Positions 1 to 64,000 of a stretch of 64,000 nucleotides of DNA are shown piece after piece. The DNA is from Pedobacter gandavensis (lineage in GTDB: Bacteria; Bacteroidota; Bacteroidia; Sphingobacteriales; Sphingobacteriaceae). The notes under the pieces are model-generated. The model was not told the DNA's origin. It searched no databases and saw only the letters and a list, made by a program, of their open reading frames with translations. The position numbers were made by a program, and so were the translations under genes. The stretch's first letter is position 1. Every line of letters starts with the position of its first letter. The stretch is taken from contig NZ_WNXC01000011.1 in assembly GCF_014172405.1 (NCBI RefSeq), positions 1-64,000 on the forward strand, read 5' to 3'.

Positions 1-149
1 AAATAACTAGTTTAAGGGCAATCCAAGATATTATTAGAACATAAAAGATGAAGTGTAATAAAATAAACTTAAACACATAAAGTCAACCTAGGCTTGAGAA
101 AAAACAGCTTCATAGTCAGGTAGGAATAGCAAATCCTTTTAAAAAGAAA

Positions 150-177
150 AAGCTGCCAGTAGGTTATCTGGCAGCTT
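150..177 (-). terminator. Rho-independent terminator of the 71-residue gene
   Basis: A perfect 10-bp stem (150-159 with 168-177, 8-nt loop) lies just past the stop of the minus-strand gene. On the minus strand it is followed by a T-rich tract (complement of 137-149). Confidence 0.8.
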
Positions 178-192
178 CAATTCGTTTTTAAA

Positions 193-408
193 TTACTTGG
201 CTCTGGAGTAAGCTAAAATTTTCGCGATGGTTTCATCGGAAGGATTTTTGATTAAGCCATCCAGTTGGTGCCTGATTTGGTCATAAAACATCATGTCGAG
301 TTCTATAACTGCATCTGCAGCAGGTTTTTCCTGCTTTTGCAAAGCGCAATTTGACTTGTTAAAAGAGGTAAAGGTTTCCATCATAAGCAACAATAAATGT
401 TCGTTCAC
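193..408 (-). CDS. Small conserved-type hypothetical protein, 71 residues
   Basis: I do not recognise a named family. The product is small and soluble, with a mildly hydrophobic Met/Leu-rich N-terminus and an acidic middle; no signal peptide or clear membrane span is seen. It lies downstream of the ECF sigma gene on the same strand, 230 bp away, and has its own strong terminator right after the stop, which supports a real transcript ending here. The hairpin at 595-613 between the two genes suggests it is not simply co-transcribed with the sigma gene. Function unknown. A role tied to the sigma factor would be a guess from position only. Confidence 0.6.
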   Translation of the reverse strand: MNEHLLLLMMETFTSFNKSNCALQKQEKPAADAVIELDMMFYDQIRHQLDGLIKNPSDETIAKILAYSRAK

Positions 409-594
409 TAATAGAAACGTTATTGTTATACATTTATTTTAACCTAAACTACATTTTGTGTAACTAGTTTGTTGCATGTTTTACAAGCGCTAAGCCCTTA
501 ATTTTATATGACCATTATTGCCTGTTTAAAGGGCGAATTGTGTATTATCTAACCGATAACCAATCATTAAATCAAATTTATTAAATTCGAATAA

Positions 595-613
595 CTACGC
601 TTTGTAAGCGTAG
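595..613 (-). terminator. Probable terminator hairpin after the ECF sigma gene
   Basis: A perfect 8-bp stem (595-602 with 606-613) with a 3-nt loop lies 25 bp past the sigma factor stop on the minus strand. The following tract is AT-rich rather than a clean T-run, so termination may be partial. Confidence 0.45.
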
Positions 614-638
614 ATTACGCTTCGCTTCATCAAAAAAA

Positions 639-1214
639 TCAAGAAACCTCTTTCACTTTCATCATCTTTCTAAGATTGCTCAATGCATAACGCATTCTGC
701 CTAAAGCAGTATTGATACTAACCTCAGTGAGGTCTGCAATTTCTTTAAAACTTAGATCAGCATAATGGCGCATGATGAGCACTTCTTTTTGATCATCTGG
801 TAATAAATGGATCATTGCGCGAAGATCGTAATGAGTTTGTTCTCTCAACATTTTTTCTTCTGCACTCTCTTCATGAACCTGAAGTAAGTTAAATATATCT
901 GTTCCATCGGCACTTGTAATAACCGGTGCTCGTTTTTCACGTCTAAAATAATCGATTACTAAGTTGTGTGCAATTCGCATTACCCAAGGTAAAAATTTAC
1001 CTTCTTCATTGTATCGACCAGATCTGAGCGTATTGATCACTTTAATAAAAGCATCCTGAAAGATATCCTCCGCGAGGTACTGATCCTTTACTAAAAGATA
1101 GATGGAGGTGTATATTTTTGACTTGTGTCTTTTGAGAAGTTCTTCTAAAACCGATTCTTCACCGGTAAGATATGACTTCACCAAGTCCTGATCACTATAT
1201 AATTCTAATTTCAT
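639..1214 (-). CDS. RNA polymerase ECF-type sigma-70 factor
   Basis: This is a 191-residue sigma factor with only regions 2 and 4, the ECF architecture. Region 2 is seen around residues 25-95 (acidic DIFQDAFIKV segment and the WVMRIAHNLVIDYFRR stretch). Region 4 is a helix-turn-helix around 135-185 (LPDDQKEVLIMRHY, then LSFKEIADLTEVSINTALGR). No anti-sigma gene lies beside it, unlike the FecI/FecR pair at 42.5 kb, so it is probably controlled by its own synthesis or by a distant partner. It resembles the widely conserved stand-alone RpoE-like sigma of Bacteroidota (family knowledge). It is divergent from the uvrA-like gene, sharing a 258-bp intergenic region. Confidence 0.93.
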   Translation of the reverse strand: MKLELYSDQDLVKSYLTGEESVLEELLKRHKSKIYTSIYLLVKDQYLAEDIFQDAFIKVINTLRSGRYNEEGKFLPWVMRIAHNLVIDYFRREKRAPVITSADGTDIFNLLQVHEESAEEKMLREQTHYDLRAMIHLLPDDQKEVLIMRHYADLSFKEIADLTEVSINTALGRMRYALSNLRKMMKVKEVS

Positions 1215-1398
1215 AGGAGTATCCGTACTAATAAGTTCCCTGCTAATTGCTATAAAATACTTAGTAGATGTTTTAATCGATATATCTCTCCTGTTAGTTA
1301 GTGGTTTAGTTTGTTCGTTAGTTCCCCAAAAGAACCAATTTTTTATTAGAATCCAATAGAAAAACTGTTAAAAAAAAATAAAACTGGATCTGGGGTCT

Positions 1399-1406
1399 TA
1401 TTTTTG
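1399..1406 (+). promoter_or_regulatory. -7 promoter box (TAnnTTTG) for the uvrA-like gene
   Basis: TATTTTTG matches the Bacteroidota -7 consensus and lies 67 bp before the ATG. No convincing TTTG -33 box is seen at the usual spacing. Confidence 0.5.
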
Positions 1407-1472
1407 CATGATCTCAAAAATGGCAATATTGCTTTTTTTGGGTTAACTTAGCACTATTCTATCCAGAAGTCA

Positions 1473-4274
1473 ATGAATAACGAAATCGATAAAGATCCAC
1501 ATCAACATATAATCATAAAGGGTGCCAGAGTCCATAATTTGAAAAATATAGACGTTGCCATTCCTAAAAATAAATTGGTAGTCATCACCGGAATGTCTGG
1601 TTCAGGGAAATCATCCTTGGCTTTTGATACGCTATATGCCGAAGGTCAAAGGCGTTATGTAGAGAGTCTTTCTTCTTATGCTCGACAATTCATGGGGCGT
1701 ATGAACAAGCCGGATGTGGATTATATTAAAGGAATTGCACCAGCAATTGCGATTGAGCAAAAAGTGATCACTTCAAATCCGAGGTCTACTGTAGGCACTT
1801 CTACTGAAATTTATGATTATTTGAAACTTCTATTTTCCAGAATAGGTAAAACATTTTCACCGGTATCCGGCGAAATCGTAAAAAAGGATACGGTTAGCAC
1901 AGTGGTTGATTTTATTTCTGGTTTAGAGCAGGACAGTGCAGTAACTATTTTTTGCCCACTGTTTCCACACAACAACAGATCAATTAAAGAAGAATTGGCC
2001 GTATTACTACAAAAGGGTTTTCTAAGAATTTTCTATAAAGGGGAGGTTTTGAAAATTGAGGCCATACTTGAAGATACTTCATTTGAAGATTTTGAGCTTT
2101 CGGATGCGGAAACTGTAAGAATTTTGATTGACAGGATTGTCGTAAGCACTGAGGAGGAAACGTTGAGTCGAATCGCGGATTCTGTACAAACAGCTTTTTT
2201 CGAAGGAAAGGGTGACTTATATGTAGAGCATGATGGGAAATCGAATCATTTTTGTGATCGATTTGAGTTGGACGGTATACGCTTTGACGAGCCTACCCCA
2301 AATTTTTTCAGCTTCAATAATCCATATGGGGCTTGTAAAAGATGTGAAGGTTATGGAAATGTGATCGGAATTGATGAGGATCTAGTAATTCCTGATAAGA
2401 GTAAGAGTTTATATGATAATGCAATTGCGCCATGGCGTGGTGAAAAAATGCGGGAATGGTTAAATAAATTGATCAAAAACGCGGATAAATTTAGCTTCCC
2501 TATTCATCGCCCTTTTAATGAACTGACAGAAGAGCAGCAAAGATTAATCTGGACAGGAAATAAATATTTTGAGGGATTAGATGCTTTTTTTAAGGAACTT
2601 GAAGAACAGACATTTAAAATTCAATATCGGGTAATGCTGTCCAGGTATCGTGGGAAAACGGTATGTCCAGACTGCAAAGGTTCCAGATTACGTAAGGATG
2701 CAGCTTATGTGAAAATTAATGGCAAGTCTATTATTGACGTGGTATTGATGCCTTTGGAAACTATTCTAAATTTCTTCAATCATTTGGAACTGTCTTCTAA
2801 TGATGCAAAGATTGCAAAAAGACTATTGGCAGAAATCGTTAACCGAGTATTGTTCCTAAACAATGTAGGTTTAGGCTATCTGACTTTAAACAGGTTGTCC
2901 AACACCCTATCTGGAGGGGAATCTCAAAGGATCAACCTTGCAACCTCTTTAGGAAGTAGTTTGGTAGGATCTATCTATGTTTTGGATGAGCCAAGTATTG
3001 GTTTACATCCAAGAGACACTAATAAACTAATTGAAGTGCTACTTTCTTTGAGAAATGTTGGTAATACTGTTTTGGTGGTAGAACATGAGGAAGAAATGAT
3101 GAAGGCTGCTGATCATATTATAGATATTGGTCCGGAAGCGGGTACCCACGGAGGAAACTTGGTATTCAGTGGTACTTACAAAGAAATTATAAAAGATAAA
3201 AACAGTCTTACCGGACGATATTTATCCGGGGCAGAAAAGATCGCAATTCCTGGTAGAAGAAGGGCTTGGAAGGACCATATTCTGATTAAGGGTGCTCGAG
3301 AGAATAACCTGAAAAATATTGATGTAAAGTTTCCTTTAGGCGTTTTCACAGTGGTGAGTGGTGTTTCAGGAAGTGGAAAAACGAGTTTAATCAAAAAAAT
3401 CCTTTATCCTGCGTTGCAAAAAGCCATTGGTAATTATGCAGGTGAGCAAACAGGTGCTTATGATGGGATCTATGGTGATTATGAATTGGTGAGTCAGGTG
3501 GAAATGGTAGATCAGAATCCTATTGGAAGATCATCTAGGTCTAACCCTGTGACCTATGTCAAGGCTTGGGATGACGTCCGTGCACTGTTTTCAGCCTTGC
3601 CTGCCTCAAAAGCTGCCGGATTAAAGCCTGCGGCATTCTCCTTTAACGTAGAAGGCGGTCGATGTGATGTTTGTCAGGGAGAGGGGGAAGTGAAAATTGA
3701 AATGCAATTCATGGCTGATATCTATCTTCCTTGCGAAGCCTGTGGAGGAAGAAGGTTTAAACAGCAGGTACTCGACATCACTTATAATGAGAAAAATGTA
3801 TCGGATATTTTAGATATGACCATAGATGAGGCTGTCGAGTTCTTCAAAGGAGAGCCTAAAATCTTGACTAAATTGCAGCCATTGGTGGATGTTGGCTTGG
3901 GCTATGTCCATTTAGGACAATCGTCAAATACTTTATCAGGGGGAGAAGCGCAGCGTATCAAACTTGCTTCATTTTTGATCAAAGGAAACAATGCAAACAA
4001 GACATTATTCATCTTCGATGAGCCGACTACTGGTTTGCATTTTCATGACATCAAAAAACTACTGATCGCTTTAAATACATTGATCGAACAAGGAAACACA
4101 ATTTTGGTTATCGAGCATAATATGGACATGATTAAATCGGCAGATTGGATCATAGACATTGGTCCGGAAGGTGGAGATAAAGGTGGTCATGTTGTTTTTG
4201 AAGGAACCCCAGAAGAGCTCGTTGCTGCTAAATCATCATATACTGCTAAGTATTTATCAGCACACATGAAATAA
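1473..4274 (+). CDS. uvrA: UvrA-family ABC ATPase (excinuclease subunit A paralogue)
   Basis: The 933-residue protein has the full UvrA layout: Walker A GMSGSGKS (40-47), signature [12 protein letters not shown] (479-490), second Walker A GVSGSGKT (630-637), and second signature [12 protein letters not shown] (821-832) followed by FDEPTTGLH. UvrA dimers scan DNA for bulky damage and load UvrB. The second zinc module is intact (Cys 731, 734, 754, 757). The first is incomplete: Cys288 and Cys291 are present, but only Cys261 of the other pair, with Phe at 264. Sequence stretches such as [20 protein letters not shown] fit the second UvrA type common in Bacteroidota rather than the canonical one (recollection), so a separate standard uvrA probably exists elsewhere. 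The LysE-type gene follows after 14 bp. Confidence 0.9.
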
Positions 4275-4288
4275 TTGTATCTTCGCGA

Positions 4289-4909
4289 ATGCTATTTTTA
4301 ACACTCTTTTTAGGGATAATCTTGAACATGGTTGGATATATCCCTCCGGGAAATATCAACCTAACAGTAGTTCAAATCACGATTACTCGAGGAATCAGAC
4401 AAGCACTTTATTTTATTGGGGCCTTCTCTGCGATAGAAATACTTTTCACTTTTGGTGTGATGAGATTTGTACAATGGCTTTCTAGTGAGATCCAGTTGGG
4501 GAGTATTATTGATGTACTCATGGTTTTTATGTTTGGGATTCTGGGTGTTATCACCTGGAGATCAAGGAAGGAAATGCCGAAGGCTGACTATTCAAAGAAA
4601 GACAGTATAAAGTATGGAATGCTGCTTGGTGTAGTTAATCCTATGCAAATTCCATATTGGTTATTTGTGGGCACTTATCTGATTTCTAAAGAATGGATTG
4701 ATATTGGTTATCTTTCATTAACTGTTTTTAGTATAGGATCTGGTATTGGTGCTGCACTTGCTTTATACGGTTTTGCTCGTTTTGCACAGTACATACAAGA
4801 AAAGTTTACTTTAAGTAGTTATGTGGTGAACAAAGGTATTGCGCTGTTGTTTTTTGCATTGTCTGCTTATCATATTGTAAAGATCATTTATATCTACGGG
4901 TTCAAATAA
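4289..4909 (+). CDS. LysE-family transporter (putative amino-acid exporter)
   Basis: The product is a 206-residue integral membrane protein with about six hydrophobic segments. Near the N-terminus it carries the LysE/RhtB-family glycine-proline turn (YIPPGNINL), and a second conserved piece GVVNPMQIPYW lies in the middle. The family exports amino acids or small metabolites; the substrate cannot be told from sequence. It starts 14 bp after the uvrA-like stop and is probably co-transcribed, although a TATCTTCG box at 4278-4285 could give a very short leader. A hairpin overlaps its stop codon. Confidence 0.8.
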   Translation: MLFLTLFLGIILNMVGYIPPGNINLTVVQITITRGIRQALYFIGAFSAIEILFTFGVMRFVQWLSSEIQLGSIIDVLMVFMFGILGVITWRSRKEMPKADYSKKDSIKYGMLLGVVNPMQIPYWLFVGTYLISKEWIDIGYLSLTVFSIGSGIGAALALYGFARFAQYIQEKFTLSSYVVNKGIALLFFALSAYHIVKIIYIYGFK

Positions 4910-4926
4910 GGTTTTCATTTGAACCC
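4898..4926. terminator. Hairpin between convergent genes, overlapping a stop codon
   Basis: A perfect 10-bp stem (4898-4907 with 4917-4926) includes the TAA of the LysE-type gene. No T-run follows on either strand, so it may stabilise the 3' end rather than act as a full terminator. Confidence 0.5.
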
Positions 4927-4962
4927 ATTGCTGCCCTTTAAATGGAACATAGTTTAAAAAAC

Positions 4963-6201
4963 TTATGGTTTTAAAAACTCCAGATTCCATATTCTTTCAG
5001 CTCTTCTTCCGATGATCCAGAAGGAGGCTGCAAGTACGCAAAAGAAAAGTGCTTTATGCCAGCTGTCCCAGAAGTACTCAAAATAACGGGTATATAGATT
5101 GATGAAAAGAAAAGTAATACCGAATTCCCTGGCGATATCATCTCTGTATTTTAAGCCCACAAAAATGCTGATCACGCAGGCTGAAGCAGAAACAATGGCC
5201 CAATAGAACAAGCTAATTTGCTTTACGCCATACCATTCGGCTAATGTTCCGAAATTTCCAAATACGGAAAGAAGCCATAGGGAGAAAAACAAATACATCA
5301 TACCGATGATATAGGTGATCTGAAAAAAGTGTCCTAAACTTCTATTGGATGAAGTTTGCGTGGCGACATGATCCGTTGAATTTTCAGCGTGATTTACAGA
5401 ACTTCTAAATTCTTTTGATTGAACCTCTCGTTGATTTGAGAGCCCAGGATCTGCCGCATTTGTTTCAGTGGAAATGGGTTGTTCGTCCTTAATTCCATGG
5501 GGTGTTTTTTTTCCTGAGAAAGAGAAGTTTTTGACCGAAGTGCTGGAGCCTTTCATTAGGAAAGAAGCTGCAGTTAATACGAAACCAAAGCACACGAAGC
5601 GCAATGGATAATTCATTCCTGCAAAGTACCAGTTTCCTCTGGATAGATAGCCACTTTCCGTTCCGAACCAGGCGCCAAGGGAGATCAACATAAATGCCCA
5701 TATCAATCTTGATTGAAAAATATAAGCAAGAATGCCATAGACGATTACTGCGATTAGAAGGAGCAAGGAAAAGTGCGTCCCACCGGCATGAATAGCCTTT
5801 CCTAAATAAGCAATTGTATTGGCAGTAAGCATAACTGCGGTAAATACCAGTGCTTCATTGCTAAACACCTGATGCGACTTAGTCTTCTTTCTTTTGAAAC
5901 TGAGAAAATAAAGATAACCGGCAGCAATTGCTGAAAGTAGACTGATGACACCGTCAGAAGTTTCATATAAGCTTTCTAGGTATTTGAGTATTTTATTGTC
6001 TACTAGTAATGCGCCCAGGGAGATTACACCACATGCCATAGCAATCCAAAATGAATATTGTGCTAACCTCCTCCAGTCGAATTGTTTCGTTTCATAACTA
6101 TTGCGTAACCTTTCCACATCAGTAGGGCTGAGTAACTTTTTCTCTTGCCAATGTTCCAGCATCTCGTCTAAAAACTCACTTTTTTCAGAATCTATTTTCA
6201 T
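4963..6201 (-). CDS. Multi-span membrane protein, DUF2157-like
   Basis: This is a 412-residue protein with a soluble N-terminal 45 residues, then about ten hydrophobic segments, split by a polar linker of roughly 65 residues (about 220-285) rich in Ser, Thr, Asn and Glu. The N-terminal charged helix and the GAWFGTESGY motif resemble DUF2157 membrane proteins; this is from memory and unconfirmed. No catalytic or transport motif is visible. It converges on the LysE-type gene and stands alone, 283 bp from the antiporter gene behind it. Function unknown. Confidence 0.7.
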   Translation of the reverse strand: MKIDSEKSEFLDEMLEHWQEKKLLSPTDVERLRNSYETKQFDWRRLAQYSFWIAMACGVISLGALLVDNKILKYLESLYETSDGVISLLSAIAAGYLYFLSFKRKKTKSHQVFSNEALVFTAVMLTANTIAYLGKAIHAGGTHFSLLLLIAVIVYGILAYIFQSRLIWAFMLISLGAWFGTESGYLSRGNWYFAGMNYPLRFVCFGFVLTAASFLMKGSSTSVKNFSFSGKKTPHGIKDEQPISTETNAADPGLSNQREVQSKEFRSSVNHAENSTDHVATQTSSNRSLGHFFQITYIIGMMYLFFSLWLLSVFGNFGTLAEWYGVKQISLFYWAIVSASACVISIFVGLKYRDDIAREFGITFLFINLYTRYFEYFWDSWHKALFFCVLAASFWIIGRRAERIWNLEFLKP

Positions 6202-6390
6202 TAAAATATATTAAGCTTTTAAAAAGTATATTGCTAAAGTAAGATTATAAATGATTTATCGTATAGTGATTTCGGTTTAATATGTTGTTTTATAACAAAG
6301 GCACCTTATTTTATTTAAGTTCGTAAAATTGCAACCGTTTTTTTTGCAAAACGGACATCATTATATTCTTAATAACATTACTACATAAAA

Positions 6391-6424
6391 ATACCCCCAG
6401 AATTTTCTAATTTCTTGGGGGTAT
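6391..6424 (-). terminator. Terminator of the antiporter gene
   Basis: A 9-bp stem (6391-6399 with 6416-6424) with five G-C pairs in a row lies 60 bp past the antiporter stop. On the minus strand a short TTTT tract follows. Confidence 0.6.
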
Positions 6425-6484
6425 GGTATGCTAAAATTTTGGGAGTATTGTGACTCAGTATGCTGATTTTCTAAATATTCCTGT

Positions 6485-8710
6485 TTAACTAAATAGCTCC
6501 GGAACTTTCTTGCTATTACCCACAATCCATACAATATCTTCATTTTCAAAGACGAGATTAGAGTCCGGATTTAATATTCGCTCTCCTTTTCTTTCAACAC
6601 CGACAACCAGACCTTGAGTTTTCTCTCTGATTCCGGAGCTTCGGATACTCTGCCCATATACAGGTGAACTGCTGTTGATTACCATCTTTTGAAGCGTCAT
6701 GTCCTTTTTAGGGAAGTTAGATTCGTTCATTAATTCTTCCTTTTGTCCTTCAAATAGTGGCTTTATGGCAGCCAGCTGATCATCTGTACCAATCACCAAT
6801 ACCTTATCATTCGGATATAATCTCTCCTCTCTTCCTGGTGTAGGAATCATGATTTTTCCACGTTCAATCAGTGCGATATTGACGCCATATTTTTCTCTGA
6901 TGGACAAGTCAATTAGTGTTTTGCCTACAAGTTCTGATTCCGGAGCGACCATTAATTCGGCAAGGTGGGTATCCCAAGGCAGGATTTCTGGTTGTTCATT
7001 CTGCTTTTCACGCGCATTCAGGTTCAATAAGAACCTACTTTCCATCTTATTATAGAAACCTTGTAGTTTTCTGGAGAAGATGAACATGCCCAGTATAATC
7101 AATGCAATGGCCACCACTACGGCGATCCAATTGCTGTAGAATTGATAAATCAGAAAGCCAACAAAGAACAAGGCTAAGGAAATCCTAAGCACTTCTAAAG
7201 CGACCAATGGGCCACGTGTGTATTTCTTATTTAACCATAAATGGGAGTACGCTTTTTTCTCTATTTTTCTAATGGCCAATGCCCATAAGAACGGCGTCAT
7301 TATGACTAAGGTCAAGATCAAGCTGATGATAATTCCGTTGTGACCGTTAATGATGTTTTCTGTAATAAATGGTTGCAGATACTTTGAACCCAGGAAAACA
7401 ATGGCGATCAGGATAACAGAGTGTATGATGGTATTGAAAGTATAAGATTTCAATAGTACCTTCCAATCACTCATGGTGGTAATACCAGCGGTACTTGAAC
7501 TGTACCTATTGATTGCCTCCACCCATTTTTTAGGTAGCGTACGTTCCAGAAAATTGTAAAAAGGTTCAGATGCCTGAATTAAATAAGGGGTGGTAAAAGT
7601 GGTAATTGCGGATACTGCTACAGCAATAGGGTAAAGGAAATCGCTGGTTACTTTTAGTGTTAGGCCAAGTGTGGCGATAATAAAAGAAAACTCTCCGATT
7701 TGAGCCAAACTCAAGCCTGTCTGTACAGACGTTTTTAAAGGCTGACCAGAAAGTAATGCGCCCATACCAGAGCTCAGGAACTTTCCTAAAATCGTTGCTA
7801 CAGTAATCACTAAGATTGGGACCGCATAATCGATCAGGATACTTGGATTGATCATCATCCCTACGGACACGAAAAATATCGCTGCAAAAAGATCTTTTAC
7901 TGATTTCGTCAGATGTTCAATGCGTTCTGCTTGTGTTGTTTCTGCTAAGATGGACCCCATGATAAAAGCGCCAAGGGCAGGGGAGAATCCTACTTTAACA
8001 GCCAATAATACCATCAATAAACATAAGGCGATAGAAACAATCAGCATGGTCTCATCATTCATCAGTTTCTTTGTTGCTTTCAGGAAAGTCGGCACTAAGA
8101 AAATACCACCAATGAACCACAAAATCAGGAAGAAACTAAGCTTTAGAATAGAGATTAGCATATCTGCACCGGCAAACTGCTGGCTTACGGCAAGGGTAGA
8201 CAGTAATACCAATAATAAAATGGCGACTAAATCTTCTACAATCAGTACGCCGAAAACCAGTCCGGCGAACTTCTTATGTTTTACACCAAGCTCTTCAAAA
8301 GCACGTATGATGATGGTAGTAGAAGAAACAGAAAGGATACCTCCAAGAAAGATACTGTCCATGGTAGACCAGCCCATGGCCATTCCGGCAGCAAAACCAA
8401 TCAACAGCATAAAGACCACTTCTACGATCGCGGTAATGGAAGCAGAACCTCCAACCTTAACCAGCTTTTTGAAACTGAATTCCAGTCCTAAGCTAAAAAG
8501 TAAAAAGATGACCCCAATTTCTGCCCAGATGGTGATGCTGGCATTGTCGGTAACAGTAGGGATAAAGTTAATATGTGGGCCAACCAATAATCCGGCAAGG
8601 ATATAACCCAATACCAATGGTTGTTTTATTTTTTTAAATAGAAGGGTAGTGATCGCAGCTGCGGCAAGTATTAAACCTAAGTCGGTGATTAATACGGGTA
8701 AATGTATCAT
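6485..8710 (-). CDS. CPA2-type cation:proton antiporter with two RCK_C (TrkA_C) domains
   Basis: The 741-residue protein has a KefB/NhaP-like antiporter domain of about 12 membrane segments over residues 1-390. These include the GFSPALGAFIMGSILAE and SLAQIGEFSFI stretches typical of monovalent cation:proton antiporters-2. A further membrane block spans roughly 425-545. The cytoplasmic tail has two consecutive TrkA_C-like modules (about 580-650, ESELVGKTLIDLSIREKYG, and about 665-735, SSPVYGQSIRSSGIREKTQG). No Rossmann NAD-binding TrkA_N domain is seen, so control probably comes from a small ligand binding the RCK_C pair. The likely role is K+ or Na+ efflux coupled to proton entry. It follows a small exported-protein gene by 59 bp. 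Confidence 0.88.
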   Translation of the reverse strand: MIHLPVLITDLGLILAAAAITTLLFKKIKQPLVLGYILAGLLVGPHINFIPTVTDNASITIWAEIGVIFLLFSLGLEFSFKKLVKVGGSASITAIVEVVFMLLIGFAAGMAMGWSTMDSIFLGGILSVSSTTIIIRAFEELGVKHKKFAGLVFGVLIVEDLVAILLLVLLSTLAVSQQFAGADMLISILKLSFFLILWFIGGIFLVPTFLKATKKLMNDETMLIVSIALCLLMVLLAVKVGFSPALGAFIMGSILAETTQAERIEHLTKSVKDLFAAIFFVSVGMMINPSILIDYAVPILVITVATILGKFLSSGMGALLSGQPLKTSVQTGLSLAQIGEFSFIIATLGLTLKVTSDFLYPIAVAVSAITTFTTPYLIQASEPFYNFLERTLPKKWVEAINRYSSSTAGITTMSDWKVLLKSYTFNTIIHSVILIAIVFLGSKYLQPFITENIINGHNGIIISLILTLVIMTPFLWALAIRKIEKKAYSHLWLNKKYTRGPLVALEVLRISLALFFVGFLIYQFYSNWIAVVVAIALIILGMFIFSRKLQGFYNKMESRFLLNLNAREKQNEQPEILPWDTHLAELMVAPESELVGKTLIDLSIREKYGVNIALIERGKIMIPTPGREERLYPNDKVLVIGTDDQLAAIKPLFEGQKEELMNESNFPKKDMTLQKMVINSSSPVYGQSIRSSGIREKTQGLVVGVERKGERILNPDSNLVFENEDIVWIVGNSKKVPELFS

Positions 8711-8769
8711 ATAAAATGTGTTTTTTTAAAGTTATGAAATAATATCGATCAGATTTCGATGATTTTAAA

Positions 8770-9132
8770 CTACCAAAAAACATGTTTAGGATACAGAAAA
8801 TTGAAAATATAGGAGTATCCAAAATTCTGAAATATATGATAAGTTCTGGTTACAACCAGAGGGATATATAAAGTTTTATCCGTTCCTTTTAGATAGAACC
8901 AAGGGTTTAGGGATTGCTTTTGTACCGGATGGTTAATAAAGGAAAGGTCTTCTCGAAACACCTTCTTTAAAGAAGTCCGGTCTTTAGACAGGGGATTAAA
9001 ATAATGCTTTTTGGTGTTGAAATTGGATTTGCTTACATAGGGGCTCACCTGAGTTACACCTTTTCCTTGTGCGGTTTGCAAGGAAATTACCTGGCTGAAA
9101 AAGAAAAATATAGCAGATAATAAAAGCCTCAT
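8770..9132 (-). CDS. Small exported hypothetical protein, 120 residues
   Basis: The product begins with a plausible signal peptide (MRLLLSAIFFFFSQVISLQ, cleavage perhaps near residue 23). The remainder is basic and aromatic-rich, with no recognised domain. The start codon sits only 14 bp after the ribF terminator, so expression depends on readthrough or on a promoter inside that hairpin region; a later start is possible but would lose the signal peptide. The antiporter gene follows 59 bp downstream on the same strand. Function unknown; it could be a lineage-specific orphan. Confidence 0.5.
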   Translation of the reverse strand: MRLLLSAIFFFFSQVISLQTAQGKGVTQVSPYVSKSNFNTKKHYFNPLSKDRTSLKKVFREDLSFINHPVQKQSLNPWFYLKGTDKTLYIPLVVTRTYHIFQNFGYSYIFNFLYPKHVFW

Positions 9133-9146
9133 TGAGGTAAATATAG

Positions 9147-9182
9147 CAAAAAAAAGCCTTTTTACCCAGTAAAAAGGCTTTT
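9147..9182 (-). terminator. Strong rho-independent terminator of ribF
   Basis: A 14-bp stem (9152-9165 with 9169-9182) is flanked on its minus-strand downstream side by an unbroken T-run (complement of 9147-9155). It starts 10 bp past the ribF stop. Confidence 0.88.
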
Positions 9183-9192
9183 AAAATGCAAC

Positions 9193-10128
9193 TTACTTCG
9201 TTTTTTCGAAGTAAGCAAGTGTATCTAATTTATCTTGATGCAGCTGGATTTTAAGTGTTTCTAATCCAGTAAATTTTACATCATGACGTAAAAACTCCAG
9301 GAATGTCATTGTGATATATTGGCCATAAATTTCTTTATTGAAGTCAAAAATGTTCACTTCAATATTTCTGGTCATTCCATTGATTGTTGGACGTTGTCCG
9401 ATATAAGCCATTCCTTTATAAGATTCGTTGCCCATATCAATCGTAACCGCATAAATACCATCCGAAGGGATCAGTTTATAGGTTTCTTCCAGGAAAATAT
9501 TAGCGGTAGGGAAGCCAATCGTACGACCAATTTTGTCGCCTTTAATCACCCTGCCATGGATAGAAAAATTATAGCCCAGGTAGTTTGCTGCCAATGCTAC
9601 TTCACCATTCAGTAATGCTTTCCTGATTTTTGTAGAACTCACTCCCACGTCATCTACATCCTGCTCTGCGATTTCTTCAATTTTATAATCGAATTGTTTC
9701 GCTAACATTTCCAGTTCTTGCATCCCACCTTTACGGTCTTTTCCAAAACGATGGTCATAACCTACAATCAGCTGTTTAATGCCTATCGTGTCCACTAAAA
9801 TATTCTTAATGTAATCTGTAGGGCTAAGGTTGGAAAAGTCCCGGGTAAAAGGGGTAATGATCAAATGATCAACTCCTAATTCAGAAAGTATCTTTATTTT
9901 TTCATCGATCGTATTGATCAGTTTTAAATCCTGGTTCTCCGGATCAATGATCATTCTTGGATGAGGAAAAAAGGTCAGGATCACACTCTCTCCACCGGTA
10001 GATTTTGCGAGTTCACAAAGTCTTTTGATGATCTTCTGATGCCCGTAATGTACACCATCGAAAGTTCCTATGGTGGCAACCGCATTGTCTAGTTTTTTAA
10101 ACTCAGAAAGATGGTGATATGTTTTCAT
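9193..10128 (-). CDS. ribF: Bifunctional riboflavin kinase / FAD synthetase
   Basis: This 311-residue enzyme phosphorylates riboflavin to FMN and adenylylates FMN to FAD. The N-terminal nucleotidyltransferase half shows GTFDGVHYGH (21-30) and TFFPHPRM. A GVSSTKIRKAL segment marks the end of that domain. The C-terminal riboflavin kinase half shows GRVIKGDKIGRTIGFPTANI and the later ITMTFLEFLR strand. Length and domain order match the bacterial family. It is the last gene of the ftsX-to-ribF run, 41 bp after the YitT-type gene, and ends at a strong terminator. No FMN riboswitch is visible upstream. Confidence 0.97.
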   Translation of the reverse strand: MKTYHHLSEFKKLDNAVATIGTFDGVHYGHQKIIKRLCELAKSTGGESVILTFFPHPRMIIDPENQDLKLINTIDEKIKILSELGVDHLIITPFTRDFSNLSPTDYIKNILVDTIGIKQLIVGYDHRFGKDRKGGMQELEMLAKQFDYKIEEIAEQDVDDVGVSSTKIRKALLNGEVALAANYLGYNFSIHGRVIKGDKIGRTIGFPTANIFLEETYKLIPSDGIYAVTIDMGNESYKGMAYIGQRPTINGMTRNIEVNIFDFNKEIYGQYITMTFLEFLRHDVKFTGLETLKIQLHQDKLDTLAYFEKTK

Positions 10129-10169
10129 CAGTTTGTTTTATGATTTTTATGGTCAGGAAAGCAATTCTA

Positions 10170-11036
10170 TTAATGTAAGGACTGGCGTTTCAATACTACA
10201 CCTCCTTTGATATCGGCAATTTGTTGCTGGACAACAAAAGCATCCGGATCAATGTTTCTGATTTCCGTTTGCAGTTTCCCCATTTCCAGTTTGGTCAGTA
10301 CTGTATACAGAATGTCAATGTCTTTTTTTACCCCATAACCACCTTCACCTTTATAAATTGTTACACCACGTTTCATCGTTTCAATGATGTACTCTTTAAT
10401 CTCCTCACTTTTATCAGAAATGATGGTTACGCCGGTATATTGCTCCAGTCCATTCACCACAAAGTCAATGGTATTTGTGGCGGATAGGTAAGTCAAAATT
10501 GCATACATCGCTGTTTCCATGCCCAGGAATATCGCAGCAAAAGAGAATATAATGATATTCAATACCAGGATGATATTTCCTACAGTGAGCATGCTATTTC
10601 TGCTAATGTATAAAGCCAAAACCTCTGTTCCATCAATTACACAACCACCACGCATCGCCATACCAATTCCGCCACCTAGAAAGAAGCCACCAAAAAATGC
10701 GATGAGCAAAGGAACGTGAGTAACGGGTTTAAATGGGAGTACCACCAGGAAAATCGCCAATGCGATAATAGCCAATGCAGTTTTAAAAGCAAATGCTTTT
10801 CCAATTTGCTTGTAACCGAGTAGGATAAAAGGAACATTGATCAGTACAATGAGGTAGGAGAGTTTCCAGCCGGTCAGGGTACTGATCAAAAGAGAAATAC
10901 CTGTGACTCCACCATCAATAAAATCGTTGGGAATCAAAAAGCTTTTTAAGCCAAAACAGGCAGAAACAACGCCACAAGTAATCAATAAGAAGTCCTTTAA
11001 GGACCTTGCATTCTTACTTTTAAGGTGGCTTTGCAT
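10170..11036 (-). CDS. YitT-family membrane protein (DUF161 plus DUF2179)
   Basis: The 288-residue protein has five or six membrane segments in the first 200 residues, with the family motif DFIDGGVTGIS near residue 40 and a second GCVIDGTEVLAL element. A soluble C-terminal domain (about 205-285, DUF2179) carries RGVTIYKGEGGY and the terminal IRNIDPDAFVVQQ. YitT proteins are widespread in Bacteroidota and Firmicutes, with poorly defined function. It starts 6 bp after truB on the same strand and so is probably co-translated with it; the link is likely expression level rather than pathway. Confidence 0.9.
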   Translation of the reverse strand: MQSHLKSKNARSLKDFLLITCGVVSACFGLKSFLIPNDFIDGGVTGISLLISTLTGWKLSYLIVLINVPFILLGYKQIGKAFAFKTALAIIALAIFLVVLPFKPVTHVPLLIAFFGGFFLGGGIGMAMRGGCVIDGTEVLALYISRNSMLTVGNIILVLNIIIFSFAAIFLGMETAMYAILTYLSATNTIDFVVNGLEQYTGVTIISDKSEEIKEYIIETMKRGVTIYKGEGGYGVKKDIDILYTVLTKLEMGKLQTEIRNIDPDAFVVQQQIADIKGGVVLKRQSLH

Positions 11037-11042
11037 AACAAA

Positions 11043-11795
11043 TTAGATTTGTGGCGCTGTTGAAGGCGCCGGTAATTCTTTTTTACTACGTAGGTGAGCC
11101 ACTAAATCGGCCACTTCATAAGCGTTTTCTAATAAGAAATTTCCACTACGAGTACGTGTTAATACAGATAGATAAGCTCCATTGTTTAAATGTTTTCCAA
11201 AATCGGAGATTAGCGACCTGATATAGGTTCCTTTACTACAAACAATCCTAAAATCAACTTCCGGAAGTGCAATACGTGTGATTTCAAATGTTGAAACCGT
11301 CACAAACCGCAAACGAAGCTCCGTTTCTTCTCCACGACGAGCCTTAACATATAAACGTTCACCATTTACTTTCACTGCAGAGTGTGCCGGTGGGTATTGC
11401 TGGATATCGCCTGTAAATGGGGCTGTTGCCGCATAAATTGCCTCCTCAGTTAAACCCTCCAAAGGGTACTCCTGATCTACAACAGTTTCCATGTCGAAAG
11501 AAGGAGTAGAAGCACCCAAGACCATGGTCCCAGTGTACTCTTTTTCTTCCGCCTGAAATGTATCAATTTGCTTGGTTAACTTTCCTGTACACAGAATCAG
11601 TAATCCGGTAGCCAAAGGATCTAGTGTACCGGCATGACCCACCTTAACTTTTAAAGGTTTTAGCGAGTTCCTGATTTTTCCAACTACATCAAAGCTGGTC
11701 CATTGATAAGGCTTATTGATGAGTAATAATTCACCCTCAGCAAAATTAAAGTCTGGAAAGGTCTTCGTATTTAAGTTATTTTCACTCTCTGTCAT
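11043..11795 (-). CDS. truB: tRNA pseudouridine-55 synthase
   Basis: TruB makes pseudouridine at position 55 in the T-loop of tRNAs. The 250-residue protein has LLINKPYQWTSFDVV near the N-terminus and the catalytic GHAGTLDPLATG loop, with Asp59 as nucleophile. Other family motifs are PPAHSAVKVNGERLY and CSKGTYIRSLISDFG. The short C-terminus, without a clear PUA domain, suits the compact bacterial form. It lies 202 bp downstream of uppP, a larger gap than elsewhere in the cluster, and 6 bp upstream of the YitT-type gene. Confidence 0.97.
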   Translation of the reverse strand: MTESENNLNTKTFPDFNFAEGELLLINKPYQWTSFDVVGKIRNSLKPLKVKVGHAGTLDPLATGLLILCTGKLTKQIDTFQAEEKEYTGTMVLGASTPSFDMETVVDQEYPLEGLTEEAIYAATAPFTGDIQQYPPAHSAVKVNGERLYVKARRGEETELRLRFVTVSTFEITRIALPEVDFRIVCSKGTYIRSLISDFGKHLNNGAYLSVLTRTRSGNFLLENAYEVADLVAHLRSKKELPAPSTAPQI

Positions 11796-11849
11796 TGCAA
11801 TACACGCTATATTTAATACGTTTTCTTGATAATATTTTGTCAGTTCGAG

Positions 11850-11911
11850 GGGGCAATTCCTAATGGTTGGGATACCTCATAAACAGTATTACTTCTGTTT
11901 ATGAAAGCCCC
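11850..11911 (-). other. Nested inverted repeats between uppP and truB
   Basis: A perfect 9-bp inverted repeat (11878-11886 with 11895-11903) sits inside a possible outer GGGGC/GCCCC pairing (11850-11854 with 11907-11911). No T-run follows, so this is not a standard terminator. It may be a truB leader structure or an RNA-stability element. Confidence 0.35.
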
Positions 11912-11997
11912 ATTAAATTGGAAAAAATCCCCAATCAATCTGTTTTTTGTAATTAAAGTAGAACCGTCAGGTTCCCTGAAATTACGATCAATTATAA

Positions 11998-12792
11998 TTA
12001 AAGTACGGTTAAGTCAATTCCCGAGAAGTAAAGCGCGAGAATAACCACTCCAATAACTATTCTGTAATATCCAAAAACACGGAACCCGTGTTTAGATAAA
12101 AACCCAATGAATGATTTAATGGCAATGATCGCTACAATAAAAGCAATCAGGTTTCCAAAAAGTAACAGCTTAATATTTTCTCCATTTAACAGGTGGGCGC
12201 CTTTTAAAAGCTTATAACCTGTTGCAGCACACATCGTAGGAACGGCTAAAAAGAAAGAGAATTCTGCGGCAGCATGTCTGGTTAGTTTTTGCTGCATTCC
12301 GCCAATAATGGTGGCTGCACTTCTACTTAATCCTGGAAATACGACTGCCAATACCTGGAAACAACCAATTTTAAAGGCAGACATATTCGTAATGTCCGCT
12401 TCATGATCGATCTTAGGGTTTTTGAACATCTTATCAATAAATAGCAGTACAATACCACCTAATAATAAAATTACGGCGATAAAAATCGGACTTCCTAATT
12501 TATCATCAATAAAATCATTTAATAAATATCCGAATCCCAACGCAGGAATCACTGCAATTAGCAATTTTGCATAAAACTGCCATTTACTGAAATCAAAAAA
12601 CTTTTTCCAATACAACACAACAACGGCAAGTATCGCTCCCAGTTGAATGGCAATTTCAAATAATTTAACAAATTCATCGGATCCTATTCCCATGACTGCA
12701 CTTGCAATCACCATATGTCCGGTAGAAGAAACTGGCAAAAACTCCGTTAACCCCTCTATAATAGCGAGGATAAAAGCCTGTAAATAGTTCAT
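11998..12792 (-). CDS. uppP: Undecaprenyl-diphosphate phosphatase
   Basis: The enzyme recycles undecaprenyl pyrophosphate to the monophosphate carrier used in peptidoglycan and surface-glycan synthesis. The 264-residue membrane protein has motif 1 EGLTEFLPVSSTGH (13-26) with the catalytic glutamates, and motif 2 PGLSRSAATIIGG in the middle; about eight membrane segments are predicted. It starts 9 bp after the DUF3098 gene and is in the same run as ftsX, a common Bacteroidota arrangement that pairs division with wall-lipid recycling. Confidence 0.97.
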   Translation of the reverse strand: MNYLQAFILAIIEGLTEFLPVSSTGHMVIASAVMGIGSDEFVKLFEIAIQLGAILAVVVLYWKKFFDFSKWQFYAKLLIAVIPALGFGYLLNDFIDDKLGSPIFIAVILLLGGIVLLFIDKMFKNPKIDHEADITNMSAFKIGCFQVLAVVFPGLSRSAATIIGGMQQKLTRHAAAEFSFFLAVPTMCAATGYKLLKGAHLLNGENIKLLLFGNLIAFIVAIIAIKSFIGFLSKHGFRVFGYYRIVIGVVILALYFSGIDLTVL

Positions 12793-12801
12793 GTAGGCGG
12801 G

Positions 12802-13026
12802 TTATTTTTTAAGAATGGCATAAACCCCAAAAGCAAAACCAAATAACACAGTCATCGGTGCCAATGTGGTTTTTCTGAAGTCATAAATATCAGTAGTACC
12901 CATCATTAAGATAAAGCCCAATACTACAATTGCAATGCTAATCAGTAACAATTGGTAGTTCTTTTTTGTAAAAACAAGTTCAGATTTGCTTTCCTGATTT
13001 ACAGGCGCTGGTTTTTTTTCGGTCAT
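12802..13026 (-). CDS. DUF3098 small membrane protein
   Basis: The 74-residue protein has a polar N-terminal tail of about 25 residues, then two membrane segments (about 28-45 and 55-72) separated by a short GTTDIYDFRKTTLAP loop. This matches DUF3098, a Bacteroidota-restricted family of unknown function. Its start overlaps the ftsX stop in a TAATG arrangement, and uppP follows after 9 bp, so all three are likely co-translated. Position suggests a role near the divisome or wall-lipid cycle, but no biochemical evidence is visible in the sequence. Confidence 0.88.
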   Translation of the reverse strand: MTEKKPAPVNQESKSELVFTKKNYQLLLISIAIVVLGFILMMGTTDIYDFRKTTLAPMTVLFGFAFGVYAILKK

Positions 13027-13904
13027 TAGTTATAAAGGTCGTGAATTTTTAAACGTAAATATTTGCTCACTGCAAAAGCAGTACTGATCGCCGTAATAAA
13101 GATACCAATACCAACAAGGCTTAGCAATACAATACCAAATTCTGTATAATTTCTCAGAATGATGATCTCAGGAATTTCTCTTTGCGCATAATATAAAATG
13201 CCCAATAAGATTAGAATCGCGATAAATGCAGCGATTAGGCCATGTAATGCAGCTAACAAAATGAAAGGCTTGCGGATAAAATTTCTGGTTGCGCCTACTA
13301 ACTGCATACTTTTGATTAAAAAGCGTTGAGAATAAATAGCCAAACGAATGGTATTATTAATCAGTGCAATAGAAATTACCAATAGGATCACTGCAAAAGC
13401 AAGGATAATCAAACCAATGGTGTTGATGTTTTTATTGACCATGTCAATTAAAGAACTCTGATAAATTACCTCTTTAACCACAGGGTTTTTTGCAATACTT
13501 GCTTTTAACTCATCAATGCTCTTATTGTTGGCATAGTCAGCCTTCAAATAAACATCTACAGTAGAAAGCAATGGGTTATACCCTAAAAAGTTCACGAAAT
13601 CTTCGCCCAGATCTGTAGTCAGATTTTTGGCTGCCATCTCTTTATTTACATATTGCGTGTTTTTAATCGCTGGATTAGCATTCAACTCCTTTTGGAAAGT
13701 TAAAACGTCTGCTTCCTTAGCACCTTCGTCCACAATGATGTTCAATACGATATTTTCTTTAACGTAGTTGGAAAGATTTTTTGCATGTACTAAAATCAAA
13801 CCCAACATGCCTAGCATCAACAGGACTAAAGCTATACTGAAAATCGTAGAAATATAAATGGTTTTTGTCTTCTTAGAAGCATCGCTAACTTCAAATTCTT
13901 CCAT
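13026..13904 (-). CDS. ftsX: Cell division ABC-type permease FtsX
   Basis: FtsX is a four-span membrane protein that, with the ATPase FtsE, links the divisome to cell-wall hydrolases. The 292-residue sequence has a short cytoplasmic N-terminus, a first membrane segment (about 18-40), a large periplasmic loop (about 45-165) and three further segments (about 170-290), including the SMQLVGATRNFIRKPF coupling stretch. No ftsE gene lies next to it, which is usual in this phylum (recollection). It heads the cluster and has a TATTTTCG promoter box about 20 bp upstream. Confidence 0.93.
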   Translation of the reverse strand: MEEFEVSDASKKTKTIYISTIFSIALVLLMLGMLGLILVHAKNLSNYVKENIVLNIIVDEGAKEADVLTFQKELNANPAIKNTQYVNKEMAAKNLTTDLGEDFVNFLGYNPLLSTVDVYLKADYANNKSIDELKASIAKNPVVKEVIYQSSLIDMVNKNINTIGLIILAFAVILLVISIALINNTIRLAIYSQRFLIKSMQLVGATRNFIRKPFILLAALHGLIAAFIAILILLGILYYAQREIPEIIILRNYTEFGIVLLSLVGIGIFITAISTAFAVSKYLRLKIHDLYN

Positions 13905-14240
13905 GTATGTGTTTTTATGTTGTGCGAAAATAAAAAAATATAAGCAACTAATTTAAAATTATAGCCTTTATCCCTTTTTAATCTTTAAAACTACAACGCC
14001 TGATCTGCCAAAATAGTTTAGATCTTTAGGTTTTGCCCTCCAATTTTAGCTTGAAAATCTAGACTATATACATTCTTGTGTAACATTTTTGTACCAAAAG
14101 CGCGTTTTTAGCGTTCTTTTCCTGTTGGCCGGAAGGTCGAAGATCGAAATCTTGTCATCATACCAATTCGGATTAACCGTAAAAATTTATAAATCAAACC
14201 ATTCAATTGCTAAATCAATTGAAAAATAACAATTCAACCT
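13905..14240. other. 336-bp intergenic region between divergent genes
   Basis: No coding sequence or RNA gene is seen. The left part holds the ftsX -7 box. The right part holds an 8-bp perfect inverted repeat (14202-14209 with 14216-14223) 17 bp before the lipoprotein start. The remainder is AT-rich leader or promoter DNA. Confidence 0.5.
13925..13932 (-). promoter_or_regulatory. -7 promoter box for the ftsX cluster
   Basis: On the minus strand the box reads TATTTTCG, one base off TAnnTTTG and identical to the box before leuS. It is about 20 bp from the ftsX ATG. Confidence 0.45.
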
Positions 14241-14657
14241 ATGAAAAAACAACTAACTTTTGCTACAATGCTGCTATTTATCATTGCTGGAATTACGACC
14301 GGATGTAAAAAAGAAAGCGGAGAATCCAGAACATTAAAAAAGAAAATCGAAGGAAAATGGTTGGTGAGTAAAATCGAATCGAAAGTAGAGGGTGGAGAAA
14401 CCAAAGTCTACACCGGTCTGGCAGCTGATTTTATAGAATTTCGTAATGACGAAAATGACCAGCTTGATGTAAATATCAATGGAAAACGTAACCTCGGTTC
14501 TTACGCTGTTTTGGCAACTGATGGCCTTGAAATTTCAATACCCGGTGAACAACTAAGTTGTAATGTGACCACTGTTAATGACAGTACCCTGGAGTTTAGT
14601 GCAACCGTGGAACTGAGTAAACCTCAAGAAACCAGAAAATATTACCTACACAGATAA
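14241..14657 (+). CDS. Small lipoprotein, lipocalin-like fold possible
   Basis: The 138-residue protein has a type II signal peptide ending in the lipobox TTGC, giving lipid attachment at Cys22. The CKKESGES sequence after Cys resembles outer-membrane lipoprotein starts in this phylum. The mature part begins with a helix leading to KIEGKWLVSKIES, then strands with acidic turns, a pattern like the small lipocalin-like lipoproteins of Bacteroidota; this assignment is tentative. It is a single gene with its own terminator at 14763-14805. Function unknown. Confidence 0.8.
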   Translation: MKKQLTFATMLLFIIAGITTGCKKESGESRTLKKKIEGKWLVSKIESKVEGGETKVYTGLAADFIEFRNDENDQLDVNINGKRNLGSYAVLATDGLEISIPGEQLSCNVTTVNDSTLEFSATVELSKPQETRKYYLHR

Positions 14658-14762
14658 TTCTCAAATGAGGCCAATTTTCCCTTCATAAAATCATTATGCT
14701 GGAGTAAATCATGATACCAGATTAAAATCCATTTTTTGGTAAAAGACAATAACATCCCTATT

Positions 14763-14805
14763 AGCTACCCTTTTGTTTTCAAAAACAATATGGGTAGCTT
14801 TTTTT
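14763..14805 (+). terminator. Rho-independent terminator of the lipoprotein gene
   Basis: The stem AGCTACCC/GGGTAGCT (14763-14770 with 14792-14799), with an additional inner T/A-rich pairing, is followed by a T-run to 14805. The ClC open frame runs leftward into this hairpin, so the true ClC start must lie downstream. Confidence 0.85.
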
Positions 14806-14812
14806 ATATTTG
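14805..14812 (+). promoter_or_regulatory. -7 promoter box for the ClC channel gene
   Basis: TATATTTG is an exact TAnnTTTG match, right after the upstream terminator and 41 bp before the chosen ATG at 14854. It supports that start over a TTG inside the terminator. Confidence 0.6.
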
Positions 14813-14853
14813 CCTTAAGCCAGATCGCTTTTGAAAATCCTCCGGCTATTATA

Positions 14854-16125
14854 ATGACGGAAAACAGTACCAATTTTTTAAATTCTTTAGCCCGATTTCT
14901 TAACCAGGACACCATACTCCGCTATTTATTAAAATGGACGATACTCAGCATGTTGGTTGGAATTGCTGCGGGAACGCTCTCCGCTTTATTTTTAACACTT
15001 TTAAATTTAGCAACCGATTTCCGAACCGTTCATCCTCAAATTATTTACTTGTTACCATTAGCCGGATTTTTTATCGGCCTGCTCTACTATCATAAAGGAA
15101 AAACAGTAGAAAGAGGCAATAACCTGATCTTTGATACCATTCATAATCCAAAAGATGTTATCCCATTTAAAATGACCCCCTTGGTATTGTTTGGAACGAT
15201 TATCACCCATTTATTTGGTGGCTCTGCCGGAAGAGAGGGCACCGCTTTACAAATGGCTGCCGCTACTGCCGACCAATTACACAAACCTTTTCAACTCCAT
15301 AGTGCAGACCGTAAAATTCTGCTAATTGCAGGATTAAGTGCCGGATTTGCTGCTGTTTTTGGTACGCCTTGGGCAGGTGCGTTTTTTGGAATTGAGGTAT
15401 TGCTGTTGGGTAATATCCCTCAGAAATCTATATTTCCGGCAATTGCATCCGCTTTTATTGGGGCGTACATGACGGAACTCTGGGGAGTAGGACATACCCA
15501 CTACCACATCGATCTTGTCCCGGAAATTTCAATGATGGGTGTTATTTATAGCATTTTAGCGGGATTGGCCTTCAGTATTGCCGCTATCTCCTTTGTCAGG
15601 ATAACAGATTTGTTTGCTGTTGTTTTCAAAAGATTGAAATATGCGCCCGTTCGTCCTGTTGTTGGAGGATTGGTCGTACTAGGAATTGTGTTGCTTTTAG
15701 GTACCTATAAGTACATTGGATTAGGAATTCCTGTCATTGTTGATGCTTTTCATCAGCCCTCGCAACTACAGGATTTTGCTTTTAAAATTCTGCTGACCGC
15801 CATCACCCTTGCCGCCGGATTTAAAGGTGGAGAAGTCACTCCCTTGTTTTTTATCGGCGCAACACTTGGTAGCGCACTCTCTATTTTTCTTCCTTTACCA
15901 GTAGGATTACTCGCCGGAATGGGCTTCGTAGCTGTTTTTGCCGGAGCAGCAAAAACGCCAATCGCCTGTTGCATCATGGCTTTCGAATTGTTCGGTATTT
16001 CCTGTGGATGGTATGTCGCTATTGCTTGCACGGTTGCTTTTCTCGCCTCCGGACACCACAGTATATACAATGCGCCAGAGAATAAATCGCCAAAACATTT
16101 GCTTTTCGGCAGACTTGGGATTTAG
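14854..16125 (+). CDS. ClC-family voltage-gated chloride channel / transporter
   Basis: The open frame extends back to a TTG at 14773, but that lies inside the upstream terminator, so I choose the ATG at 14854 (423 residues). The protein has about ten membrane segments. It shows the ClC selectivity element GGSAGREGTALQ with the gating glutamate of the GREG motif, and the second family stretch GFKGGEVTPLFFIGATLGSA. Compact ClCs without C-terminal CBS domains usually exchange chloride or fluoride for protons; which one cannot be read here. It stands alone between two housekeeping units. Confidence 0.9.
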   Translation: MTENSTNFLNSLARFLNQDTILRYLLKWTILSMLVGIAAGTLSALFLTLLNLATDFRTVHPQIIYLLPLAGFFIGLLYYHKGKTVERGNNLIFDTIHNPKDVIPFKMTPLVLFGTIITHLFGGSAGREGTALQMAAATADQLHKPFQLHSADRKILLIAGLSAGFAAVFGTPWAGAFFGIEVLLLGNIPQKSIFPAIASAFIGAYMTELWGVGHTHYHIDLVPEISMMGVIYSILAGLAFSIAAISFVRITDLFAVVFKRLKYAPVRPVVGGLVVLGIVLLLGTYKYIGLGIPVIVDAFHQPSQLQDFAFKILLTAITLAAGFKGGEVTPLFFIGATLGSALSIFLPLPVGLLAGMGFVAVFAGAAKTPIACCIMAFELFGISCGWYVAIACTVAFLASGHHSIYNAPENKSPKHLLFGRLGI

Positions 16126-16187
16126 CCCATTTTAGCCCATTCCACCAGCTATTTTAGAAAGCGTTTCTAATCCAACCTTTATTTCCT

Positions 16188-16195
16188 TATTTTCG
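16188..16195 (+). promoter_or_regulatory. -7 promoter box for leuS
   Basis: TATTTTCG lies 24 bp before the leuS ATG, one base off the TAnnTTTG consensus and identical to the ftsX box. Confidence 0.4.
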
Positions 16196-16219
16196 CGATA
16201 TATATAAGGCATAGCTGTA

Positions 16220-19027
16220 ATGGATTATCAATTTAAAGAAATAGAACAAAAGTGGCAAGAGTTTTGGGCTCAAAATCAAACGTTTAAAGCAGAAGATCAT
16301 TCTGCAAAACCTAAATTTTATGTACTCGACATGTTTCCTTACCCTTCAGGAGCAGGTTTACATGTTGGTCACCCACTCGGTTATATTGCTTCCGATATAT
16401 TTACCAGATACAAAAGGTTAAAAGGATACAATGTATTGCATCCGATGGGATACGACTCCTTCGGTTTGCCTGCAGAACAATATGCCATTCAAACTGGTCA
16501 ACATCCGGCATTAACAACGGAAGTAAACATCAATACTTACAGAAGACAATTAGATCAAATCGGTTTCTCTTTTGATTGGAGTAAAGAAGTGCGTACCAGT
16601 GATCCTGAATATTATAAATGGACACAGTGGATCTTTATGCAATTGTTTAATTCCTGGTACAACAAGGAAACTGACCGCGCAGAGGACATTACCAGTTTAA
16701 TTGAGAAATTTAATGTTTCCGGAAGCGCTGATGTAAAAGCAGTTTGTGATGAAGATACTAAGTCTTTCCTGCCTAGCGACTGGGCCACAATGTCCCCGGA
16801 AGAAAAACAGAGAGAATTGTTAAAATATCGCTTAACCTATCTTAGAGAAAGTACAGTGAACTGGTGCCCGGCATTGGGAACAGTATTGGCTAATGATGAG
16901 GTGATCGGTGGTTACTCAGAACGTGGTGGCCATCCGGTAGAGCAAAAGAAAATGATGCAGTGGAGCATGCGTATTTCTGCCTATGCAGAGCGATTGCTAC
17001 AAGGCTTAAATACAATTGACTGGCCAGAACCGGTGAAAGAAATGCAGCGCAACTGGATTGGTAAAAGCGTGGGCGCAAGCGTTCGCTTTAAAATCGAAGA
17101 CGCCGCGGAAATTTCTGGATTAACAGAAGATTTTATCGAAGTATTCACCACTCGTGTAGATACTATTTTTGGTGTTTCGTATCTGGTTTTAGCACCAGAG
17201 CATGAATTGGTCATTGCTTTAACGAAACCAGCGCAGTTGGATGGCGTTAATAACTACATCGCCCAAACTAAGAAAAAATCGGAATTGGATCGTATGTCTG
17301 ATGTAAAAACCGTTTCCGGTGCTTTTACAGGTTCATATGTGATCAATCCGGTAAGCGGCGAACGTGTACAATTGTGGATTGCAGATTACGTATTGGCAGG
17401 ATATGGAACAGGTGCGGTAATGGGTGTGCCAAGCGGTGATCAGCGCGATTGGTTATTTGCAACCAATTTCAATTTGCCAATTGTACAAATTCTGGATAGT
17501 CAGAAAGATATCGAAACTCAAGCTGATTCAACCAAAGAAGGTAAGTACATCAACTCAGGTTTCATCAATGGAATGACTTATGCCGAAGCTACCGAAACCT
17601 TAAATAACTGGTTGGAAGCGGAAGGAGTTGGAAAAGCAAAAATTAACTACCGCATGCGTGATGCGATCTTTGGTCGTCAGCGCTATTGGGGTGAGCCAAT
17701 TCCAGTATATTTCAAAGATGGCTTGCCATACCTGATCAAGGAGGAAGAATTACCTTTATTGCTTCCGGAAATCGACAAATATTTGCCAACAGAAAGTGGT
17801 GAACCTCCTCTGGGAAGAGCCGAAAACTGGAGCTATGAGCATCAGTATGAATATGAATTGAGTACCATGCCAGGATGGGCGGGTTCCAGCTGGTACTGGT
17901 ACCGTTACATGGACGCTAAAAATAAATCTGCTTTTGCTTCTGAACAGGCAATTGAATATTGGCAAGATGTGGATTTGTACATCGGAGGTTCAGAACATGC
18001 AACCGGACACCTATTGTACAGTCGCTTCTGGAATAAATTCCTGAAAGACCTTGGACATGTGAAAGTGGAAGAGCCTTTCAAAAAGCTGATCAACCAGGGG
18101 ATGATCCAGGGAAGATCTAACTTCGTTTACCGTGTGGTTGATGAAGAGGGTAAAGGAACAAATACTTTAGTTTCTTACGGACTGAGGAAAGATTATAAAA
18201 CTACGCCGCTTCATGTTGATGTAAATATAGTAGAGAATGAAATCTTAAATATTACTCAATTTAAAGTGTTCAGACCTGAATTTGCCGATGCAGAATTTAT
18301 CCTTGAAAATGGAAAATATATCTGTGGAGTAGAGGTAGAAAAAATGTCTAAATCTAAATTCAATGTCGTAAATCCTGATGTATTGATCGCCAGTTATGGT
18401 GCCGATACCTTAAGAATGTACGAAATGTTCTTAGGTCCATTGGAGCAAAGCAAACCATGGAATACCAATGGAATTGAAGGCGTGTTTAAATTCCTACGCA
18501 AATTTTGGCGTTTATTCCATAATGATGCATGGGTATTCAATGTGAGTGATTCTGTGCCTTCAAAAGCAGAATTAAAAGCATTGCATAAAATCATTAAAAA
18601 GGTACAGGATGATGTGGAACGTTTTTCTTTCAATACTTCTGTTTCCAGTTTTATGATTGCAGTTAATGAACTGACTGAATTGAAATGTAAAAACCGTCAG
18701 GTTTTGGAAGATTTAGTAGTGGTGCTTTCTCCTTATGCGCCACATATCTGTGAAGAGCTTTGGGCAAGTCTGGGTAATGATGCAGGAAGTTTATCTTATG
18801 CGAAATATCCGGAATTCAATCCAGCATTTATGGTAGAAGATGAGTTCTCTTATCCGGTCTCTGTTAACGGTAAAACACGCTTGAACCTTAATTTAAGCCT
18901 GACACTGGAAGCTAAAGAGATTGAAGAAATCGTATTGGCAGATGAGCAGGTACAAAAATACCTGGAAGGTAAAACGCCTAAAAAAGTGATTATTGTGAAA
19001 GGTCGCATTGTAAATATCGTGATCTAA
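16220..19027 (+). CDS. leuS: Leucyl-tRNA synthetase
   Basis: This class I synthetase charges tRNA-Leu. The 935-residue protein has the HIGH-type motif HVGH (48-51) in YPSGAGLHVGHPLGY and the KMSKS motif at 708-712. The connective editing region lies between them, with TTRVDTIFGVSYLVLAPEH and the GYGTGAVMGVPSGDQRDW hydrolytic-site segment. The C-terminus has the anticodon-binding helices and a final beta domain ending in GKTPKKVIIVKGRIVNIVI. It is longer than the E. coli enzyme (about 860), as is usual for the phylum. It is a single-gene unit with its own promoter and terminator. Confidence 0.98.
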   Translation: MDYQFKEIEQKWQEFWAQNQTFKAEDHSAKPKFYVLDMFPYPSGAGLHVGHPLGYIASDIFTRYKRLKGYNVLHPMGYDSFGLPAEQYAIQTGQHPALTTEVNINTYRRQLDQIGFSFDWSKEVRTSDPEYYKWTQWIFMQLFNSWYNKETDRAEDITSLIEKFNVSGSADVKAVCDEDTKSFLPSDWATMSPEEKQRELLKYRLTYLRESTVNWCPALGTVLANDEVIGGYSERGGHPVEQKKMMQWSMRISAYAERLLQGLNTIDWPEPVKEMQRNWIGKSVGASVRFKIEDAAEISGLTEDFIEVFTTRVDTIFGVSYLVLAPEHELVIALTKPAQLDGVNNYIAQTKKKSELDRMSDVKTVSGAFTGSYVINPVSGERVQLWIADYVLAGYGTGAVMGVPSGDQRDWLFATNFNLPIVQILDSQKDIETQADSTKEGKYINSGFINGMTYAEATETLNNWLEAEGVGKAKINYRMRDAIFGRQRYWGEPIPVYFKDGLPYLIKEEELPLLLPEIDKYLPTESGEPPLGRAENWSYEHQYEYELSTMPGWAGSSWYWYRYMDAKNKSAFASEQAIEYWQDVDLYIGGSEHATGHLLYSRFWNKFLKDLGHVKVEEPFKKLINQGMIQGRSNFVYRVVDEEGKGTNTLVSYGLRKDYKTTPLHVDVNIVENEILNITQFKVFRPEFADAEFILENGKYICGVEVEKMSKSKFNVVNPDVLIASYGADTLRMYEMFLGPLEQSKPWNTNGIEGVFKFLRKFWRLFHNDAWVFNVSDSVPSKAELKALHKIIKKVQDDVERFSFNTSVSSFMIAVNELTELKCKNRQVLEDLVVVLSPYAPHICEELWASLGNDAGSLSYAKYPEFNPAFMVEDEFSYPVSVNGKTRLNLNLSLTLEAKEIEEIVLADEQVQKYLEGKTPKKVIIVKGRIVNIVI

Positions 19028-19050
19028 TCAGAAATAAATATTTTGATTTT

Positions 19051-19080
19051 AAGCCCTGGACTTTTGTTCGGGGCTTTTTT
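19051..19080 (+). terminator. Rho-independent terminator of leuS
   Basis: The imperfect AAGCCC.../...GGGGCTT hairpin (19051-19060 with 19066-19075) ends in a T6 run, 23 bp past the leuS stop. Confidence 0.8.
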
Positions 19081-19487
19081 GTACATATGGATTTGTGGAA
19101 TGTTTGAAAAATAATTAAGGAATAATTATAATGGAATTGATGAAACAAGGAGGTTTAGTACTGATTTGGTTTGATGGGAGTCATGACTAGCTTTGCGGGG
19201 GCTTTACTCCGCCTTTACTTAACCTAGAAGCCTGTCTTGGCCCTAGCAAAGCCCTAGCAGTGCCCCGGTAGAGCTTGAGTAAATTGAAACTGTATTATGC
19301 TTGCAATCTATTCTTCAAGCCTACCTTTTACCGGTAAATAAACGCAGTTCACCGTAAAATAATTGCTAGAAGGCTAAAATCTATGGACATGAATTGTAAC
19401 AATATATACCTTCGTTAGACTAATTGAAAAACAGGAAAGCGATCCGCTGGCTTGCACAACTATTCTATTAAAAAATTAAAAACTAAA
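19081..19487. other. About 400-bp intergenic region with degenerate GC-rich repeat
   Basis: No coding sequence is supported. From about 19190 to 19272 the base composition turns GC-rich and short motifs recur: CCCTAGCA at 19241-19248 and again at 19252-19259, an 11-bp period, with two similar CTTTACT-type units before them. A 12-bp palindrome TTTACCGGTAAA lies at 19327-19338. A TACCTTCG box at 19407-19414 could serve as the -7 element of the next gene. Confidence 0.5.
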
Positions 19488-21941
19488 ATGAAAAAAATTA
19501 TACTCTTATTTTTTGGTCTGGTCCTGACGATTGGGGCTAATGCACAGTTTCCAATGGCTGGTGGGACTACAAAAAAAATGGTCACCGGGAGGATATCCGC
19601 TGTTATCCTGGATTCGGTCACTAAAAAACCTATTGATTATGCTACCGTTTCCCTGATAAAAAATAAAGATAATAAATCTGTAAATGGAGCAGTAACTGAT
19701 GAACGTGGAAAACTGAGCCTTTCAAATATCAATCCTGATGAATATAAGCTGTCTATCGGATTCATGGGCTACAAAACAAAAATTATGGTGGTGAAAACCA
19801 CACCGGAAAGACCTGATTTAAATGTGGGGACGATTTACCTGAGCCCAACTGCAAGTAACCTGAAGGAAGTGGAAATTAGCGGTGTAGCGCCATTAATAGA
19901 AAACAAAGTTGATAAAATCGTTTACAATGCAGAGCAAGACATTACCAATGCGGGTGGTGATGCAACAGATGTGATGCGTAAAGTTCCGATGTTATCGGTT
20001 GATGTAAATGGAAATCTTCAAATGAGAGGAAGTGCAGTAAGGGTATTGATCAATGGAAAGCCGTCTGGAACGATGGCCAACAGCGTGGCTGATGCCTTAA
20101 AAATGATTCCTGCAGAGCAGATCAAAAGTGTGGAAGTAATCACCAGTCCCTCGGCAAAATATGATGCGGAAGGTTCTGGAGGTATTGTCAATATCATCAC
20201 TAAGAAAAAAACTGCTGAAGGAACCAGTGGAAGTGTGAACGCCTCAGTAGGTACGCGTTCCAATAATGGCGCTTTCAACCTGAATGCTAAAACCGGACGA
20301 TTGTCTCTTACCACTAGCCTGGGTGTAAATCAAGCCTATCCTCAGAATTCATTGGTGCGCTCCATGAATAGTTTAGTTGCTGCGGATGGCAGTTTGAGTA
20401 CGGTATCGCAGGATGGTTACTCAAAATGGTCACGCGTAGGCTATAATGGTAGCGCAGGCTTGGACTATGATTTCAATAATTACCATAACATCAGTACGAA
20501 TGTGAAAATAAATCGCTTCTCTAATGGTGGCCCGGGAAGTTCTAATGTGTTAACCAATGGTTTCCCTTCAGTAAACACAAGAGATATGGATATGGGGTTC
20601 AATAATATGGATTGGAATATCGATTATAGGAAAACAAGTAAAAGAGAAGGAGAGGAGTTCAGTGTCTCTGCACAGTTGACCACTGGAAGAAATACAAGCG
20701 ATTTCAGTAATAGGACAGTATTTTCAGAAATGTATTTCCCACCTGGAGGAGGTCCGGGTGTAATGCTTCCAGATGTGATAATCGATGGTTCGAATACCGG
20801 AAAAAATAATGAATACACTTTGCAATCGGATTATGTTTATCCAATCAATAAAACGACAACTTTAGAAACCGGAATAAAAGGGATCTCAAGAAAAATCCTT
20901 AGTGCTTATGGAGAAAGCCTTCAGGATTTTGATTACGATCAGAAGGTAGGAGCTGCTTATGGGGTATTAGGCTTCAAATTGGGTAAGAATGTCACTGCCA
21001 AAGCAGGAGTAAGAGCGGAGTATACCGATATCAATGCAATATCTGGTCATAAGGATAAATTCGGTCATGATTATTTTAACGTGTTTCCTAGTGCAGTCAT
21101 ATCCCAAGCCTTAAAAGGAGGAAGCAGTGTTAAACTGAGTTATAACAAAAGAATTTCACGTCCGAGTTTATTCTATTTGAATCCTTTTGAAAACAAAAGT
21201 GACCAATACAATGTGATGCGCGGTAACCCGGAATTAGATCCGGAAATCACCCAAAATATGGAAATGGGTTATTCTACTTACATCAAAGGATCTGTGATCA
21301 ATGCCTCTATCTTTTATCGCACCACGAAGAATGTAATTGAAAGTGCCATCTTGCCAATCCCCGGTACGGAAGCAGAAGGACAACGCTTTTTAACTACTTA
21401 TCTAAACATTGGTAGAAGTCAATCTTATGGAATGAACGTATTTGCGAGTTATAATCCTAAGCCAAAATGGACTTTAATGACGAATGTTGGACTGAATACA
21501 TATGAAGTGAACAATCCTGCTACTAACATCAATACAGGTACCTTTTTAAACTATACCGTTTTTGGACGTTCTGCTTATGCTTTGCCTGGCGGATGGAATA
21601 CCGAAATTTGGGGGGTAGTCAATTCTCCAAAAAGAACATTCCAGGGTAAAACAGATGCCATGTATTTCTACGGTGGAGCGGTTAAAAAGGAGATCATGAA
21701 GAAAAAAGCAAGTGTCGGACTGAATGTCTTGAATCCTTTTAGTCGTGATTTAATAATCAATACTGTAAATAAAGGAAGTAATTATGAGCAAAAAAATAAT
21801 ATCCATTATCCACTGCGTTCATTTGGCGTTAATTTCAGCTATAACTTTGGTAAGTTGAAATTTACTCAACCTAAAAAAGGTGTGAAAAATGACGACGTGA
21901 AGAAAGAAGATCAAGGTGGAATGGGAGGCGTTCAGAACTAA
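19488..21941 (+). CDS. TonB-dependent-receptor-like outer-membrane beta-barrel protein
   Basis: The frame opens with a TTG at 19452, but the ATG at 19488 gives a proper signal peptide (MKKIILLFFGLVLTIGANAQ), so I start there (817 residues). After the signal comes a CarboxypepD_reg-like beta-sandwich (about 25-115), a plug-like domain (about 125-220, with VRVLINGKPSGTM and SAKYDAEGSGGIVNI), and a long barrel with alternating aromatic strands ending in the outer-membrane type C-terminus. It resembles the OMP_b-brl_3 family of Bacteroidota, which are TonB-dependent relatives with unknown cargo. No SusD partner lies beside it. The C-terminal tail is Lys/Asp/Gly-rich. Confidence 0.88.
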   Translation: MKKIILLFFGLVLTIGANAQFPMAGGTTKKMVTGRISAVILDSVTKKPIDYATVSLIKNKDNKSVNGAVTDERGKLSLSNINPDEYKLSIGFMGYKTKIMVVKTTPERPDLNVGTIYLSPTASNLKEVEISGVAPLIENKVDKIVYNAEQDITNAGGDATDVMRKVPMLSVDVNGNLQMRGSAVRVLINGKPSGTMANSVADALKMIPAEQIKSVEVITSPSAKYDAEGSGGIVNIITKKKTAEGTSGSVNASVGTRSNNGAFNLNAKTGRLSLTTSLGVNQAYPQNSLVRSMNSLVAADGSLSTVSQDGYSKWSRVGYNGSAGLDYDFNNYHNISTNVKINRFSNGGPGSSNVLTNGFPSVNTRDMDMGFNNMDWNIDYRKTSKREGEEFSVSAQLTTGRNTSDFSNRTVFSEMYFPPGGGPGVMLPDVIIDGSNTGKNNEYTLQSDYVYPINKTTTLETGIKGISRKILSAYGESLQDFDYDQKVGAAYGVLGFKLGKNVTAKAGVRAEYTDINAISGHKDKFGHDYFNVFPSAVISQALKGGSSVKLSYNKRISRPSLFYLNPFENKSDQYNVMRGNPELDPEITQNMEMGYSTYIKGSVINASIFYRTTKNVIESAILPIPGTEAEGQRFLTTYLNIGRSQSYGMNVFASYNPKPKWTLMTNVGLNTYEVNNPATNINTGTFLNYTVFGRSAYALPGGWNTEIWGVVNSPKRTFQGKTDAMYFYGGAVKKEIMKKKASVGLNVLNPFSRDLIINTVNKGSNYEQKNNIHYPLRSFGVNFSYNFGKLKFTQPKKGVKNDDVKKEDQGGMGGVQN

Positions 21942-22006
21942 ACGTTAGTATAAAAAACAAATTGTATACGGAATAACAAGCTTTCCGAATATTTATTTAT
22001 AACAAT

Positions 22007-22042
22007 AAAAAGACCTTTTCCCATTCAGGAAAAGGTCTTTTT
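22007..22042. terminator. Bidirectional terminator
   Basis: A perfect 15-bp stem (22007-22021 with 22028-22042) with A-rich and T-rich flanks serves the convergent barrel-protein and peptide-binding genes. It overlaps the stop codon of the minus-strand gene. Confidence 0.88.
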
Positions 22043-23672
22043 ATTGCTTTTTAACGTGCTTTAAAATCATCAGATTTAGTGGGTTCAGGGGGTAGCCGCT
22101 AATGTTGTTCTGCAGCATGATCACTGACTGATCATAATATATCGGTACGATGTTGGCATAAGTCATCACCATACTGTCCATCTTTTGATAGAGCTTATAC
22201 CTTTTTTGTGGATCCTTTTCGTAATAACTGCTTTCAAATAAGCGGTCATAAGTTTTATTATAATAGCCTGTGTAATTTGGTCCGTTAGGTACTTTGTTTT
22301 TGGAATAAAATACCGCCAGGTAATTTTCAGCATCGCCATAATCAGCAATCCAGGAACCTCGGAAAAAGTTAACCGCATTTTTAGACATCATATCCCTTAA
22401 ACTGGCATTTGGACTCGCATCAATTTTTACTTTAATGCCAATTGCATTGAGCTCCCCCTGTATAAACTCCATCAGATCTTTGTAAGTGGTAGAAGTGCTC
22501 AGCGTAATTTGAGGCATGCCTTTTCCATTAGGAAAGCCCGTCTCAGCCAAAAGTCTGGCAGCTTTATCAGGGTCATAATGGTAACCTTTCACCACTGTAC
22601 TGTCGAAACCAGGCATCCCCTCCGGTACAAATCCCGCCGTTGCAGGAATGCCAATGCTATTTCTCAGGTATTTGATCAGCTTTGGTTTGTCGATCGCGTA
22701 ATTGATCGCCTGTCGCACTTTTAAATATTTTACCGGCGAGTTTTTAGCGATGATTTTTGAGGTGTCTACTAAAAAACCTAAATACTCCGTGCAGAGGTAG
22801 GGACTTTTAATCAACTGAAAATCCCCTTTGTATTTGTTGGTCATTTTTCCGCTCTTGGTCAGGATATCATCGCGATAACTTCCATCTACCTTGTCAAAAA
22901 AATCAAGGTCTTTCTTGAGGAAGTTCATGAATGCGCTTTGTTTATCACTGATGAAAGTAACTTTTACTGCATCCAGATAGGGTAATTGCTGGCCATTTTC
23001 CTTTTCCCAATATTTTTCATTTTTCAGGAATACTAAAACTTCATCTTCCTTCCAGTACTTAAATTTAAAAGGTCCGGTTCCTATCGGGTGACTACGGAAG
23101 TCTTTGCCATAATGTTCTACCACTTCTTTCGGAACTACTGAGGCATATTGTACGGTGAGTAAACTGAGAAATGGAGGGAAAGGTTTGTTCAGTTTAATTT
23201 GAAAAGTAGAGTCGTTGACTGCGATGAAATTATGCTGATCTTTGACTTTATCACTGAAAATCCAGCTCCCTGAAGAAGCTACTTTTGGATCAATTAACCG
23301 ATAAAAGCTGAAGACAAAATCATTAGCCACTACTTTTCTCCCTTTTCCAGATGGAAATATAGGGTCGTCATGAAAGTAAACATCGTTTCTTAAATGAAAT
23401 ACATAGTCTAATCCGTCTTCAGATATTTCCCAGCTTTTCGCAATGCAGGGTAAGGTATTCAGGTTGCTGTCGATCTGCACCAAGCCATTGAAAACCTGGT
23501 TGACCATCCAAAGTGCGTTTTGATTGCGCGCAAAGGCCGGATCCAGGGAGGTTAGGTTCTGATCCAGGTTCATGTGGAAGACTTTCTTTTCCTGATCATC
23601 AGCCTTTCTGCCACAGGCTGCAAAGATAAAGAACAATAATCCGTAAAAAATATGGGCGATAATACGACGCAT
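22041..23672 (-). CDS. Peptide/oligopeptide ABC transporter substrate-binding lipoprotein (SBP_bac_5)
   Basis: I choose the ATG at 23672 rather than a TTG at 23699, because it yields a clean lipoprotein signal (MRRIIAHIFYGLLFF...AAC, Cys20); the product is then 543 residues. The mature protein has the family-5 binding fold: an opening LDQNLTSLDPAFARN strand, YVFHLRNDVYFHDD, and the VRQAINYAIDKPKLI helix near the middle. Such proteins bind peptides, nickel-chelates or glycosides for DppBCDF-type importers. No permease or ATPase gene is nearby, so it is an orphan or partners with a distant transporter. It is divergent from the next gene. Confidence 0.88.
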   Translation of the reverse strand: MRRIIAHIFYGLLFFIFAACGRKADDQEKKVFHMNLDQNLTSLDPAFARNQNALWMVNQVFNGLVQIDSNLNTLPCIAKSWEISEDGLDYVFHLRNDVYFHDDPIFPSGKGRKVVANDFVFSFYRLIDPKVASSGSWIFSDKVKDQHNFIAVNDSTFQIKLNKPFPPFLSLLTVQYASVVPKEVVEHYGKDFRSHPIGTGPFKFKYWKEDEVLVFLKNEKYWEKENGQQLPYLDAVKVTFISDKQSAFMNFLKKDLDFFDKVDGSYRDDILTKSGKMTNKYKGDFQLIKSPYLCTEYLGFLVDTSKIIAKNSPVKYLKVRQAINYAIDKPKLIKYLRNSIGIPATAGFVPEGMPGFDSTVVKGYHYDPDKAARLLAETGFPNGKGMPQITLSTSTTYKDLMEFIQGELNAIGIKVKIDASPNASLRDMMSKNAVNFFRGSWIADYGDAENYLAVFYSKNKVPNGPNYTGYYNKTYDRLFESSYYEKDPQKRYKLYQKMDSMVMTYANIVPIYYDQSVIMLQNNISGYPLNPLNLMILKHVKKQ

Positions 23673-23686
23673 CGGTGTAGGAATAC

Positions 23687-23694
23687 TAATTTTG
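23687..23694 (+). promoter_or_regulatory. -7 promoter box for the 151-residue gene
   Basis: TAATTTTG matches TAnnTTTG 23 bp before the ATG at 23718, within the short divergent intergenic region. Confidence 0.5.
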
Positions 23695-23717
23695 CACAAA
23701 GTAATAAATAAATCAAT

Positions 23718-24173
23718 ATGTCTTTTTTAAATGCGGTTATAAATAAGGTGGAAGATGAAGCGTTAATTGAAATGCTTCAGGAGCGTGTGGATCTTGTCCA
23801 ACATAAAATAAAATTTATGGAGAAGGTCGCAGTGGCCTGTCTGGATACCGAAAATCATTTAAACTGTGAGTTGGAAGGCGTAATTAATGATGCTGGTGGT
23901 GTTTTGCAAGCAGACCTCAACCAAGCCAGGGTAATTATTTATGTTGAAAAGGATACGAGTATGCTGGAAATGATGGGTGTTGTCCCTTCATTGCTTCAGA
24001 AAGAATGGCCTGCTGTAGAATACAACAGGGTTTATTTATTAGATGATCAGGCTGCGGCAGCTCAAAGTCCGGAAGAATTGGTGAGTTTACTGGAAGATAT
24101 TGCAGAAATGCTTTATCCAGGGTACTTCGTATTCGGAAATGAAGGGAAAAGCTGGAGCAGTTTCGGCGTATAA
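23718..24173 (+). CDS. Hypothetical protein, 151 residues
   Basis: I do not recognise this family. The protein is acidic, Leu/Val/Glu-rich and soluble, with a helical N-terminal half (EALIEMLQERVDLVQHKIKFMEKV) and an alternating beta pattern around VIIYVEKDTSMLEMMGVVP. No signal peptide or membrane span is seen. It has its own promoter box and is convergent with the FMN reductase gene, with only 5 bp between the two stops and no terminator hairpin. The transcripts may therefore overlap at their 3' ends. Confidence 0.7.
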   Translation: MSFLNAVINKVEDEALIEMLQERVDLVQHKIKFMEKVAVACLDTENHLNCELEGVINDAGGVLQADLNQARVIIYVEKDTSMLEMMGVVPSLLQKEWPAVEYNRVYLLDDQAAAAQSPEELVSLLEDIAEMLYPGYFVFGNEGKSWSSFGV

Positions 24174-24178
24174 GCCCC

Positions 24179-24700
24179 TTAAAATGCGATAAACTTGTCC
24201 ATTTGCTGGTTGGTGAATTTTAAAGTATCTTCTTTGAAAAGCTCATCCAGCTCATTTAGTTCGGTTTTCACAATAGAAATATGAATTCTTAATGGGAGTA
24301 CATTTAAGTGAAGGTAACTGCAGACCCCACCGAAATGATCAATGCCCCTGATATTGCCATATTTCCCAGAAGATAGACCCACTAAAGCGGCTTTTTTATC
24401 GTAAAAACTATCTGGAAACTGACAGGCATCAATGAAGGTTTTTAACACACCAGGGAAGCTACCATTGTATTCCGGAATGACAAACAAAAATTTGCTGGTT
24501 TTGGTCATCATTTCCTGGATGGGTTCAAAGGCCGGGCTTCTCTTTCCATACAAATCTGAAGCAATCAAATTGTCTGGCAATTGTTCCAGACTGAAGAGCT
24601 GCGTCTCTAATCCTTTTTCTAGCAGGACTTTTTGATAATATTTTGATACTTTCAGCGTATTACTTCCAGGTCTGTTTGTTCCCGATATGATGGTAATCAT
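24179..24700 (-). CDS. NAD(P)H-dependent FMN reductase
   Basis: The 173-residue flavodoxin-like protein has the FMN phosphate-binding start SGTNRPGSNT (residues 6-15) and the flavin-contact motif PEYNGSFPGVLKTFIDAC. The family (NADPH-dependent FMN reductase, PF03358 type) reduces FMN, quinones, azo compounds or chromate in the cytosol; the physiological substrate cannot be deduced. It is a single gene, converging on the 151-residue gene and divergent from parA with 184 bp between the starts. Confidence 0.92.
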   Translation of the reverse strand: MITIISGTNRPGSNTLKVSKYYQKVLLEKGLETQLFSLEQLPDNLIASDLYGKRSPAFEPIQEMMTKTSKFLFVIPEYNGSFPGVLKTFIDACQFPDSFYDKKAALVGLSSGKYGNIRGIDHFGGVCSYLHLNVLPLRIHISIVKTELNELDELFKEDTLKFTNQQMDKFIAF

Positions 24701-24884
24701 GTAAAAAATTGTTAATAAGATGTGTAAAACACTATATTGGTGCTATGCAGTAAGTGTCAAATTGTTTGTATCTTAGCTAATCGTTAAAATGTGCCTAAAT
24801 CAATACAAAAATAGCATTTTTTATAGATTTAAATCAGGTAACAACAAGCCTTCAGTAAATAATTGGTAATTAGTAGAAAGATAA

Positions 24885-25688
24885 ATGAGTAAAATTATTG
24901 CATTGGCAAATCAAAAAGGTGGTGTAGGTAAAACGACTTCATCTATAAACTTAGCCGCGAGTTTAGCCGTACTGGAATACAGAACTTTATTGGTGGATGC
25001 AGATCCGCAGGCTAACTCTACCTCAGGTATCGGCTTTGATCCAAGAAGTATTAAAAATAGCATCTATGAGTGTATCATCAATGATATCGAGCCGATGGAT
25101 GCCATTCAGAAAACAGAAACCCCCAATTTAGATTTGCTCCCTGCACATATTGACCTGGTCGGTGCGGAAATTGAGATGATTAATCTCAATAATAGAGAGT
25201 ATAAAATGAAAGCCGTATTGGAGAAGGTGAAAGATCAATACGATTTTATAATCGTGGATTGTTCCCCATCTTTAGGTTTAATTACCATCAATGCATTGAC
25301 TGCTGCGGACTCGGTAATTATTCCGGTTCAATGTGAATATTTTGCATTGGAAGGATTAGGTAAGTTATTGAACACCATTAAAATTGTTCAAAATCGCTTG
25401 AATCCAGAATTGGAAATTGAAGGGATTCTTTTAACGATGTATGATGTGCGCTTGCGTTTGTCAAATCAGGTAGTAGAAGAAGTTAGAACCCATTTCCAGG
25501 ACTTAGTTTTTGAAACTATCATTCAAAGAAATACACGCCTTAGTGAGGCACCTAGTTATGGTATATCTGTAATCATGCACGATGCCAATTGTAAAGGGGC
25601 GATCAACTATTTGAACCTGGCACGCGAAATCGTTCGTAAAAACGGACTGGTAACGGAAGTGCAGGATGTAAATAAAGCAATTATATAA
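24885..25688 (+). CDS. parA: Chromosome-partitioning ATPase ParA (Soj)
   Basis: ParA is a DNA-binding ATPase that moves ParB-bound origin regions apart. The 267-residue protein has the deviant Walker A KGGVGKTTSS (11-20), the switch DADPQANSTSG, the Walker B-like FIIVDCSPSLGL and the SEAPSYGISV element. The short length with no N-terminal HTH marks the chromosomal type. parB follows after 10 bp. No parS-like site was found in the window, so the centromere is probably elsewhere. Confidence 0.97.
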   Translation: MSKIIALANQKGGVGKTTSSINLAASLAVLEYRTLLVDADPQANSTSGIGFDPRSIKNSIYECIINDIEPMDAIQKTETPNLDLLPAHIDLVGAEIEMINLNNREYKMKAVLEKVKDQYDFIIVDCSPSLGLITINALTAADSVIIPVQCEYFALEGLGKLLNTIKIVQNRLNPELEIEGILLTMYDVRLRLSNQVVEEVRTHFQDLVFETIIQRNTRLSEAPSYGISVIMHDANCKGAINYLNLAREIVRKNGLVTEVQDVNKAII

Positions 25689-25698
25689 AACTATTTTA

Positions 25699-26619
25699 AT
25701 GACATCTTTTCAGCGAAAAACAGGTTTAGGTAAAGGATTAAGTGCGCTTTTAGATGACAGCGATTCGGTGAATCCACCGAAAAACGGAGTCAATCCTGTA
25801 AGCGAAAACAGGCAGGAAAATAGCAATAATAGCGCTATTGGACATGTCAAAATCAGTGATATTGATACCAATCCTTATCAGCCACGTACGGAGTTCGATC
25901 AGGTTGCTTTAATTGAACTTTCTGAGTCAATTAAAGTACAAGGTTTAATTCAGCCAATTACCGTTAGAAAACAAACAGGTAACCGGTTCCAGTTGATTTC
26001 AGGTGAACGTAGGTTGAGGGCTTCTAAACTAGCTGGCCTGACGGAAATTCCCGCTTATGTGCGCAATGCCAATGATCAGCAAATGCTGGAAATGGCATTG
26101 ATTGAAAACATTCAGCGTGAAAATCTAAATGCCATGGAGGTCGCACTGTCTTTCCAAAGGATGCTTGAAGAATGTAACTTAAAACAGGAACAACTGGGTG
26201 AACGTGTTGGTAAAAACCGAACTACAGTGGCCAATTACCTTCGTTTGCTGAAGTTGCCACCAGAAATTCAAATCTCCATCAGAGATCAAAAGATTTCTAT
26301 GGGCCATGCACGTGCATTAATCAATGTAGAAGAGGTAGAAAAACAACTTTTTATCCACCGTGAAATTATCGATAAAGGCCTTTCTGTAAGGAAAGTCGAA
26401 GAACTAGTAAGGAGTATCAATAGCTTAGATATTACTCCTAAACGTCCAAAACAATCAAATGGCGTGTCTTTTGAATACCAAAAATTGCAAAAAGACCTCA
26501 CTACAAAGTTTTCTACGAAAGTGAAACTGAAAGTAGGAGAGAATGGTAAAGGTGCAATTGAAATTCCTTTCATGTCGGAAGATGACCTGAGCAGGATTTT
26601 AGAATTATTGGATTGGTAA
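25699..26619 (+). CDS. parB: Chromosome-partitioning protein ParB (Spo0J)
   Basis: ParB binds parS, hydrolyses CTP and spreads along DNA. The 306-residue protein starts with the ParA-stimulating basic peptide RKTGLGKGLSALLDD. It then has the ParB/Srx CTPase domain (GLIQPITVR, ISGERRLRASKLAGL, ALIENIQRENLN) over about 45-150. A KorB-type helix-turn-helix (LGERVGKNRTTVANYLRLL) covers about 165-200, and a C-terminal dimerisation segment ends the protein. Its stop overlaps the next start in a TAATG arrangement. Confidence 0.97.
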   Translation: MTSFQRKTGLGKGLSALLDDSDSVNPPKNGVNPVSENRQENSNNSAIGHVKISDIDTNPYQPRTEFDQVALIELSESIKVQGLIQPITVRKQTGNRFQLISGERRLRASKLAGLTEIPAYVRNANDQQMLEMALIENIQRENLNAMEVALSFQRMLEECNLKQEQLGERVGKNRTTVANYLRLLKLPPEIQISIRDQKISMGHARALINVEEVEKQLFIHREIIDKGLSVRKVEELVRSINSLDITPKRPKQSNGVSFEYQKLQKDLTTKFSTKVKLKVGENGKGAIEIPFMSEDDLSRILELLDW

Positions 26620-27323
26620 TGTCAAAGGCTTTACTCTTGTCTGGACTATTGTTTGTCGCTTCCATCGCTGTTCATGCGCAGGTAGCAACCCCCCTTAAAA
26701 AGGACAGTGCCCTGGCAAGTCCGGTTAAAAATAAAGTAGATACTTTAAAGCCCAAATATGTAAATCCTGGTAAAATTGCCGGGAGAAGGGCAATGATTCG
26801 CTCTGCGATTTTACCCGGTCTGGGTCAGATCAGAAGTGGCTTTAATCTTTATCGTGGACTAAAAGTAGCGGGTATCTATACCGGAGCTACTTTATTGACG
26901 ATTTCTTATATAGATAACAATAAGAATTACCATATCTTTTTGACCGAATTGCAGGAACGGGAAAAGGCAAGGATCTATGCCGCCGCTTTGGCAGCAAATA
27001 ATGGAAATCCAAACGCTCCAGGTCTGCCAGAAAAAGGGAATCCTAATGTGGAGGATTATGGACAAGTGTCCGATGCAAACCTGATTACTGCAAAAGATAC
27101 CTACAGAAGAAATAAAGATGTAATCCTTTTCTCTTATGTCGGCTTATATCTTTTGAATGTTGTGGATGCCTATGTAGATGCCAGACTGAAATATTTTGAT
27201 GTAGGTGATGTATCTGTTAAAATAAGGCCTGCAATGATCAATAATAATTCCATGTATGGTGGCAATACGATGTATGGATTAAATTTACCTTCCCCTGGAC
27301 TTAAAGTAGCGATCGTTTTTTAA
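26619..27323 (+). CDS. DUF5683-type membrane-associated protein
   Basis: I use the ATG at 26619, which overlaps the parB stop (TAATG); the product is 234 residues with a signal peptide (MSKALLLSGLLFVASIAVHAQ). A polar stretch follows, then AMIRSAILPGLGQIRSGFNLYRG, which is the conserved DUF5683 entry motif, two hydrophobic segments (about 85-105 and 170-190), and a Gly/Asn/Met-rich tail. Function is unknown. The parA-parB-DUF5683-dapB-lepB order recurs in Bacteroidota (recollection), so a membrane role linked to segregation or envelope growth is conceivable. Confidence 0.8.
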   Translation: MSKALLLSGLLFVASIAVHAQVATPLKKDSALASPVKNKVDTLKPKYVNPGKIAGRRAMIRSAILPGLGQIRSGFNLYRGLKVAGIYTGATLLTISYIDNNKNYHIFLTELQEREKARIYAAALAANNGNPNAPGLPEKGNPNVEDYGQVSDANLITAKDTYRRNKDVILFSYVGLYLLNVVDAYVDARLKYFDVGDVSVKIRPAMINNNSMYGGNTMYGLNLPSPGLKVAIVF

Positions 27324-27363
27324 GCCTCAGAAAAAAAATATAATATTAATTGAACCAACAAAA

Positions 27364-28104
27364 ATGAAAATAGCACTATTGGGTTATGGTAAAATGGGTC
27401 AGATTATTGAACGTTTTGCCCTGGAAAGAGGCCATGAGGTGGTCTTGAAAATCAACTCACGAAATCAAGACGAACTTAACGTAACGAATTTATCCAAAGC
27501 AGATGTTGCCATAGATTTTAGCGTTCCCGATGCAGCAATCCCTAATATTTACCTTTGTTTTGAAGCCAATGTGCCTATTGTTGTCGGTTCTACAGGTTGG
27601 TATGGACAATTGCAGGAAGTAAAAGACGCTTGTCTAAGCAGGAACAATACCTTATTGTATGGATCAAACTTCAGTATTGGGGTAAATATATTTTTCCATA
27701 TCAATCAGGTTTTAGCAAAAGTTATGAATAACTTCCCCGCCTATGATGTGCAGGTAGAAGAAATTCACCATACCCAGAAACTGGATTCACCAAGTGGTAC
27801 TGCAATGACTATTGCAGAAAGTATCATTGATGAACTGGATAGTAAGAAGGAATGGGTAAATGAATTGGTAGGGAGTCCTTTTGAAGATGTCGTTAAAAAA
27901 GATCAGGTACTGATCGAATCACATCGCATTGAACATGTCCCTGGAACTCATACTGTGGTGTATAGTTCTGAAGTGGATGATATTGAAATAAAACATACCG
28001 CACACAATCGTGCTGGTTTTGCTTTGGGCGCTATAGTTGCAGCGGAGTGGTTGCAAAATAAACAAGGCTTTTATAACATAGCCGATATATTTAATTTTAA
28101 ATAA
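27364..28104 (+). CDS. dapB: 4-hydroxy-tetrahydrodipicolinate reductase
   Basis: DapB reduces 4-hydroxy-tetrahydrodipicolinate with NAD(P)H in the lysine/diaminopimelate pathway, which also supplies peptidoglycan. The 246-residue protein begins with the nucleotide-binding MKIALLGYGKMGQ. It shows the ADVAIDFSVPDA strand, the SNFSIGVN substrate-loop segment, and the HHTQKLDSPSGTA catalytic motif. It is shorter than E. coli DapB (about 273) but complete for the Bacteroidota form. It is 40 bp after the DUF5683 gene and 6 bp before lepB. Confidence 0.96.
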   Translation: MKIALLGYGKMGQIIERFALERGHEVVLKINSRNQDELNVTNLSKADVAIDFSVPDAAIPNIYLCFEANVPIVVGSTGWYGQLQEVKDACLSRNNTLLYGSNFSIGVNIFFHINQVLAKVMNNFPAYDVQVEEIHHTQKLDSPSGTAMTIAESIIDELDSKKEWVNELVGSPFEDVVKKDQVLIESHRIEHVPGTHTVVYSSEVDDIEIKHTAHNRAGFALGAIVAAEWLQNKQGFYNIADIFNFK

Positions 28105-28110
28105 AAAAGT

Positions 28111-29307
28111 ATGAATTGGAAATTCTGGCAAAAGAATAAGGATGCCAAGCCAGGTAAGAAAAAGACCAAAAGCCGCGAATGGTTCGACGCCATTTTATTT
28201 GCAGTAATCGCAGCCACCATTATCAGGGTGTTTTTTATTGAAGCCTATACGATACCTACAGCCTCCATGGAAAGGTCGCTATTGGTTGGCGATTTCTTAT
28301 TTGTGAGTAAAGTGAATTACGGTGCGAGAATTCCGATGACGCCCGTTGCTTTTCCTTTTGCTCACCATACGATGCCAATTACGGGTACTAAAGCGTATTG
28401 GGAAGGCGTGAAATGGGACTTTCACAGGCTACCAGGTCTTTCTGATATCAAAAGAAATGACGTAGTGGTATTCAACTATCCACAAGGAGATACGGTTGCT
28501 GTAGAGTACCAGGATCAAGATTATTACCAAATGGTACGTTCTCTAGGTTGGAAACAAGTAAATAGTCAATTTACAATCATCAGCCGTCCGGTTGATAAAA
28601 GAGAAAATTATATCAAAAGATGTATCGGTATTGCTGGTGATACCATCAGTATGAAAAATGCTTTAGTTTACCTGAATGGTAAAGCTGATCCGTTAAAAAA
28701 TACAGGTCAGATTTCCTATGAGGTGGTTTTTAAAACTACCGATGTGAATTTCAAAGTGTTTGAAGATATTGGCTTTAATGTTTCTGATGAAATTTCTGCC
28801 ATGAATCAAAATACTTACCAGTTTACTGGAACTGCAGGAATGATGGATCAGGTGCGCAAACTGGATTTCGTTCAGTCTGTGCATGAAATGACCGAGCCAG
28901 CAGGTAAAAAAGATCCCGATATTTTCCCTTTTGATCCAAATAGAAATTGGAATGTAGATAATTTCGGGCCAATCATTATTCCTAAAAAAGGCTGGACAGT
29001 TAAATTGGATAGCGCAACAATGCCACTTTATGAAAGAAGTATCCGTATTTATGAAGGTAATAAAGTAGAAAAATCAGGTAAAGGCTGGTTGATCAACGGT
29101 GTTGCTGCGGATAGCTATACTTTTAAAATGAATTACTATTGGATGATGGGTGATAATCGTCATAGGTCTGCCGATTCTCGCTACTGGGGTTTTGTACCAG
29201 AAGATCATATCGTTGGAAAAGCATTGTTCATCTGGATGAGCTATGATACCAACGGATCTTTCTTTAGTAAGATTAGATGGAATAGATTATTCAGAGGAAT
29301 TAATTAA
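28111..29307 (+). CDS. lepB: Signal peptidase I
   Basis: This membrane serine protease removes type I signal peptides from exported proteins. The 398-residue sequence has an N-terminal basic region, one membrane segment (about 25-45), the nucleophile Ser52 in IPTASMERSLLVGD, and the general-base Lys169 in ENYIKRCIGIAGD. The box E region MMGDNRHRSADSRYWGFV lies near residue 345. The Ser-Lys interval and the stretch after Lys169 are much longer than in compact LepB enzymes, as is typical of the phylum. It ends the parA operon at a strong terminator. Confidence 0.95.
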   Translation: MNWKFWQKNKDAKPGKKKTKSREWFDAILFAVIAATIIRVFFIEAYTIPTASMERSLLVGDFLFVSKVNYGARIPMTPVAFPFAHHTMPITGTKAYWEGVKWDFHRLPGLSDIKRNDVVVFNYPQGDTVAVEYQDQDYYQMVRSLGWKQVNSQFTIISRPVDKRENYIKRCIGIAGDTISMKNALVYLNGKADPLKNTGQISYEVVFKTTDVNFKVFEDIGFNVSDEISAMNQNTYQFTGTAGMMDQVRKLDFVQSVHEMTEPAGKKDPDIFPFDPNRNWNVDNFGPIIIPKKGWTVKLDSATMPLYERSIRIYEGNKVEKSGKGWLINGVAADSYTFKMNYYWMMGDNRHRSADSRYWGFVPEDHIVGKALFIWMSYDTNGSFFSKIRWNRLFRGIN

Positions 29308-29325
29308 GATAATTACTATTTGTTG

Positions 29326-29355
29326 AAGGCTGGCGTTTTACGCCAGCCTTTTTTT
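29326..29355 (+). terminator. Rho-independent terminator of the parA-lepB operon
   Basis: The perfect 10-bp stem AAGGCTGGCG/CGCCAGCCTT (29326-29335 with 29341-29350) has a 5-nt loop and is followed by a T-run to 29355. Confidence 0.92.
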
Positions 29356-29393
29356 GTTGGTCATTTTTTTTTGGTAAAAATGCCATTTCATTA

Positions 29394-29403
29394 GCGCTAG
29401 CGC
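29394..29403. promoter_or_regulatory. GC-rich palindrome upstream of the ROK regulator
   Basis: GCGCTAGCGC is a perfect 10-bp palindrome in AT-rich DNA, 113 bp before the ROK start codon. It could be an operator for the adjacent regulator; this is inference. Confidence 0.35.
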
Positions 29404-29488
29404 ATAAATCTTAGTGTGTTTTATTTATAAGCATCGTATACTTAAAAAATAATTTAAAAAGAATTGTGGTTTTATGGTAATTTAATTT

Positions 29489-29496
29489 TAAGTTTG
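29489..29496 (+). promoter_or_regulatory. -7 promoter box for the ROK gene
   Basis: TAAGTTTG is an exact TAnnTTTG match 20 bp before the GTG start. A TTG at 29464-29466 may be the -33 element, with slightly long spacing. Confidence 0.5.
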
Positions 29497-29516
29497 GGTA
29501 ACTAAATTATAAACTT

Positions 29517-30710
29517 GTGACCGCCAGTATTAAGAAATACCATCAGTTACGGACGGATGTGATCAAACACTTGTATTACAGTAAGCATTTAACGCTTACT
29601 GAATTAAGTCGTTTGACGCATAAAAGTCTGCCGTTAATCACCAACGTGGTGAATGACCTGGTAGAAGATGGATATATTTTGGAGCATGGCTTGGCGCCCT
29701 CTACCGGTGGCCGAAGAGCATTAACCTTTCTTCTGAACCAAAAGAAGCAAAGATATATTGTTGCAGTGGCAATGGATCAATTGGTCACTCAAGTCGTAAT
29801 TTATGATTTATTGAACCAGGTCCAAATGTTACCTGAATTGTTGAAATTCAATCTCAATGCCGCTGATGCATCACTTAATCAAACTTTAATAAGCTTTCTT
29901 AAAGATTACATTTCCCGTTCAGGTATTCTTCCTGAGCAGATTTTGGGGATTGGTATCGGAATGCCTGGTTTTGTAAATACCGCAGAAGGGATCAATTATA
30001 CTTTTTTTGAAGTAAAAGGTGGTGGAAATTTAAGAACTTACTTAACTAAAGCACTCAATTTACCTGTATTTATCGACAATGATTCCAGCCTGATCGCACT
30101 GGCAGAACTGAAATTTGGTGCCGGAAAGGACCTGAAGGATGTGATGGTCGTGAATATAGGTTGGGGAATTGGTCTGGGTATGATCATTAACGGAAGCTTG
30201 TTTAGGGGACACAGCGGATACGCAGGGGAGTTTAGCCACATTCCCTTATCACAGAGTAATAAATTGTGCTCTTGTGGGAAACGTGGATGTCTGGAAGTCG
30301 ATACCTCTTTGCTGGTATTGGTGGAAAGGGCAAAATCGAAAATCGCTGAGGGATTTAATTCCAGTTTAGAGCATCTTTTTCTGGACGACAGCAAATTACA
30401 TGGGGATCATTTTTTGGAAGCGGCAAAGGCAGGGGATCCTTTAGCTGTTTCTATTCTCGCAGACGCCGCTTTTCTAATAGGAAAAGGTCTGGCTACTTTA
30501 ATTCATATCATTAATCCCAAATTAATTGTGTTAGGGGGCAGGGGAGCCACCGCAGGAAAAATGATGATGGCGCCTATTCAACAGGCCATTCATGAATTTT
30601 GTATCCCGCGACTGGCAGAACACACCGAGATTAAAGTATCTGAATTGGGTACTGAATCCGGACTTTTAGGTGCCGCAACGCTTGTTATAGAGAACTGTAA
30701 TTTTAATTAA
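29517..30710 (+). CDS. ROK-family transcriptional regulator (NagC/XylR type)
   Basis: The 397-residue protein starts at a GTG. It has an N-terminal winged helix-turn-helix (about 12-62, LTLTELSRLTHKSLPLITNVVNDL) and a C-terminal ROK sugar-kinase-like fold. That fold has the GIGIGMPG and FIDNDSSLIALAE motifs and the zinc site CSCGKRGCLE preceded by GEFSHIPL. The HTH marks it as a regulator rather than a sugar kinase; ROK regulators usually respond to a sugar or sugar phosphate. It lies directly upstream of a SusC/SusD pair on the same strand and is the obvious candidate to control it. Confidence 0.92.
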   Translation: MTASIKKYHQLRTDVIKHLYYSKHLTLTELSRLTHKSLPLITNVVNDLVEDGYILEHGLAPSTGGRRALTFLLNQKKQRYIVAVAMDQLVTQVVIYDLLNQVQMLPELLKFNLNAADASLNQTLISFLKDYISRSGILPEQILGIGIGMPGFVNTAEGINYTFFEVKGGGNLRTYLTKALNLPVFIDNDSSLIALAELKFGAGKDLKDVMVVNIGWGIGLGMIINGSLFRGHSGYAGEFSHIPLSQSNKLCSCGKRGCLEVDTSLLVLVERAKSKIAEGFNSSLEHLFLDDSKLHGDHFLEAAKAGDPLAVSILADAAFLIGKGLATLIHIINPKLIVLGGRGATAGKMMMAPIQQAIHEFCIPRLAEHTEIKVSELGTESGLLGAATLVIENCNFN

Positions 30711-30719
30711 ATATAAAGG

Positions 30720-30754
30720 AAGCTTTTTAGTCTAGGGATAAGCTAAAAGCTTTT
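30720..30754 (+). terminator. Hairpin between the ROK gene and susC
   Basis: A 10-bp stem with one bulged T (30720-30730 with 30743-30752) ends in TTTT. It is either a weak ROK terminator or a hairpin in the susC leader. Confidence 0.4.
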
Positions 30755-30811
30755 AAGTGCAACAGGAGTACCAATAATTAACCTAAATTTTAACAACTAA
30801 ATCTTTACAAG

Positions 30812-33800
30812 ATGAAACAGATGTACTTAAAGTGTATGGCCGTTTTGTTATTAAGCGTAATAACAATAACTGCTTATGCGCAACAAAAAGTTACCGGTAC
30901 GGTAACGGAAAAATCAGGGCAGCCCATCCCTGGCGTAAGTGTAACAGAAAAGGGCTCAAAAAATGGAACTTCAACTAATGCAGATGGAAAGTTTAGCATT
31001 TCTGTAAAGAAAGGCGCAACATTAGTGTTTTCTTCTGTAGGCTTAGGTACTAAAGAAGTAAATGTAGGAAATAACGCAAGCCTTGGAAATGTGGTGCTTG
31101 AGGATGATGCAAATGCCCTGAATGAAGTTGTAGTAACGGCCTTAGGTATCAAAAGAGAAAAGAAATCTTTAGGATATGCGATGCAGGAACTTAAAGGGGA
31201 AACTTTGGTAGATGCTAGAGAACCTAACCTGGTAAACGCCTTGTCAGGTAAGGTTGCTGGTTTGCAAATTACCCGTTCTAGTAGCGGCCCGACTGGTTCA
31301 TCCAAAATTACGTTAAGAGGTAACAACTCACTTACGGGTGAGAACCAACCCTTAATTGTGGTAGACGGTGTACCTATGGATAACTTTACAGGTGCTAAAA
31401 ATAATGATTTTTCTAATCCTAGTTTGGATATGGGTAGCGGTTTAGCCGATATCAATCCGGAAGATATCGAAAGCATGTCGGTTCTAAAAGGCCCAACGGC
31501 TTCCGCCCTTTATGGATCAAGAGCAGGTAATGGTGTGATCTTAATTACCACAAAATCAGGTAAAGCACAAGCTGGTCTTGGAATCACAGTTACTTCCTCT
31601 TTGGGAATTGAAAGTGTTTTTACTGGTCCTAATTTGCAAAATTCATTCGGACAAGGAGAAAATAGCATTTATAAAAATATCTCAAACGCAAGTTGGGGAC
31701 CTCACATTGAAGGGCAACTGGTTACAAAATGGAATGGTGAGCAAGTGCCACTTCAAAGTTTTGATAACATAGGGAATTATTTTCAAAATGGTATTTCATT
31801 AAACAACGGGATTTCATTCCAGCAACAATACAAAGGAACGTCTATTTATACTTCCCTAAATCGTGCTGACGATAAAAGTGTTATTCCTGGTGTTAAATTG
31901 ACCAGAACAAATTTAACAGCAAGAGCCGTGAGTAAATTTGGAAAGGACGATCGTTGGACAACAGATACTAAAGTTCAGTACATCAATAGCAACGCAGAAA
32001 ATAGACCTTTATTAGGTTCAAGAAGTGAAAATGCTTTTGCCGCAATTTATAACTTGCCAAGATCAATGGATATCCGTGATTTTAGTGCTGCCAAAAAAGC
32101 AGACGGCAATATGTTGTGGTACGGCGGAGGTAATCAGATCAACCCTTACTGGGCACGTCAATATAACTTGAATCAGGATATTAGAGATCGTTTCTTAATG
32201 AACGGATCATTGAAATATCAATTCAATAACTGGTTAACTGCAGAAGTAAAAGGTGGTGCGGATATGTATACGACCAACACGGAGACTAAAGTGTATGGCG
32301 GTAGTCCAATTGTTTCTACAGGAAGATACGGTGCAGGTAAGAACGTTTTCACTGAAACAAATTTCAGTACTTTAATTACTGCTAAACAAGATAATTTATT
32401 CAGCAAAGTTGGTGGTGCAATGACCTTGGGTGGAAATCTAATGTCAAGTAAAGCTTCTGGCTTAGCGGCAAACTCAGGTGAATTGGTTGTGCCAGACTTT
32501 TTCTCGTTAAACAACGGTGTAAACAGAGCAACCATAGAAGAAGACTTCAGAACAAAAAAGATCAACTCGGTATATGGATCAGGTCAGCTTAATTGGGATC
32601 AGTATTTATTCCTGGATGTGACCTTTAGAAATGACTGGACTACTACTTTGAACAGCAATAACCGTTCTTATTTCTATCCTTCTGTGAGTACCTCTTTCGT
32701 TTTTTCTGACATGATTACTAAAACAGGTGGAACATTGCCTTCTTGGATGAGCTACGGTAAAGTGAGAGCTTCTTATGCTGAGGTAGGTAATGATCTTGAT
32801 GCTTATAAGCTATACAATACGTATACCATCAGTAAGGATCCAAACGGAAATACGACAGCTTCAAGAAATAAAGTTTTAAATGATCCCAATGTAAAAAGCG
32901 AGTTGATTAAAGCATTTGAAGTAGGTGCGGAGATGAGATTTTTCGATAGTAAGTTTGGTTTTGATATTGCTTATTATAAATCAAATGCAACCAGACAACT
33001 ACTGGAAATCTCGATGGACCCTCTGAGTGGTTATGAGAAAAGAAGGGTAAATGCTGGTGATATTCAAAATACTGGATTTGAAGCAATGTTAGATGCAAGA
33101 ATGATGTCAAATCAAAATGGTTTGAACTGGAATATGTTGCTAAACTTCTCAAGAAATAACAATACAGTTAAAGAAATAACTCCTGATGTTCGTGAATATC
33201 AATTAGGTGGCTATGATGATGTATATGTTTTAGCGGTAACCAATCAAAAATATGGAGAGATTTATGGAAGTAAATACCTTAGAGTAGAAGATGCTTCCAG
33301 CCCTTTTAATGGTCAATTGATTCTTGATGCAGATGGTTTGCCTCAAAGAGGTGCACAAAAAACAAGACTTGGAAATCAGCAGGCAAACGCTTTACTAGGT
33401 TTAACCAATAGTTTTGCTTACAAAGGATTTGGATTGTCATTCCTTGTAGATGCCCGTTTCGGTGGTCAAATTTTTTCTGGAACCAATGCTGCAATGCAGG
33501 AGAACGGAACTGCAGCAATTACAGCTCCTAATGGTTTAAGAGAGCAAATGGTAGTGGGTGGTGTGATCTTAAATGGTGGCCAATATGTTCAGAATAGTAT
33601 TCCGGTAACTCCAGAAAGATATTGGGCTAAAGTTCATAGCTATGGAAACCTTGGAATCGGGGAAGAAAACATCTATAGTGCAACTAATATTCGCTTAAGA
33701 AATGTTCAGTTAAACTATACTATTCCAACCAAATTCCTTTCTAAAACACCTATTCAACGTGCAAAAATTGGTGTGTCCTGCAATAATGTATGGTTAATTT

Positions 33801-33925
33801 CAGGTGATATGAATGGCATTGACCCGGAGTCTGTATACGCTACAAAGGGCAATGCTACTGGATTTGAAAATTTCAGCGCGCCAACTACACGTACATTCTT
33901 ATTCAACTTAACACTGGGCTTCTAA
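30812..33925 (+). CDS. SusC/RagA-type TonB-linked outer-membrane transporter
   Basis: The 1037-residue protein has a signal peptide ending near ITAYAQQ, a CarboxypepD_reg domain (about 25-95, KVTGTVTEKSGQPIPGVSV), a plug (about 100-240, with NEVVVTALGIKREKKSLGYA, TLRGNNSL and VLKGPTASALYGSRAGNGVI), and a beta-barrel to the C-terminus (TRTFLFNLTLGF). SusC proteins import glycans or peptides across the outer membrane with a SusD lid and TonB energy. The SusD partner starts 42 bp downstream. The upstream ROK regulator suggests a sugar-type ligand. No STN domain is present, so it is not wired to an ECF anti-sigma. Confidence 0.95.
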   Translation: MKQMYLKCMAVLLLSVITITAYAQQKVTGTVTEKSGQPIPGVSVTEKGSKNGTSTNADGKFSISVKKGATLVFSSVGLGTKEVNVGNNASLGNVVLEDDANALNEVVVTALGIKREKKSLGYAMQELKGETLVDAREPNLVNALSGKVAGLQITRSSSGPTGSSKITLRGNNSLTGENQPLIVVDGVPMDNFTGAKNNDFSNPSLDMGSGLADINPEDIESMSVLKGPTASALYGSRAGNGVILITTKSGKAQAGLGITVTSSLGIESVFTGPNLQNSFGQGENSIYKNISNASWGPHIEGQLVTKWNGEQVPLQSFDNIGNYFQNGISLNNGISFQQQYKGTSIYTSLNRADDKSVIPGVKLTRTNLTARAVSKFGKDDRWTTDTKVQYINSNAENRPLLGSRSENAFAAIYNLPRSMDIRDFSAAKKADGNMLWYGGGNQINPYWARQYNLNQDIRDRFLMNGSLKYQFNNWLTAEVKGGADMYTTNTETKVYGGSPIVSTGRYGAGKNVFTETNFSTLITAKQDNLFSKVGGAMTLGGNLMSSKASGLAANSGELVVPDFFSLNNGVNRATIEEDFRTKKINSVYGSGQLNWDQYLFLDVTFRNDWTTTLNSNNRSYFYPSVSTSFVFSDMITKTGGTLPSWMSYGKVRASYAEVGNDLDAYKLYNTYTISKDPNGNTTASRNKVLNDPNVKSELIKAFEVGAEMRFFDSKFGFDIAYYKSNATRQLLEISMDPLSGYEKRRVNAGDIQNTGFEAMLDARMMSNQNGLNWNMLLNFSRNNNTVKEITPDVREYQLGGYDDVYVLAVTNQKYGEIYGSKYLRVEDASSPFNGQLILDADGLPQRGAQKTRLGNQQANALLGLTNSFAYKGFGLSFLVDARFGGQIFSGTNAAMQENGTAAITAPNGLREQMVVGGVILNGGQYVQNSIPVTPERYWAKVHSYGNLGIGEENIYSATNIRLRNVQLNYTIPTKFLSKTPIQRAKIGVSCNNVWLISGDMNGIDPESVYATKGNATGFENFSAPTTRTFLFNLTLGF

Positions 33926-33967
33926 TTTTTTTAACAAAGGAAATTTCCTTTATAAATCAAGATTCTG

Positions 33968-35878
33968 ATGAAAACAATTATAAAAACTTCATGCATGCTT
34001 TTAACAACAACGTTGTTATTGGGATCATGTAAAAAATTCGAACAAATCAATGTGGATCCTTATGCTGCTACTGCTGAACAGGCGCAAACTGAGTATTTCC
34101 TTAACGGTTCTATTATTGGCGCCCAGATGAACCCGGATGTAGCAGAACGCTCGTTCGTGCTTTATTGGAAAACTGCAGGACACCAACATAGTAATGGCGG
34201 AATTTCTTCAGGTAGCTATAATGACGGCTGGACCAGTGCTTATTATGATAAGGTCTCTGCATGGTTAAATAGTGCCAATACGGCAATCCAAATTGGTGAG
34301 GGACAAATTGCCAATGGAACAGCAAAAGCTTATACCCCCAACCTGGTACAAGTGGCAAGAATCTGGAGAGCTTATTTAATGAGTGAATTGTCTGATAATT
34401 TTGGACCAATTCCTGCCAAAGCATTTAGTGGGGTTAACCCGGAGTTCTCAGATGTAAAAACCATCTATTATTACCTGTTGACGGAACTAAAGGAAGCAAG
34501 TGCTAAGCTTGATTTAACTGTTGCAAACACGGATGCATTGAAAAAACTAGATCCTGCTTATGCGTATGATTATGCAAAATGGAGAAAGTATGCAAATTCT
34601 ATGCGTATGCGTTTGGCAATGAGGTTATCTGAAGTAGATCCTGCAAAAGCTAAAGCTGAATTTGAACTGGCTGTATCAGGAAGTGATTTCATTAAATCAA
34701 CAGATGAGACTTTCCAAGTTCAGGAGAGACCAGGATGGGATGACCTTACTGGGGTAATGAGTAGAGAGTGGAATCCACAGTTTATCTCGGCATCGTTAAA
34801 TAATATTTATTTAGGTCTTGGTGGAATTAAGTCAGAAACTCAGCTTGGCGCGAGTTATCAGCCATCTATTAAACCAGCAAATTACCTGGGCTTAAAATTT
34901 GACGATCACTTTACCTCTAAAACAAATAACCCATCTGCTGGATATTGGTTTGACGGTCTTCCAAATGTTATTGATCCACGTGCCTATAAAACGTTTATCA
35001 TTCCAGGTGACTTCAGTAATCCTAATTTTAACTCTTATCCATCTTGGACTACTGATGCTAAAACGACGACGAGAAATCTATTCAGTGCAACAAATGAAGT
35101 GGTAAAAGTAATTGAGGCTAAAAATACCTGGAATGCTTCCAATACTGGCGATTGGGGTGCAAAAGGAACCAAAAATGAGGTGAGAGCCTATGAAGGTACG
35201 ATGCCGCGTCTGTCTAACCAATTCAGAGCAAGTACTAGCAAACGTATTTTCTTTGCACCATGGGAAACTTATTTCTTGCTTGCCGAAGCAGCTGAACGCG
35301 GATGGGTAACCCCATTGGGCGGAAAGGCAGCATATGAGGCTGGTATACAATCTAGTTTTGAATATTGGGGTGTAAGCAATTCTATCGGTAGTTATTTGAC
35401 ATCCGAAGACTTCAATAGAGTAGGTACTTCTGTAAGCTGGGATCACGTAACTGAACCTAGTTCAAGCCATGCTATGAATTATATTGATGGATATACCAAC
35501 GTAGCGGGGGTTGCTAACGTATTGTATCCGGTAAATAATTTATATAAAAATGGTACGGTTAAAAATGACCACTTAACAAAAATCATTACCCAGAAGTTTA
35601 TTGCTCAAACTCCTTGGCTTCCATTAGAAGCTTGGAATGACCAAAGACGCTTAGGCTTGCCTTTCTTTGAAAATCCGGCGATCGAAAATGTCTTGCCTAA
35701 TTTACCAGCCTTAAACAATAGTAATTATATGACAAGTAACATTAAGTTCTTCCCTCAACGTTTGAGATACCCTTCAAGTTTGCAATCGACAAACAATCCA
35801 GGTTACCTACAAGCAGTGACCGCTTTAGGTGGACCTGATGAAGTATTGACTCCATTATGGTGGGCTAAAAAGAACTAG
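33968..35878 (+). CDS. SusD/RagB-family (SusD-like_2) surface lipoprotein
   Basis: The 636-residue lipoprotein has a type II signal ending LLLGSC, lipidated at Cys21, followed by KKFEQINVDPYAA, typical of the SusD-like_2 branch. TPR-like helices include IWRAYLMSELSDNFGPIPAKA and YAKWRKYANSMRMRLAMRLSEVDP, and the C-terminal region holds FAPWETYFLLAEAAERGW. It is longer than common SusD proteins. It acts as the extracellular lid and ligand binder on the SusC upstream. No glycosidase or peptidase gene follows; the unit ends at a strong bidirectional terminator. Confidence 0.92.
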   Translation: MKTIIKTSCMLLTTTLLLGSCKKFEQINVDPYAATAEQAQTEYFLNGSIIGAQMNPDVAERSFVLYWKTAGHQHSNGGISSGSYNDGWTSAYYDKVSAWLNSANTAIQIGEGQIANGTAKAYTPNLVQVARIWRAYLMSELSDNFGPIPAKAFSGVNPEFSDVKTIYYYLLTELKEASAKLDLTVANTDALKKLDPAYAYDYAKWRKYANSMRMRLAMRLSEVDPAKAKAEFELAVSGSDFIKSTDETFQVQERPGWDDLTGVMSREWNPQFISASLNNIYLGLGGIKSETQLGASYQPSIKPANYLGLKFDDHFTSKTNNPSAGYWFDGLPNVIDPRAYKTFIIPGDFSNPNFNSYPSWTTDAKTTTRNLFSATNEVVKVIEAKNTWNASNTGDWGAKGTKNEVRAYEGTMPRLSNQFRASTSKRIFFAPWETYFLLAEAAERGWVTPLGGKAAYEAGIQSSFEYWGVSNSIGSYLTSEDFNRVGTSVSWDHVTEPSSSHAMNYIDGYTNVAGVANVLYPVNNLYKNGTVKNDHLTKIITQKFIAQTPWLPLEAWNDQRRLGLPFFENPAIENVLPNLPALNNSNYMTSNIKFFPQRLRYPSSLQSTNNPGYLQAVTALGGPDEVLTPLWWAKKN

Positions 35879-35892
35879 TTTTTCTTTTTGAT

Positions 35893-35929
35893 AAAAAAAA
35901 CCTGCTGATCTGATCAGCAGGTTTTTTTT
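35893..35929. terminator. Bidirectional terminator between the susD and LDH2 genes
   Basis: The CCTGCTGA/TCAGCAGG stem (35901-35908 with 35914-35921) is extended by A8/T8 flanks, giving T-runs on both strands for the convergent genes. Confidence 0.9.
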
Positions 35930-35952
35930 TACCTATAAATGAGTGTTGATAC

Positions 35953-37038
35953 TTAGGATAATCCTTCAATCCCAAGTTTTTCTGCCAGTTCGTTCAGATC
36001 TTTGACAACAACATCAATGATTGGAATTCCCTGGACCTTACGTTCCTGCTCGAAAGCATATTCCGGCTCTCCAGGGATAATCACTTTTTGATCTTCTTTT
36101 ATGGTCTTGGCAGATTGAAAACGTTCAATCCAGTTGTCCAAATGGTCTTTGAAATCTGCTGCGGGACGGAAGCCATCAATGCGCATGGCACCAAAGAAAT
36201 GTCCGATACCTTCGCCAACAGGGTTTGCAGAAGGTTCTAAAAAAGCCACAAAAGGAGGAACCCATGGGCCGTAATTTGCGCCAGAGAGCACAGCAGATAA
36301 GATGTCCACTGTGGCACTTAAGCCATAACCTTTATGACTGCCATGGTCTTTATCGCTTCCTAATGGCAAAAGAGAACCACCATCTTTCAATTGATGTGGA
36401 TTTGTAGAACTTTTTCCATCTTTATCTTGTACCCAGCCTTCAGGAATCGGTAGATTGGCCCTTTGCGCAATCTCTAATTTCCCATTTGCTGCTGCTGCGG
36501 TAGCCATGTCCACCACTACAGGAGGATATTTTCCAGCGGGAAAAGCATAGCACATCGGGTTGGTTCCCAATAATCTTTCATTGGCATAAGTAGGAGCAAC
36601 CAGCGGACTCGCATTGGTCATGCTCACACCGATCATGTCTTGTTCTACCGCCATTAAAGCATGGTATCCGGCAATTCCAAAATGATTAGAGTTTTTCACG
36701 GCTACCCATCCACTACCATAGGTCTTCGCTTTTTCAATAGCTACTTTCATTGCAAAAGGAGCTACAACCAATCCTAATCCGGCATCTCCATCCACGGTAG
36801 CCGTTGTTGGAGTTTCATGAACCACACGAATATTTGGTGTAGCATTGATGCGTTCTTTTTCCCATAATCTAACATAGCCACTTAACCTGGCTACACCATG
36901 GGAGTCTATTCCACGTAAATCGGATTTTAGCAAAACATCTGCTGCCAATTGTGCATCCGCTATAGGGCATCCCATTTTTAGGAATACGCTTTCCGTAAAT
37001 TGACGTAAACTTTGTTCGGTAAAAGTGTGAAAAATCAT
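35953..37038 (-). CDS. LDH2/MDH2-family NAD(P)-dependent dehydrogenase
   Basis: The 361-residue protein belongs to the malate/L-lactate/ureidoglycolate dehydrogenase family (PF02615 type), which has a fold different from classical LDH. Motifs seen are SDLRGIDSHGVARLSGYV, the catalytic NSNHFGIAGYHA, TNASPLVAPTYANERLLGTNP and DHGSHKGYGLSATVDILS. The substrate is a 2-hydroxy acid, but which one cannot be assigned. Its start lies only 2 bp after the bshC stop, so it is probably the last gene of the rimO-bshC transcript. It is not an obvious pathway partner of bacillithiol. Confidence 0.9.
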   Translation of the reverse strand: MIFHTFTEQSLRQFTESVFLKMGCPIADAQLAADVLLKSDLRGIDSHGVARLSGYVRLWEKERINATPNIRVVHETPTTATVDGDAGLGLVVAPFAMKVAIEKAKTYGSGWVAVKNSNHFGIAGYHALMAVEQDMIGVSMTNASPLVAPTYANERLLGTNPMCYAFPAGKYPPVVVDMATAAAANGKLEIAQRANLPIPEGWVQDKDGKSSTNPHQLKDGGSLLPLGSDKDHGSHKGYGLSATVDILSAVLSGANYGPWVPPFVAFLEPSANPVGEGIGHFFGAMRIDGFRPAADFKDHLDNWIERFQSAKTIKEDQKVIIPGEPEYAFEQERKVQGIPIIDVVVKDLNELAEKLGIEGLS

Positions 37039-37040
37039 TC

Positions 37041-38630
37041 TTATGAAGCAAATAGAACCGTAAACTGGTGGTCCAATGGTTTGAAATTTAAAATCAGGGA
37101 ATCAATAAACTCTTCACCATAGGCTACATACAAGGGGGCAATATTTAATACACGTTCCTGAAGTACACCTGTTGGGAAAAGTTTCCCTTTTAAATTGTCA
37201 ATCTGTGACAAGGAAGTATCATGCTTACGCTTTTCAGCCCTTAACATTTTCTTCTCCAAATTGACAATCAGTTTTAAAGCCTTTGTCTTAGCGGCGTCAG
37301 CCGATTCAGAAAGGGTTTTATCGATCTTGTAAGCATTGAGCTTGATTTGATCGAATATAGCACTCAAGCTGCGCTGTTCATCGCCTAATGTGAGCTGTAA
37401 ATTGACATGGGCCTTGATCCAGTCATTTTTAAGTGTTTCTGGTTTTTTAAAAAGGTCTTTATGGCTGATACCGAGAATTTGCATTTTCAGCTCAGCGCGT
37501 TTGTCGATCACCAAGGCCGAATTTCTAAGTAATAGCACCGGGAAATCTACCTGATAATAATCGAAATTGGTTTTTAATTGCAGCCAGTAAGTCAACTCTG
37601 CACCACCTCCGATGTAAGCTAAATTTGGCAGGATTACTTCCTGATATACCGGTCGCATGACTACATTCGGACTAAAGCGTTCTGGAAAATCTGTAATTTC
37701 TTTTTTCAATTCAGCTTCGGAAAACTGGATATCCGTATTCATGACCTTATACACCTCGTTTTCTTTTACAATGCGTTCCCTCAATTGGTCTGTCATGTAA
37801 AAGAAGTTGATTTCTCGGGGATTTACCTGGGTCTTATAACCTTTAGCTTCTAATGCTGCATTGCTTTCAGAAATCTGTTCAAAGCTATGCTGACCGATAA
37901 TATCGGCTTCAATAATCGCTGCAAATTCCTTTTTTAATAGAGGCTCATCAGCATCTACACATACTAATCCATACTTTCCAAACAAACCGTTTACCAACGC
38001 TCTTGTGGCATCAGAAAGTTTTTCATGTTGAGTATAGGCATTTTCCACCAACTGGGCCAGTTGTAAGCCATTCTCGGTAATGCCGAGATAACCTTTATAA
38101 GCCAATAGGGTTTCAGTAATGTCTTTAGTGCTTAATCGTCCGGTTGCCCCAAGCGCTTTTTTATTCCAGCTGAGTTTTTTATCCTCAATTTTCACATGAT
38201 TGATCTCTTCGAAATCATGGTCTTCCGTAGCCATCCAATACACAGGCACAAAGTTTTTATTTGGAAATTTCTCCTTTAACTCTTTTGCAAGGTTAATGGC
38301 AGTCACAATTTTATAAATGAAATAAAGTGGGCCGCTGAAGATATTAAGCTGATGACCGGTGGTAATGGTATAAGTCCGGTCATCAGCTAGTAGCTGTATA
38401 TTTTGTTCCACTAAGGCGGGAGCCTGAATGGTAGCATATTGCTTTTTAAGGATCTGGGTCAATGTAGACCGGTTTCCTTTAAAATTACGGTTCGCGATGG
38501 CTTCAGCAAAGCCTTCAAAATCCGGTGTGTACTTGTAAAAAGTACTTAACTGATCCTTTCCGTCGATGTAATCCAGTACAGCGGAGGAGAAGGCATTGGT
38601 TTCCTGGTAAGAGATGTATTTGGCCTGCAT
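37041..38630 (-). CDS. bshC: Bacillithiol biosynthesis cysteine-adding enzyme
   Basis: BshC adds cysteine to glucosaminyl-malate as the last step of bacillithiol synthesis. The 529-residue protein has the characteristic TITTGHQLNIFSGPLYFIYK near residue 90, then FVPVYWMATEDHDFEEINH (HIGH-like nucleotidyl-transferase core), and the AYIGGGAELTYWLQLK motif in the middle. A helical C-terminal region (about 415-490) is likely a coiled coil. bshA and bshB are not in the window and should be elsewhere. It lies 46 bp downstream of rimO and directly before the LDH2-type gene. Confidence 0.95.
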   Translation of the reverse strand: MQAKYISYQETNAFSSAVLDYIDGKDQLSTFYKYTPDFEGFAEAIANRNFKGNRSTLTQILKKQYATIQAPALVEQNIQLLADDRTYTITTGHQLNIFSGPLYFIYKIVTAINLAKELKEKFPNKNFVPVYWMATEDHDFEEINHVKIEDKKLSWNKKALGATGRLSTKDITETLLAYKGYLGITENGLQLAQLVENAYTQHEKLSDATRALVNGLFGKYGLVCVDADEPLLKKEFAAIIEADIIGQHSFEQISESNAALEAKGYKTQVNPREINFFYMTDQLRERIVKENEVYKVMNTDIQFSEAELKKEITDFPERFSPNVVMRPVYQEVILPNLAYIGGGAELTYWLQLKTNFDYYQVDFPVLLLRNSALVIDKRAELKMQILGISHKDLFKKPETLKNDWIKAHVNLQLTLGDEQRSLSAIFDQIKLNAYKIDKTLSESADAAKTKALKLIVNLEKKMLRAEKRKHDTSLSQIDNLKGKLFPTGVLQERVLNIAPLYVAYGEEFIDSLILNFKPLDHQFTVLFAS

Positions 38631-38676
38631 TGCTACGAATTTAAGTTAATAAACCAGAAGTCAATACATCACAAAT

Positions 38677-40011
38677 TTATTTTACAATTTGTCCATATAG
38701 ATCGAAATCTTCTGCTCTGTCAATCTTTACATTTACAAAGCTTCCATTCGCTGCATAACCTGTTGTAGCATCAATTAAAACCTCATTGTCAACCTCTGGA
38801 GAGTCAAATTCAGTTCTGCCGATAAAGAAGTCACCTTCTTTTCTATCTACCAGTACTTTATAAGTATGACCGATTTTTTCTTGGTTAATCTCATAAGAAA
38901 TACCTTGTTGTAATTCCATAATGGCATCTACACGCTCCTGTTTTACTTCTGCAGGAACATCATCAACCAGGTCATGGGCATGAGTTTTTTCTTCATGAGA
39001 ATAAGTGAAACAACCTAATCTATCGAACCTGGTTTCTTCCACCCAGCTCAACATCTCTTCGAAATCAGCTTCAGTTTCTCCAGGGTAACCACAAATTAAT
39101 GTAGTACGCATAGCGATATTAGGTACTTTATCTCTGATCTGGTTCACAATATCAATGGTCTTTTGTTTGGTAATACCACGACGCATAGATTTCAACATAT
39201 TATCTGTGATGTGCTGTAATGGCATATCCAAATATTTACAAATGTTATCACGCTCGTTCATCGCATCTAAAATTTCCATAGGGAAACCTGACGGATAGGC
39301 ATACTGTAATCTGATCCATTCGATTCCATTTACATCTGAAAGACGTCTTAACAACTCATCCAGGTTACGTTTTCCGTAAATGTCTAAACCGTAATAAGTC
39401 AAATCCTGTGCAATAAGAATCAGTTCTTTTGTGCCGTTAGCAGCTAGAATTTTTGCTTCATTCACCAATTCATTCATATCTCTGGAAACGTGTTTTCCAC
39501 GCATCAAAGGAATGGCACAGAAAGAGCATGGGCGATTACAGCCTTCTGCAATTTTGAAATAAGCGAAGTGAGAAGGAGTGGTTAATAACCTTTCTCCAAT
39601 CAGCTCATGCTTATAGTTCGCACCTAATGAATGTAAAATGTTATTCAAATCGTTGGTGCCAAAGAAAGCATCCACATTCGTGATTTCGGATTCCAATTCC
39701 GGCTTATATCTTTCAGATAAGCAACCAGTCACAATTACTTTGGAAATTTTCCCAGCTTCTTTAAGCTCACTATACTGTAAGATGGTATCAATTGATTCTT
39801 GCTTGGCATTGTCGATAAAACCGCAGGTATTGATGACTACAATATCATCTTTCCCCATTTTATCTGATTCATGGACCACATCCATGCTATTGCCACGAAG
39901 CTGACCCATTAAAACTTCTGAATCGTAAAGGTTTTTGGAACAACCCAAAGTAATTACATTGATTTTAGGTTTTTTAACAGGAATGATTTTAGATGTGGTT
40001 TTTGTATTCAT
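38677..40011 (-). CDS. rimO: Ribosomal protein uS12 methylthiotransferase
   Basis: RimO is a radical-SAM enzyme that adds a methylthio group to an aspartate of ribosomal protein S12. The 444-residue protein has the N-terminal methylthiotransferase domain (about 15-130) with the GCSKNLYDSE cysteine and other cluster cysteines. The radical-SAM CxxxCxxC is CNRPCSFC (about 158-165), the core includes GYPGETEADFEEM, and a TRAM RNA/protein-binding domain ends the sequence. It is 41 bp downstream of ftsY on the same strand, in a translation-linked block. Confidence 0.96.
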   Translation of the reverse strand: MNTKTTSKIIPVKKPKINVITLGCSKNLYDSEVLMGQLRGNSMDVVHESDKMGKDDIVVINTCGFIDNAKQESIDTILQYSELKEAGKISKVIVTGCLSERYKPELESEITNVDAFFGTNDLNNILHSLGANYKHELIGERLLTTPSHFAYFKIAEGCNRPCSFCAIPLMRGKHVSRDMNELVNEAKILAANGTKELILIAQDLTYYGLDIYGKRNLDELLRRLSDVNGIEWIRLQYAYPSGFPMEILDAMNERDNICKYLDMPLQHITDNMLKSMRRGITKQKTIDIVNQIRDKVPNIAMRTTLICGYPGETEADFEEMLSWVEETRFDRLGCFTYSHEEKTHAHDLVDDVPAEVKQERVDAIMELQQGISYEINQEKIGHTYKVLVDRKEGDFFIGRTEFDSPEVDNEVLIDATTGYAANGSFVNVKIDRAEDFDLYGQIVK

Positions 40012-40052
40012 GATTTTTTATTTGGAGTAGAATTCTTCTGTTGAACTAAAAA

Positions 40053-41015
40053 TTAGTTAAACAAGCTGTCTACAAATGCTTTTTTGTCAAATAATTGAAG
40101 GTCGTTTACGCTCTCGCCAACACCTATATATTTTACCGGAATTTTAAACTGATCAGAGATCCCAATCACGACACCACCTTTTGCGGTACCATCCAGTTTG
40201 GTAATGGCCAATGCATTTACGTCGGTTGCCTCAGTAAACTGCTTGCATTGTTCAAAGGCATTTTGCCCTGTTGAACCATCCAATACCAATAATATTTCAT
40301 GTGGTGCAGAAGGGATTACCTTTTCCATCACATTTTTGATTTTGCCCAATTCATTCATCAGGCCGATTTTATTGTGTAAACGTCCGGCAGTATCAATGAT
40401 CACTACATCTTCACCATTCGCAACAGCAGATTGCAAAGTGTCGTAAGCAACAGAAGCAGGATCTGAACCCATTGCTTGTGCAACTACACGCACACCAACA
40501 CGTTCTCCCCAAAGTTTGATTTGTTCCACAGCTGCTGCTCTGAAAGTATCGGCTGCGCCTAAAACTACGCTCAGTCCTTCTGCTTTGAGTTTATGTGCAA
40601 GCTTGCCAATGGTGGTCGTTTTACCTACACCATTTACACCAACAACCATAATTACATAAGGCTTATGTTGTCCGTATTCAAATTTGCGGAAATCATTGCT
40701 GTTGTTTTCAGAAAGCATCAATTGTATTTCATCACGCAACAGGCGATGCAATTCTGAAGTCGATAAATACTTGTCCTTAGCTACACGAGCTTGTATGCGG
40801 TCAATAATTTTTAAGGTGGTAGTCACACCAACATCGGAAGTCACTAAAACCTCCTCAAGATTATCGAGCACATCATCATCAACTGTCGATTTACCCGCAA
40901 CGGCCTTTGTGATTTTACTCAAAAAGCCCTCTTTAGTTTTCTCTAAACCCTTGTCTAGCGCTTCCTGCGCCTCGGGAGCAGTTTCCTTTTTCTTGAAAAA
41001 ATCAAATAAACCCAT
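40053..41015 (-). CDS. ftsY: Signal recognition particle receptor GTPase FtsY
   Basis: FtsY docks the SRP-ribosome complex at the inner membrane. The 320-residue protein has a short N-terminal charged segment without the long acidic A domain of E. coli, the N-domain helices, and the NG GTPase domain. GTPase motifs are G1 GVNGVGKTTT, DTFRAAAVEQ, G3 DTAGR, and G4 TKLDG followed by GTAKGG. It follows the ribosomal-protein genes on the same strand, but a terminator at 41037-41066 separates them, so it probably depends on readthrough or a weak internal promoter. Confidence 0.97.
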   Translation of the reverse strand: MGLFDFFKKKETAPEAQEALDKGLEKTKEGFLSKITKAVAGKSTVDDDVLDNLEEVLVTSDVGVTTTLKIIDRIQARVAKDKYLSTSELHRLLRDEIQLMLSENNSNDFRKFEYGQHKPYVIMVVGVNGVGKTTTIGKLAHKLKAEGLSVVLGAADTFRAAAVEQIKLWGERVGVRVVAQAMGSDPASVAYDTLQSAVANGEDVVIIDTAGRLHNKIGLMNELGKIKNVMEKVIPSAPHEILLVLDGSTGQNAFEQCKQFTEATDVNALAITKLDGTAKGGVVIGISDQFKIPVKYIGVGESVNDLQLFDKKAFVDSLFN

Positions 41016-41036
41016 ACAATGTCTAACTAAACAAAA

Positions 41037-41066
41037 AAAGCCCTCCCATTTAAAAGGGACGGCTTT
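41037..41066 (-). terminator. Terminator between the DUF4295 gene and ftsY
   Basis: The AAAGCC-C-TCCC / GGGA-C-GGCTTT hairpin has one C-C mismatch and, on the minus strand, a T7 run (complement of 41033-41039). It lies 20 bp past the DUF4295 stop. Confidence 0.75.
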
Positions 41067-41086
41067 AATATAATTAAATATTAAAA

Positions 41087-41245
41087 TTATTTTTTGGATG
41101 CAATAGCATCTTGAACGTGATCGTTGTGAACAATAACTTCTTTGAAAGAATAAGCACCAGTTCTTGGTGATTTAGTCATTGTAATAACTTTCGAATATTC
41201 TTTACCTTTTCCCGTTTTAAGGGTTGCAACTACCTTTTTTGCCAT
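41087..41245 (-). CDS. DUF4295 small basic protein, 52 residues
   Basis: Reading the minus strand from the ATG at 41245 gives 52 residues beginning MAKKVVATLKTGKGKEYSKV and ending in ASKK. It is basic, short and soluble, matching DUF4295, a Bacteroidota family always seen beside rpmG and ftsY (recollection). Its composition and position between ribosomal-protein and SRP-receptor genes suggest a ribosome-associated protein. It begins 38 bp downstream of rpmG. Confidence 0.88.
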   Translation of the reverse strand: MAKKVVATLKTGKGKEYSKVITMTKSPRTGAYSFKEVIVHNDHVQDAIASKK

Positions 41246-41283
41246 GATCTAAATAGATTGTATTTAGTTAAATACTAAATGTA

Positions 41284-41466
41284 TTACTTAATTTCTTTAT
41301 GTACAGTTACCTTTTTCAAAACTGGGTTGAATTTTTTCAATTCTAATCTCTCAGTAGTGTTTTTACGGTTTTTAGTAGAGATATATCTAGACATACCAGG
41401 CATGCCACTAGTTTTATGCTCCGTACACTCTAGAATAACTTGTACTCTGTTACCTTTTTTTGCCAT
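41284..41466 (-). CDS. rpmG: 50S ribosomal protein L33
   Basis: The 60-residue basic protein starts [20 protein letters not shown] and contains [22 protein letters not shown], the L33 core. Only a single cysteine is seen, so it is the zinc-free (C-minus) form. It binds near the tRNA exit site of the large subunit. It is 40 bp downstream of rpmB and is followed by the DUF4295 gene, a standard Bacteroidota trio. Confidence 0.96.
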
Positions 41467-41506
41467 TTTATTAATCTTAAGGTTGATTCACATCAACCAA
41501 TGTTAT

Positions 41507-41740
41507 TTACAAATATCCTTTTTTCATGAAGCGACTGATCGCCTCAGTAATACCAATTTTATTAATGGTTTTGATAGCTGAAGTAGAAACTTTCAGTGTT
41601 ATCCAACGATCCTCATCAGGAATATAAAATTTCTGAAGTTGTAAGTTGGGATAAAACTTACGCTTAGTTTTAACGTTTGAGTGAGAAACATTAAAACCTG
41701 TCATTGCCATTTTTCCGGTTAAATCACAAACTCTAGACAT
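41507..41740 (-). CDS. rpmB: 50S ribosomal protein L28
   Basis: The 77-residue protein starts [21 protein letters not shown], the L28 zinc-ribbon-like entry with one visible cysteine, and continues with [24 protein letters not shown] split across its core. It is the first gene of the rpmB-rpmG-DUF4295 unit. About 45 bp upstream, the minus strand carries GATATTTG, one base off the -7 consensus and a candidate promoter. Confidence 0.97.
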
Positions 41741-41926
41741 GCCTTTAAATATAGTGTTAATTATGTTTTCTTAATTTTTTTAAGAGTGTGCAAATATCAA
41801 TAAAATATTTGTAATCATCAAGTAGGTATCTAAAATATTTTGAATTTATTTACAGCGTGTTACGGACTGCTGCCCAGATCCCTACCGTGGATGCTCTCGG
41901 GGCGCAATATACAACAATTATACGGA

Positions 41927-42364
41927 TTACAAGGCCACAGATTCTTCTAAATCACCCAACAGGTTTTCAAATTGTAAGACAAATCTCCTCAAATCATTAA
42001 TATAATGTGTCAGTTCCGGCTTTTCATCTGTTTTCAATTGTGCCAACCAAACCGATTTATATTCTTCCATATGATATAAAGTAGGGGTAATACCATAGGC
42101 TGGCTGAACAATCTGGAGATCAGGATGCAATACTTCATGTAAGATGAGGTTATTTATTCCCGGAAGTTCAATGGCTTTCATCATAGATACAATCGTTAGC
42201 GGAATCCTAACCTGATAAATTTCTTCTAGCGTAGTCCTCATTTCTTGATGCGCGGTATGATCAGGGTCAATATTCCATATTAAGGATTCTGTCTGGTAAT
42301 ATTGGTTCGCCAGTTCTGCCCTTCTTAAAATTCCTGCAATCTGATCGTATAACTGTTTGCTCAT
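41927..42364 (-). CDS. Hypothetical protein, 145 residues
   Basis: I do not recognise a family. The protein is soluble and largely helical by pattern, with an N-terminal helix (LYDQIAGILRRAELANQYYQ) and a C-terminal amphipathic helix (LTHYINDLRRFVLQFENLLGDLEE). The middle contains conserved-looking AIELPGINNLILHEVLHPD. No signal peptide is seen. It is a lone minus-strand gene between the ribosomal block and the divergent sigma factor gene, with 191 bp to the latter. It is not obviously part of the sigma/FecR locus. Confidence 0.65.
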   Translation of the reverse strand: MSKQLYDQIAGILRRAELANQYYQTESLIWNIDPDHTAHQEMRTTLEEIYQVRIPLTIVSMMKAIELPGINNLILHEVLHPDLQIVQPAYGITPTLYHMEEYKSVWLAQLKTDEKPELTHYINDLRRFVLQFENLLGDLEESVAL

Positions 42365-42555
42365 GGTTTGCGATTAGGTATTAGAGCATAGACAATTAAT
42401 ACCGCCTTTTAGTTTAATTTCTTAAATAATATATCTGCTCGCAACTTGTAAGGATAAATGAATTGGAATGCCAAATAAATAATAAGAGAATCTGAATAAA
42501 ATGTAACTTGAGCAAGTTTTATAGGGGATATTAATATTGTTAACATTTTGGGGGA

Positions 42556-43146
42556 GTGCAAACGAGTATTGAAAATCAGGATTTATTAGAGAAGGTAGCT
42601 TCAGGGGACTGGGAAGCATTTGCTGCGCTATATAATACCTATGTGCCTAAACTTTATCGTTTTATTTATCCATTTGCCAATCAGAATAAAGAAGATACAG
42701 AAGAAGTTATTCAGGATGTATTCCTTAAAGTATGGATGCGGAAAGAAAAGATTGCAGAACTGCGGTCTTTTGAATCCTATCTTTTTAAAATGGCGAAAAA
42801 TCAGCTGCTGGATCAACGGGGGCGTCAGAGTTCACAGCTACGCCTGATCACTAAGGTAGGGAATGATGCCTGTAAGGAGCTAGCCTCCGTCCATGATCAA
42901 TTGGTATATGATGAGTATTATAAAATAGCAAAGCAGGCACTACAGGATTTATCTCCGCAAAGGCGTAGGATTTTTGACATGCGCATGGAAGAGGAGATGT
43001 CTATAGATGAAATAGCTAAAGCGCTGAACATTTCTACATCTGCCGTAAAGAAGCAACTTTACGAAGCCATTCATACCATTAAAAAGGAGCTGCGTCATAA
43101 AACCGGCTGGCCTTTGTTATGCTGGTTTATTTTTATTCTTTCATAG
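42556..43146 (+). CDS. FecI-type ECF sigma factor with hydrophobic C-terminal tail
   Basis: The 196-residue sigma factor starts at a GTG, since no in-frame ATG precedes the conserved region. Region 2 is at about 20-90 (DTEEVIQDVFLKVWMRKE, SFESYLFKMAKNQLLD) and the region 4 helix-turn-helix at about 130-180 (LSPQRRRIFDMRMEEEMSIDEIAKAL). The last 12 residues (WPLLCWFIFILS) form a hydrophobic tail, which could attach it to the membrane or to FecR. The FecR gene follows after 90 bp, then an STN-bearing SusC, the full three-part surface-signalling relay. Confidence 0.93.
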   Translation: MQTSIENQDLLEKVASGDWEAFAALYNTYVPKLYRFIYPFANQNKEDTEEVIQDVFLKVWMRKEKIAELRSFESYLFKMAKNQLLDQRGRQSSQLRLITKVGNDACKELASVHDQLVYDEYYKIAKQALQDLSPQRRRIFDMRMEEEMSIDEIAKALNISTSAVKKQLYEAIHTIKKELRHKTGWPLLCWFIFILS

Positions 43147-43236
43147 TCTTTTTCAGTTAGCGTTTTATTTTAATAAATCTTCTGAAAAGGAGGTGTACTT
43201 TTTTCAATCGGCTCCGTCTTACAGGTAATCGAAGAC

Positions 43237-44445
43237 ATGGAAAGGCAGGATATAGAAAATATTTTAGATAAATTCTCAAAAGGAATTGCTTCAGAAACCG
43301 AACACCAGGTATTTAATGAATATCTGGCGGAACTGGATGATGATGCTTATGAAATACTGCTTATGGCGTATCAGGATAAGCTTACTGATGAGCTCAAATA
43401 TGAGCTTCCTGATCCTCTTTTATTGGGTAAAATTAAAGAGAAAGCCCTTCCTAAAGCAGTAAAACGATATAAATTGAAAACAATTTATGGCTATGCAGCG
43501 GCTGCAATTCTGCTTATTAGTTTATCTGTAACGATGTTTCTGAACCAGGATATTCCGCATGAAATACCTGTGCAATATGGCAAGCATCAGGAGTACGCGA
43601 TAAAAGCACCGGAAAATAAGGCCGTCCTGACCCTCGCTAATGGTACCGAAATCAGTCTTACTGATGCTGCAAATGGGAAGATTGCAGAGCAATCAGGAGT
43701 AAGAATTACTAAGACTTCCGATGGGCAATTGATCTATGATATAGCTGCGGGGAAGGAAACCGATGCTTCAAACCATAGAAAAACAGGTCAATCTGCATAC
43801 AATAGCATTTCCACTCCTGCAGGGAGCAAATATCAGATTAACCTTCCAGATGGAACCAGAGTCTGGTTAAATGCCATGTCCAGCATAAAATATGCGCCAC
43901 AGTTTATGGGTAAAGAAAGGTTGGTTATCCTAACCGGTGAAGCCTATTTTGAAGTGGCAAAACATGAAGGTGTACCTTTTAAAGTAAGCAGCAGAGGGCA
44001 AGTCGTGGAAGTGATGGGAACACATTTTAACATCAATGCCTACCAGAATGAACCCGCAGTAAAAACTACACTCGCAGAAGGAAGTGTACTGGTGAATATG
44101 GAACCAGACATTAAAAAGCAAGCATACACAAACCAGAAGAGACTCGTTCCCGGGGAACAATCCGTTTTAGAAAATGGAGCGTTGAACGTAAAGAAAGTTG
44201 ACCTGCAAGAAGTCCTCGCCTGGAAAGATGGCTATTTTTCTGTAGATGATGACCTGAAAACCATCATGAGAAACATCGAAAGGGTGTATAACGTAGAGGT
44301 TGTCTATCAAGGAGAAATAGAAAATGTAGAACTCGGAGGAATCGTTTCAAAGTCAAGAAGCCTCGCCGATATCCTCAATGTATTAGAATCAACAGAAAAA
44401 TTCCGATTTAAAGTAGAAGGAAGGAGGATCACCGTTATGAAGTAA
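43237..44445 (+). CDS. FecR-family anti-sigma factor
   Basis: The 402-residue inner-membrane protein has a cytoplasmic anti-sigma part (1-80), one membrane span (about 83-102), and a periplasmic FecR domain (about 187-290) with STPAGSKYQINLPDGTRVWL and ILTGEAYFEVAKHEGVPF. The C-terminal DUF4974 domain (about 325-400, WKDGYFSVDDDLKTIMRNIE) contacts the SusC STN domain in this family. It holds the FecI-type sigma until the transporter binds its ligand. Its start has no Shine-Dalgarno at normal spacing; a GGAGGT at 43189-43194 is too far upstream. Confidence 0.94.
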   Translation: MERQDIENILDKFSKGIASETEHQVFNEYLAELDDDAYEILLMAYQDKLTDELKYELPDPLLLGKIKEKALPKAVKRYKLKTIYGYAAAAILLISLSVTMFLNQDIPHEIPVQYGKHQEYAIKAPENKAVLTLANGTEISLTDAANGKIAEQSGVRITKTSDGQLIYDIAAGKETDASNHRKTGQSAYNSISTPAGSKYQINLPDGTRVWLNAMSSIKYAPQFMGKERLVILTGEAYFEVAKHEGVPFKVSSRGQVVEVMGTHFNINAYQNEPAVKTTLAEGSVLVNMEPDIKKQAYTNQKRLVPGEQSVLENGALNVKKVDLQEVLAWKDGYFSVDDDLKTIMRNIERVYNVEVVYQGEIENVELGGIVSKSRSLADILNVLESTEKFRFKVEGRRITVMK

Positions 44446-44478
44446 ATTTTACAACTCGAATCGGTGGACTAAATAAAA

Positions 44479-44519
44479 CCAGAAGCGTTGGAGCGCTCCT
44501 GGCCTAATGCGTTTAGGCC
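44479..44519 (+). other. Two adjoining hairpins in the fecR-susC gap
   Basis: Hairpin A is 44479-44487 with 44494-44502 (one mismatch). Hairpin B is 44501-44507 with 44513-44519 (perfect 7 bp). They share two bases, so they may compete. No T-run follows. This could be a leader switch or an RNA-processing site before susC. Confidence 0.4.
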
Positions 44520-44612
44520 CTGTTCAAAAATATGATAGAGAATCAAAATTGATGAATGGCCAGCTCATTTTCATGTGCCGGCATTTGTCTCAAACCTAAA
44601 CAAACCAAATGT

Positions 44613-47600
44613 ATGAAATTTTACGATTTTAACTCGTATAGGGCATCCTATGTCAAGGATAAGATATTACTAACCATGAAATTAACCCTGTTATTGAGTT
44701 TTACGGTAATGCTGCAAGTCAGCGCCTCCACCTACGCTCAGAATAAAATCACCTTATCCAGGACAAATACATCCCTGGAACGGGTGTTAAAAGCTATTGG
44801 GAAGCAAAGTGGTTATGATCTGGTTTATATTTCCAATTCCATAAAAAATGCGAATCTGGTAAATATTAACGTCGACAAGCTCTCTTTAGAAGAAACACTA
44901 GAAAAACTATTCATCAATCAACCATTAACCTATTCTGTTAACAATAAGATAATTACGGTTAAAGTCCGTAAAGAAAGCCCATCCTTTTCCCAGCAAATGT
45001 TCCTCATGACTGATGTTTCTGGAAAAGTATTAGATGAAACCGGACAAGGGATTCCAGGCGCAACGGTAAAAGTAAAGCGCTCCGGACAAGTCGCCATCAC
45101 CGATGCACAGGGCAAATTCGCCATTAAAGGCCTATTGAACGATGATGTCCTCGTAATCAGCTATGTTGGGTTCAACACTCAGGAAGTAAAAGTCAGCAAT
45201 AATGTAGTCATTAAACTGGTTCCTACTTCCAATGATTTGGATGGCGATATCGTGATTGTTGGTTATGGTAAGCAAAAAAAAGCTACAGTAACCTCCTCTG
45301 TGGCTCAGGTAACCAGAGAAGAAATCAACAGCACCCCAGGTGCAAGTTTACAGAACATGTTAACCGGCAAGGTAACAGGGCTAACCACCTTGCAGAGAAC
45401 CGGCCAACCAGGTAATGATGCTGCCCAGATCTATGTGAGGGGAGTAAGTACACTCTCAGGTTTCTCTACCTCACCATTAATTTTAGTAGACAACATAGAA
45501 TATGATTTGAGTCAGTTTGCAATGATTGACCAAAATGAAATTGAAAATGTTTCCATATTAAAAGATGCTGCTTCAACCTCCATCTATGGAATTAAAGGTG
45601 CCAATGGTGTTATCCTCGTGACTACAAGAAGAGGTAAATTGGGTAAACCAGTGATCAATCTTAGGTCGGAAGTAGGAGTTAATTTGGCAGTATCCCCATT
45701 TAAAGCATTGGGTTCTTACGATGCGGCGGTTTTACGCAATGAAGCACTGAAAAATGACAACCTTAACCCTCAGTTTACACAGCAGGATCTGGATCTTTTT
45801 CAATCTGGTGAAGATCCTTATGGTCATCCAGATATCAATTGGTACGACAAAGTTTTCGGTAAGTCCGCCATTCAAACAGACCACAACGTAGACATCTCCG
45901 GAGGTACTGAAAAGGTGAAGTATTTCACTTCTGTAGGCTACCTGTTTCAAGATGGTTTATTCAATAAGATGGAATACAAAGGCGCAATGCCGGTCCCTGA
46001 TAAATCACCAATCAATACCAATTACTATTTTAAACGGTATAAATTCAGATCCAATCTAGACATAGATGCAACACCCTCGCTTAAATTAAGCCTGGATCTA
46101 AATGGCACTTTCAGTGAGCGGAATTCACCGGATGTTGGAAACCTGGGCTTCCAGATGACACAATACGAGTATGTGAATCCTTACGCTTATCCGGTTTACA
46201 ATCCAGACGGAAGTTTCGGCTTTGCAAACCCTGCAGTCTTCTCTCCAAGAGATGGTATGAATAGTGTAGCCGCAATTGTGGCCTTAAGTGGTTACAACAG
46301 AAATTTCAACAATTTCCTGAGCTCTAATTTTTCTGCAGTTCAGAAATTGGATGCCATCACAAAAGGCTTGTCTCTAAAAGGACTTTTCGCCTATTCAAAT
46401 AACAATGCTGCCACACGTACCCTAAGCAGAGGAGCAATTCCTTCTTTTTATTACAATCCGGTGGATGGCAGCTATACACCCAAAGATATTAACGTATATC
46501 GGGTGTCTCCATTGAGCCTTGGCTATACCGGATCAGGAACCGATCTGCCTGCCAAAATCATGACCTATCAGGGAATTTTAACCTATCAGCGAACTTTTGG
46601 AGACCATGACGTTGCGGGACTTCTGCTTTACAACAGATCCAGTAGAATTGTGGCCGCAAAACCACCAAGTAACTTCCTGGGATATACATTCCGTGGGACG
46701 TATAATTTTAAAGAAAAATACCTGTTTGAAGTGAGTGGTGCCTATAACGGTTCCTCTAATTTTACGTCTCAGAAGCGATATACCTGGTTCCCCGCAGTCT
46801 CCGCAGGCTGGAACATCTCTAAAGAATCTTTTATGGAGAAAGCCCTGCCTTTTATCGAGATGTTTAAATTCAGAGGCTCTTATGGTTATACCGGAAGTGA
46901 TGATATTGCTGGTTACCAGTATGGTTATGAAAGTTATTATAGCAATGGTACAAACTATAATCTAGGGGAAACAGCGAATTCTTTTCCAACCATTTTTGAA
47001 GGAAAACTTGGAAATAATGATGTGACCTGGGCAACAGAACGGAAAGCGAATATCGGATTGGATTTCTCCATGTTTAGTGGAAAACTGAGTGGTAGCTTTG
47101 ATTACTTCGATAATTTTAGGGATAAAATCCTAATCAATCGCCGGACAGTACCATCTTCTTTTGGGGTACCAACCTCAACTTTACCTCCCGTGAATCTGGG
47201 TGCCGTATCTAATAAAGGATTTGAAATCGAATTGACCCATAAATCCAGAATCGGCAACTTAGGCTATAGCATAAAAACAAATTTCAGCTATGCTAAAAAT
47301 AAAATAGTCTTTATGGATGAACCTGAACCGGATGCTTCAAAACCATGGCAGAGAGGAACAGGACTATCGGTTGGACTGGCTAAAAAATACATCTGGACCG
47401 GCCAGTTTTACACACAGGATGAGGTCAATGATCCTGCAACACCAAAACCTTCTGGAACAATCAAAGCAGGTTGGTTAAAGTATAAAGATCTGGACGGAAA
47501 TGGCATCATCAACGTAGAAGATATGGCATTTGTGGGTAATCCAAACGTCCCAAATACGGTTATAGGAACCACCATAGGTTTCGATTACAAAGGCTTTAGT

Positions 47601-48044
47601 ATTTCCATGCTTTTCCAGTCTAACCTGAATGGAGAATCTTATACCGGTTTTGACTCCGCAGTGCCTTTCAAGACACAGTTACAAGAATTTCATAAGGAAA
47701 GATGGACGCCGGAAACAGCTACCACCGCTACTTTTCCTGCATTGACCACCACGTTTGCAGGAACTTACATGAACCCTGAGGGAAACCTGTCTACTTTTTG
47801 GGCTACCAGTACTAATTTCCTACGACTGCGTTCTGCGGAGATTGGATATAGAGTGCCAAAAACATTTGCAGATAAATTAGGAATGAGCGCAGTTAGGATT
47901 TATGCAAATGGATACAATCTTTTTACCATCTCCGATTTTTATAAACGCTATCAATTTGATCCTGAGGTTGCTAGTAATGTCTACGGATATGTGTATCCAA
48001 CCACGCGATTAATAAACATTGGATTATCGGTAACGCTTAAATAG
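44613..48044 (+). CDS. SusC/RagA-type TonB-linked transporter with STN signalling domain
   Basis: The frame opens at 44556, but the ATG at 44613 gives the typical long signal region (MKFYDFNSYRASYVKDKILL then a hydrophobic core ending ASTYAQ); the product is 1143 residues. The order is: STN/secretin-like domain (about 50-115), which talks to FecR; CarboxypepD_reg (about 135-210); a plug with VRGVSTLSGFSTSPLILVD and ILKDAASTSIYGIKGANGVI; then the barrel ending INIGLSVTLK. It both imports a ligand and reports its presence to the sigma/anti-sigma pair just upstream. Its SusD starts 7 bp later. Confidence 0.95.
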   Translation: MKFYDFNSYRASYVKDKILLTMKLTLLLSFTVMLQVSASTYAQNKITLSRTNTSLERVLKAIGKQSGYDLVYISNSIKNANLVNINVDKLSLEETLEKLFINQPLTYSVNNKIITVKVRKESPSFSQQMFLMTDVSGKVLDETGQGIPGATVKVKRSGQVAITDAQGKFAIKGLLNDDVLVISYVGFNTQEVKVSNNVVIKLVPTSNDLDGDIVIVGYGKQKKATVTSSVAQVTREEINSTPGASLQNMLTGKVTGLTTLQRTGQPGNDAAQIYVRGVSTLSGFSTSPLILVDNIEYDLSQFAMIDQNEIENVSILKDAASTSIYGIKGANGVILVTTRRGKLGKPVINLRSEVGVNLAVSPFKALGSYDAAVLRNEALKNDNLNPQFTQQDLDLFQSGEDPYGHPDINWYDKVFGKSAIQTDHNVDISGGTEKVKYFTSVGYLFQDGLFNKMEYKGAMPVPDKSPINTNYYFKRYKFRSNLDIDATPSLKLSLDLNGTFSERNSPDVGNLGFQMTQYEYVNPYAYPVYNPDGSFGFANPAVFSPRDGMNSVAAIVALSGYNRNFNNFLSSNFSAVQKLDAITKGLSLKGLFAYSNNNAATRTLSRGAIPSFYYNPVDGSYTPKDINVYRVSPLSLGYTGSGTDLPAKIMTYQGILTYQRTFGDHDVAGLLLYNRSSRIVAAKPPSNFLGYTFRGTYNFKEKYLFEVSGAYNGSSNFTSQKRYTWFPAVSAGWNISKESFMEKALPFIEMFKFRGSYGYTGSDDIAGYQYGYESYYSNGTNYNLGETANSFPTIFEGKLGNNDVTWATERKANIGLDFSMFSGKLSGSFDYFDNFRDKILINRRTVPSSFGVPTSTLPPVNLGAVSNKGFEIELTHKSRIGNLGYSIKTNFSYAKNKIVFMDEPEPDASKPWQRGTGLSVGLAKKYIWTGQFYTQDEVNDPATPKPSGTIKAGWLKYKDLDGNGIINVEDMAFVGNPNVPNTVIGTTIGFDYKGFSISMLFQSNLNGESYTGFDSAVPFKTQLQEFHKERWTPETATTATFPALTTTFAGTYMNPEGNLSTFWATSTNFLRLRSAEIGYRVPKTFADKLGMSAVRIYANGYNLFTISDFYKRYQFDPEVASNVYGYVYPTTRLINIGLSVTLK

Positions 48045-48051
48045 GACAATT

Positions 48052-49800
48052 ATGAAAAAGATATATTATACACTTACTATAGGCATTGCCCTTATTCTTG
48101 GGGTTACAACAGGATGTAAAAAAGCAAATAGTTTCCTGGATAGCCAATCCACTAACGATCTGGATGAAGTAACTGTCTTTGCAGATAGTGCCAGAACTTC
48201 TGCTTTCCTGCTTGGGATTTACGGACGTATTGGTTTTGAGTCGGATCCCGTAGAAGTAAATCAGCTTGGTGCACCTTTTACTGCGGCAACTGATGAAGCA
48301 GAATCCCGCTGGCCAGGTGGACAAAACGTACCCATTCAAATGTTTCAAGGGAGCTTTGGTACAGGCTTTATCAATGCAAACAATCAAAACTGGACTTTTT
48401 TATATACTGGGATAAGAATGGTGAATATCTACCTTAAAAATGTAGATAATGCACCCTTATCGGCCAATTTAAAAGCAAAGTCGAAAATGGAAGCCAGATT
48501 CTTAAGGGCCTATTTTTATCATTTTCTGCTGAAATTTTATGGAGGTGTACAATTGGTGGGAGATGATGTTAAAGGTCTCTCAGATGAGAATGTAAACCCA
48601 AGAGCTAGTTTTGAAGCTACCGTCAATTACATTGTTTCTGAATTGGATGCTGTTGCGGCTCAATTGCCTTTAAAGAACCAGGGCCTGGATTATGGAAGAG
48701 TGACCAAAGGAGCCGCATTGGCATTGAAAGCAAGAGTGTTACTTTCCGCAGCAAGCCCATTGTTTAATGGAGGAAGTTTTGCTACAGATGCTTCCGTAAT
48801 TCCATTAACCGCCTACCCAACCGCTGATGCAAGTAGATGGCAGAAAGCAATGGAGGCAAGTAAGGCGGTGATGGACCTGAATCAATACCAACTGGTTGAA
48901 GACAATATCACCAGGCCAGGGAATGGATTTTATAAAATGTTCCTGGATAGAGTAAATTCAGAAGCTATTTTTCAAAGAATGCTCGGCAATAATAAATTGT
49001 TTGAAAGCAATTGGCTACCACCAACAAGAGGTGGGACCTTTTTAATTTATCCCTCTCAACAACTGGTAGATGCTTTTCCCATGAAAAATGGTAAACTTAA
49101 AGGGGATCCAGGATCCGGTTTTGATGCCGCAAACCCGTATGCCAACCGGGATCCACGATTAGATTATACCGTAATTTATAATGGCGCGATGTATTTTGAT
49201 GGTCGGGTTAATGCCATGGCACCCGTATTTACTTATGTTGGTGCTGCACAGGATGGAATTCAGGCCGCAACCGCAAATACAGCCACAAATACCGGGTACT
49301 ATTGTCGCAAAATGTGTGATGAGCTAATTTATGGAAATAGCAACGCCAACGCGCAACGCTGTCAGCCGCTAATCCGCTATGCGGAGGTACTGCTTAATTA
49401 TGCAGAAGCAGCAAATGAAAGCGGACAAACCAATACTGCCTTGGATCAATTGATCGCCCTGAGGAAACGTGCAGGAATACTTGCAGGGGCCGACTTTAGG
49501 TACGGTATTCCAAGTACGATGTCGCAAATCGATGCCAGATCACTCATTCAAAATGAAAGATTTATTGAGCTGGCTTTTGAGGAACAGCGCTACTTCGATT
49601 TAAGAAGATGGAGGCTAGGGGCAGATTACGACGGAAAATTCCTGAAAGGTATGAGAGTAACCAAAACTGGTAACAATTATACCTATGCAGAAATCAACGT
49701 TAGAACTGCCCGATACTTTAAAGTAAACAGCTATTTATTCCCTATTCCAGTTGCCGAAATCAGCATCAACAGGGAAATGAAACAGAATCCAGGATGGTAA
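48052..49800 (+). CDS. SusD/RagB-family surface lipoprotein (first pair)
   Basis: The 582-residue lipoprotein has the lipobox TTGC with Cys22, followed by KKANSFLDSQSTND. SusD features include ARFLRAYFYHFLLKFYGGVQLV, the helix ALALKARVLLSAASPLFNGG, and the late LIRYAEVLLNYAEAANESGQ and RSLIQNERFIELAFEEQRYF segments, with the usual QNPGW end. It works as the lid and glycan binder of the SusC starting at 44613. It is recognisably related to the second SusD at 52598-54244, which fits a tandem duplication. Confidence 0.95.
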   Translation: MKKIYYTLTIGIALILGVTTGCKKANSFLDSQSTNDLDEVTVFADSARTSAFLLGIYGRIGFESDPVEVNQLGAPFTAATDEAESRWPGGQNVPIQMFQGSFGTGFINANNQNWTFLYTGIRMVNIYLKNVDNAPLSANLKAKSKMEARFLRAYFYHFLLKFYGGVQLVGDDVKGLSDENVNPRASFEATVNYIVSELDAVAAQLPLKNQGLDYGRVTKGAALALKARVLLSAASPLFNGGSFATDASVIPLTAYPTADASRWQKAMEASKAVMDLNQYQLVEDNITRPGNGFYKMFLDRVNSEAIFQRMLGNNKLFESNWLPPTRGGTFLIYPSQQLVDAFPMKNGKLKGDPGSGFDAANPYANRDPRLDYTVIYNGAMYFDGRVNAMAPVFTYVGAAQDGIQAATANTATNTGYYCRKMCDELIYGNSNANAQRCQPLIRYAEVLLNYAEAANESGQTNTALDQLIALRKRAGILAGADFRYGIPSTMSQIDARSLIQNERFIELAFEEQRYFDLRRWRLGADYDGKFLKGMRVTKTGNNYTYAEINVRTARYFKVNSYLFPIPVAEISINREMKQNPGW

Positions 49801-49846
49801 TCTACTTGGATTTTGGAATTTATCAATCAATCTTAAACCGTAACTC

Positions 49847-52576
49847 ATGATCTCATATTTATATCATACCATTCGACGCCAGAAGCGATTGTTATTGCTC
49901 CATACAGGCATCGTTATTTTTACAGTCGCCAGCGGGAATGCCCAAGAGAAAACAGATAGCCTCCAACTTAGGCAGGTCAGCGCAATTGGTGTGTTGGAAG
50001 GTGGAAAAGCATTTACTTCCAACCCAACCTCGTCTATTTATAATGCTTTATCCGGTAGGTTGGCAGGATTATACACTTTGCAAGGTACCGGGCAACCAGG
50101 CCTTGATGCACCAAATGTTATCCTAAGAGGTAGGGTGCCATTGATCGTTGTAGATGGGATTCCCAGAGACCTTACCGGAATTAATCCAGAGCAAATTGCC
50201 TCAGTAACGGTGTTAAAGGATGCTTTGTCTACCGCGATGTATGGCAATAGAGGCGCAAATGGGGTTTTATTGATCACCACAAAAAAAGGAAAAAAAGCTG
50301 CGGGCTATTCTTTTGAAGCCAGCGCACAAACAGGACTGAGTAGCAGCTTGAAAGAACGTAAAGCGCTTTCTGCAGGTGATTACGCCACACTTTATAACGA
50401 AGCACTCAGAAATGATGGCCGTCAGCCGATTTATACACCCGAAGCAATTGCCGGCTATAAAAGCGGTTCAGACCCTTTCCTGTTCCCTAATGTAAATTGG
50501 AATGATCAGATTTTTAAAAACAATGCACCATTTAGCAGATATAACCTGAATTCTGAAGGCTCAGATAAAAATGTGAATTATTTTATCTCTCTTGATTATT
50601 TGAAACAAGAGGGCTTACTCAAGCCTCTTGCCCAAAATACTTACAATACCAACACAGATTATGAGCGTTTTGTGTTCAGGACCAATCTGGAGATGCAGTT
50701 GACGCCACGGTTAAAAGGAAGTATCAATTTGTACTCTAGTATCGGAGATCAGAATTCGCCAGGATCCACTGGCTTATTAATTTACAACTCGATATTGAAC
50801 ACCCCTTCAAGTGCTTATCCTGTGCTTAACCCAGATGGATCTTTAGGAGGGAATGCCTTGTTTAGCAATAACATTTATGGCCAATCAGTCTATAGAGGAT
50901 ACCAGCGAAATTCGACTTCAGATGGGTTTGGGGATCTTGCCTTAACCAGGCAAATGGATGATGTATGGAAAGGATGGTGGATCAAAGCCAATATTTCATT
51001 CTATGCAAAATCATTACAGCTGATAGATCGTAGTAAGAATTTTCAAACTTTTCAATTGCAGATCGATCCGGTTACCGGACAAGCAAGCTACCAGCGTTAT
51101 GGTACCCAAACTTCTCAGGTAAATAATTCGGCTGTGATCAATAGAAATCAGCAATTCTTCGCTGAAGGTGCTACAGGGTATAGCCATGAAGTAGATGGAA
51201 ATAAACTGGATGTAGTAATGGCTTATAACCTGCAAAGTTATAGAAGTAATAGTCAGCTGCCTCAAAACTTTAATACCGGAAGGGTATCTGCAAACTATAG
51301 TATTAAAGACAAGTATGTACTAGAGGCGACTGGTTCCTACAGTGGTAATAATTGGTATAAAAAAGGAAAACAGTATGATTTTTATCCTGCAGGAGGCCTG
51401 AGCTGGAACCTGAATAATGAAGATTTCTTTAATCAAGATGGGTTCTTGAATACCTTAAAACTAAGGACAACCTATGGAAAGGTGGGAATGATTGATCCAT
51501 TATATTATGCCTATCTGTATTCTTATGTGAACACAGGGAATGCTTATTATTTTGGGACAGGACCTTCTGCCGTTCAAGGAACGCAGGAAGCAGGCTTGCC
51601 TTCTTCAGTTGCCGCCTCAAAATCAACGAAATTTGATGCTGGTTTGGATATGGGCTTTGCGAACAACAGAGGTTATGTACAGGCAGATTATTTTATAAAT
51701 ACTTATACTGATGTACTACAGATTCGTGGACAAGCGTCATCGCTTTTGGGGATTGCATATCCTTTAGAAAATCTGGGTAAATCCAGAATGTCTGGTCTGG
51801 AATTTACTGCCGGATGGAAGGATAAAATCGGAGATGTTGGCTACCATATTAGTGGTAATGTATCCATGAACCGCAGTAAAATTATTGAAAATGATGAGCC
51901 GAAAATGCCTTACAGCTGGATGTCTAAAAAAGGACAGCCAATGGAGCAGCTTTACGGTTATATGGCCGATGGTTATGTGCAAACTGCTGGAGAAGGCCCG
52001 GTAGTAGAAGGCTATAAATCTCAAGCCGGTGATATCAAATACAAAGATTTAAACAATGATGGGGTCATCAATCAATATGATGTAACCGCAATCGGTGGCA
52101 ATAAACCATTGGTGTATTATGGTTTTAACCTGGGCTTTGATTACAAGAATTTTGAGGTTTCAGTTTTGTTTCAGGGCATCACCAACCGAAATATAATGGT
52201 TACCGGTTTAGGAGAATGGGCTTTTCAAAACAACGGTACAGGGAATGGATTTGAGCAGCACCTGAACAGATGGACTCCGGAAACAGCCTCAACCGCAAGC
52301 TATCCGCGTTTATCAGTCGGACCAAACATCAATAACAATGTGGGCTCTTCGTATTGGATCCAAAAGGCAAACTTCTTAAGGTTGAAAAATGCAGAAATCG
52401 CCTATAAGCTTCAAGGTAGCTTCCTTGAAAAAATTAAGGTGAAACAGGTTCGCCTGTTTGTCAATGGAGCCAACCTGCTTACTTTCTCAAAAATTAAGCG
52501 CTTTGATCCAGAAGGATTAAGTCTGGATTATCCATTACAAAGGATGATTAACGGTGGTTTAACAGTTAAGTTTTAG
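49847..52576 (+). CDS. SusC-like TonB-linked transporter lacking the N-terminal extension domains
   Basis: The 909-residue protein has a signal sequence ending near SGNAQ (residue 33) and moves almost directly into the plug (about 40-170: SSIYNALSGRLAGLYTLQGT, VILRGRVPLIVVDGIP, VLKDALSTAMYGNRGANGVL). Both the STN and the CarboxypepD_reg domains of the preceding SusC are missing. The barrel then continues to GGLTVKF. Plug and barrel segments align by eye with the first SusC, so it is a diverged tandem copy without the signalling module. The SusD partner follows after 21 bp. Confidence 0.93.
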   Translation: MISYLYHTIRRQKRLLLLHTGIVIFTVASGNAQEKTDSLQLRQVSAIGVLEGGKAFTSNPTSSIYNALSGRLAGLYTLQGTGQPGLDAPNVILRGRVPLIVVDGIPRDLTGINPEQIASVTVLKDALSTAMYGNRGANGVLLITTKKGKKAAGYSFEASAQTGLSSSLKERKALSAGDYATLYNEALRNDGRQPIYTPEAIAGYKSGSDPFLFPNVNWNDQIFKNNAPFSRYNLNSEGSDKNVNYFISLDYLKQEGLLKPLAQNTYNTNTDYERFVFRTNLEMQLTPRLKGSINLYSSIGDQNSPGSTGLLIYNSILNTPSSAYPVLNPDGSLGGNALFSNNIYGQSVYRGYQRNSTSDGFGDLALTRQMDDVWKGWWIKANISFYAKSLQLIDRSKNFQTFQLQIDPVTGQASYQRYGTQTSQVNNSAVINRNQQFFAEGATGYSHEVDGNKLDVVMAYNLQSYRSNSQLPQNFNTGRVSANYSIKDKYVLEATGSYSGNNWYKKGKQYDFYPAGGLSWNLNNEDFFNQDGFLNTLKLRTTYGKVGMIDPLYYAYLYSYVNTGNAYYFGTGPSAVQGTQEAGLPSSVAASKSTKFDAGLDMGFANNRGYVQADYFINTYTDVLQIRGQASSLLGIAYPLENLGKSRMSGLEFTAGWKDKIGDVGYHISGNVSMNRSKIIENDEPKMPYSWMSKKGQPMEQLYGYMADGYVQTAGEGPVVEGYKSQAGDIKYKDLNNDGVINQYDVTAIGGNKPLVYYGFNLGFDYKNFEVSVLFQGITNRNIMVTGLGEWAFQNNGTGNGFEQHLNRWTPETASTASYPRLSVGPNINNNVGSSYWIQKANFLRLKNAEIAYKLQGSFLEKIKVKQVRLFVNGANLLTFSKIKRFDPEGLSLDYPLQRMINGGLTVKF

Positions 52577-52597
52577 GAGTTACAAACTGAAAAAATT

Positions 52598-54244
52598 ATG
52601 AAAGCGACAAAAATTATTATCCTGCTATATATAGGAATACTGGTCTCCTCCTGCAAAAAATATGAAGAGGTACCGAATGAATTGGTGAACCCGGATATCA
52701 TTTACGATCAGTTTGATAAGAATGGCACCTATGCGCAATGGGTAAGAAATGATCTTTATACGTATTTACCAGATGGTTTTAATCGGATAGACAATGTAGT
52801 ACTCGATGCCGCTACCGATGATGCAGTAGCTTCGAGGTACGGAAGTCCGATAGAGTTATTGGCAAAATCAGGGATCACAGCCGGAACAAATCCAGATGAT
52901 CGCTGGGCAACAAGCTATGCCGCCGTTAGAAAGGTGAATATATTCCTATCCAAGATTGATGTGGTGCCTTATGATGCCGCTTCCATCAAGTTTTGGAAAG
53001 CGGAAGCCCGATTCATCAGAGCCATGAACTATTTTGAGTTGCTCAAAAGATATGGTGGCGTGCCACTATTGGGAGATCAGGTATTTGGACTTAATGACAA
53101 CCTCAGCAATATTCCAAGAAATACCTTCGATGAAGGTGTGCAGTATATTCTGGCCGAATGTGAGGCGATCAAACCATTGCTAAGAACAGAGCCGGTATTG
53201 GATACTTTCCTGGGTAGTATCACGAGGGGAGCTGCGTATGCTTTAAAATCAAGAGTGCTTTTGTATGTAGCCAGCCCACTCAATAATCCTGCTAACGACC
53301 AGAATAAATGGTTGGCAGCGGCAAATGCAGCAAAAGACCTGATCAATTTAAATGTTTATAGCCTTACTCCAGCCTTTACCAGCGCATTCCTGAATAGAAA
53401 AAATTCTGAAGTGATTCTAGCTTATCAAAAAGCACAAAACAGAACACTGGAAACAGGAAATGCACCCATTGGCTTTGCAGAGCCTAATGCCAGTAATGGT
53501 TATGTAAATCCTTCGCAAAATTTGGTAGATGCTTTCCCGATGAGTGATGGTAGAGCAATTGATGCCACTGCTGCAACTTTGCCATATAAAGCACAGGATC
53601 CGTATGCAAATAGAGACCCAAGGTTAGGATTAACGGTTTTCTACAACGGAGCAAGTTGGTTAAGTAGAGCAGTAGAAACATTTGATGGCGGTTTAGACAG
53701 ACCTGGGGGGATGCGTTTACAAACCCGTACCGGTTATTATATGCGTAAGTTCCTGGGCCTTTTCGGTACGGCAACTGCCTATCAGGATCAAACACATAAT
53801 TTCCCAATTTTCAGGTACGCCGAAATTCTGCTAAACTATGCCGAAGCAATCAATGAAACAGGAAATCAGGCGGAGGCTTTAACGCAACTGAAATTGATCA
53901 GAAACCGTGCTGGAATACCTTTAGGTAATGTGGTTGGTTATGCCCACGGAATCAGAACAGACCTAAATCAGGTAGAGATGCGCAAAGTAATTCAAAATGA
54001 AAGAAGGATTGAGATGGCCTTTGAAGAGCAACGTTTCTGGGACATCAGACGCTGGAAAATTGCAGAACAGGTTGGGAATTCTTCAGTAAGAGGAATGCAA
54101 ATCGTAAAACAAGGAAGTACCTTTACCTATACACCGATCGTAGTCGATCAGCTGAGTTTTGTAGCACCGAAAATGTATTTATACGCCATACCATTGAAAG
54201 AAATCGTAGCGGATCCTGCATTGCAGCAAAACCCAGGCTATTAA
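52598..54244 (+). CDS. SusD/RagB-family surface lipoprotein (second pair)
   Basis: The 548-residue lipoprotein has the lipobox VSSC with Cys19. It shares with the first SusD the helix EARFIRAMNYFELLKRYGGV, the AYALKSRVLLYVASPLNNPA segment, FRYAEILLNYAEAINETGNQ, IQNERRIEMAFEEQRFWDIR and the QNPGY end. It is the partner lid of the compact SusC just upstream. A strong terminator begins 11 bp after its stop, separating it from the sulfatase gene. Confidence 0.94.
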   Translation: MKATKIIILLYIGILVSSCKKYEEVPNELVNPDIIYDQFDKNGTYAQWVRNDLYTYLPDGFNRIDNVVLDAATDDAVASRYGSPIELLAKSGITAGTNPDDRWATSYAAVRKVNIFLSKIDVVPYDAASIKFWKAEARFIRAMNYFELLKRYGGVPLLGDQVFGLNDNLSNIPRNTFDEGVQYILAECEAIKPLLRTEPVLDTFLGSITRGAAYALKSRVLLYVASPLNNPANDQNKWLAAANAAKDLINLNVYSLTPAFTSAFLNRKNSEVILAYQKAQNRTLETGNAPIGFAEPNASNGYVNPSQNLVDAFPMSDGRAIDATAATLPYKAQDPYANRDPRLGLTVFYNGASWLSRAVETFDGGLDRPGGMRLQTRTGYYMRKFLGLFGTATAYQDQTHNFPIFRYAEILLNYAEAINETGNQAEALTQLKLIRNRAGIPLGNVVGYAHGIRTDLNQVEMRKVIQNERRIEMAFEEQRFWDIRRWKIAEQVGNSSVRGMQIVKQGSTFTYTPIVVDQLSFVAPKMYLYAIPLKEIVADPALQQNPGY

Positions 54245-54255
54245 TCTATAAAACC

Positions 54256-54284
54256 AGGAGCAACAGCAATGTTGCTCCTTTTTT
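54256..54284 (+). terminator. Rho-independent terminator between susD and the sulfatase
   Basis: The perfect 9-bp stem AGGAGCAAC/GTTGCTCCT (54256-54264 with 54271-54279) has a 6-nt loop and a T6 end. It lies only 15 bp before the sulfatase ATG, so sulfatase expression likely rests on partial readthrough. Confidence 0.88.
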
Positions 54285-54299
54285 AAGGAAATTAAGAAT

Positions 54300-55703
54300 A
54301 TGAAAAAATCAATTTTTACAGCGCTGATCATCACGCTTGCGCTATTTTCTCAGGCACAACAAAAACCAAATGTGGTGTTTATTCTAGCCGATGATATGGG
54401 CTATGGGGATCTTGGTGCATACGGTCAGCGACTGATTGAAACCCCAAACATTGACCGTCTGGCAGCTGATGGTATGCGTTTCACGCAATTCTATGCAGGA
54501 ACCTCTGTATGCGCACCCTCCAGAGCTTCCCTAATGACCGGCCTCCATACCGGACACAGCCCGATAAGAGGGAATTATGAAATAAACCCCGAAGGTCAGT
54601 TGCCATTGCCCGATGCTACTTTTACCATGCCCGAAATGTTCAAGAAAGCAGGATATACGACCGGCTGTTTTGGGAAATGGGGAATGGGATACCCGGGTTC
54701 TGAAGGAGATCCTGTAAAACAAGGAATAGACCAGTTTTATGGTTATAACTGCCAGCGGCAGTCGCATAATTTTTTCCCAGATCATCTTTGGGATAATGAA
54801 AAACGTGTGGAGCTTAACAATACAACGACACAACAAAAGGATTATGCACCGGAAATGATTCAAAAACGTGCCATGTCATTTATGGAAGCCAATCAGTCCA
54901 AACCATTCTTTATGTACCTGTCCTATACTCTGCCACATGCCGCCTTGCAATTACCTGATGGCGATCTATCCTTTGAATACTATAAGAAAAAATTCAATGA
55001 GCAGCCAAAAATGATTAAAAAGGAATGGGATGGTAAAGGATATCAGCCACAAGCTTATCCTCATGCCGCTTATGCAGCCATGGTAACCCGTCTGGATAAC
55101 TATGTAGGAGCAGTAGTGGCGAAACTGAAAGCCTTGGGTCTCGATAAAAACACGCTGATTGTCTTTACCAGTGATAACGGACCACACCGCGAAGGTGGAA
55201 ATGAACCGGAATTCTTTAACAGCAGTGGTGGATTTAAAGGGATCAAAAGACAACTGACAGAAGGTGGCATTAGGGAGCCTATGATTGTGGCCTGGCCAGG
55301 GAAAATTAAAAACGGACAGGTATCCGATCATGTTGGTGCTTTCTGGGATTTCTTTCCAACTTTTGCAGCCCTTGCCGGTCAACCGGCGCCGCCACAAACT
55401 GATGGCCTTTCTATCTTACCTACCTTACTTAAAAAAGGAAAACAGCAACAACACCCTTTTCTTTACTGGGAATTTCATGAAGATGGAGGAAGACAAGCAG
55501 TACGAATGGGGAAGTGGAAAGCCATCAAAGAACAGGTGATCAGGAATCCAAATGCCAAGATTCAATTGTATGATCTTAGTGTAGATCCACAGGAAATCAG
55601 TGATTTATCGGAAAATCATCCTGATATCGTAAAACAGGCACTGCAAATTATGCAAAGAGAACATACGGAGCACAAAGATTTTCCTTTTATCTCTAAAAAA
55701 TGA
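54300..55703 (+). CDS. Secreted type I sulfatase (arylsulfatase family)
   Basis: The 467-residue enzyme has a signal peptide (MKKSIFTALIITLALFSQAQ) and the metal-binding start NVVFILADDMGYGDLG. The sulfatase signature CAPSRASLMTG has Cys71, the residue converted to formylglycine in active type I enzymes. Later motifs include GKWGMG, TLIVFTSDNGPHREGG and the C-terminal YDLSVDPQEISDL. It hydrolyses sulfate esters, probably from a glycan bound by the two SusCD pairs upstream (inference). Conversion of Cys71 needs a maturase that is not in the window. Confidence 0.94.
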   Translation: MKKSIFTALIITLALFSQAQQKPNVVFILADDMGYGDLGAYGQRLIETPNIDRLAADGMRFTQFYAGTSVCAPSRASLMTGLHTGHSPIRGNYEINPEGQLPLPDATFTMPEMFKKAGYTTGCFGKWGMGYPGSEGDPVKQGIDQFYGYNCQRQSHNFFPDHLWDNEKRVELNNTTTQQKDYAPEMIQKRAMSFMEANQSKPFFMYLSYTLPHAALQLPDGDLSFEYYKKKFNEQPKMIKKEWDGKGYQPQAYPHAAYAAMVTRLDNYVGAVVAKLKALGLDKNTLIVFTSDNGPHREGGNEPEFFNSSGGFKGIKRQLTEGGIREPMIVAWPGKIKNGQVSDHVGAFWDFFPTFAALAGQPAPPQTDGLSILPTLLKKGKQQQHPFLYWEFHEDGGRQAVRMGKWKAIKEQVIRNPNAKIQLYDLSVDPQEISDLSENHPDIVKQALQIMQREHTEHKDFPFISKK

Positions 55704-55776
55704 TAACCTAAGTATTAATCTTAAGATTTTTTCTTAAAATTCAAGCCCAAAACAAGAGGAAAACCTTGTATTAAAA

Positions 55777-55807
55777 TTTTGATAGGGACTGAATAAAGTT
55801 ATATTTG
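55777..55807 (+). promoter_or_regulatory. Bacteroidota-type promoter for acs
   Basis: A TTTTG -33 element (55777-55781) and an exact TATATTTG -7 box (55800-55807), spaced by 18 bp, give the best full promoter match in the window. The ATG follows 28 bp later. Confidence 0.7.
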
Positions 55808-55835
55808 AGTTTTAGTTGTTGACATAAACCAAATC

Positions 55836-57728
55836 ATGCAAATTAATTCTATTGAAGAGTATCAAGAAACTTATAAGTTGAGCGTGGACCAACCTGAACA
55901 GTTCTGGGCAGGTATCGCTGATAATTTCTTGTGGAGAAAGAAATGGGATAAAGTACTATCCTGGAATTTCTCAGAACCAAATATCAAATGGTTCGAGGGC
56001 GCTAAGCTAAACATCACAGAAAACTGTCTTGACCGTCACCTTGCAGAAAATGGCGATAAACCTGCCATTATCTGGGAACCTAACGATCCTACAAAAGACA
56101 GCATTACCCTAAGTTATAAAATATTACATGAGCAGGTTTGCCGTTTCGCAAATGTGCTGAAGAAGAATGGCGTTAAAAAAGGCGATCGTGTATGTATCTA
56201 TATGCCGATGGTGCCTGAACTTGCCGTGGCAGTTTTGGCTTGTGCGCGTATTGGTGCAGTACATTCTGTAGTTTTTGGTGGGTTCTCTGCCAAATCTATT
56301 GCCGACAGGATCAATGATGCTGAATGTAAAGTCGTAATCACTGCCGATGGAGCATTCAGAGGAAACAAACAGATTCAATTGAAAGAAGTAATTGATGATG
56401 CTTTGATTGGTTGTCCAACAGTAGAACGTGTCATCGTTTTAACGCATACCAGGACACCAGTATCTATGCTGAAAGGTCGTGACATCTGGTGGGAAGATGA
56501 AATTAAACTGGTAGATACCAACTGCCCGGCAGAAGAAATGGACGCCGAGGACCTGTTGTTTATCTTATATACATCCGGTTCTACTGGTAAGCCAAAAGGG
56601 GTAGTACATACCATTGGCGGCTATATGGTGTATGCAGGTTATACTTTCTCTAATGTGTTTCATTACCAGAAAGATGAAGTATTCTTCTGTACTGCTGATA
56701 TCGGCTGGATTACCGGTCACTCTTATATCGTGTACGGTCCGCTTTCTCAGGGAGCAACCACACTGATGTTCGAAGGTATCCCTACTTATCCTGATGCATC
56801 CAGAATGTGGCAGGTGGTAGAAAAACATAAAGTAAACATCCTGTACACTGCGCCAACGGCGATTCGTTCCCTAATGAGCTTCGGATTAGCGCCTTTAAAC
56901 GGTATCGATATGAGCTCTCTTCGTGTATTAGGCTCCGTAGGAGAACCGATCAATGAAGAAGCATGGCACTGGTTTGATGAAAACATCGGAAAAGGAGAAT
57001 GTCCAATCGTTGATACCTGGTGGCAGACAGAAACCGGTGGAATCATGATCTCGCCAATAGCCTTTGTTACGCCAACAAAACCTAGTTTCGCAACCTTACC
57101 ATTGCCTGGTATCCAACCAATTTTGGTAGACGAAAAGGGTGTTGAGATTGAAGGTAATGGTGTAAATGGTAACCTTTGTATCAAATTTCCTTGGCCTGGA
57201 ATGTTGCGCACCACTTATGGCGATCATGAGCGTTGCAAGCTGACTTATTTCTCTACATATGAAAACCTTTACTTTACCGGTGATGGTTGCTTAAGAGATG
57301 AAGATGGTTATTATAGAATCACCGGAAGGGTAGATGATGTGATCAATGTATCTGGTCACCGTATTGGTACTGCAGAAGTAGAAAATGCCATCAACATGCA
57401 TGCAGGTGTTGTTGAAAGTGCAGTAGTAGGTTTCCCTCATGAGGTAAAAGGACAAGGTATTTATGCTTTTGTAATTTTCCCAAATATCCATGATGATGCA
57501 GACCTTACCCGTAAGGATATCCTTCAAACGGTAACCCGTGTAATTGGTGCCATTGCTAAACCGGATAAAATTCTTTTTGTTACAGGTTTACCTAAAACGC
57601 GCTCAGGTAAAATCATGCGACGCATCTTAAGGAAGATCGCAGAAGGTGACATCAGTAATCTTGGCGATATCAGTACTTTACTTGATCCAACCGTAGTGGA
57701 AGAGATCATTGAAAAGTCTAAGAAATAG
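55836..57728 (+). CDS. acs: Acetyl-CoA synthetase (AMP-forming)
   Basis: Acs activates acetate to acetyl-CoA through acetyl-AMP. The 630-residue protein has the adenylation P-loop LYTSGSTGKPKG, the DTWWQTETGGIMI core motif, the TGDGCLRDEDGYYRITGR hinge region and VINVSGHRIGTAEVE. The C-terminal PKTRSGKIMRRILR contains the catalytic, acetylation-regulated lysine. N-terminal substrate residues resemble the acetate-specific family rather than longer acyl-CoA ligases. It is a single-gene unit with a clear promoter and a strong terminator. Confidence 0.96.
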   Translation: MQINSIEEYQETYKLSVDQPEQFWAGIADNFLWRKKWDKVLSWNFSEPNIKWFEGAKLNITENCLDRHLAENGDKPAIIWEPNDPTKDSITLSYKILHEQVCRFANVLKKNGVKKGDRVCIYMPMVPELAVAVLACARIGAVHSVVFGGFSAKSIADRINDAECKVVITADGAFRGNKQIQLKEVIDDALIGCPTVERVIVLTHTRTPVSMLKGRDIWWEDEIKLVDTNCPAEEMDAEDLLFILYTSGSTGKPKGVVHTIGGYMVYAGYTFSNVFHYQKDEVFFCTADIGWITGHSYIVYGPLSQGATTLMFEGIPTYPDASRMWQVVEKHKVNILYTAPTAIRSLMSFGLAPLNGIDMSSLRVLGSVGEPINEEAWHWFDENIGKGECPIVDTWWQTETGGIMISPIAFVTPTKPSFATLPLPGIQPILVDEKGVEIEGNGVNGNLCIKFPWPGMLRTTYGDHERCKLTYFSTYENLYFTGDGCLRDEDGYYRITGRVDDVINVSGHRIGTAEVENAINMHAGVVESAVVGFPHEVKGQGIYAFVIFPNIHDDADLTRKDILQTVTRVIGAIAKPDKILFVTGLPKTRSGKIMRRILRKIAEGDISNLGDISTLLDPTVVEEIIEKSKK

Positions 57729-57755
57729 AAAGGTTTTACAACCATAAATTATGCA

Positions 57756-57794
57756 AAAAGGCAGCTTTAGTAATTTACTAAAGCTGCCTTTTTT
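57756..57794. terminator. Very strong bidirectional terminator
   Basis: An 18-bp perfect stem (57756-57773 with 57777-57794) with A and T ends lies between acs and the convergent thioredoxin-like gene. Confidence 0.92.
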
Positions 57795-57805
57795 TATGGT
57801 ATCTG

Positions 57806-57823
57806 CGCGCTCAAGAGCGCGCG
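57806..57823. repeat. GC-rich near-perfect palindrome
   Basis: GCGCGCTC and GAGCGCGC face each other around two bases, immediately beside the bidirectional terminator. It has no T-run and stands out from the AT-rich context. Confidence 0.45.
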
Positions 57824-57827
57824 ATGC

Positions 57828-58514
57828 TTATTGGGTAGAGGAAATGCCAAAAGACAAATCCTTGATCTCATTCACCTTGAAATGTTTCTTATACCAATCA
57901 TTCAATTCTTCCGTCTTGAATTTTCTCTTACTATTCACCCCTTTGATCAGTTTCTTTCCAGAGGTAGTACCATCCACACCATTTCTGGCCTGAAAGAGAA
58001 TATAATCTACCAGGATCTTATCCTGTGGTTTAGGTCCTTTGAAAGAAAGCATCGCACCGTCTTTACCAACAATACAAGGCACAACCGTAGAACCTTCCAA
58101 TGCGGTCAGGAATCCGCTAGAAGCCGCATCCTTAACCAAAAACAGGGAATTGCTAACTGGATGTTTTTTAACGAATTCAAGCCATCCTTTTTCATCCGTT
58201 CCGATATATAGATCCGCGAAAACGACGTCCGGATATGGAGCAAAACGAGCTTTCAGGTCATCGTAATTTTTATCATGAGGAGGACCAGCATTCAGGTTTG
58301 CCCAGGTATATAAGTAAACCGTTTTTCCGGCATATAAATCCGAATAGGGATGCAGTTTTCCTTTGTTATCCATCACCTGAAAAGACGATACATTCATATC
58401 GGTATGGTCATCGTATTTTTTGACGATACTTTTGCTCAGGCCTTTGATGACCATCGTACAGGAAGACTGGGAAATGCAAGTGGTAAATAATAATAAGTAG
58501 AGCAGTTTTTTCAT
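57828..58514 (-). CDS. Exported thioredoxin-like protein without a CxxC site
   Basis: The 228-residue protein has a hydrophobic N-terminal signal (MKKLLYLLLFTTCISQSSC) that could be type I, or a weak lipobox at Cys19. The mature part looks like a thioredoxin-like fold: KTVYLYTWANLN replaces the usual WCxxC region, and VVPCIVGKDGAML resembles the cis-proline strand. With no active-site cysteine pair it is unlikely to be an oxidoreductase. It is a lone gene, convergent with acs. Function unknown; family assignment tentative. Confidence 0.7.
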   Translation of the reverse strand: MKKLLYLLLFTTCISQSSCTMVIKGLSKSIVKKYDDHTDMNVSSFQVMDNKGKLHPYSDLYAGKTVYLYTWANLNAGPPHDKNYDDLKARFAPYPDVVFADLYIGTDEKGWLEFVKKHPVSNSLFLVKDAASSGFLTALEGSTVVPCIVGKDGAMLSFKGPKPQDKILVDYILFQARNGVDGTTSGKKLIKGVNSKRKFKTEELNDWYKKHFKVNEIKDLSFGISSTQ

Positions 58515-58691
58515 TTGATTTAGGTTAGGTTCAGGTCTTGATTGTGGTTCCTTTTTGGTGAGCCCTTTTCAGGGAAGCTTCCTTAATAAAGATGATTAAA
58601 AGGGGTAAAAGGTTACAGAAGATCAAACAAATAATTTTATTGGCTGTTCTTTAAGTATCTATTTATTGTTAATCATAAAAAAAAGGAGCAC

Positions 58692-58877
58692 ATGGATAAG
58701 TTAGAATTAAAGGGAAAATGGAATGAGATTAAGGGAAAAGTAAAACAAGCTTATGCCGATTTAACCGACGACGATTTGAAATATGAAGAGGGTAAAGAAG
58801 ATGAAATGTATGGTAAATTACAACAGAAGACAGGAAAGACCCGTGATGAACTGGTAACCTGGATCAAGTCATTGTAG
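58692..58877 (+). CDS. CsbD-family stress-associated small protein
   Basis: The 61-residue hydrophilic protein starts [20 protein letters not shown] and has [20 protein letters not shown], the standard CsbD layout of two charged helices. CsbD proteins accumulate in general stress responses in many bacteria; the molecular role is not known. Unusually for this window it has a good AAGGAG-type ribosome-binding site just before the ATG, which suggests high translation. It ends at a bidirectional terminator. Confidence 0.92.
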
Positions 58878-58930
58878 CGTTTAATTCATTTGTTTATTGC
58901 TAAGTATAAAAATGCAATAGGTATAAATTA

Positions 58931-58964
58931 AAAAAGGCGGATCAAAATTTTGATCCGCCTTTTT
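58931..58964. terminator. Bidirectional terminator between csbD-type and M16 genes
   Basis: A 34-bp perfect palindrome (17 bp each side, 58931-58947 with 58948-58964) has A5 and T5 ends; a small loop forms from the central A/T bases. Confidence 0.9.
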
Positions 58965-58982
58965 TAAGTCAAATAAAGTGAT

Positions 58983-61916
58983 TTAATAACCGAAAATCTG
59001 CTCTAGCGTCAATTTGTTGAACGTTCCAAATTTCTCCATATCTTCCAATTTTACTTTTTTATCAGAAGCAACAATACAGTAGTTGTATGGCTTGTGAGCC
59101 ACGCGTGTATCATGGAAATCTTTGATGTCGGTAAAAGTTAAAGGTTTCAGTTCATTGTATTCATCAATTCTACCATCATGGTCGATACCTAGTTTTTTAT
59201 TCGCAAAATAGGCAGCAATGATACCATCTTTTGTGATTCTACTCGTTTCGATTGCATTCATGGCATTGTACTTTGAAGCTTCAAATGATTTCTCTGATTT
59301 AGGAAGATCATTCAGTAAGTCATTCATTCCTTTAACGGCATCATTCATTTTATCAGCCTGGCTACCTACATAAGCAACCATGGTATACTGTTTGTCAGCA
59401 CGGTCTGGAGCAGCGAAAACAGCGAAAGTCGAATAAGCTAATGCTTTAGATTCTCTGATGGTCTGGAAAACAATGGAGCCCATGCCACCACCGAAATAGC
59501 TATTGAAAAGTGTTACTTTTCCCGCAAGATCAGCCTCGTATTTGCCTGCATTTCTTGCCCAACGAACCTCAGATTGCACCATATCATAGTCTGCGAAATA
59601 AACCTGACTTTTTTCATTATTCGTGTAAACGAATTTTTTCGCTCCCGGAATCGCAGTAAATTCAGCTGGCAACTTATGTAACTTATTGATGTTTGCACTG
59701 AAAGTATTCAGATTTTCAGGGCCAAAATAAGTGATTACATGTTTGTAATTCCTTAGGTTATGTATAATCGATAATAAATCAGCAGAGGTCATGTTATTTA
59801 CCTCTTGATTTGTTAAAGTATAGTTGGTTGGGTTATTCGCTCCGAACTGTGCATAACTCATCAAACCACTCAAAATTGCTGCTTTATTTAACTTATTGTT
59901 CTCTCTTGATTTAAGAATTCTGCTTTTCAATTCTGTTAAAGCTTGCTCATTGGCTTTACAGTTGCTCAAGATGTGTTCCACTAAACTTACTGCTTTATCA
60001 AAATTCTCTTGCAAGCCACTGATGTTAATCGTAGCCACTTCATTGCTCACATTAAAAGTATAATTACAAGCGATGTTATAAAATTCCTTACTGATTTCTT
60101 CAGCGCTATATTTATCTGTAGCTAAGAAAGTAAGGTATTGAGCTGCGTAAGGCATCAATTGATTGTTATAAGCCCCCATATCAAAGCGATAAGACATGCG
60201 GAAAATACTGTTTTCCTTATTCTCTACAGTGATCACCTCAGCAATACCAGCTTTACCAAAATTAAGGTCTTTCTGGAAATCTAAAAACTTAGGTGCAATT
60301 GGCTTAGATGGTGTTGCCAATAAGTTTTTAGCGAATGGCGAAGTTTCTGTTGCATTGGTTTCTACTGGAGTAATGGTTGGTTTTTCCACTTTAGCAATGC
60401 TCTTGTCTTCCCCTTTATGTTTGTACGTTACCACGTAATTGTCTTTGAAAAACTGGTTGGCGAAGTCAATCACTTGTTTTTTAGTGATTTTTGCCATAGC
60501 ATCCTGGCCATTTAACGACTTGTCCCATTTTGTAGCACGGTTCAAGATAAATTCATTGGTTACTGCTTCTACACGGAAACCATTGTCATCAAATGATTGT
60601 AATAAGCTCAGTTTCTGATTCGCAACTGTCGCTTTAATCAGGCTTTCATCAAAATCTCCTTTTTTAAGGATATTCAACTGATCCAATAACAATTGTTGCG
60701 CCTGCTCTAAAGTTTGTCCTTGTTTAGGCTGTGCCACAAGGAAGAAAATACCGTAATCTTTCATCTGCTGATAAGCGGCAGAAGCACGAAGTACTTTTTG
60801 TTGTTTATTGAGGTTGATGTCTAATAAACCAGCTTTACCATTTGAAAGGATGCTGGAAATTAAGTCTAGCAATAAACTTTGTTGCGTATTCTCTGCAAAG
60901 CCTCTATAAGATAACCTCACACTTTCCGCACTAGGACCATAAATGTCTAATTTCTGGATTTTTGTCAATGGTTTTTCTGGTGCTGGCTGATACAATGCTA
61001 CCGGCTTCGCTTGCATAAAAGAGAAAGACTGATCTACTTTTTTGATCATTTCATCCGGATTGAAATCTCCGGCCATGGCGATAGCCATATTGTTTGGTAC
61101 ATAGTATTTGTTGTAATACTTTCTGATTTCCACCAAAGAAGGATTCTTTAAGTGTTCTACGGTACCAATGGTGGTCTGCTGACCATAATTATGTGTTGGG
61201 AACAATAACGCTGCAGTTTTCTCATTTATCTTCCAGGAATCGTCATCTAATCCTCTGTTTTTCTCCTCATAAACTGCTTCCAGTTCTGTATGAAAAATAC
61301 GGAAGATTGGATTACGGAAACGTTCTGCCTGCAAAGCCAGAAATTTATCTGTTGCATTTGAAGGGAAATCCTCATTGTAAACCGTTTCCTCATACCAGGT
61401 ATGTGCATTGGTAGATTGCCCACCAATAGATTTCATCATCTTATCATACTCATTGGCGATAGAATAATGAGAAGCCTCACCTGAAGTTTTGTCAATCTGT
61501 GCATAGATTTCTTTACGTTTTACCGGATCAGTAGTCTTATTATATTGCTCATAAAGGGCATCAATTTTATCCAATAATGGTTTCTCTCTAGCGAAGTCCA
61601 GGGTTCCGAATTTATCAGTTCCTTTAAATAGTAAATGCTCCAGGTAATGGGCCAATCCGGTTGCAGTACGCGGATCAGTATTACTTCCAGCTCTTACGCT
61701 CATGCGGAACTCAATAGTTGGTTCTTTTGTGTTTGGCGATAAAATTACAGTTAAACCATTTTTTAAGGTGTAAAAACGTGATTTTGTTGGATCGTTGGTC
61801 ACATACTTATAAGTATATCCACCCGAGCTTGCCGTTTTCCATTGAAAACCGGACTGAGCCATTAGACTCGTCCCTGCAATTAAAAAACAGGCGAGTAGCA
61901 TTAGTTTGTTCTTCAT
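58983..61916 (-). CDS. M16-family zinc metalloprotease, two-repeat form
   Basis: The 977-residue exported protein has a signal peptide (to about Ala20) and an N-terminal active M16 module with the inverted zinc motif HYLEH (90-94) and the downstream glutamate in ELEAVYEEKNRG. The C-terminal M16 module has no HxxEH and is the structural, inactive half, as in pitrilysin-type and Bacteroidota M16 enzymes. It probably degrades peptides in the periplasm or cleaves envelope substrates. It is a single gene, divergent from surE across 79 bp, with an exact -7 promoter box. Confidence 0.93.
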   Translation of the reverse strand: MKNKLMLLACFLIAGTSLMAQSGFQWKTASSGGYTYKYVTNDPTKSRFYTLKNGLTVILSPNTKEPTIEFRMSVRAGSNTDPRTATGLAHYLEHLLFKGTDKFGTLDFAREKPLLDKIDALYEQYNKTTDPVKRKEIYAQIDKTSGEASHYSIANEYDKMMKSIGGQSTNAHTWYEETVYNEDFPSNATDKFLALQAERFRNPIFRIFHTELEAVYEEKNRGLDDDSWKINEKTAALLFPTHNYGQQTTIGTVEHLKNPSLVEIRKYYNKYYVPNNMAIAMAGDFNPDEMIKKVDQSFSFMQAKPVALYQPAPEKPLTKIQKLDIYGPSAESVRLSYRGFAENTQQSLLLDLISSILSNGKAGLLDINLNKQQKVLRASAAYQQMKDYGIFFLVAQPKQGQTLEQAQQLLLDQLNILKKGDFDESLIKATVANQKLSLLQSFDDNGFRVEAVTNEFILNRATKWDKSLNGQDAMAKITKKQVIDFANQFFKDNYVVTYKHKGEDKSIAKVEKPTITPVETNATETSPFAKNLLATPSKPIAPKFLDFQKDLNFGKAGIAEVITVENKENSIFRMSYRFDMGAYNNQLMPYAAQYLTFLATDKYSAEEISKEFYNIACNYTFNVSNEVATINISGLQENFDKAVSLVEHILSNCKANEQALTELKSRILKSRENNKLNKAAILSGLMSYAQFGANNPTNYTLTNQEVNNMTSADLLSIIHNLRNYKHVITYFGPENLNTFSANINKLHKLPAEFTAIPGAKKFVYTNNEKSQVYFADYDMVQSEVRWARNAGKYEADLAGKVTLFNSYFGGGMGSIVFQTIRESKALAYSTFAVFAAPDRADKQYTMVAYVGSQADKMNDAVKGMNDLLNDLPKSEKSFEASKYNAMNAIETSRITKDGIIAAYFANKKLGIDHDGRIDEYNELKPLTFTDIKDFHDTRVAHKPYNYCIVASDKKVKLEDMEKFGTFNKLTLEQIFGY

Positions 61917-61933
61917 GTTTAGTAAGTTATATT

Positions 61934-61941
61934 CAAATATA
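61934..61941 (-). promoter_or_regulatory. -7 promoter box for the M16 gene
   Basis: On the minus strand this reads TATATTTG, an exact TAnnTTTG match 17 bp before the start codon. Confidence 0.55.
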
Positions 61942-61983
61942 GTCGGAAAGTCGATTATTTCTTAACATTCTATCTAAATCTCG

Positions 61984-61991
61984 TATTTTTG
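61984..61991 (+). promoter_or_regulatory. -7 promoter box abutting the surE start
   Basis: TATTTTTG ends only 4 bp before the surE ATG at 61996, implying a leaderless or nearly leaderless transcript if it is used. Confidence 0.45.
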
Positions 61992-61995
61992 TAGT

Positions 61996-62775
61996 ATGAA
62001 GAAGCAAAATTCAAAACCCAATATATTAGTAGTCAATGATGATGGAATCACTGCGCCAGGTATTAAAAACCTGATTGAAGTGATGAGAGAACTGGGTAAT
62101 GTGGTGGTAGTTGCACCAGATGGTCCACAATCGGGTATGGGACACGCCATTACCATCGGAAAACCATTGCGTTTTGATCGTGTAGATCTTTATGAAGGCG
62201 TAGAAATGTACAAATGTTCAGGAACTCCTGTGGATTGCGTAAAACTGGCGGTAAATAAGATCTTTAAAGGTCAGAAACCTGATTTATGTGTGTCAGGAAT
62301 TAACCATGGTTTGAACAATTCTATCAATGTGATCTATTCAGGAACCATGTCTGCTGCGGTAGAAGGGGCGATTGAAGGAATTCCTTCAATTGGATTTTCA
62401 CTGGACGACTTCTCAGAAGCTGCTGATTTCAGCCATTGTAAGAAATTTATCAAGGTGATCTCTGAAGAAGTATTGAAAAACGGACTGCCACAGGCAACTT
62501 TACTCAATGTCAACTTTCCTAAAGGAGCAGACCTAAAAGGTATAAAGATCTGTCGCCAGGCAAATGCCAAATGGGCGGAAGATTTCGATGAGCGTAAAGA
62601 TCCTTACCAACGTCCTTATTACTGGTTAACTGGTGTTTTCCAAAATAACGATAAAGGAGAAGATACAGATGTATGGGCATTAGCACACGGTTTCGTATCT
62701 GTTGTTCCCGTGCAATTCGATTTAACGGCGCACCATGCGATCCCGGTATTGAACAGCTGGACATTTGATGTTTAG
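61996..62775 (+). CDS. surE: 5'/3'-nucleotidase SurE
   Basis: SurE is a metal-dependent phosphatase that removes phosphate from nucleoside monophosphates and is linked to stationary-phase survival. The 259-residue protein has the metal-binding VVNDDGITAPGI near the N-terminus, APDGPQSGMGHAIT, the SGINHGLNNSINVIYSGTMSAA core split across its middle, and GIPSIGFS. Its 3' end overlaps the next small membrane-protein gene by 8 bp, so at least three genes, ending in lpxB, appear translationally coupled. Confidence 0.96.
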   Translation: MKKQNSKPNILVVNDDGITAPGIKNLIEVMRELGNVVVVAPDGPQSGMGHAITIGKPLRFDRVDLYEGVEMYKCSGTPVDCVKLAVNKIFKGQKPDLCVSGINHGLNNSINVIYSGTMSAAVEGAIEGIPSIGFSLDDFSEAADFSHCKKFIKVISEEVLKNGLPQATLLNVNFPKGADLKGIKICRQANAKWAEDFDERKDPYQRPYYWLTGVFQNNDKGEDTDVWALAHGFVSVVPVQFDLTAHHAIPVLNSWTFDV

Positions 62776-63034
62776 ACGAGTTAAAGATTCGGTATTTATA
62801 GGACTGGGGGTCGGTATACTGGCTCCTGGTATCCTTGGAAGTATTTCCTGGTACCTGATGCATCGTTTTGCCTTTTTGGCCAAGGCAGATTTATTACTCA
62901 TCGCCTCCATTGCCGTAAACGCTTTATTACTCCAATACTTCTTTAAAATAAACAAGGAAAATACCGGTAGAGGGATTATTAGTGCTACATTTCTATGGGC
63001 TTTTCTCTTCTTTTTCTATAAAATCAACCAATAA
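62768..63034 (+). CDS. Small membrane protein between surE and lpxB, 88 residues
   Basis: I use the ATG at 62768; it overlaps the surE end by 8 bp, and an upstream TTG at 62765 would add only one residue. The protein has three hydrophobic segments (about 9-29, 40-58 and 70-86), joined by short basic loops, with no recognised motif. Its stop overlaps the lpxB start as TAATG. Being locked between surE and lpxB suggests a conserved envelope role, perhaps linked to lipid A assembly, but this is position-based inference only. Confidence 0.75.
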   Translation: MFRRVKDSVFIGLGVGILAPGILGSISWYLMHRFAFLAKADLLLIASIAVNALLLQYFFKINKENTGRGIISATFLWAFLFFFYKINQ

Positions 63035-64000
63035 TGAGATACTATTTAGTAGCTGGAGAAGCCTCCGGAGATTTACACGGCGCTAACTTAATGAAGGCGT
63101 TAAAGGAGGAAGATGCAGCTGCAGAATTTCGCTATTATGGGGGTGATAAAATGAAAGCAGAAGGAGGGGAGTTGAAAAAACACTACTCGGAAATGGCTTT
63201 TATGGGTTTTACCGAGGTTTTGATGAACTTAAGAACGATTTTCAGGAACATGAAAGCTTGTAAAGCAGATGTGCTGGCTTATCAACCTGATGTATTGATC
63301 CTGATTGATTTTCCAGGTTTTAACCTGAAGATCGCAGAATTTGCCAAAGCAAATGGGATTAAAGTCGCTTATTACATCTCACCTAAGGTTTGGGCCTGGA
63401 ACCAGAAGCGGGTATTAAAGATTAAAAAGATAGTAGATAAGCTATTTTGTATCTTGCCTTTTGAGGTCGATTTCTACAAAGGCTGGGGTATGGAGGTTGA
63501 TTATGTAGGAAATCCTTTATTGGATGAAATCGCACAATTTAAACCAGACCCGGAGTTTAAAACTAAATACAATCTTCATAAAGACATCATTGCCCTATTG
63601 CCGGGGAGCAGGAAACAGGAAATCGAACGATTACTTCCAGATATGTTAAGTGTCACCTCCGCTTTTCCTGATCAACAGTTTGTAGTAGCTGCTGCGCCTA
63701 GCTTTGAGGCTGCTTACTACCAACAATTTATAAATACTGCAAATGTAACCTTGGTTTTCGGACAGACCTACCAGTTGCTTCATGTGGCCAAAGCGGCAAT
63801 TGTAGCTTCGGGAACGGCAACCCTGGAAACGGCCTTGTTTCATGTGCCACAGGTTGTGGTATACCGGGGAGGAAAAATCTCTGTTGCCATTGCCCGTATG
63901 CTGGTAAAAATCCGCTTTATCTCTCTGGTAAACTTGATTATGGACCGAAAAGTTGTGACTGAACTCATTCAGGAAGACTGTAACACTTCACAAATCACTG
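63034..64000 (+). CDS. lpxB: Lipid-A-disaccharide synthase (cut by window end)
   Basis: LpxB joins lipid X and UDP-2,3-diacylglucosamine to make the lipid A disaccharide at the inner membrane. The visible 322 residues start MRYYLVAGEASGDLHGANLM, the family's defining N-terminus. They continue with VLILIDFPGFNLKIA, YYISPKVWAWNQKRVLKIK, LPGSRKQEIERLLP and the late ASGTATLETALFHVPQVVVY. A full protein is about 370 residues, so roughly 50 are beyond the edge. The start overlaps the preceding stop (TAATG). Confidence 0.96.
   Translation, partial: MRYYLVAGEASGDLHGANLMKALKEEDAAAEFRYYGGDKMKAEGGELKKHYSEMAFMGFTEVLMNLRTIFRNMKACKADVLAYQPDVLILIDFPGFNLKIAEFAKANGIKVAYYISPKVWAWNQKRVLKIKKIVDKLFCILPFEVDFYKGWGMEVDYVGNPLLDEIAQFKPDPEFKTKYNLHKDIIALLPGSRKQEIERLLPDMLSVTSAFPDQQFVVAAAPSFEAAYYQQFINTANVTLVFGQTYQLLHVAKAAIVASGTATLETALFHVPQVVVYRGGKISVAIARMLVKIRFISLVNLIMDRKVVTELIQEDCNTSQIT

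Follow-up and report, generated by a model that had tools for sequence, protein, structure and literature searches.

A twin SusCD locus in Pedobacter gandavensis: two co-inherited pairs, one of them without a standard Ton box

The soil bacterium Pedobacter gandavensis carries two adjacent SusCD pairs in the stretch of DNA analyzed here (64,000 nucleotides of contig NZ_WNXC01000011.1, hereafter the window), and these pairs belong to two ancient, related families, "B" (SusC1/SusD1) and "A" (SusC2/SusD2). Long co-inheritance of the families, together with the lack in one pair of the parts that normally link such an importer to its energy source, suggests that the two pairs work as a team and not as separate importers. 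On the sequence evidence, we see about an even chance that the two pairs form a single twin SusCD module rather than two independent importers, with A most likely serving B.

Architecture of the locus

The module and its immediate surroundings contain the following features:

42556..43146, + strand: ECF sigma factor with a GTG start (Sigma70_r2 and r4; NCBIfam sigma70-ECF)
43237..44445, + strand: FecR-type anti-sigma factor (FecR and FecR_C)
44613..48044, + strand: SusC1 (B family), with STN, NTE (CarbopepD_reg_2), standard Ton box, Plug and barrel
48052..49800, + strand: SusD1, lipoprotein lid of SusC1 (SusD_RagB, SusD-like_3)
49847..52576, + strand: SusC2 (A family), with Plug and barrel, a short plug loop, and without STN, NTE or standard Ton box
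52598..54244, + strand: SusD2, lipoprotein lid of SusC2 (SusD_RagB, SusD-like_3)
54256..54279, strand unassigned: terminator-like inverted repeat of 10 pairs with a T run after it, + strand (pattern match only)
54300..55703, + strand: sulfatase (PF00884)

The SusC1 frame (1162 aa) is open from 44556 and contains STN (residues 87-136), CarbopepD_reg_2 (154-220) and Plug (242-352). In the orthologous frames of two related genomes (L031 and L037) the first start codon corresponds to 44613 and yields 1143 aa, in agreement with the start given in the initial annotation. SusC1 is directly preceded by the ECF sigma and FecR genes, so that pair one shows the arrangement typical of STN/FecR/ECF sigma transduction, an STN-bearing transporter with adjoining FecR and sigma genes. 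The sigma-FecR-SusC1 order is kept in L031; the L037 stretch ends inside FecR, before any sigma position. Pedobacter polysacchareus also has the locus.

In the domain scan SusC2 matched Plug (PF07715) alone. It scores 629 bits against TIGR04056 (SusC/RagA; cut-off 368) and 52.9 vs. 46.2 for the signature TIGR04057, its match to TIGR04056 starting at profile position 104 of 981. No PF13715 (NTE) match was found in SusC2 ahead of the plug, nor did our NTE HMM give a hit there. The start of the protein is signal-peptide-like as judged by eye, and the barrel region could be aligned by sequence to the solved SusC 8aa4. The best Ton-box window scores -4.6 against a null 95th percentile of 4.3, which is chance level, but box sequences are known to be flexible. 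A structure prediction for SusC2 from an alignment of five proteins (window and L031) reached a pLDDT of 30 and a pTM of 0.29 and was set aside. Both SusD proteins carry the two domains of the SusD family. Identity is 32% between SusC1 and SusC2 (948 columns) and 38% between SusD1 and SusD2 (520 columns). These domain and profile matches bear out the initial annotation, in which the pairs were regarded as relatives, the first SusC having STN and CarboxypepD_reg domains and the second, with neither, leading almost straight to the plug.

In the P. gandavensis genome, 56 of 138 candidate SusCs were scored; of these, 55 start at profile position 1-4 and SusC2 alone is late, but three more members over the cut-off, found later, start at positions 99, 49 and 94. 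The concern that a sequencing error might hide an N-terminal domain of SusC2 can be set aside, because the short form is common to the two orthologous loci (909 aa in each, 90% identity) and only 46 bp separate the end of SusD1 from the start of SusC2. SusC2 is under strong purifying selection, with a dN/dS of 0.041-0.044 that equals that of SusC1 (at a dS of 1.2-1.3, near saturation).

The terminator-like repeat is placed between the SusD2 and sulfatase genes. The sulfatase, whose closest solved sequences are 7ana and 7an1, adjoins the module in both orthologous loci too (87% identity in L031 and L037). It probably acts on a substrate common to the module, and because of its presence at the locus the ligand is probably sulfated. 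No xylanase was found among the ten window proteins scanned for domains. A promoter scan gave fewer sites than shuffled sequence and was left out of the evidence.

Co-inheritance of the A and B families

Besides the window, 72 A loci were examined, and all 72 have a B gene within a shared unit of 4-5 genes. Gene order is A-D2-B-D1 in 63 of them, D1-A-D2-B in four and B-D1-A-D2 in three, while two have an additional SusC; the window is reversed relative to the usual order, with sigma/FecR ahead and STN on B. The sample comprises 43 of the 56 A places from the SusC2 search (window included), examined with their neighbourhood, 18 more loci out of the SusC1 search (20 places without STN) and 12 from selected further places. 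Loci L205-L208, L210 and L211 were added later and lie outside this count (in L208 the contig also ends after A-D2). Dropped before counting were L050_7 (an unrelated SusC, despite SusC2 as its best hit), L120 (an A fragment of 608 aa) and L115 (contig end, A out of view). Among 395 genomes of the phylum, no SusC2 match at E 1e-130 fell outside the window's class.

A and B each form one clade (SH-aLRT 100, quick search), and the branching of A mirrors that of B (Mantel r 0.85 for 33 loci, a value reached by 0 of 2000 permutations). The clades are separate and ancient, which rules out recent tandem duplication; the families are related and are inherited as a unit. FecR genes were seen at only five of the 72 A loci, three of which have the gene in line ahead of B, and an HTCS-like protein was seen at 31. 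The flanks of a few A-B loci (20 proteins scanned) encode GH2, GH88-like, GH39, GH35, GH16, GH43, DUF2264 and sulfatase proteins, and as these enzymes vary among loci no single substrate follows.

Ton box, plug loop and NTE

Ton-box scores above the shuffled 95th percentile were obtained for 4/73 A proteins (about chance), 76/76 B proteins and 58/62 other SusCs of the P. gandavensis genome. The matrix was trained on SusCs of this genome, excluding these A and B rows, and two distant TBDTs of L036 were removed from the controls. The four low-scoring controls are the Ton-box-less SusCs of three other tandems (L127, L128 and L129) and L183. In L183 the plug start is misplaced and the Ton box region is partly visible; this protein was labelled Ton-box-positive in the neighbour test described below. 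At the Ton-box place the A proteins have a motif of their own, with Leu in 76% at the position of the Gly in B, followed by Tyr or Phe. Over the five columns leading up to this Gly/Leu position, entropy is 2.4-3.5 in A vs. 0.5-1.2 in B, and Pro is the commonest residue (26%) at one A box column.

The plug loop between RG and PL is two residues long in 33/34 A proteins and at least nine in 34/34 B proteins, according to an alignment-based count of 78 rows. One A row reads 10; it is probably L116, which by eye has an insertion before a short RG-QG-V loop. A regex count over all rows was discarded as unreliable, since it often started at an earlier SG. Two further frames of the P. gandavensis genome were parsed with 3-residue loops, so a short loop by itself does not set A apart.

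Loss of the NTE is less uniform: 31/73 A proteins have at most 110 residues ahead of the plug and no NTE-HMM hit, and 28/73 do have a hit. All 76 B proteins are positive, largely by construction, since 64 of them served to train the HMM. Pfam matches on single proteins and on the P. gandavensis genome are more independent; in six further A proteins scanned, PF13715 was at or above the cut-off in two, below it in two and unlisted in two. Since a standard Ton box is missing from most A proteins, along with the greater part of the plug loop, independent TonB-driven import by SusC2 is in doubt. The division of labour proposed in the initial annotation survives for signalling, the STN domain being on pair one only, behind sigma/FecR; its statement that pair two only imports is doubtful.

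Tandem SusC genes elsewhere

In the P. gandavensis genome all five SusCs without a Ton box adjoin a SusC with one, vs. 2/61 of the SusCs with a Ton box. This neighbour test covered 66 frames, ten with approximate ends; the five frames represent about three families and the 6 kb limit was picked after the cases had been seen, so that the p of 2e-6 overstates the case. Three further tandems in this genome, from other SusC families, begin with a SusC that has neither NTE nor Ton box, and a complete one follows. A rule that every tandem SusCD is asymmetric would be wrong, as tandems in genomes G458 and G470 and the P. gandavensis tandem C17 have the NTE on both SusCs. Late starts were found in 0/42 SusCs over the cut-off in G458 (56 of 108 candidates scored) and in 1/42 in G470 (56 of 86), the one being an A protein. 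In genome G449, late starts (profile 46-76) were found for 10 of the 12 SusCs among the matches listed. Nine of the ten begin at 70-76, and in these nine the Ton box should therefore remain in place.

Proposed function of the module

In a twin module, SusC1/SusD1 would be the complete half. Lid and barrel would bind the glycan, the Ton box and NTE of SusC1 would connect to TonB, and its STN would signal the presence of substrate to FecR, which would free the sigma factor to turn the locus on. In SusC2/SusD2 lid, barrel and plug persist, whereas the standard Ton box, the NTE and the greater part of one plug loop are gone; this pair is most likely unable to run an ordinary TonB cycle alone and would serve B. 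Its contribution may be passive capture of glycan, perhaps within a mixed SusC2D2-type dimer, or its coupling may be altered and weaker. Dependence of A is favoured by the co-inheritance, the losses in A, the purifying selection on SusC2 and the neighbour test described above, and by the finding that loss of Ton box or NTE in Bt1763 blocks normal growth on levan (PMC7782687, excerpt). Several observations count against it. Ton boxes tolerate much sequence change (PMC11658791, excerpt), and the authors of PMC7782687 (excerpt) consider that the role of the NTE may lie outside transport itself; given this view and the late starters of G449, NTE loss alone need not stop transport. The NTE is recognisable in some A proteins and tandem SusCs that both have it are common elsewhere. 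Among the four high-scoring A proteins L200 alone has its best window at the Ton-box place (by eye), where a Ton-box-like stretch is kept, and the A-specific motif could be a different Ton box. Co-inheritance could also reflect uptake of two different parts of a single glycan.

An alternative with an appreciable, minority share of the likelihood is that SusC2/SusD2 is an independent importer of another part of the same glycan, working through a non-standard Ton box ([IV]-x-[VL]-L-[YF]-G) read by a particular TonB, with the NTE dispensable. Conservation of A-specific residues at the expected place, a plug, barrel and SusD2 that appear intact in sequence, purifying selection on SusC2, the variability of Ton boxes (PMC11658791, excerpt) and the en bloc presence of NTE-less SusCs in G449 all fit this reading. 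It accords less well with box columns whose variability in A greatly exceeds that in B, with the loss of the A plug loop as well, and with the frequent Pro at one box column, as the BtuB substitution I9P abolishes uptake (PMC11658791, excerpt). We consider it improbable that both pairs are ordinary importers of related ligands, with one doubling as a sensor, as first annotated: although STN on SusC1 only, the upstream sigma/FecR genes and the presence of a SusD in each pair agree with it, Ton box and plug loop are lost in nearly all A proteins and the strict occurrence of A with B exceeds the need of two free importers. A decaying pseudogene, or a gene truncated by sequencing or assembly error, is refuted by the low dN/dS, conserved length and short upstream gap, even though the SusC2 frame is the shortest among the full-length SusC matches of its genome (frames of 898 and 906 aa, from two distant transporters, matched the SusC search around the plug only).

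If the twin-module reading holds more widely, there may be a large family of "passive" SusCs without TonB coupling that work only with an energised sister SusC encoded alongside, possibly as mixed SusCD dimers with one energised, signalling half and another that only captures glycan or hands it on, and the asymmetry may have arisen more than once; we offer this as speculation that we hold to be less likely than not. The role of the SusC NTE has been described as unknown, and removing it from Bt1763 abolishes growth on levan (PMC7782687, excerpt). The A-B loci represent a natural loss, as one SusC of the fixed pair is devoid of the standard Ton box, in many cases also of the NTE, whereas its sister retains both. 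Such a module makes it possible to test SusC function without direct TonB coupling, as well as mixed complexes of neighbouring SusCD pairs. It also calls for caution in genome-based prediction of glycan use, as the number of SusCD pairs need not equal the number of substrate importers.

Comparison with known systems

Tandem SusCD pairs are already known: the xusABCD xylan system of Prevotella bryantii, compared here by description, likewise has two SusC-like and two SusD-like genes per cluster (PMC8002723, excerpt). In the literature searched we found no report of Ton-box or NTE asymmetry within such tandem pairs. The locus shares with the canonical levan SusCD Bt1762-63 of B. thetaiotaomicron a SusC barrel and plug under a SusD lid, and SusC1/SusD1 also has the NTE and Ton box; SusC2 differs in lacking the NTE and standard Ton box, each of which Bt1763 needs for normal growth on levan (PMC7782687, excerpt). 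With ECF sigma/FecR/STN-SusC systems it has in common the sigma factor, FecR and the STN on the first SusC, and a related single-pair clade (7 rows) has the identical sigma-FecR-SusC-SusD order. The difference lies in the second pair, which has no STN and accompanies the signalling SusC at this locus.

Locus organization and the short SusC2

The two SusCD pairs follow a sigma factor gene and a FecR gene on the forward strand.

Genes and features of the tandem SusCD locus
42556-43146, +, ECF sigma factor
43237-44445, +, FecR
44613-48044, +, SusC1 (STN; CarbopepD_reg_2, the N-terminal extension or NTE; Plug)
48052-49800, +, SusD1
49847-52576, +, SusC2 (Plug alone)
52598-54244, +, SusD2
54256-54279, strong repeat resembling a terminator, in the gap from SusD2 to the sulfatase gene
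54300-55703, +, sulfatase
55836-57728, +, acetyl-CoA-synthetase-type gene, directly after the sulfatase in order

The initial annotation was right that the first SusC has STN and CarboxypepD_reg domains and the second has neither; the match of SusC2 to the SusC profile TIGR04056 starts at position 104 of 981. Within the SusC1-SusD1-SusC2-SusD2 block the intergenic gaps are 7, 46 and 21 bp, and expression of the sulfatase may be set apart from SusD2 by the terminator-like repeat.

A domain missed upstream of 49847, which had been raised as a possibility, is ruled out because SusD1 ends only 46 bp before SusC2, and the same short form recurs elsewhere. Pedobacter polysacchareus, the nearest named relative found, has all eight genes in identical order (locus L031), and genome G076 has seven of the eight on a stretch that ends within FecR (L037); SusC2 is 909 aa in each, with 90% identity to that of the window. 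dN/dS is 0.041-0.044 for SusC2, equal to that of SusC1 (0.042-0.044), at dS of 1.2-1.3.

Among the 56 own-genome SusCs scored with TIGR04056, out of 138 candidates, all but SusC2 start at profile positions 1-4, and three additional members found later start at 99, 49 and 94. In a scan of 31 genomes from the phylum, with up to 18 proteins scored per genome, late starts among the matches listed occur in G449 only, where 10 of 12 listed SusCs start at 46-76, nine of these at 70-76. Those nine probably retain the Ton box, and the genome is a possible case of lineage-wide NTE loss. Of the SusCs over the cut-off, none of 42 starts late in G458 (56 scored of 108 candidates) and one of 42 does in G470, an A-family protein (the SusC2 family) in tandem with B (the SusC1 family).

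Families A and B form an old couple

The pairs had been called relatives, and they are related: SusC1 and SusC2 are 32% identical and SusD1 and SusD2 38%, and A and B form separate clades (100 each) with mirrored branching, both in FastTree (145 SusCs) and in a quick IQ-TREE run (78). Distance matrices of A and B correlate with r 0.85 over 33 loci, a value reached by none of 2000 permutations. Neighbourhoods were fetched for 43 of 56 SusC2-like places, for loci from the SusC1 search and for chosen loci from family and phylum searches. A B gene is present at all 72 A loci, the window not counted. With D2 and D1 as the SusD partners of A and B, the order is A-D2-B-D1 in 63, D1-A-D2-B in four and, as in the window, B-D1-A-D2 in three (L031, L037, L199); two have an extra SusC in front, in one case another SusC and in the other an STN-bearing extra B (L053). 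Two B genes lack a counted A, one at a contig end (L115) and one beside a short A fragment (L120). Units of A and B are found in a second family of the class as well (L205-L207). Judged by these comparisons, SusC1/SusD1 and SusC2/SusD2 are an ancient couple.

A third clade of seven sequences, with sigma factor, FecR, a single SusD and no A, is close to both A and B; in search alignments its matches to SusC1 extend through the STN region. The branching order among the three clades is not resolved in IQ-TREE (78 SusCs).

In the own genome, L032 (contig C15:210000-229000) is a second A-B unit; its genes stand in the usual order, and an HTCS regulator and a GH2 enzyme accompany it. Genome G182 has the window-like order B-D1-A-D2 (L209); its B keeps an MKFYDF leader like that of SusC1, with no STN segment visible by eye, and the stretch has no FecR match.

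Losses in family A

The Ton box was scored with a matrix built from other SusCs of the own genome, with the 95th percentile of shuffled sequences as threshold (chance expectation 5%). Scores exceed it in 76/76 B and 58/62 controls, and in 4/73 A, of which one (L200) has the match at the right place by eye. The columns read E-V-V-V-V-G in B (81 rows; 74-94% per residue) and are variable in A (79 rows), with Leu at the Gly place in 76% and mostly Tyr or Phe next; SusC2 itself has RQVSAIGVLEGG. The plug loop from RG to PL is two residues long in 33 of 34 A and at least nine in 34 of 34 B. A further SusC inside the window (30812-33925) has a standard Ton box region.

The NTE is lost less uniformly. 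Its HMM matches 28 of 73 A weakly to moderately (13.9-57.8 bits; B at least 53 bits); another 31 have at most 110 residues ahead of the plug and no match, and 14 have a longer stretch that the HMM does not recognise. Pfam agrees: among six further A, PF13715 is at or above cut-off in two, below it in two and unlisted in two. NTE state changes at least five times on the A tree. Since the deepest A branches (L123, L139, L140) already lack Ton box and loop, these losses probably preceded that of the NTE.

Other asymmetric tandems

By the matrix test, five of 66 own-genome SusC frames lack a Ton box; all five have a Ton-box SusC within 6 kb on the same strand, and 2/61 Ton-box SusCs have another such neighbour, counts in which cases are non-independent, the 6 kb limit was chosen after seeing them and coordinates are partly approximate. 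Three of the five belong to other SusC families, with the layout SusC(no NTE)-SusD-(extra gene in two)-SusC(NTE)-SusD. These are three further asymmetric tandems, on contigs C16 and C11 (L212, L213, L214); a DUF5007 gene lies near L212, DUF5008 genes near L212 and L214, and DUF2264, which also neighbours several A-B loci, beside L214. Tandem SusCs with the NTE on both members also exist. There is a hint that the asymmetric tandem is wider than the A-B family.

Signalling and possible function

The B of the window carries STN, and so does the extra B copy of genome G036 (L053); it is absent from the Pfam listings of six other A proteins and one other B. As it is seen on B and listed on none of the A scanned, the sigma/FecR wiring seems to have been added to B. 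Regulators in the stretches of the 72 A loci are HTCS-like in 31, a FecR gene in five and neither in 36; FecR stands in line upstream of B only at L031, L037 and L053. The extra SusC of G036 (L053:11591-14920) lies behind FecR, has no SusD of its own and directly precedes A-D2-B-D1; in the tree it is sister to that genome's own B, and it seems to have arisen recently, by fusion of an STN N-terminus to a copy of B.

The second pair had been proposed only to import. In Bt1763, Ton box deletion or mutation gives the SusD-deletion phenotype and NTE deletion makes growth on levan undetectable, the authors noting that the role of the NTE is possibly not in transport itself (PMC7782687); FecA deprived of its box is inactive in both transport and signalling, and the I9P variant of BtuB is inactive in transport (PMC11658791). 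By analogy with these mutants, and with Ton box and loop lost in its family, SusC2 probably does not act as an ordinary importer on its own. The main rival explanation is that A works through an altered Ton box. Given strong selection on SusC2 and the constant presence of B beside A at the loci examined, the simplest reading is that SusC2 depends on B; B would then drive and signal, and A would capture the glycan or pass it on.

Comparison with known systems

Signalling through STN and FecR is already known. Among the open-access papers listed, judged by title and abstract, no description of this asymmetry in a SusCD tandem was found. Tandem SusCD pairs are known, for example, from xusABCD (PMC8002723). 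In SusCs with both domains the NTE precedes STN according to PMC7782687, whereas the N-terminal part of SusC1 (44814-45236) and the STN-bearing copy of L053 carry STN before the NTE.
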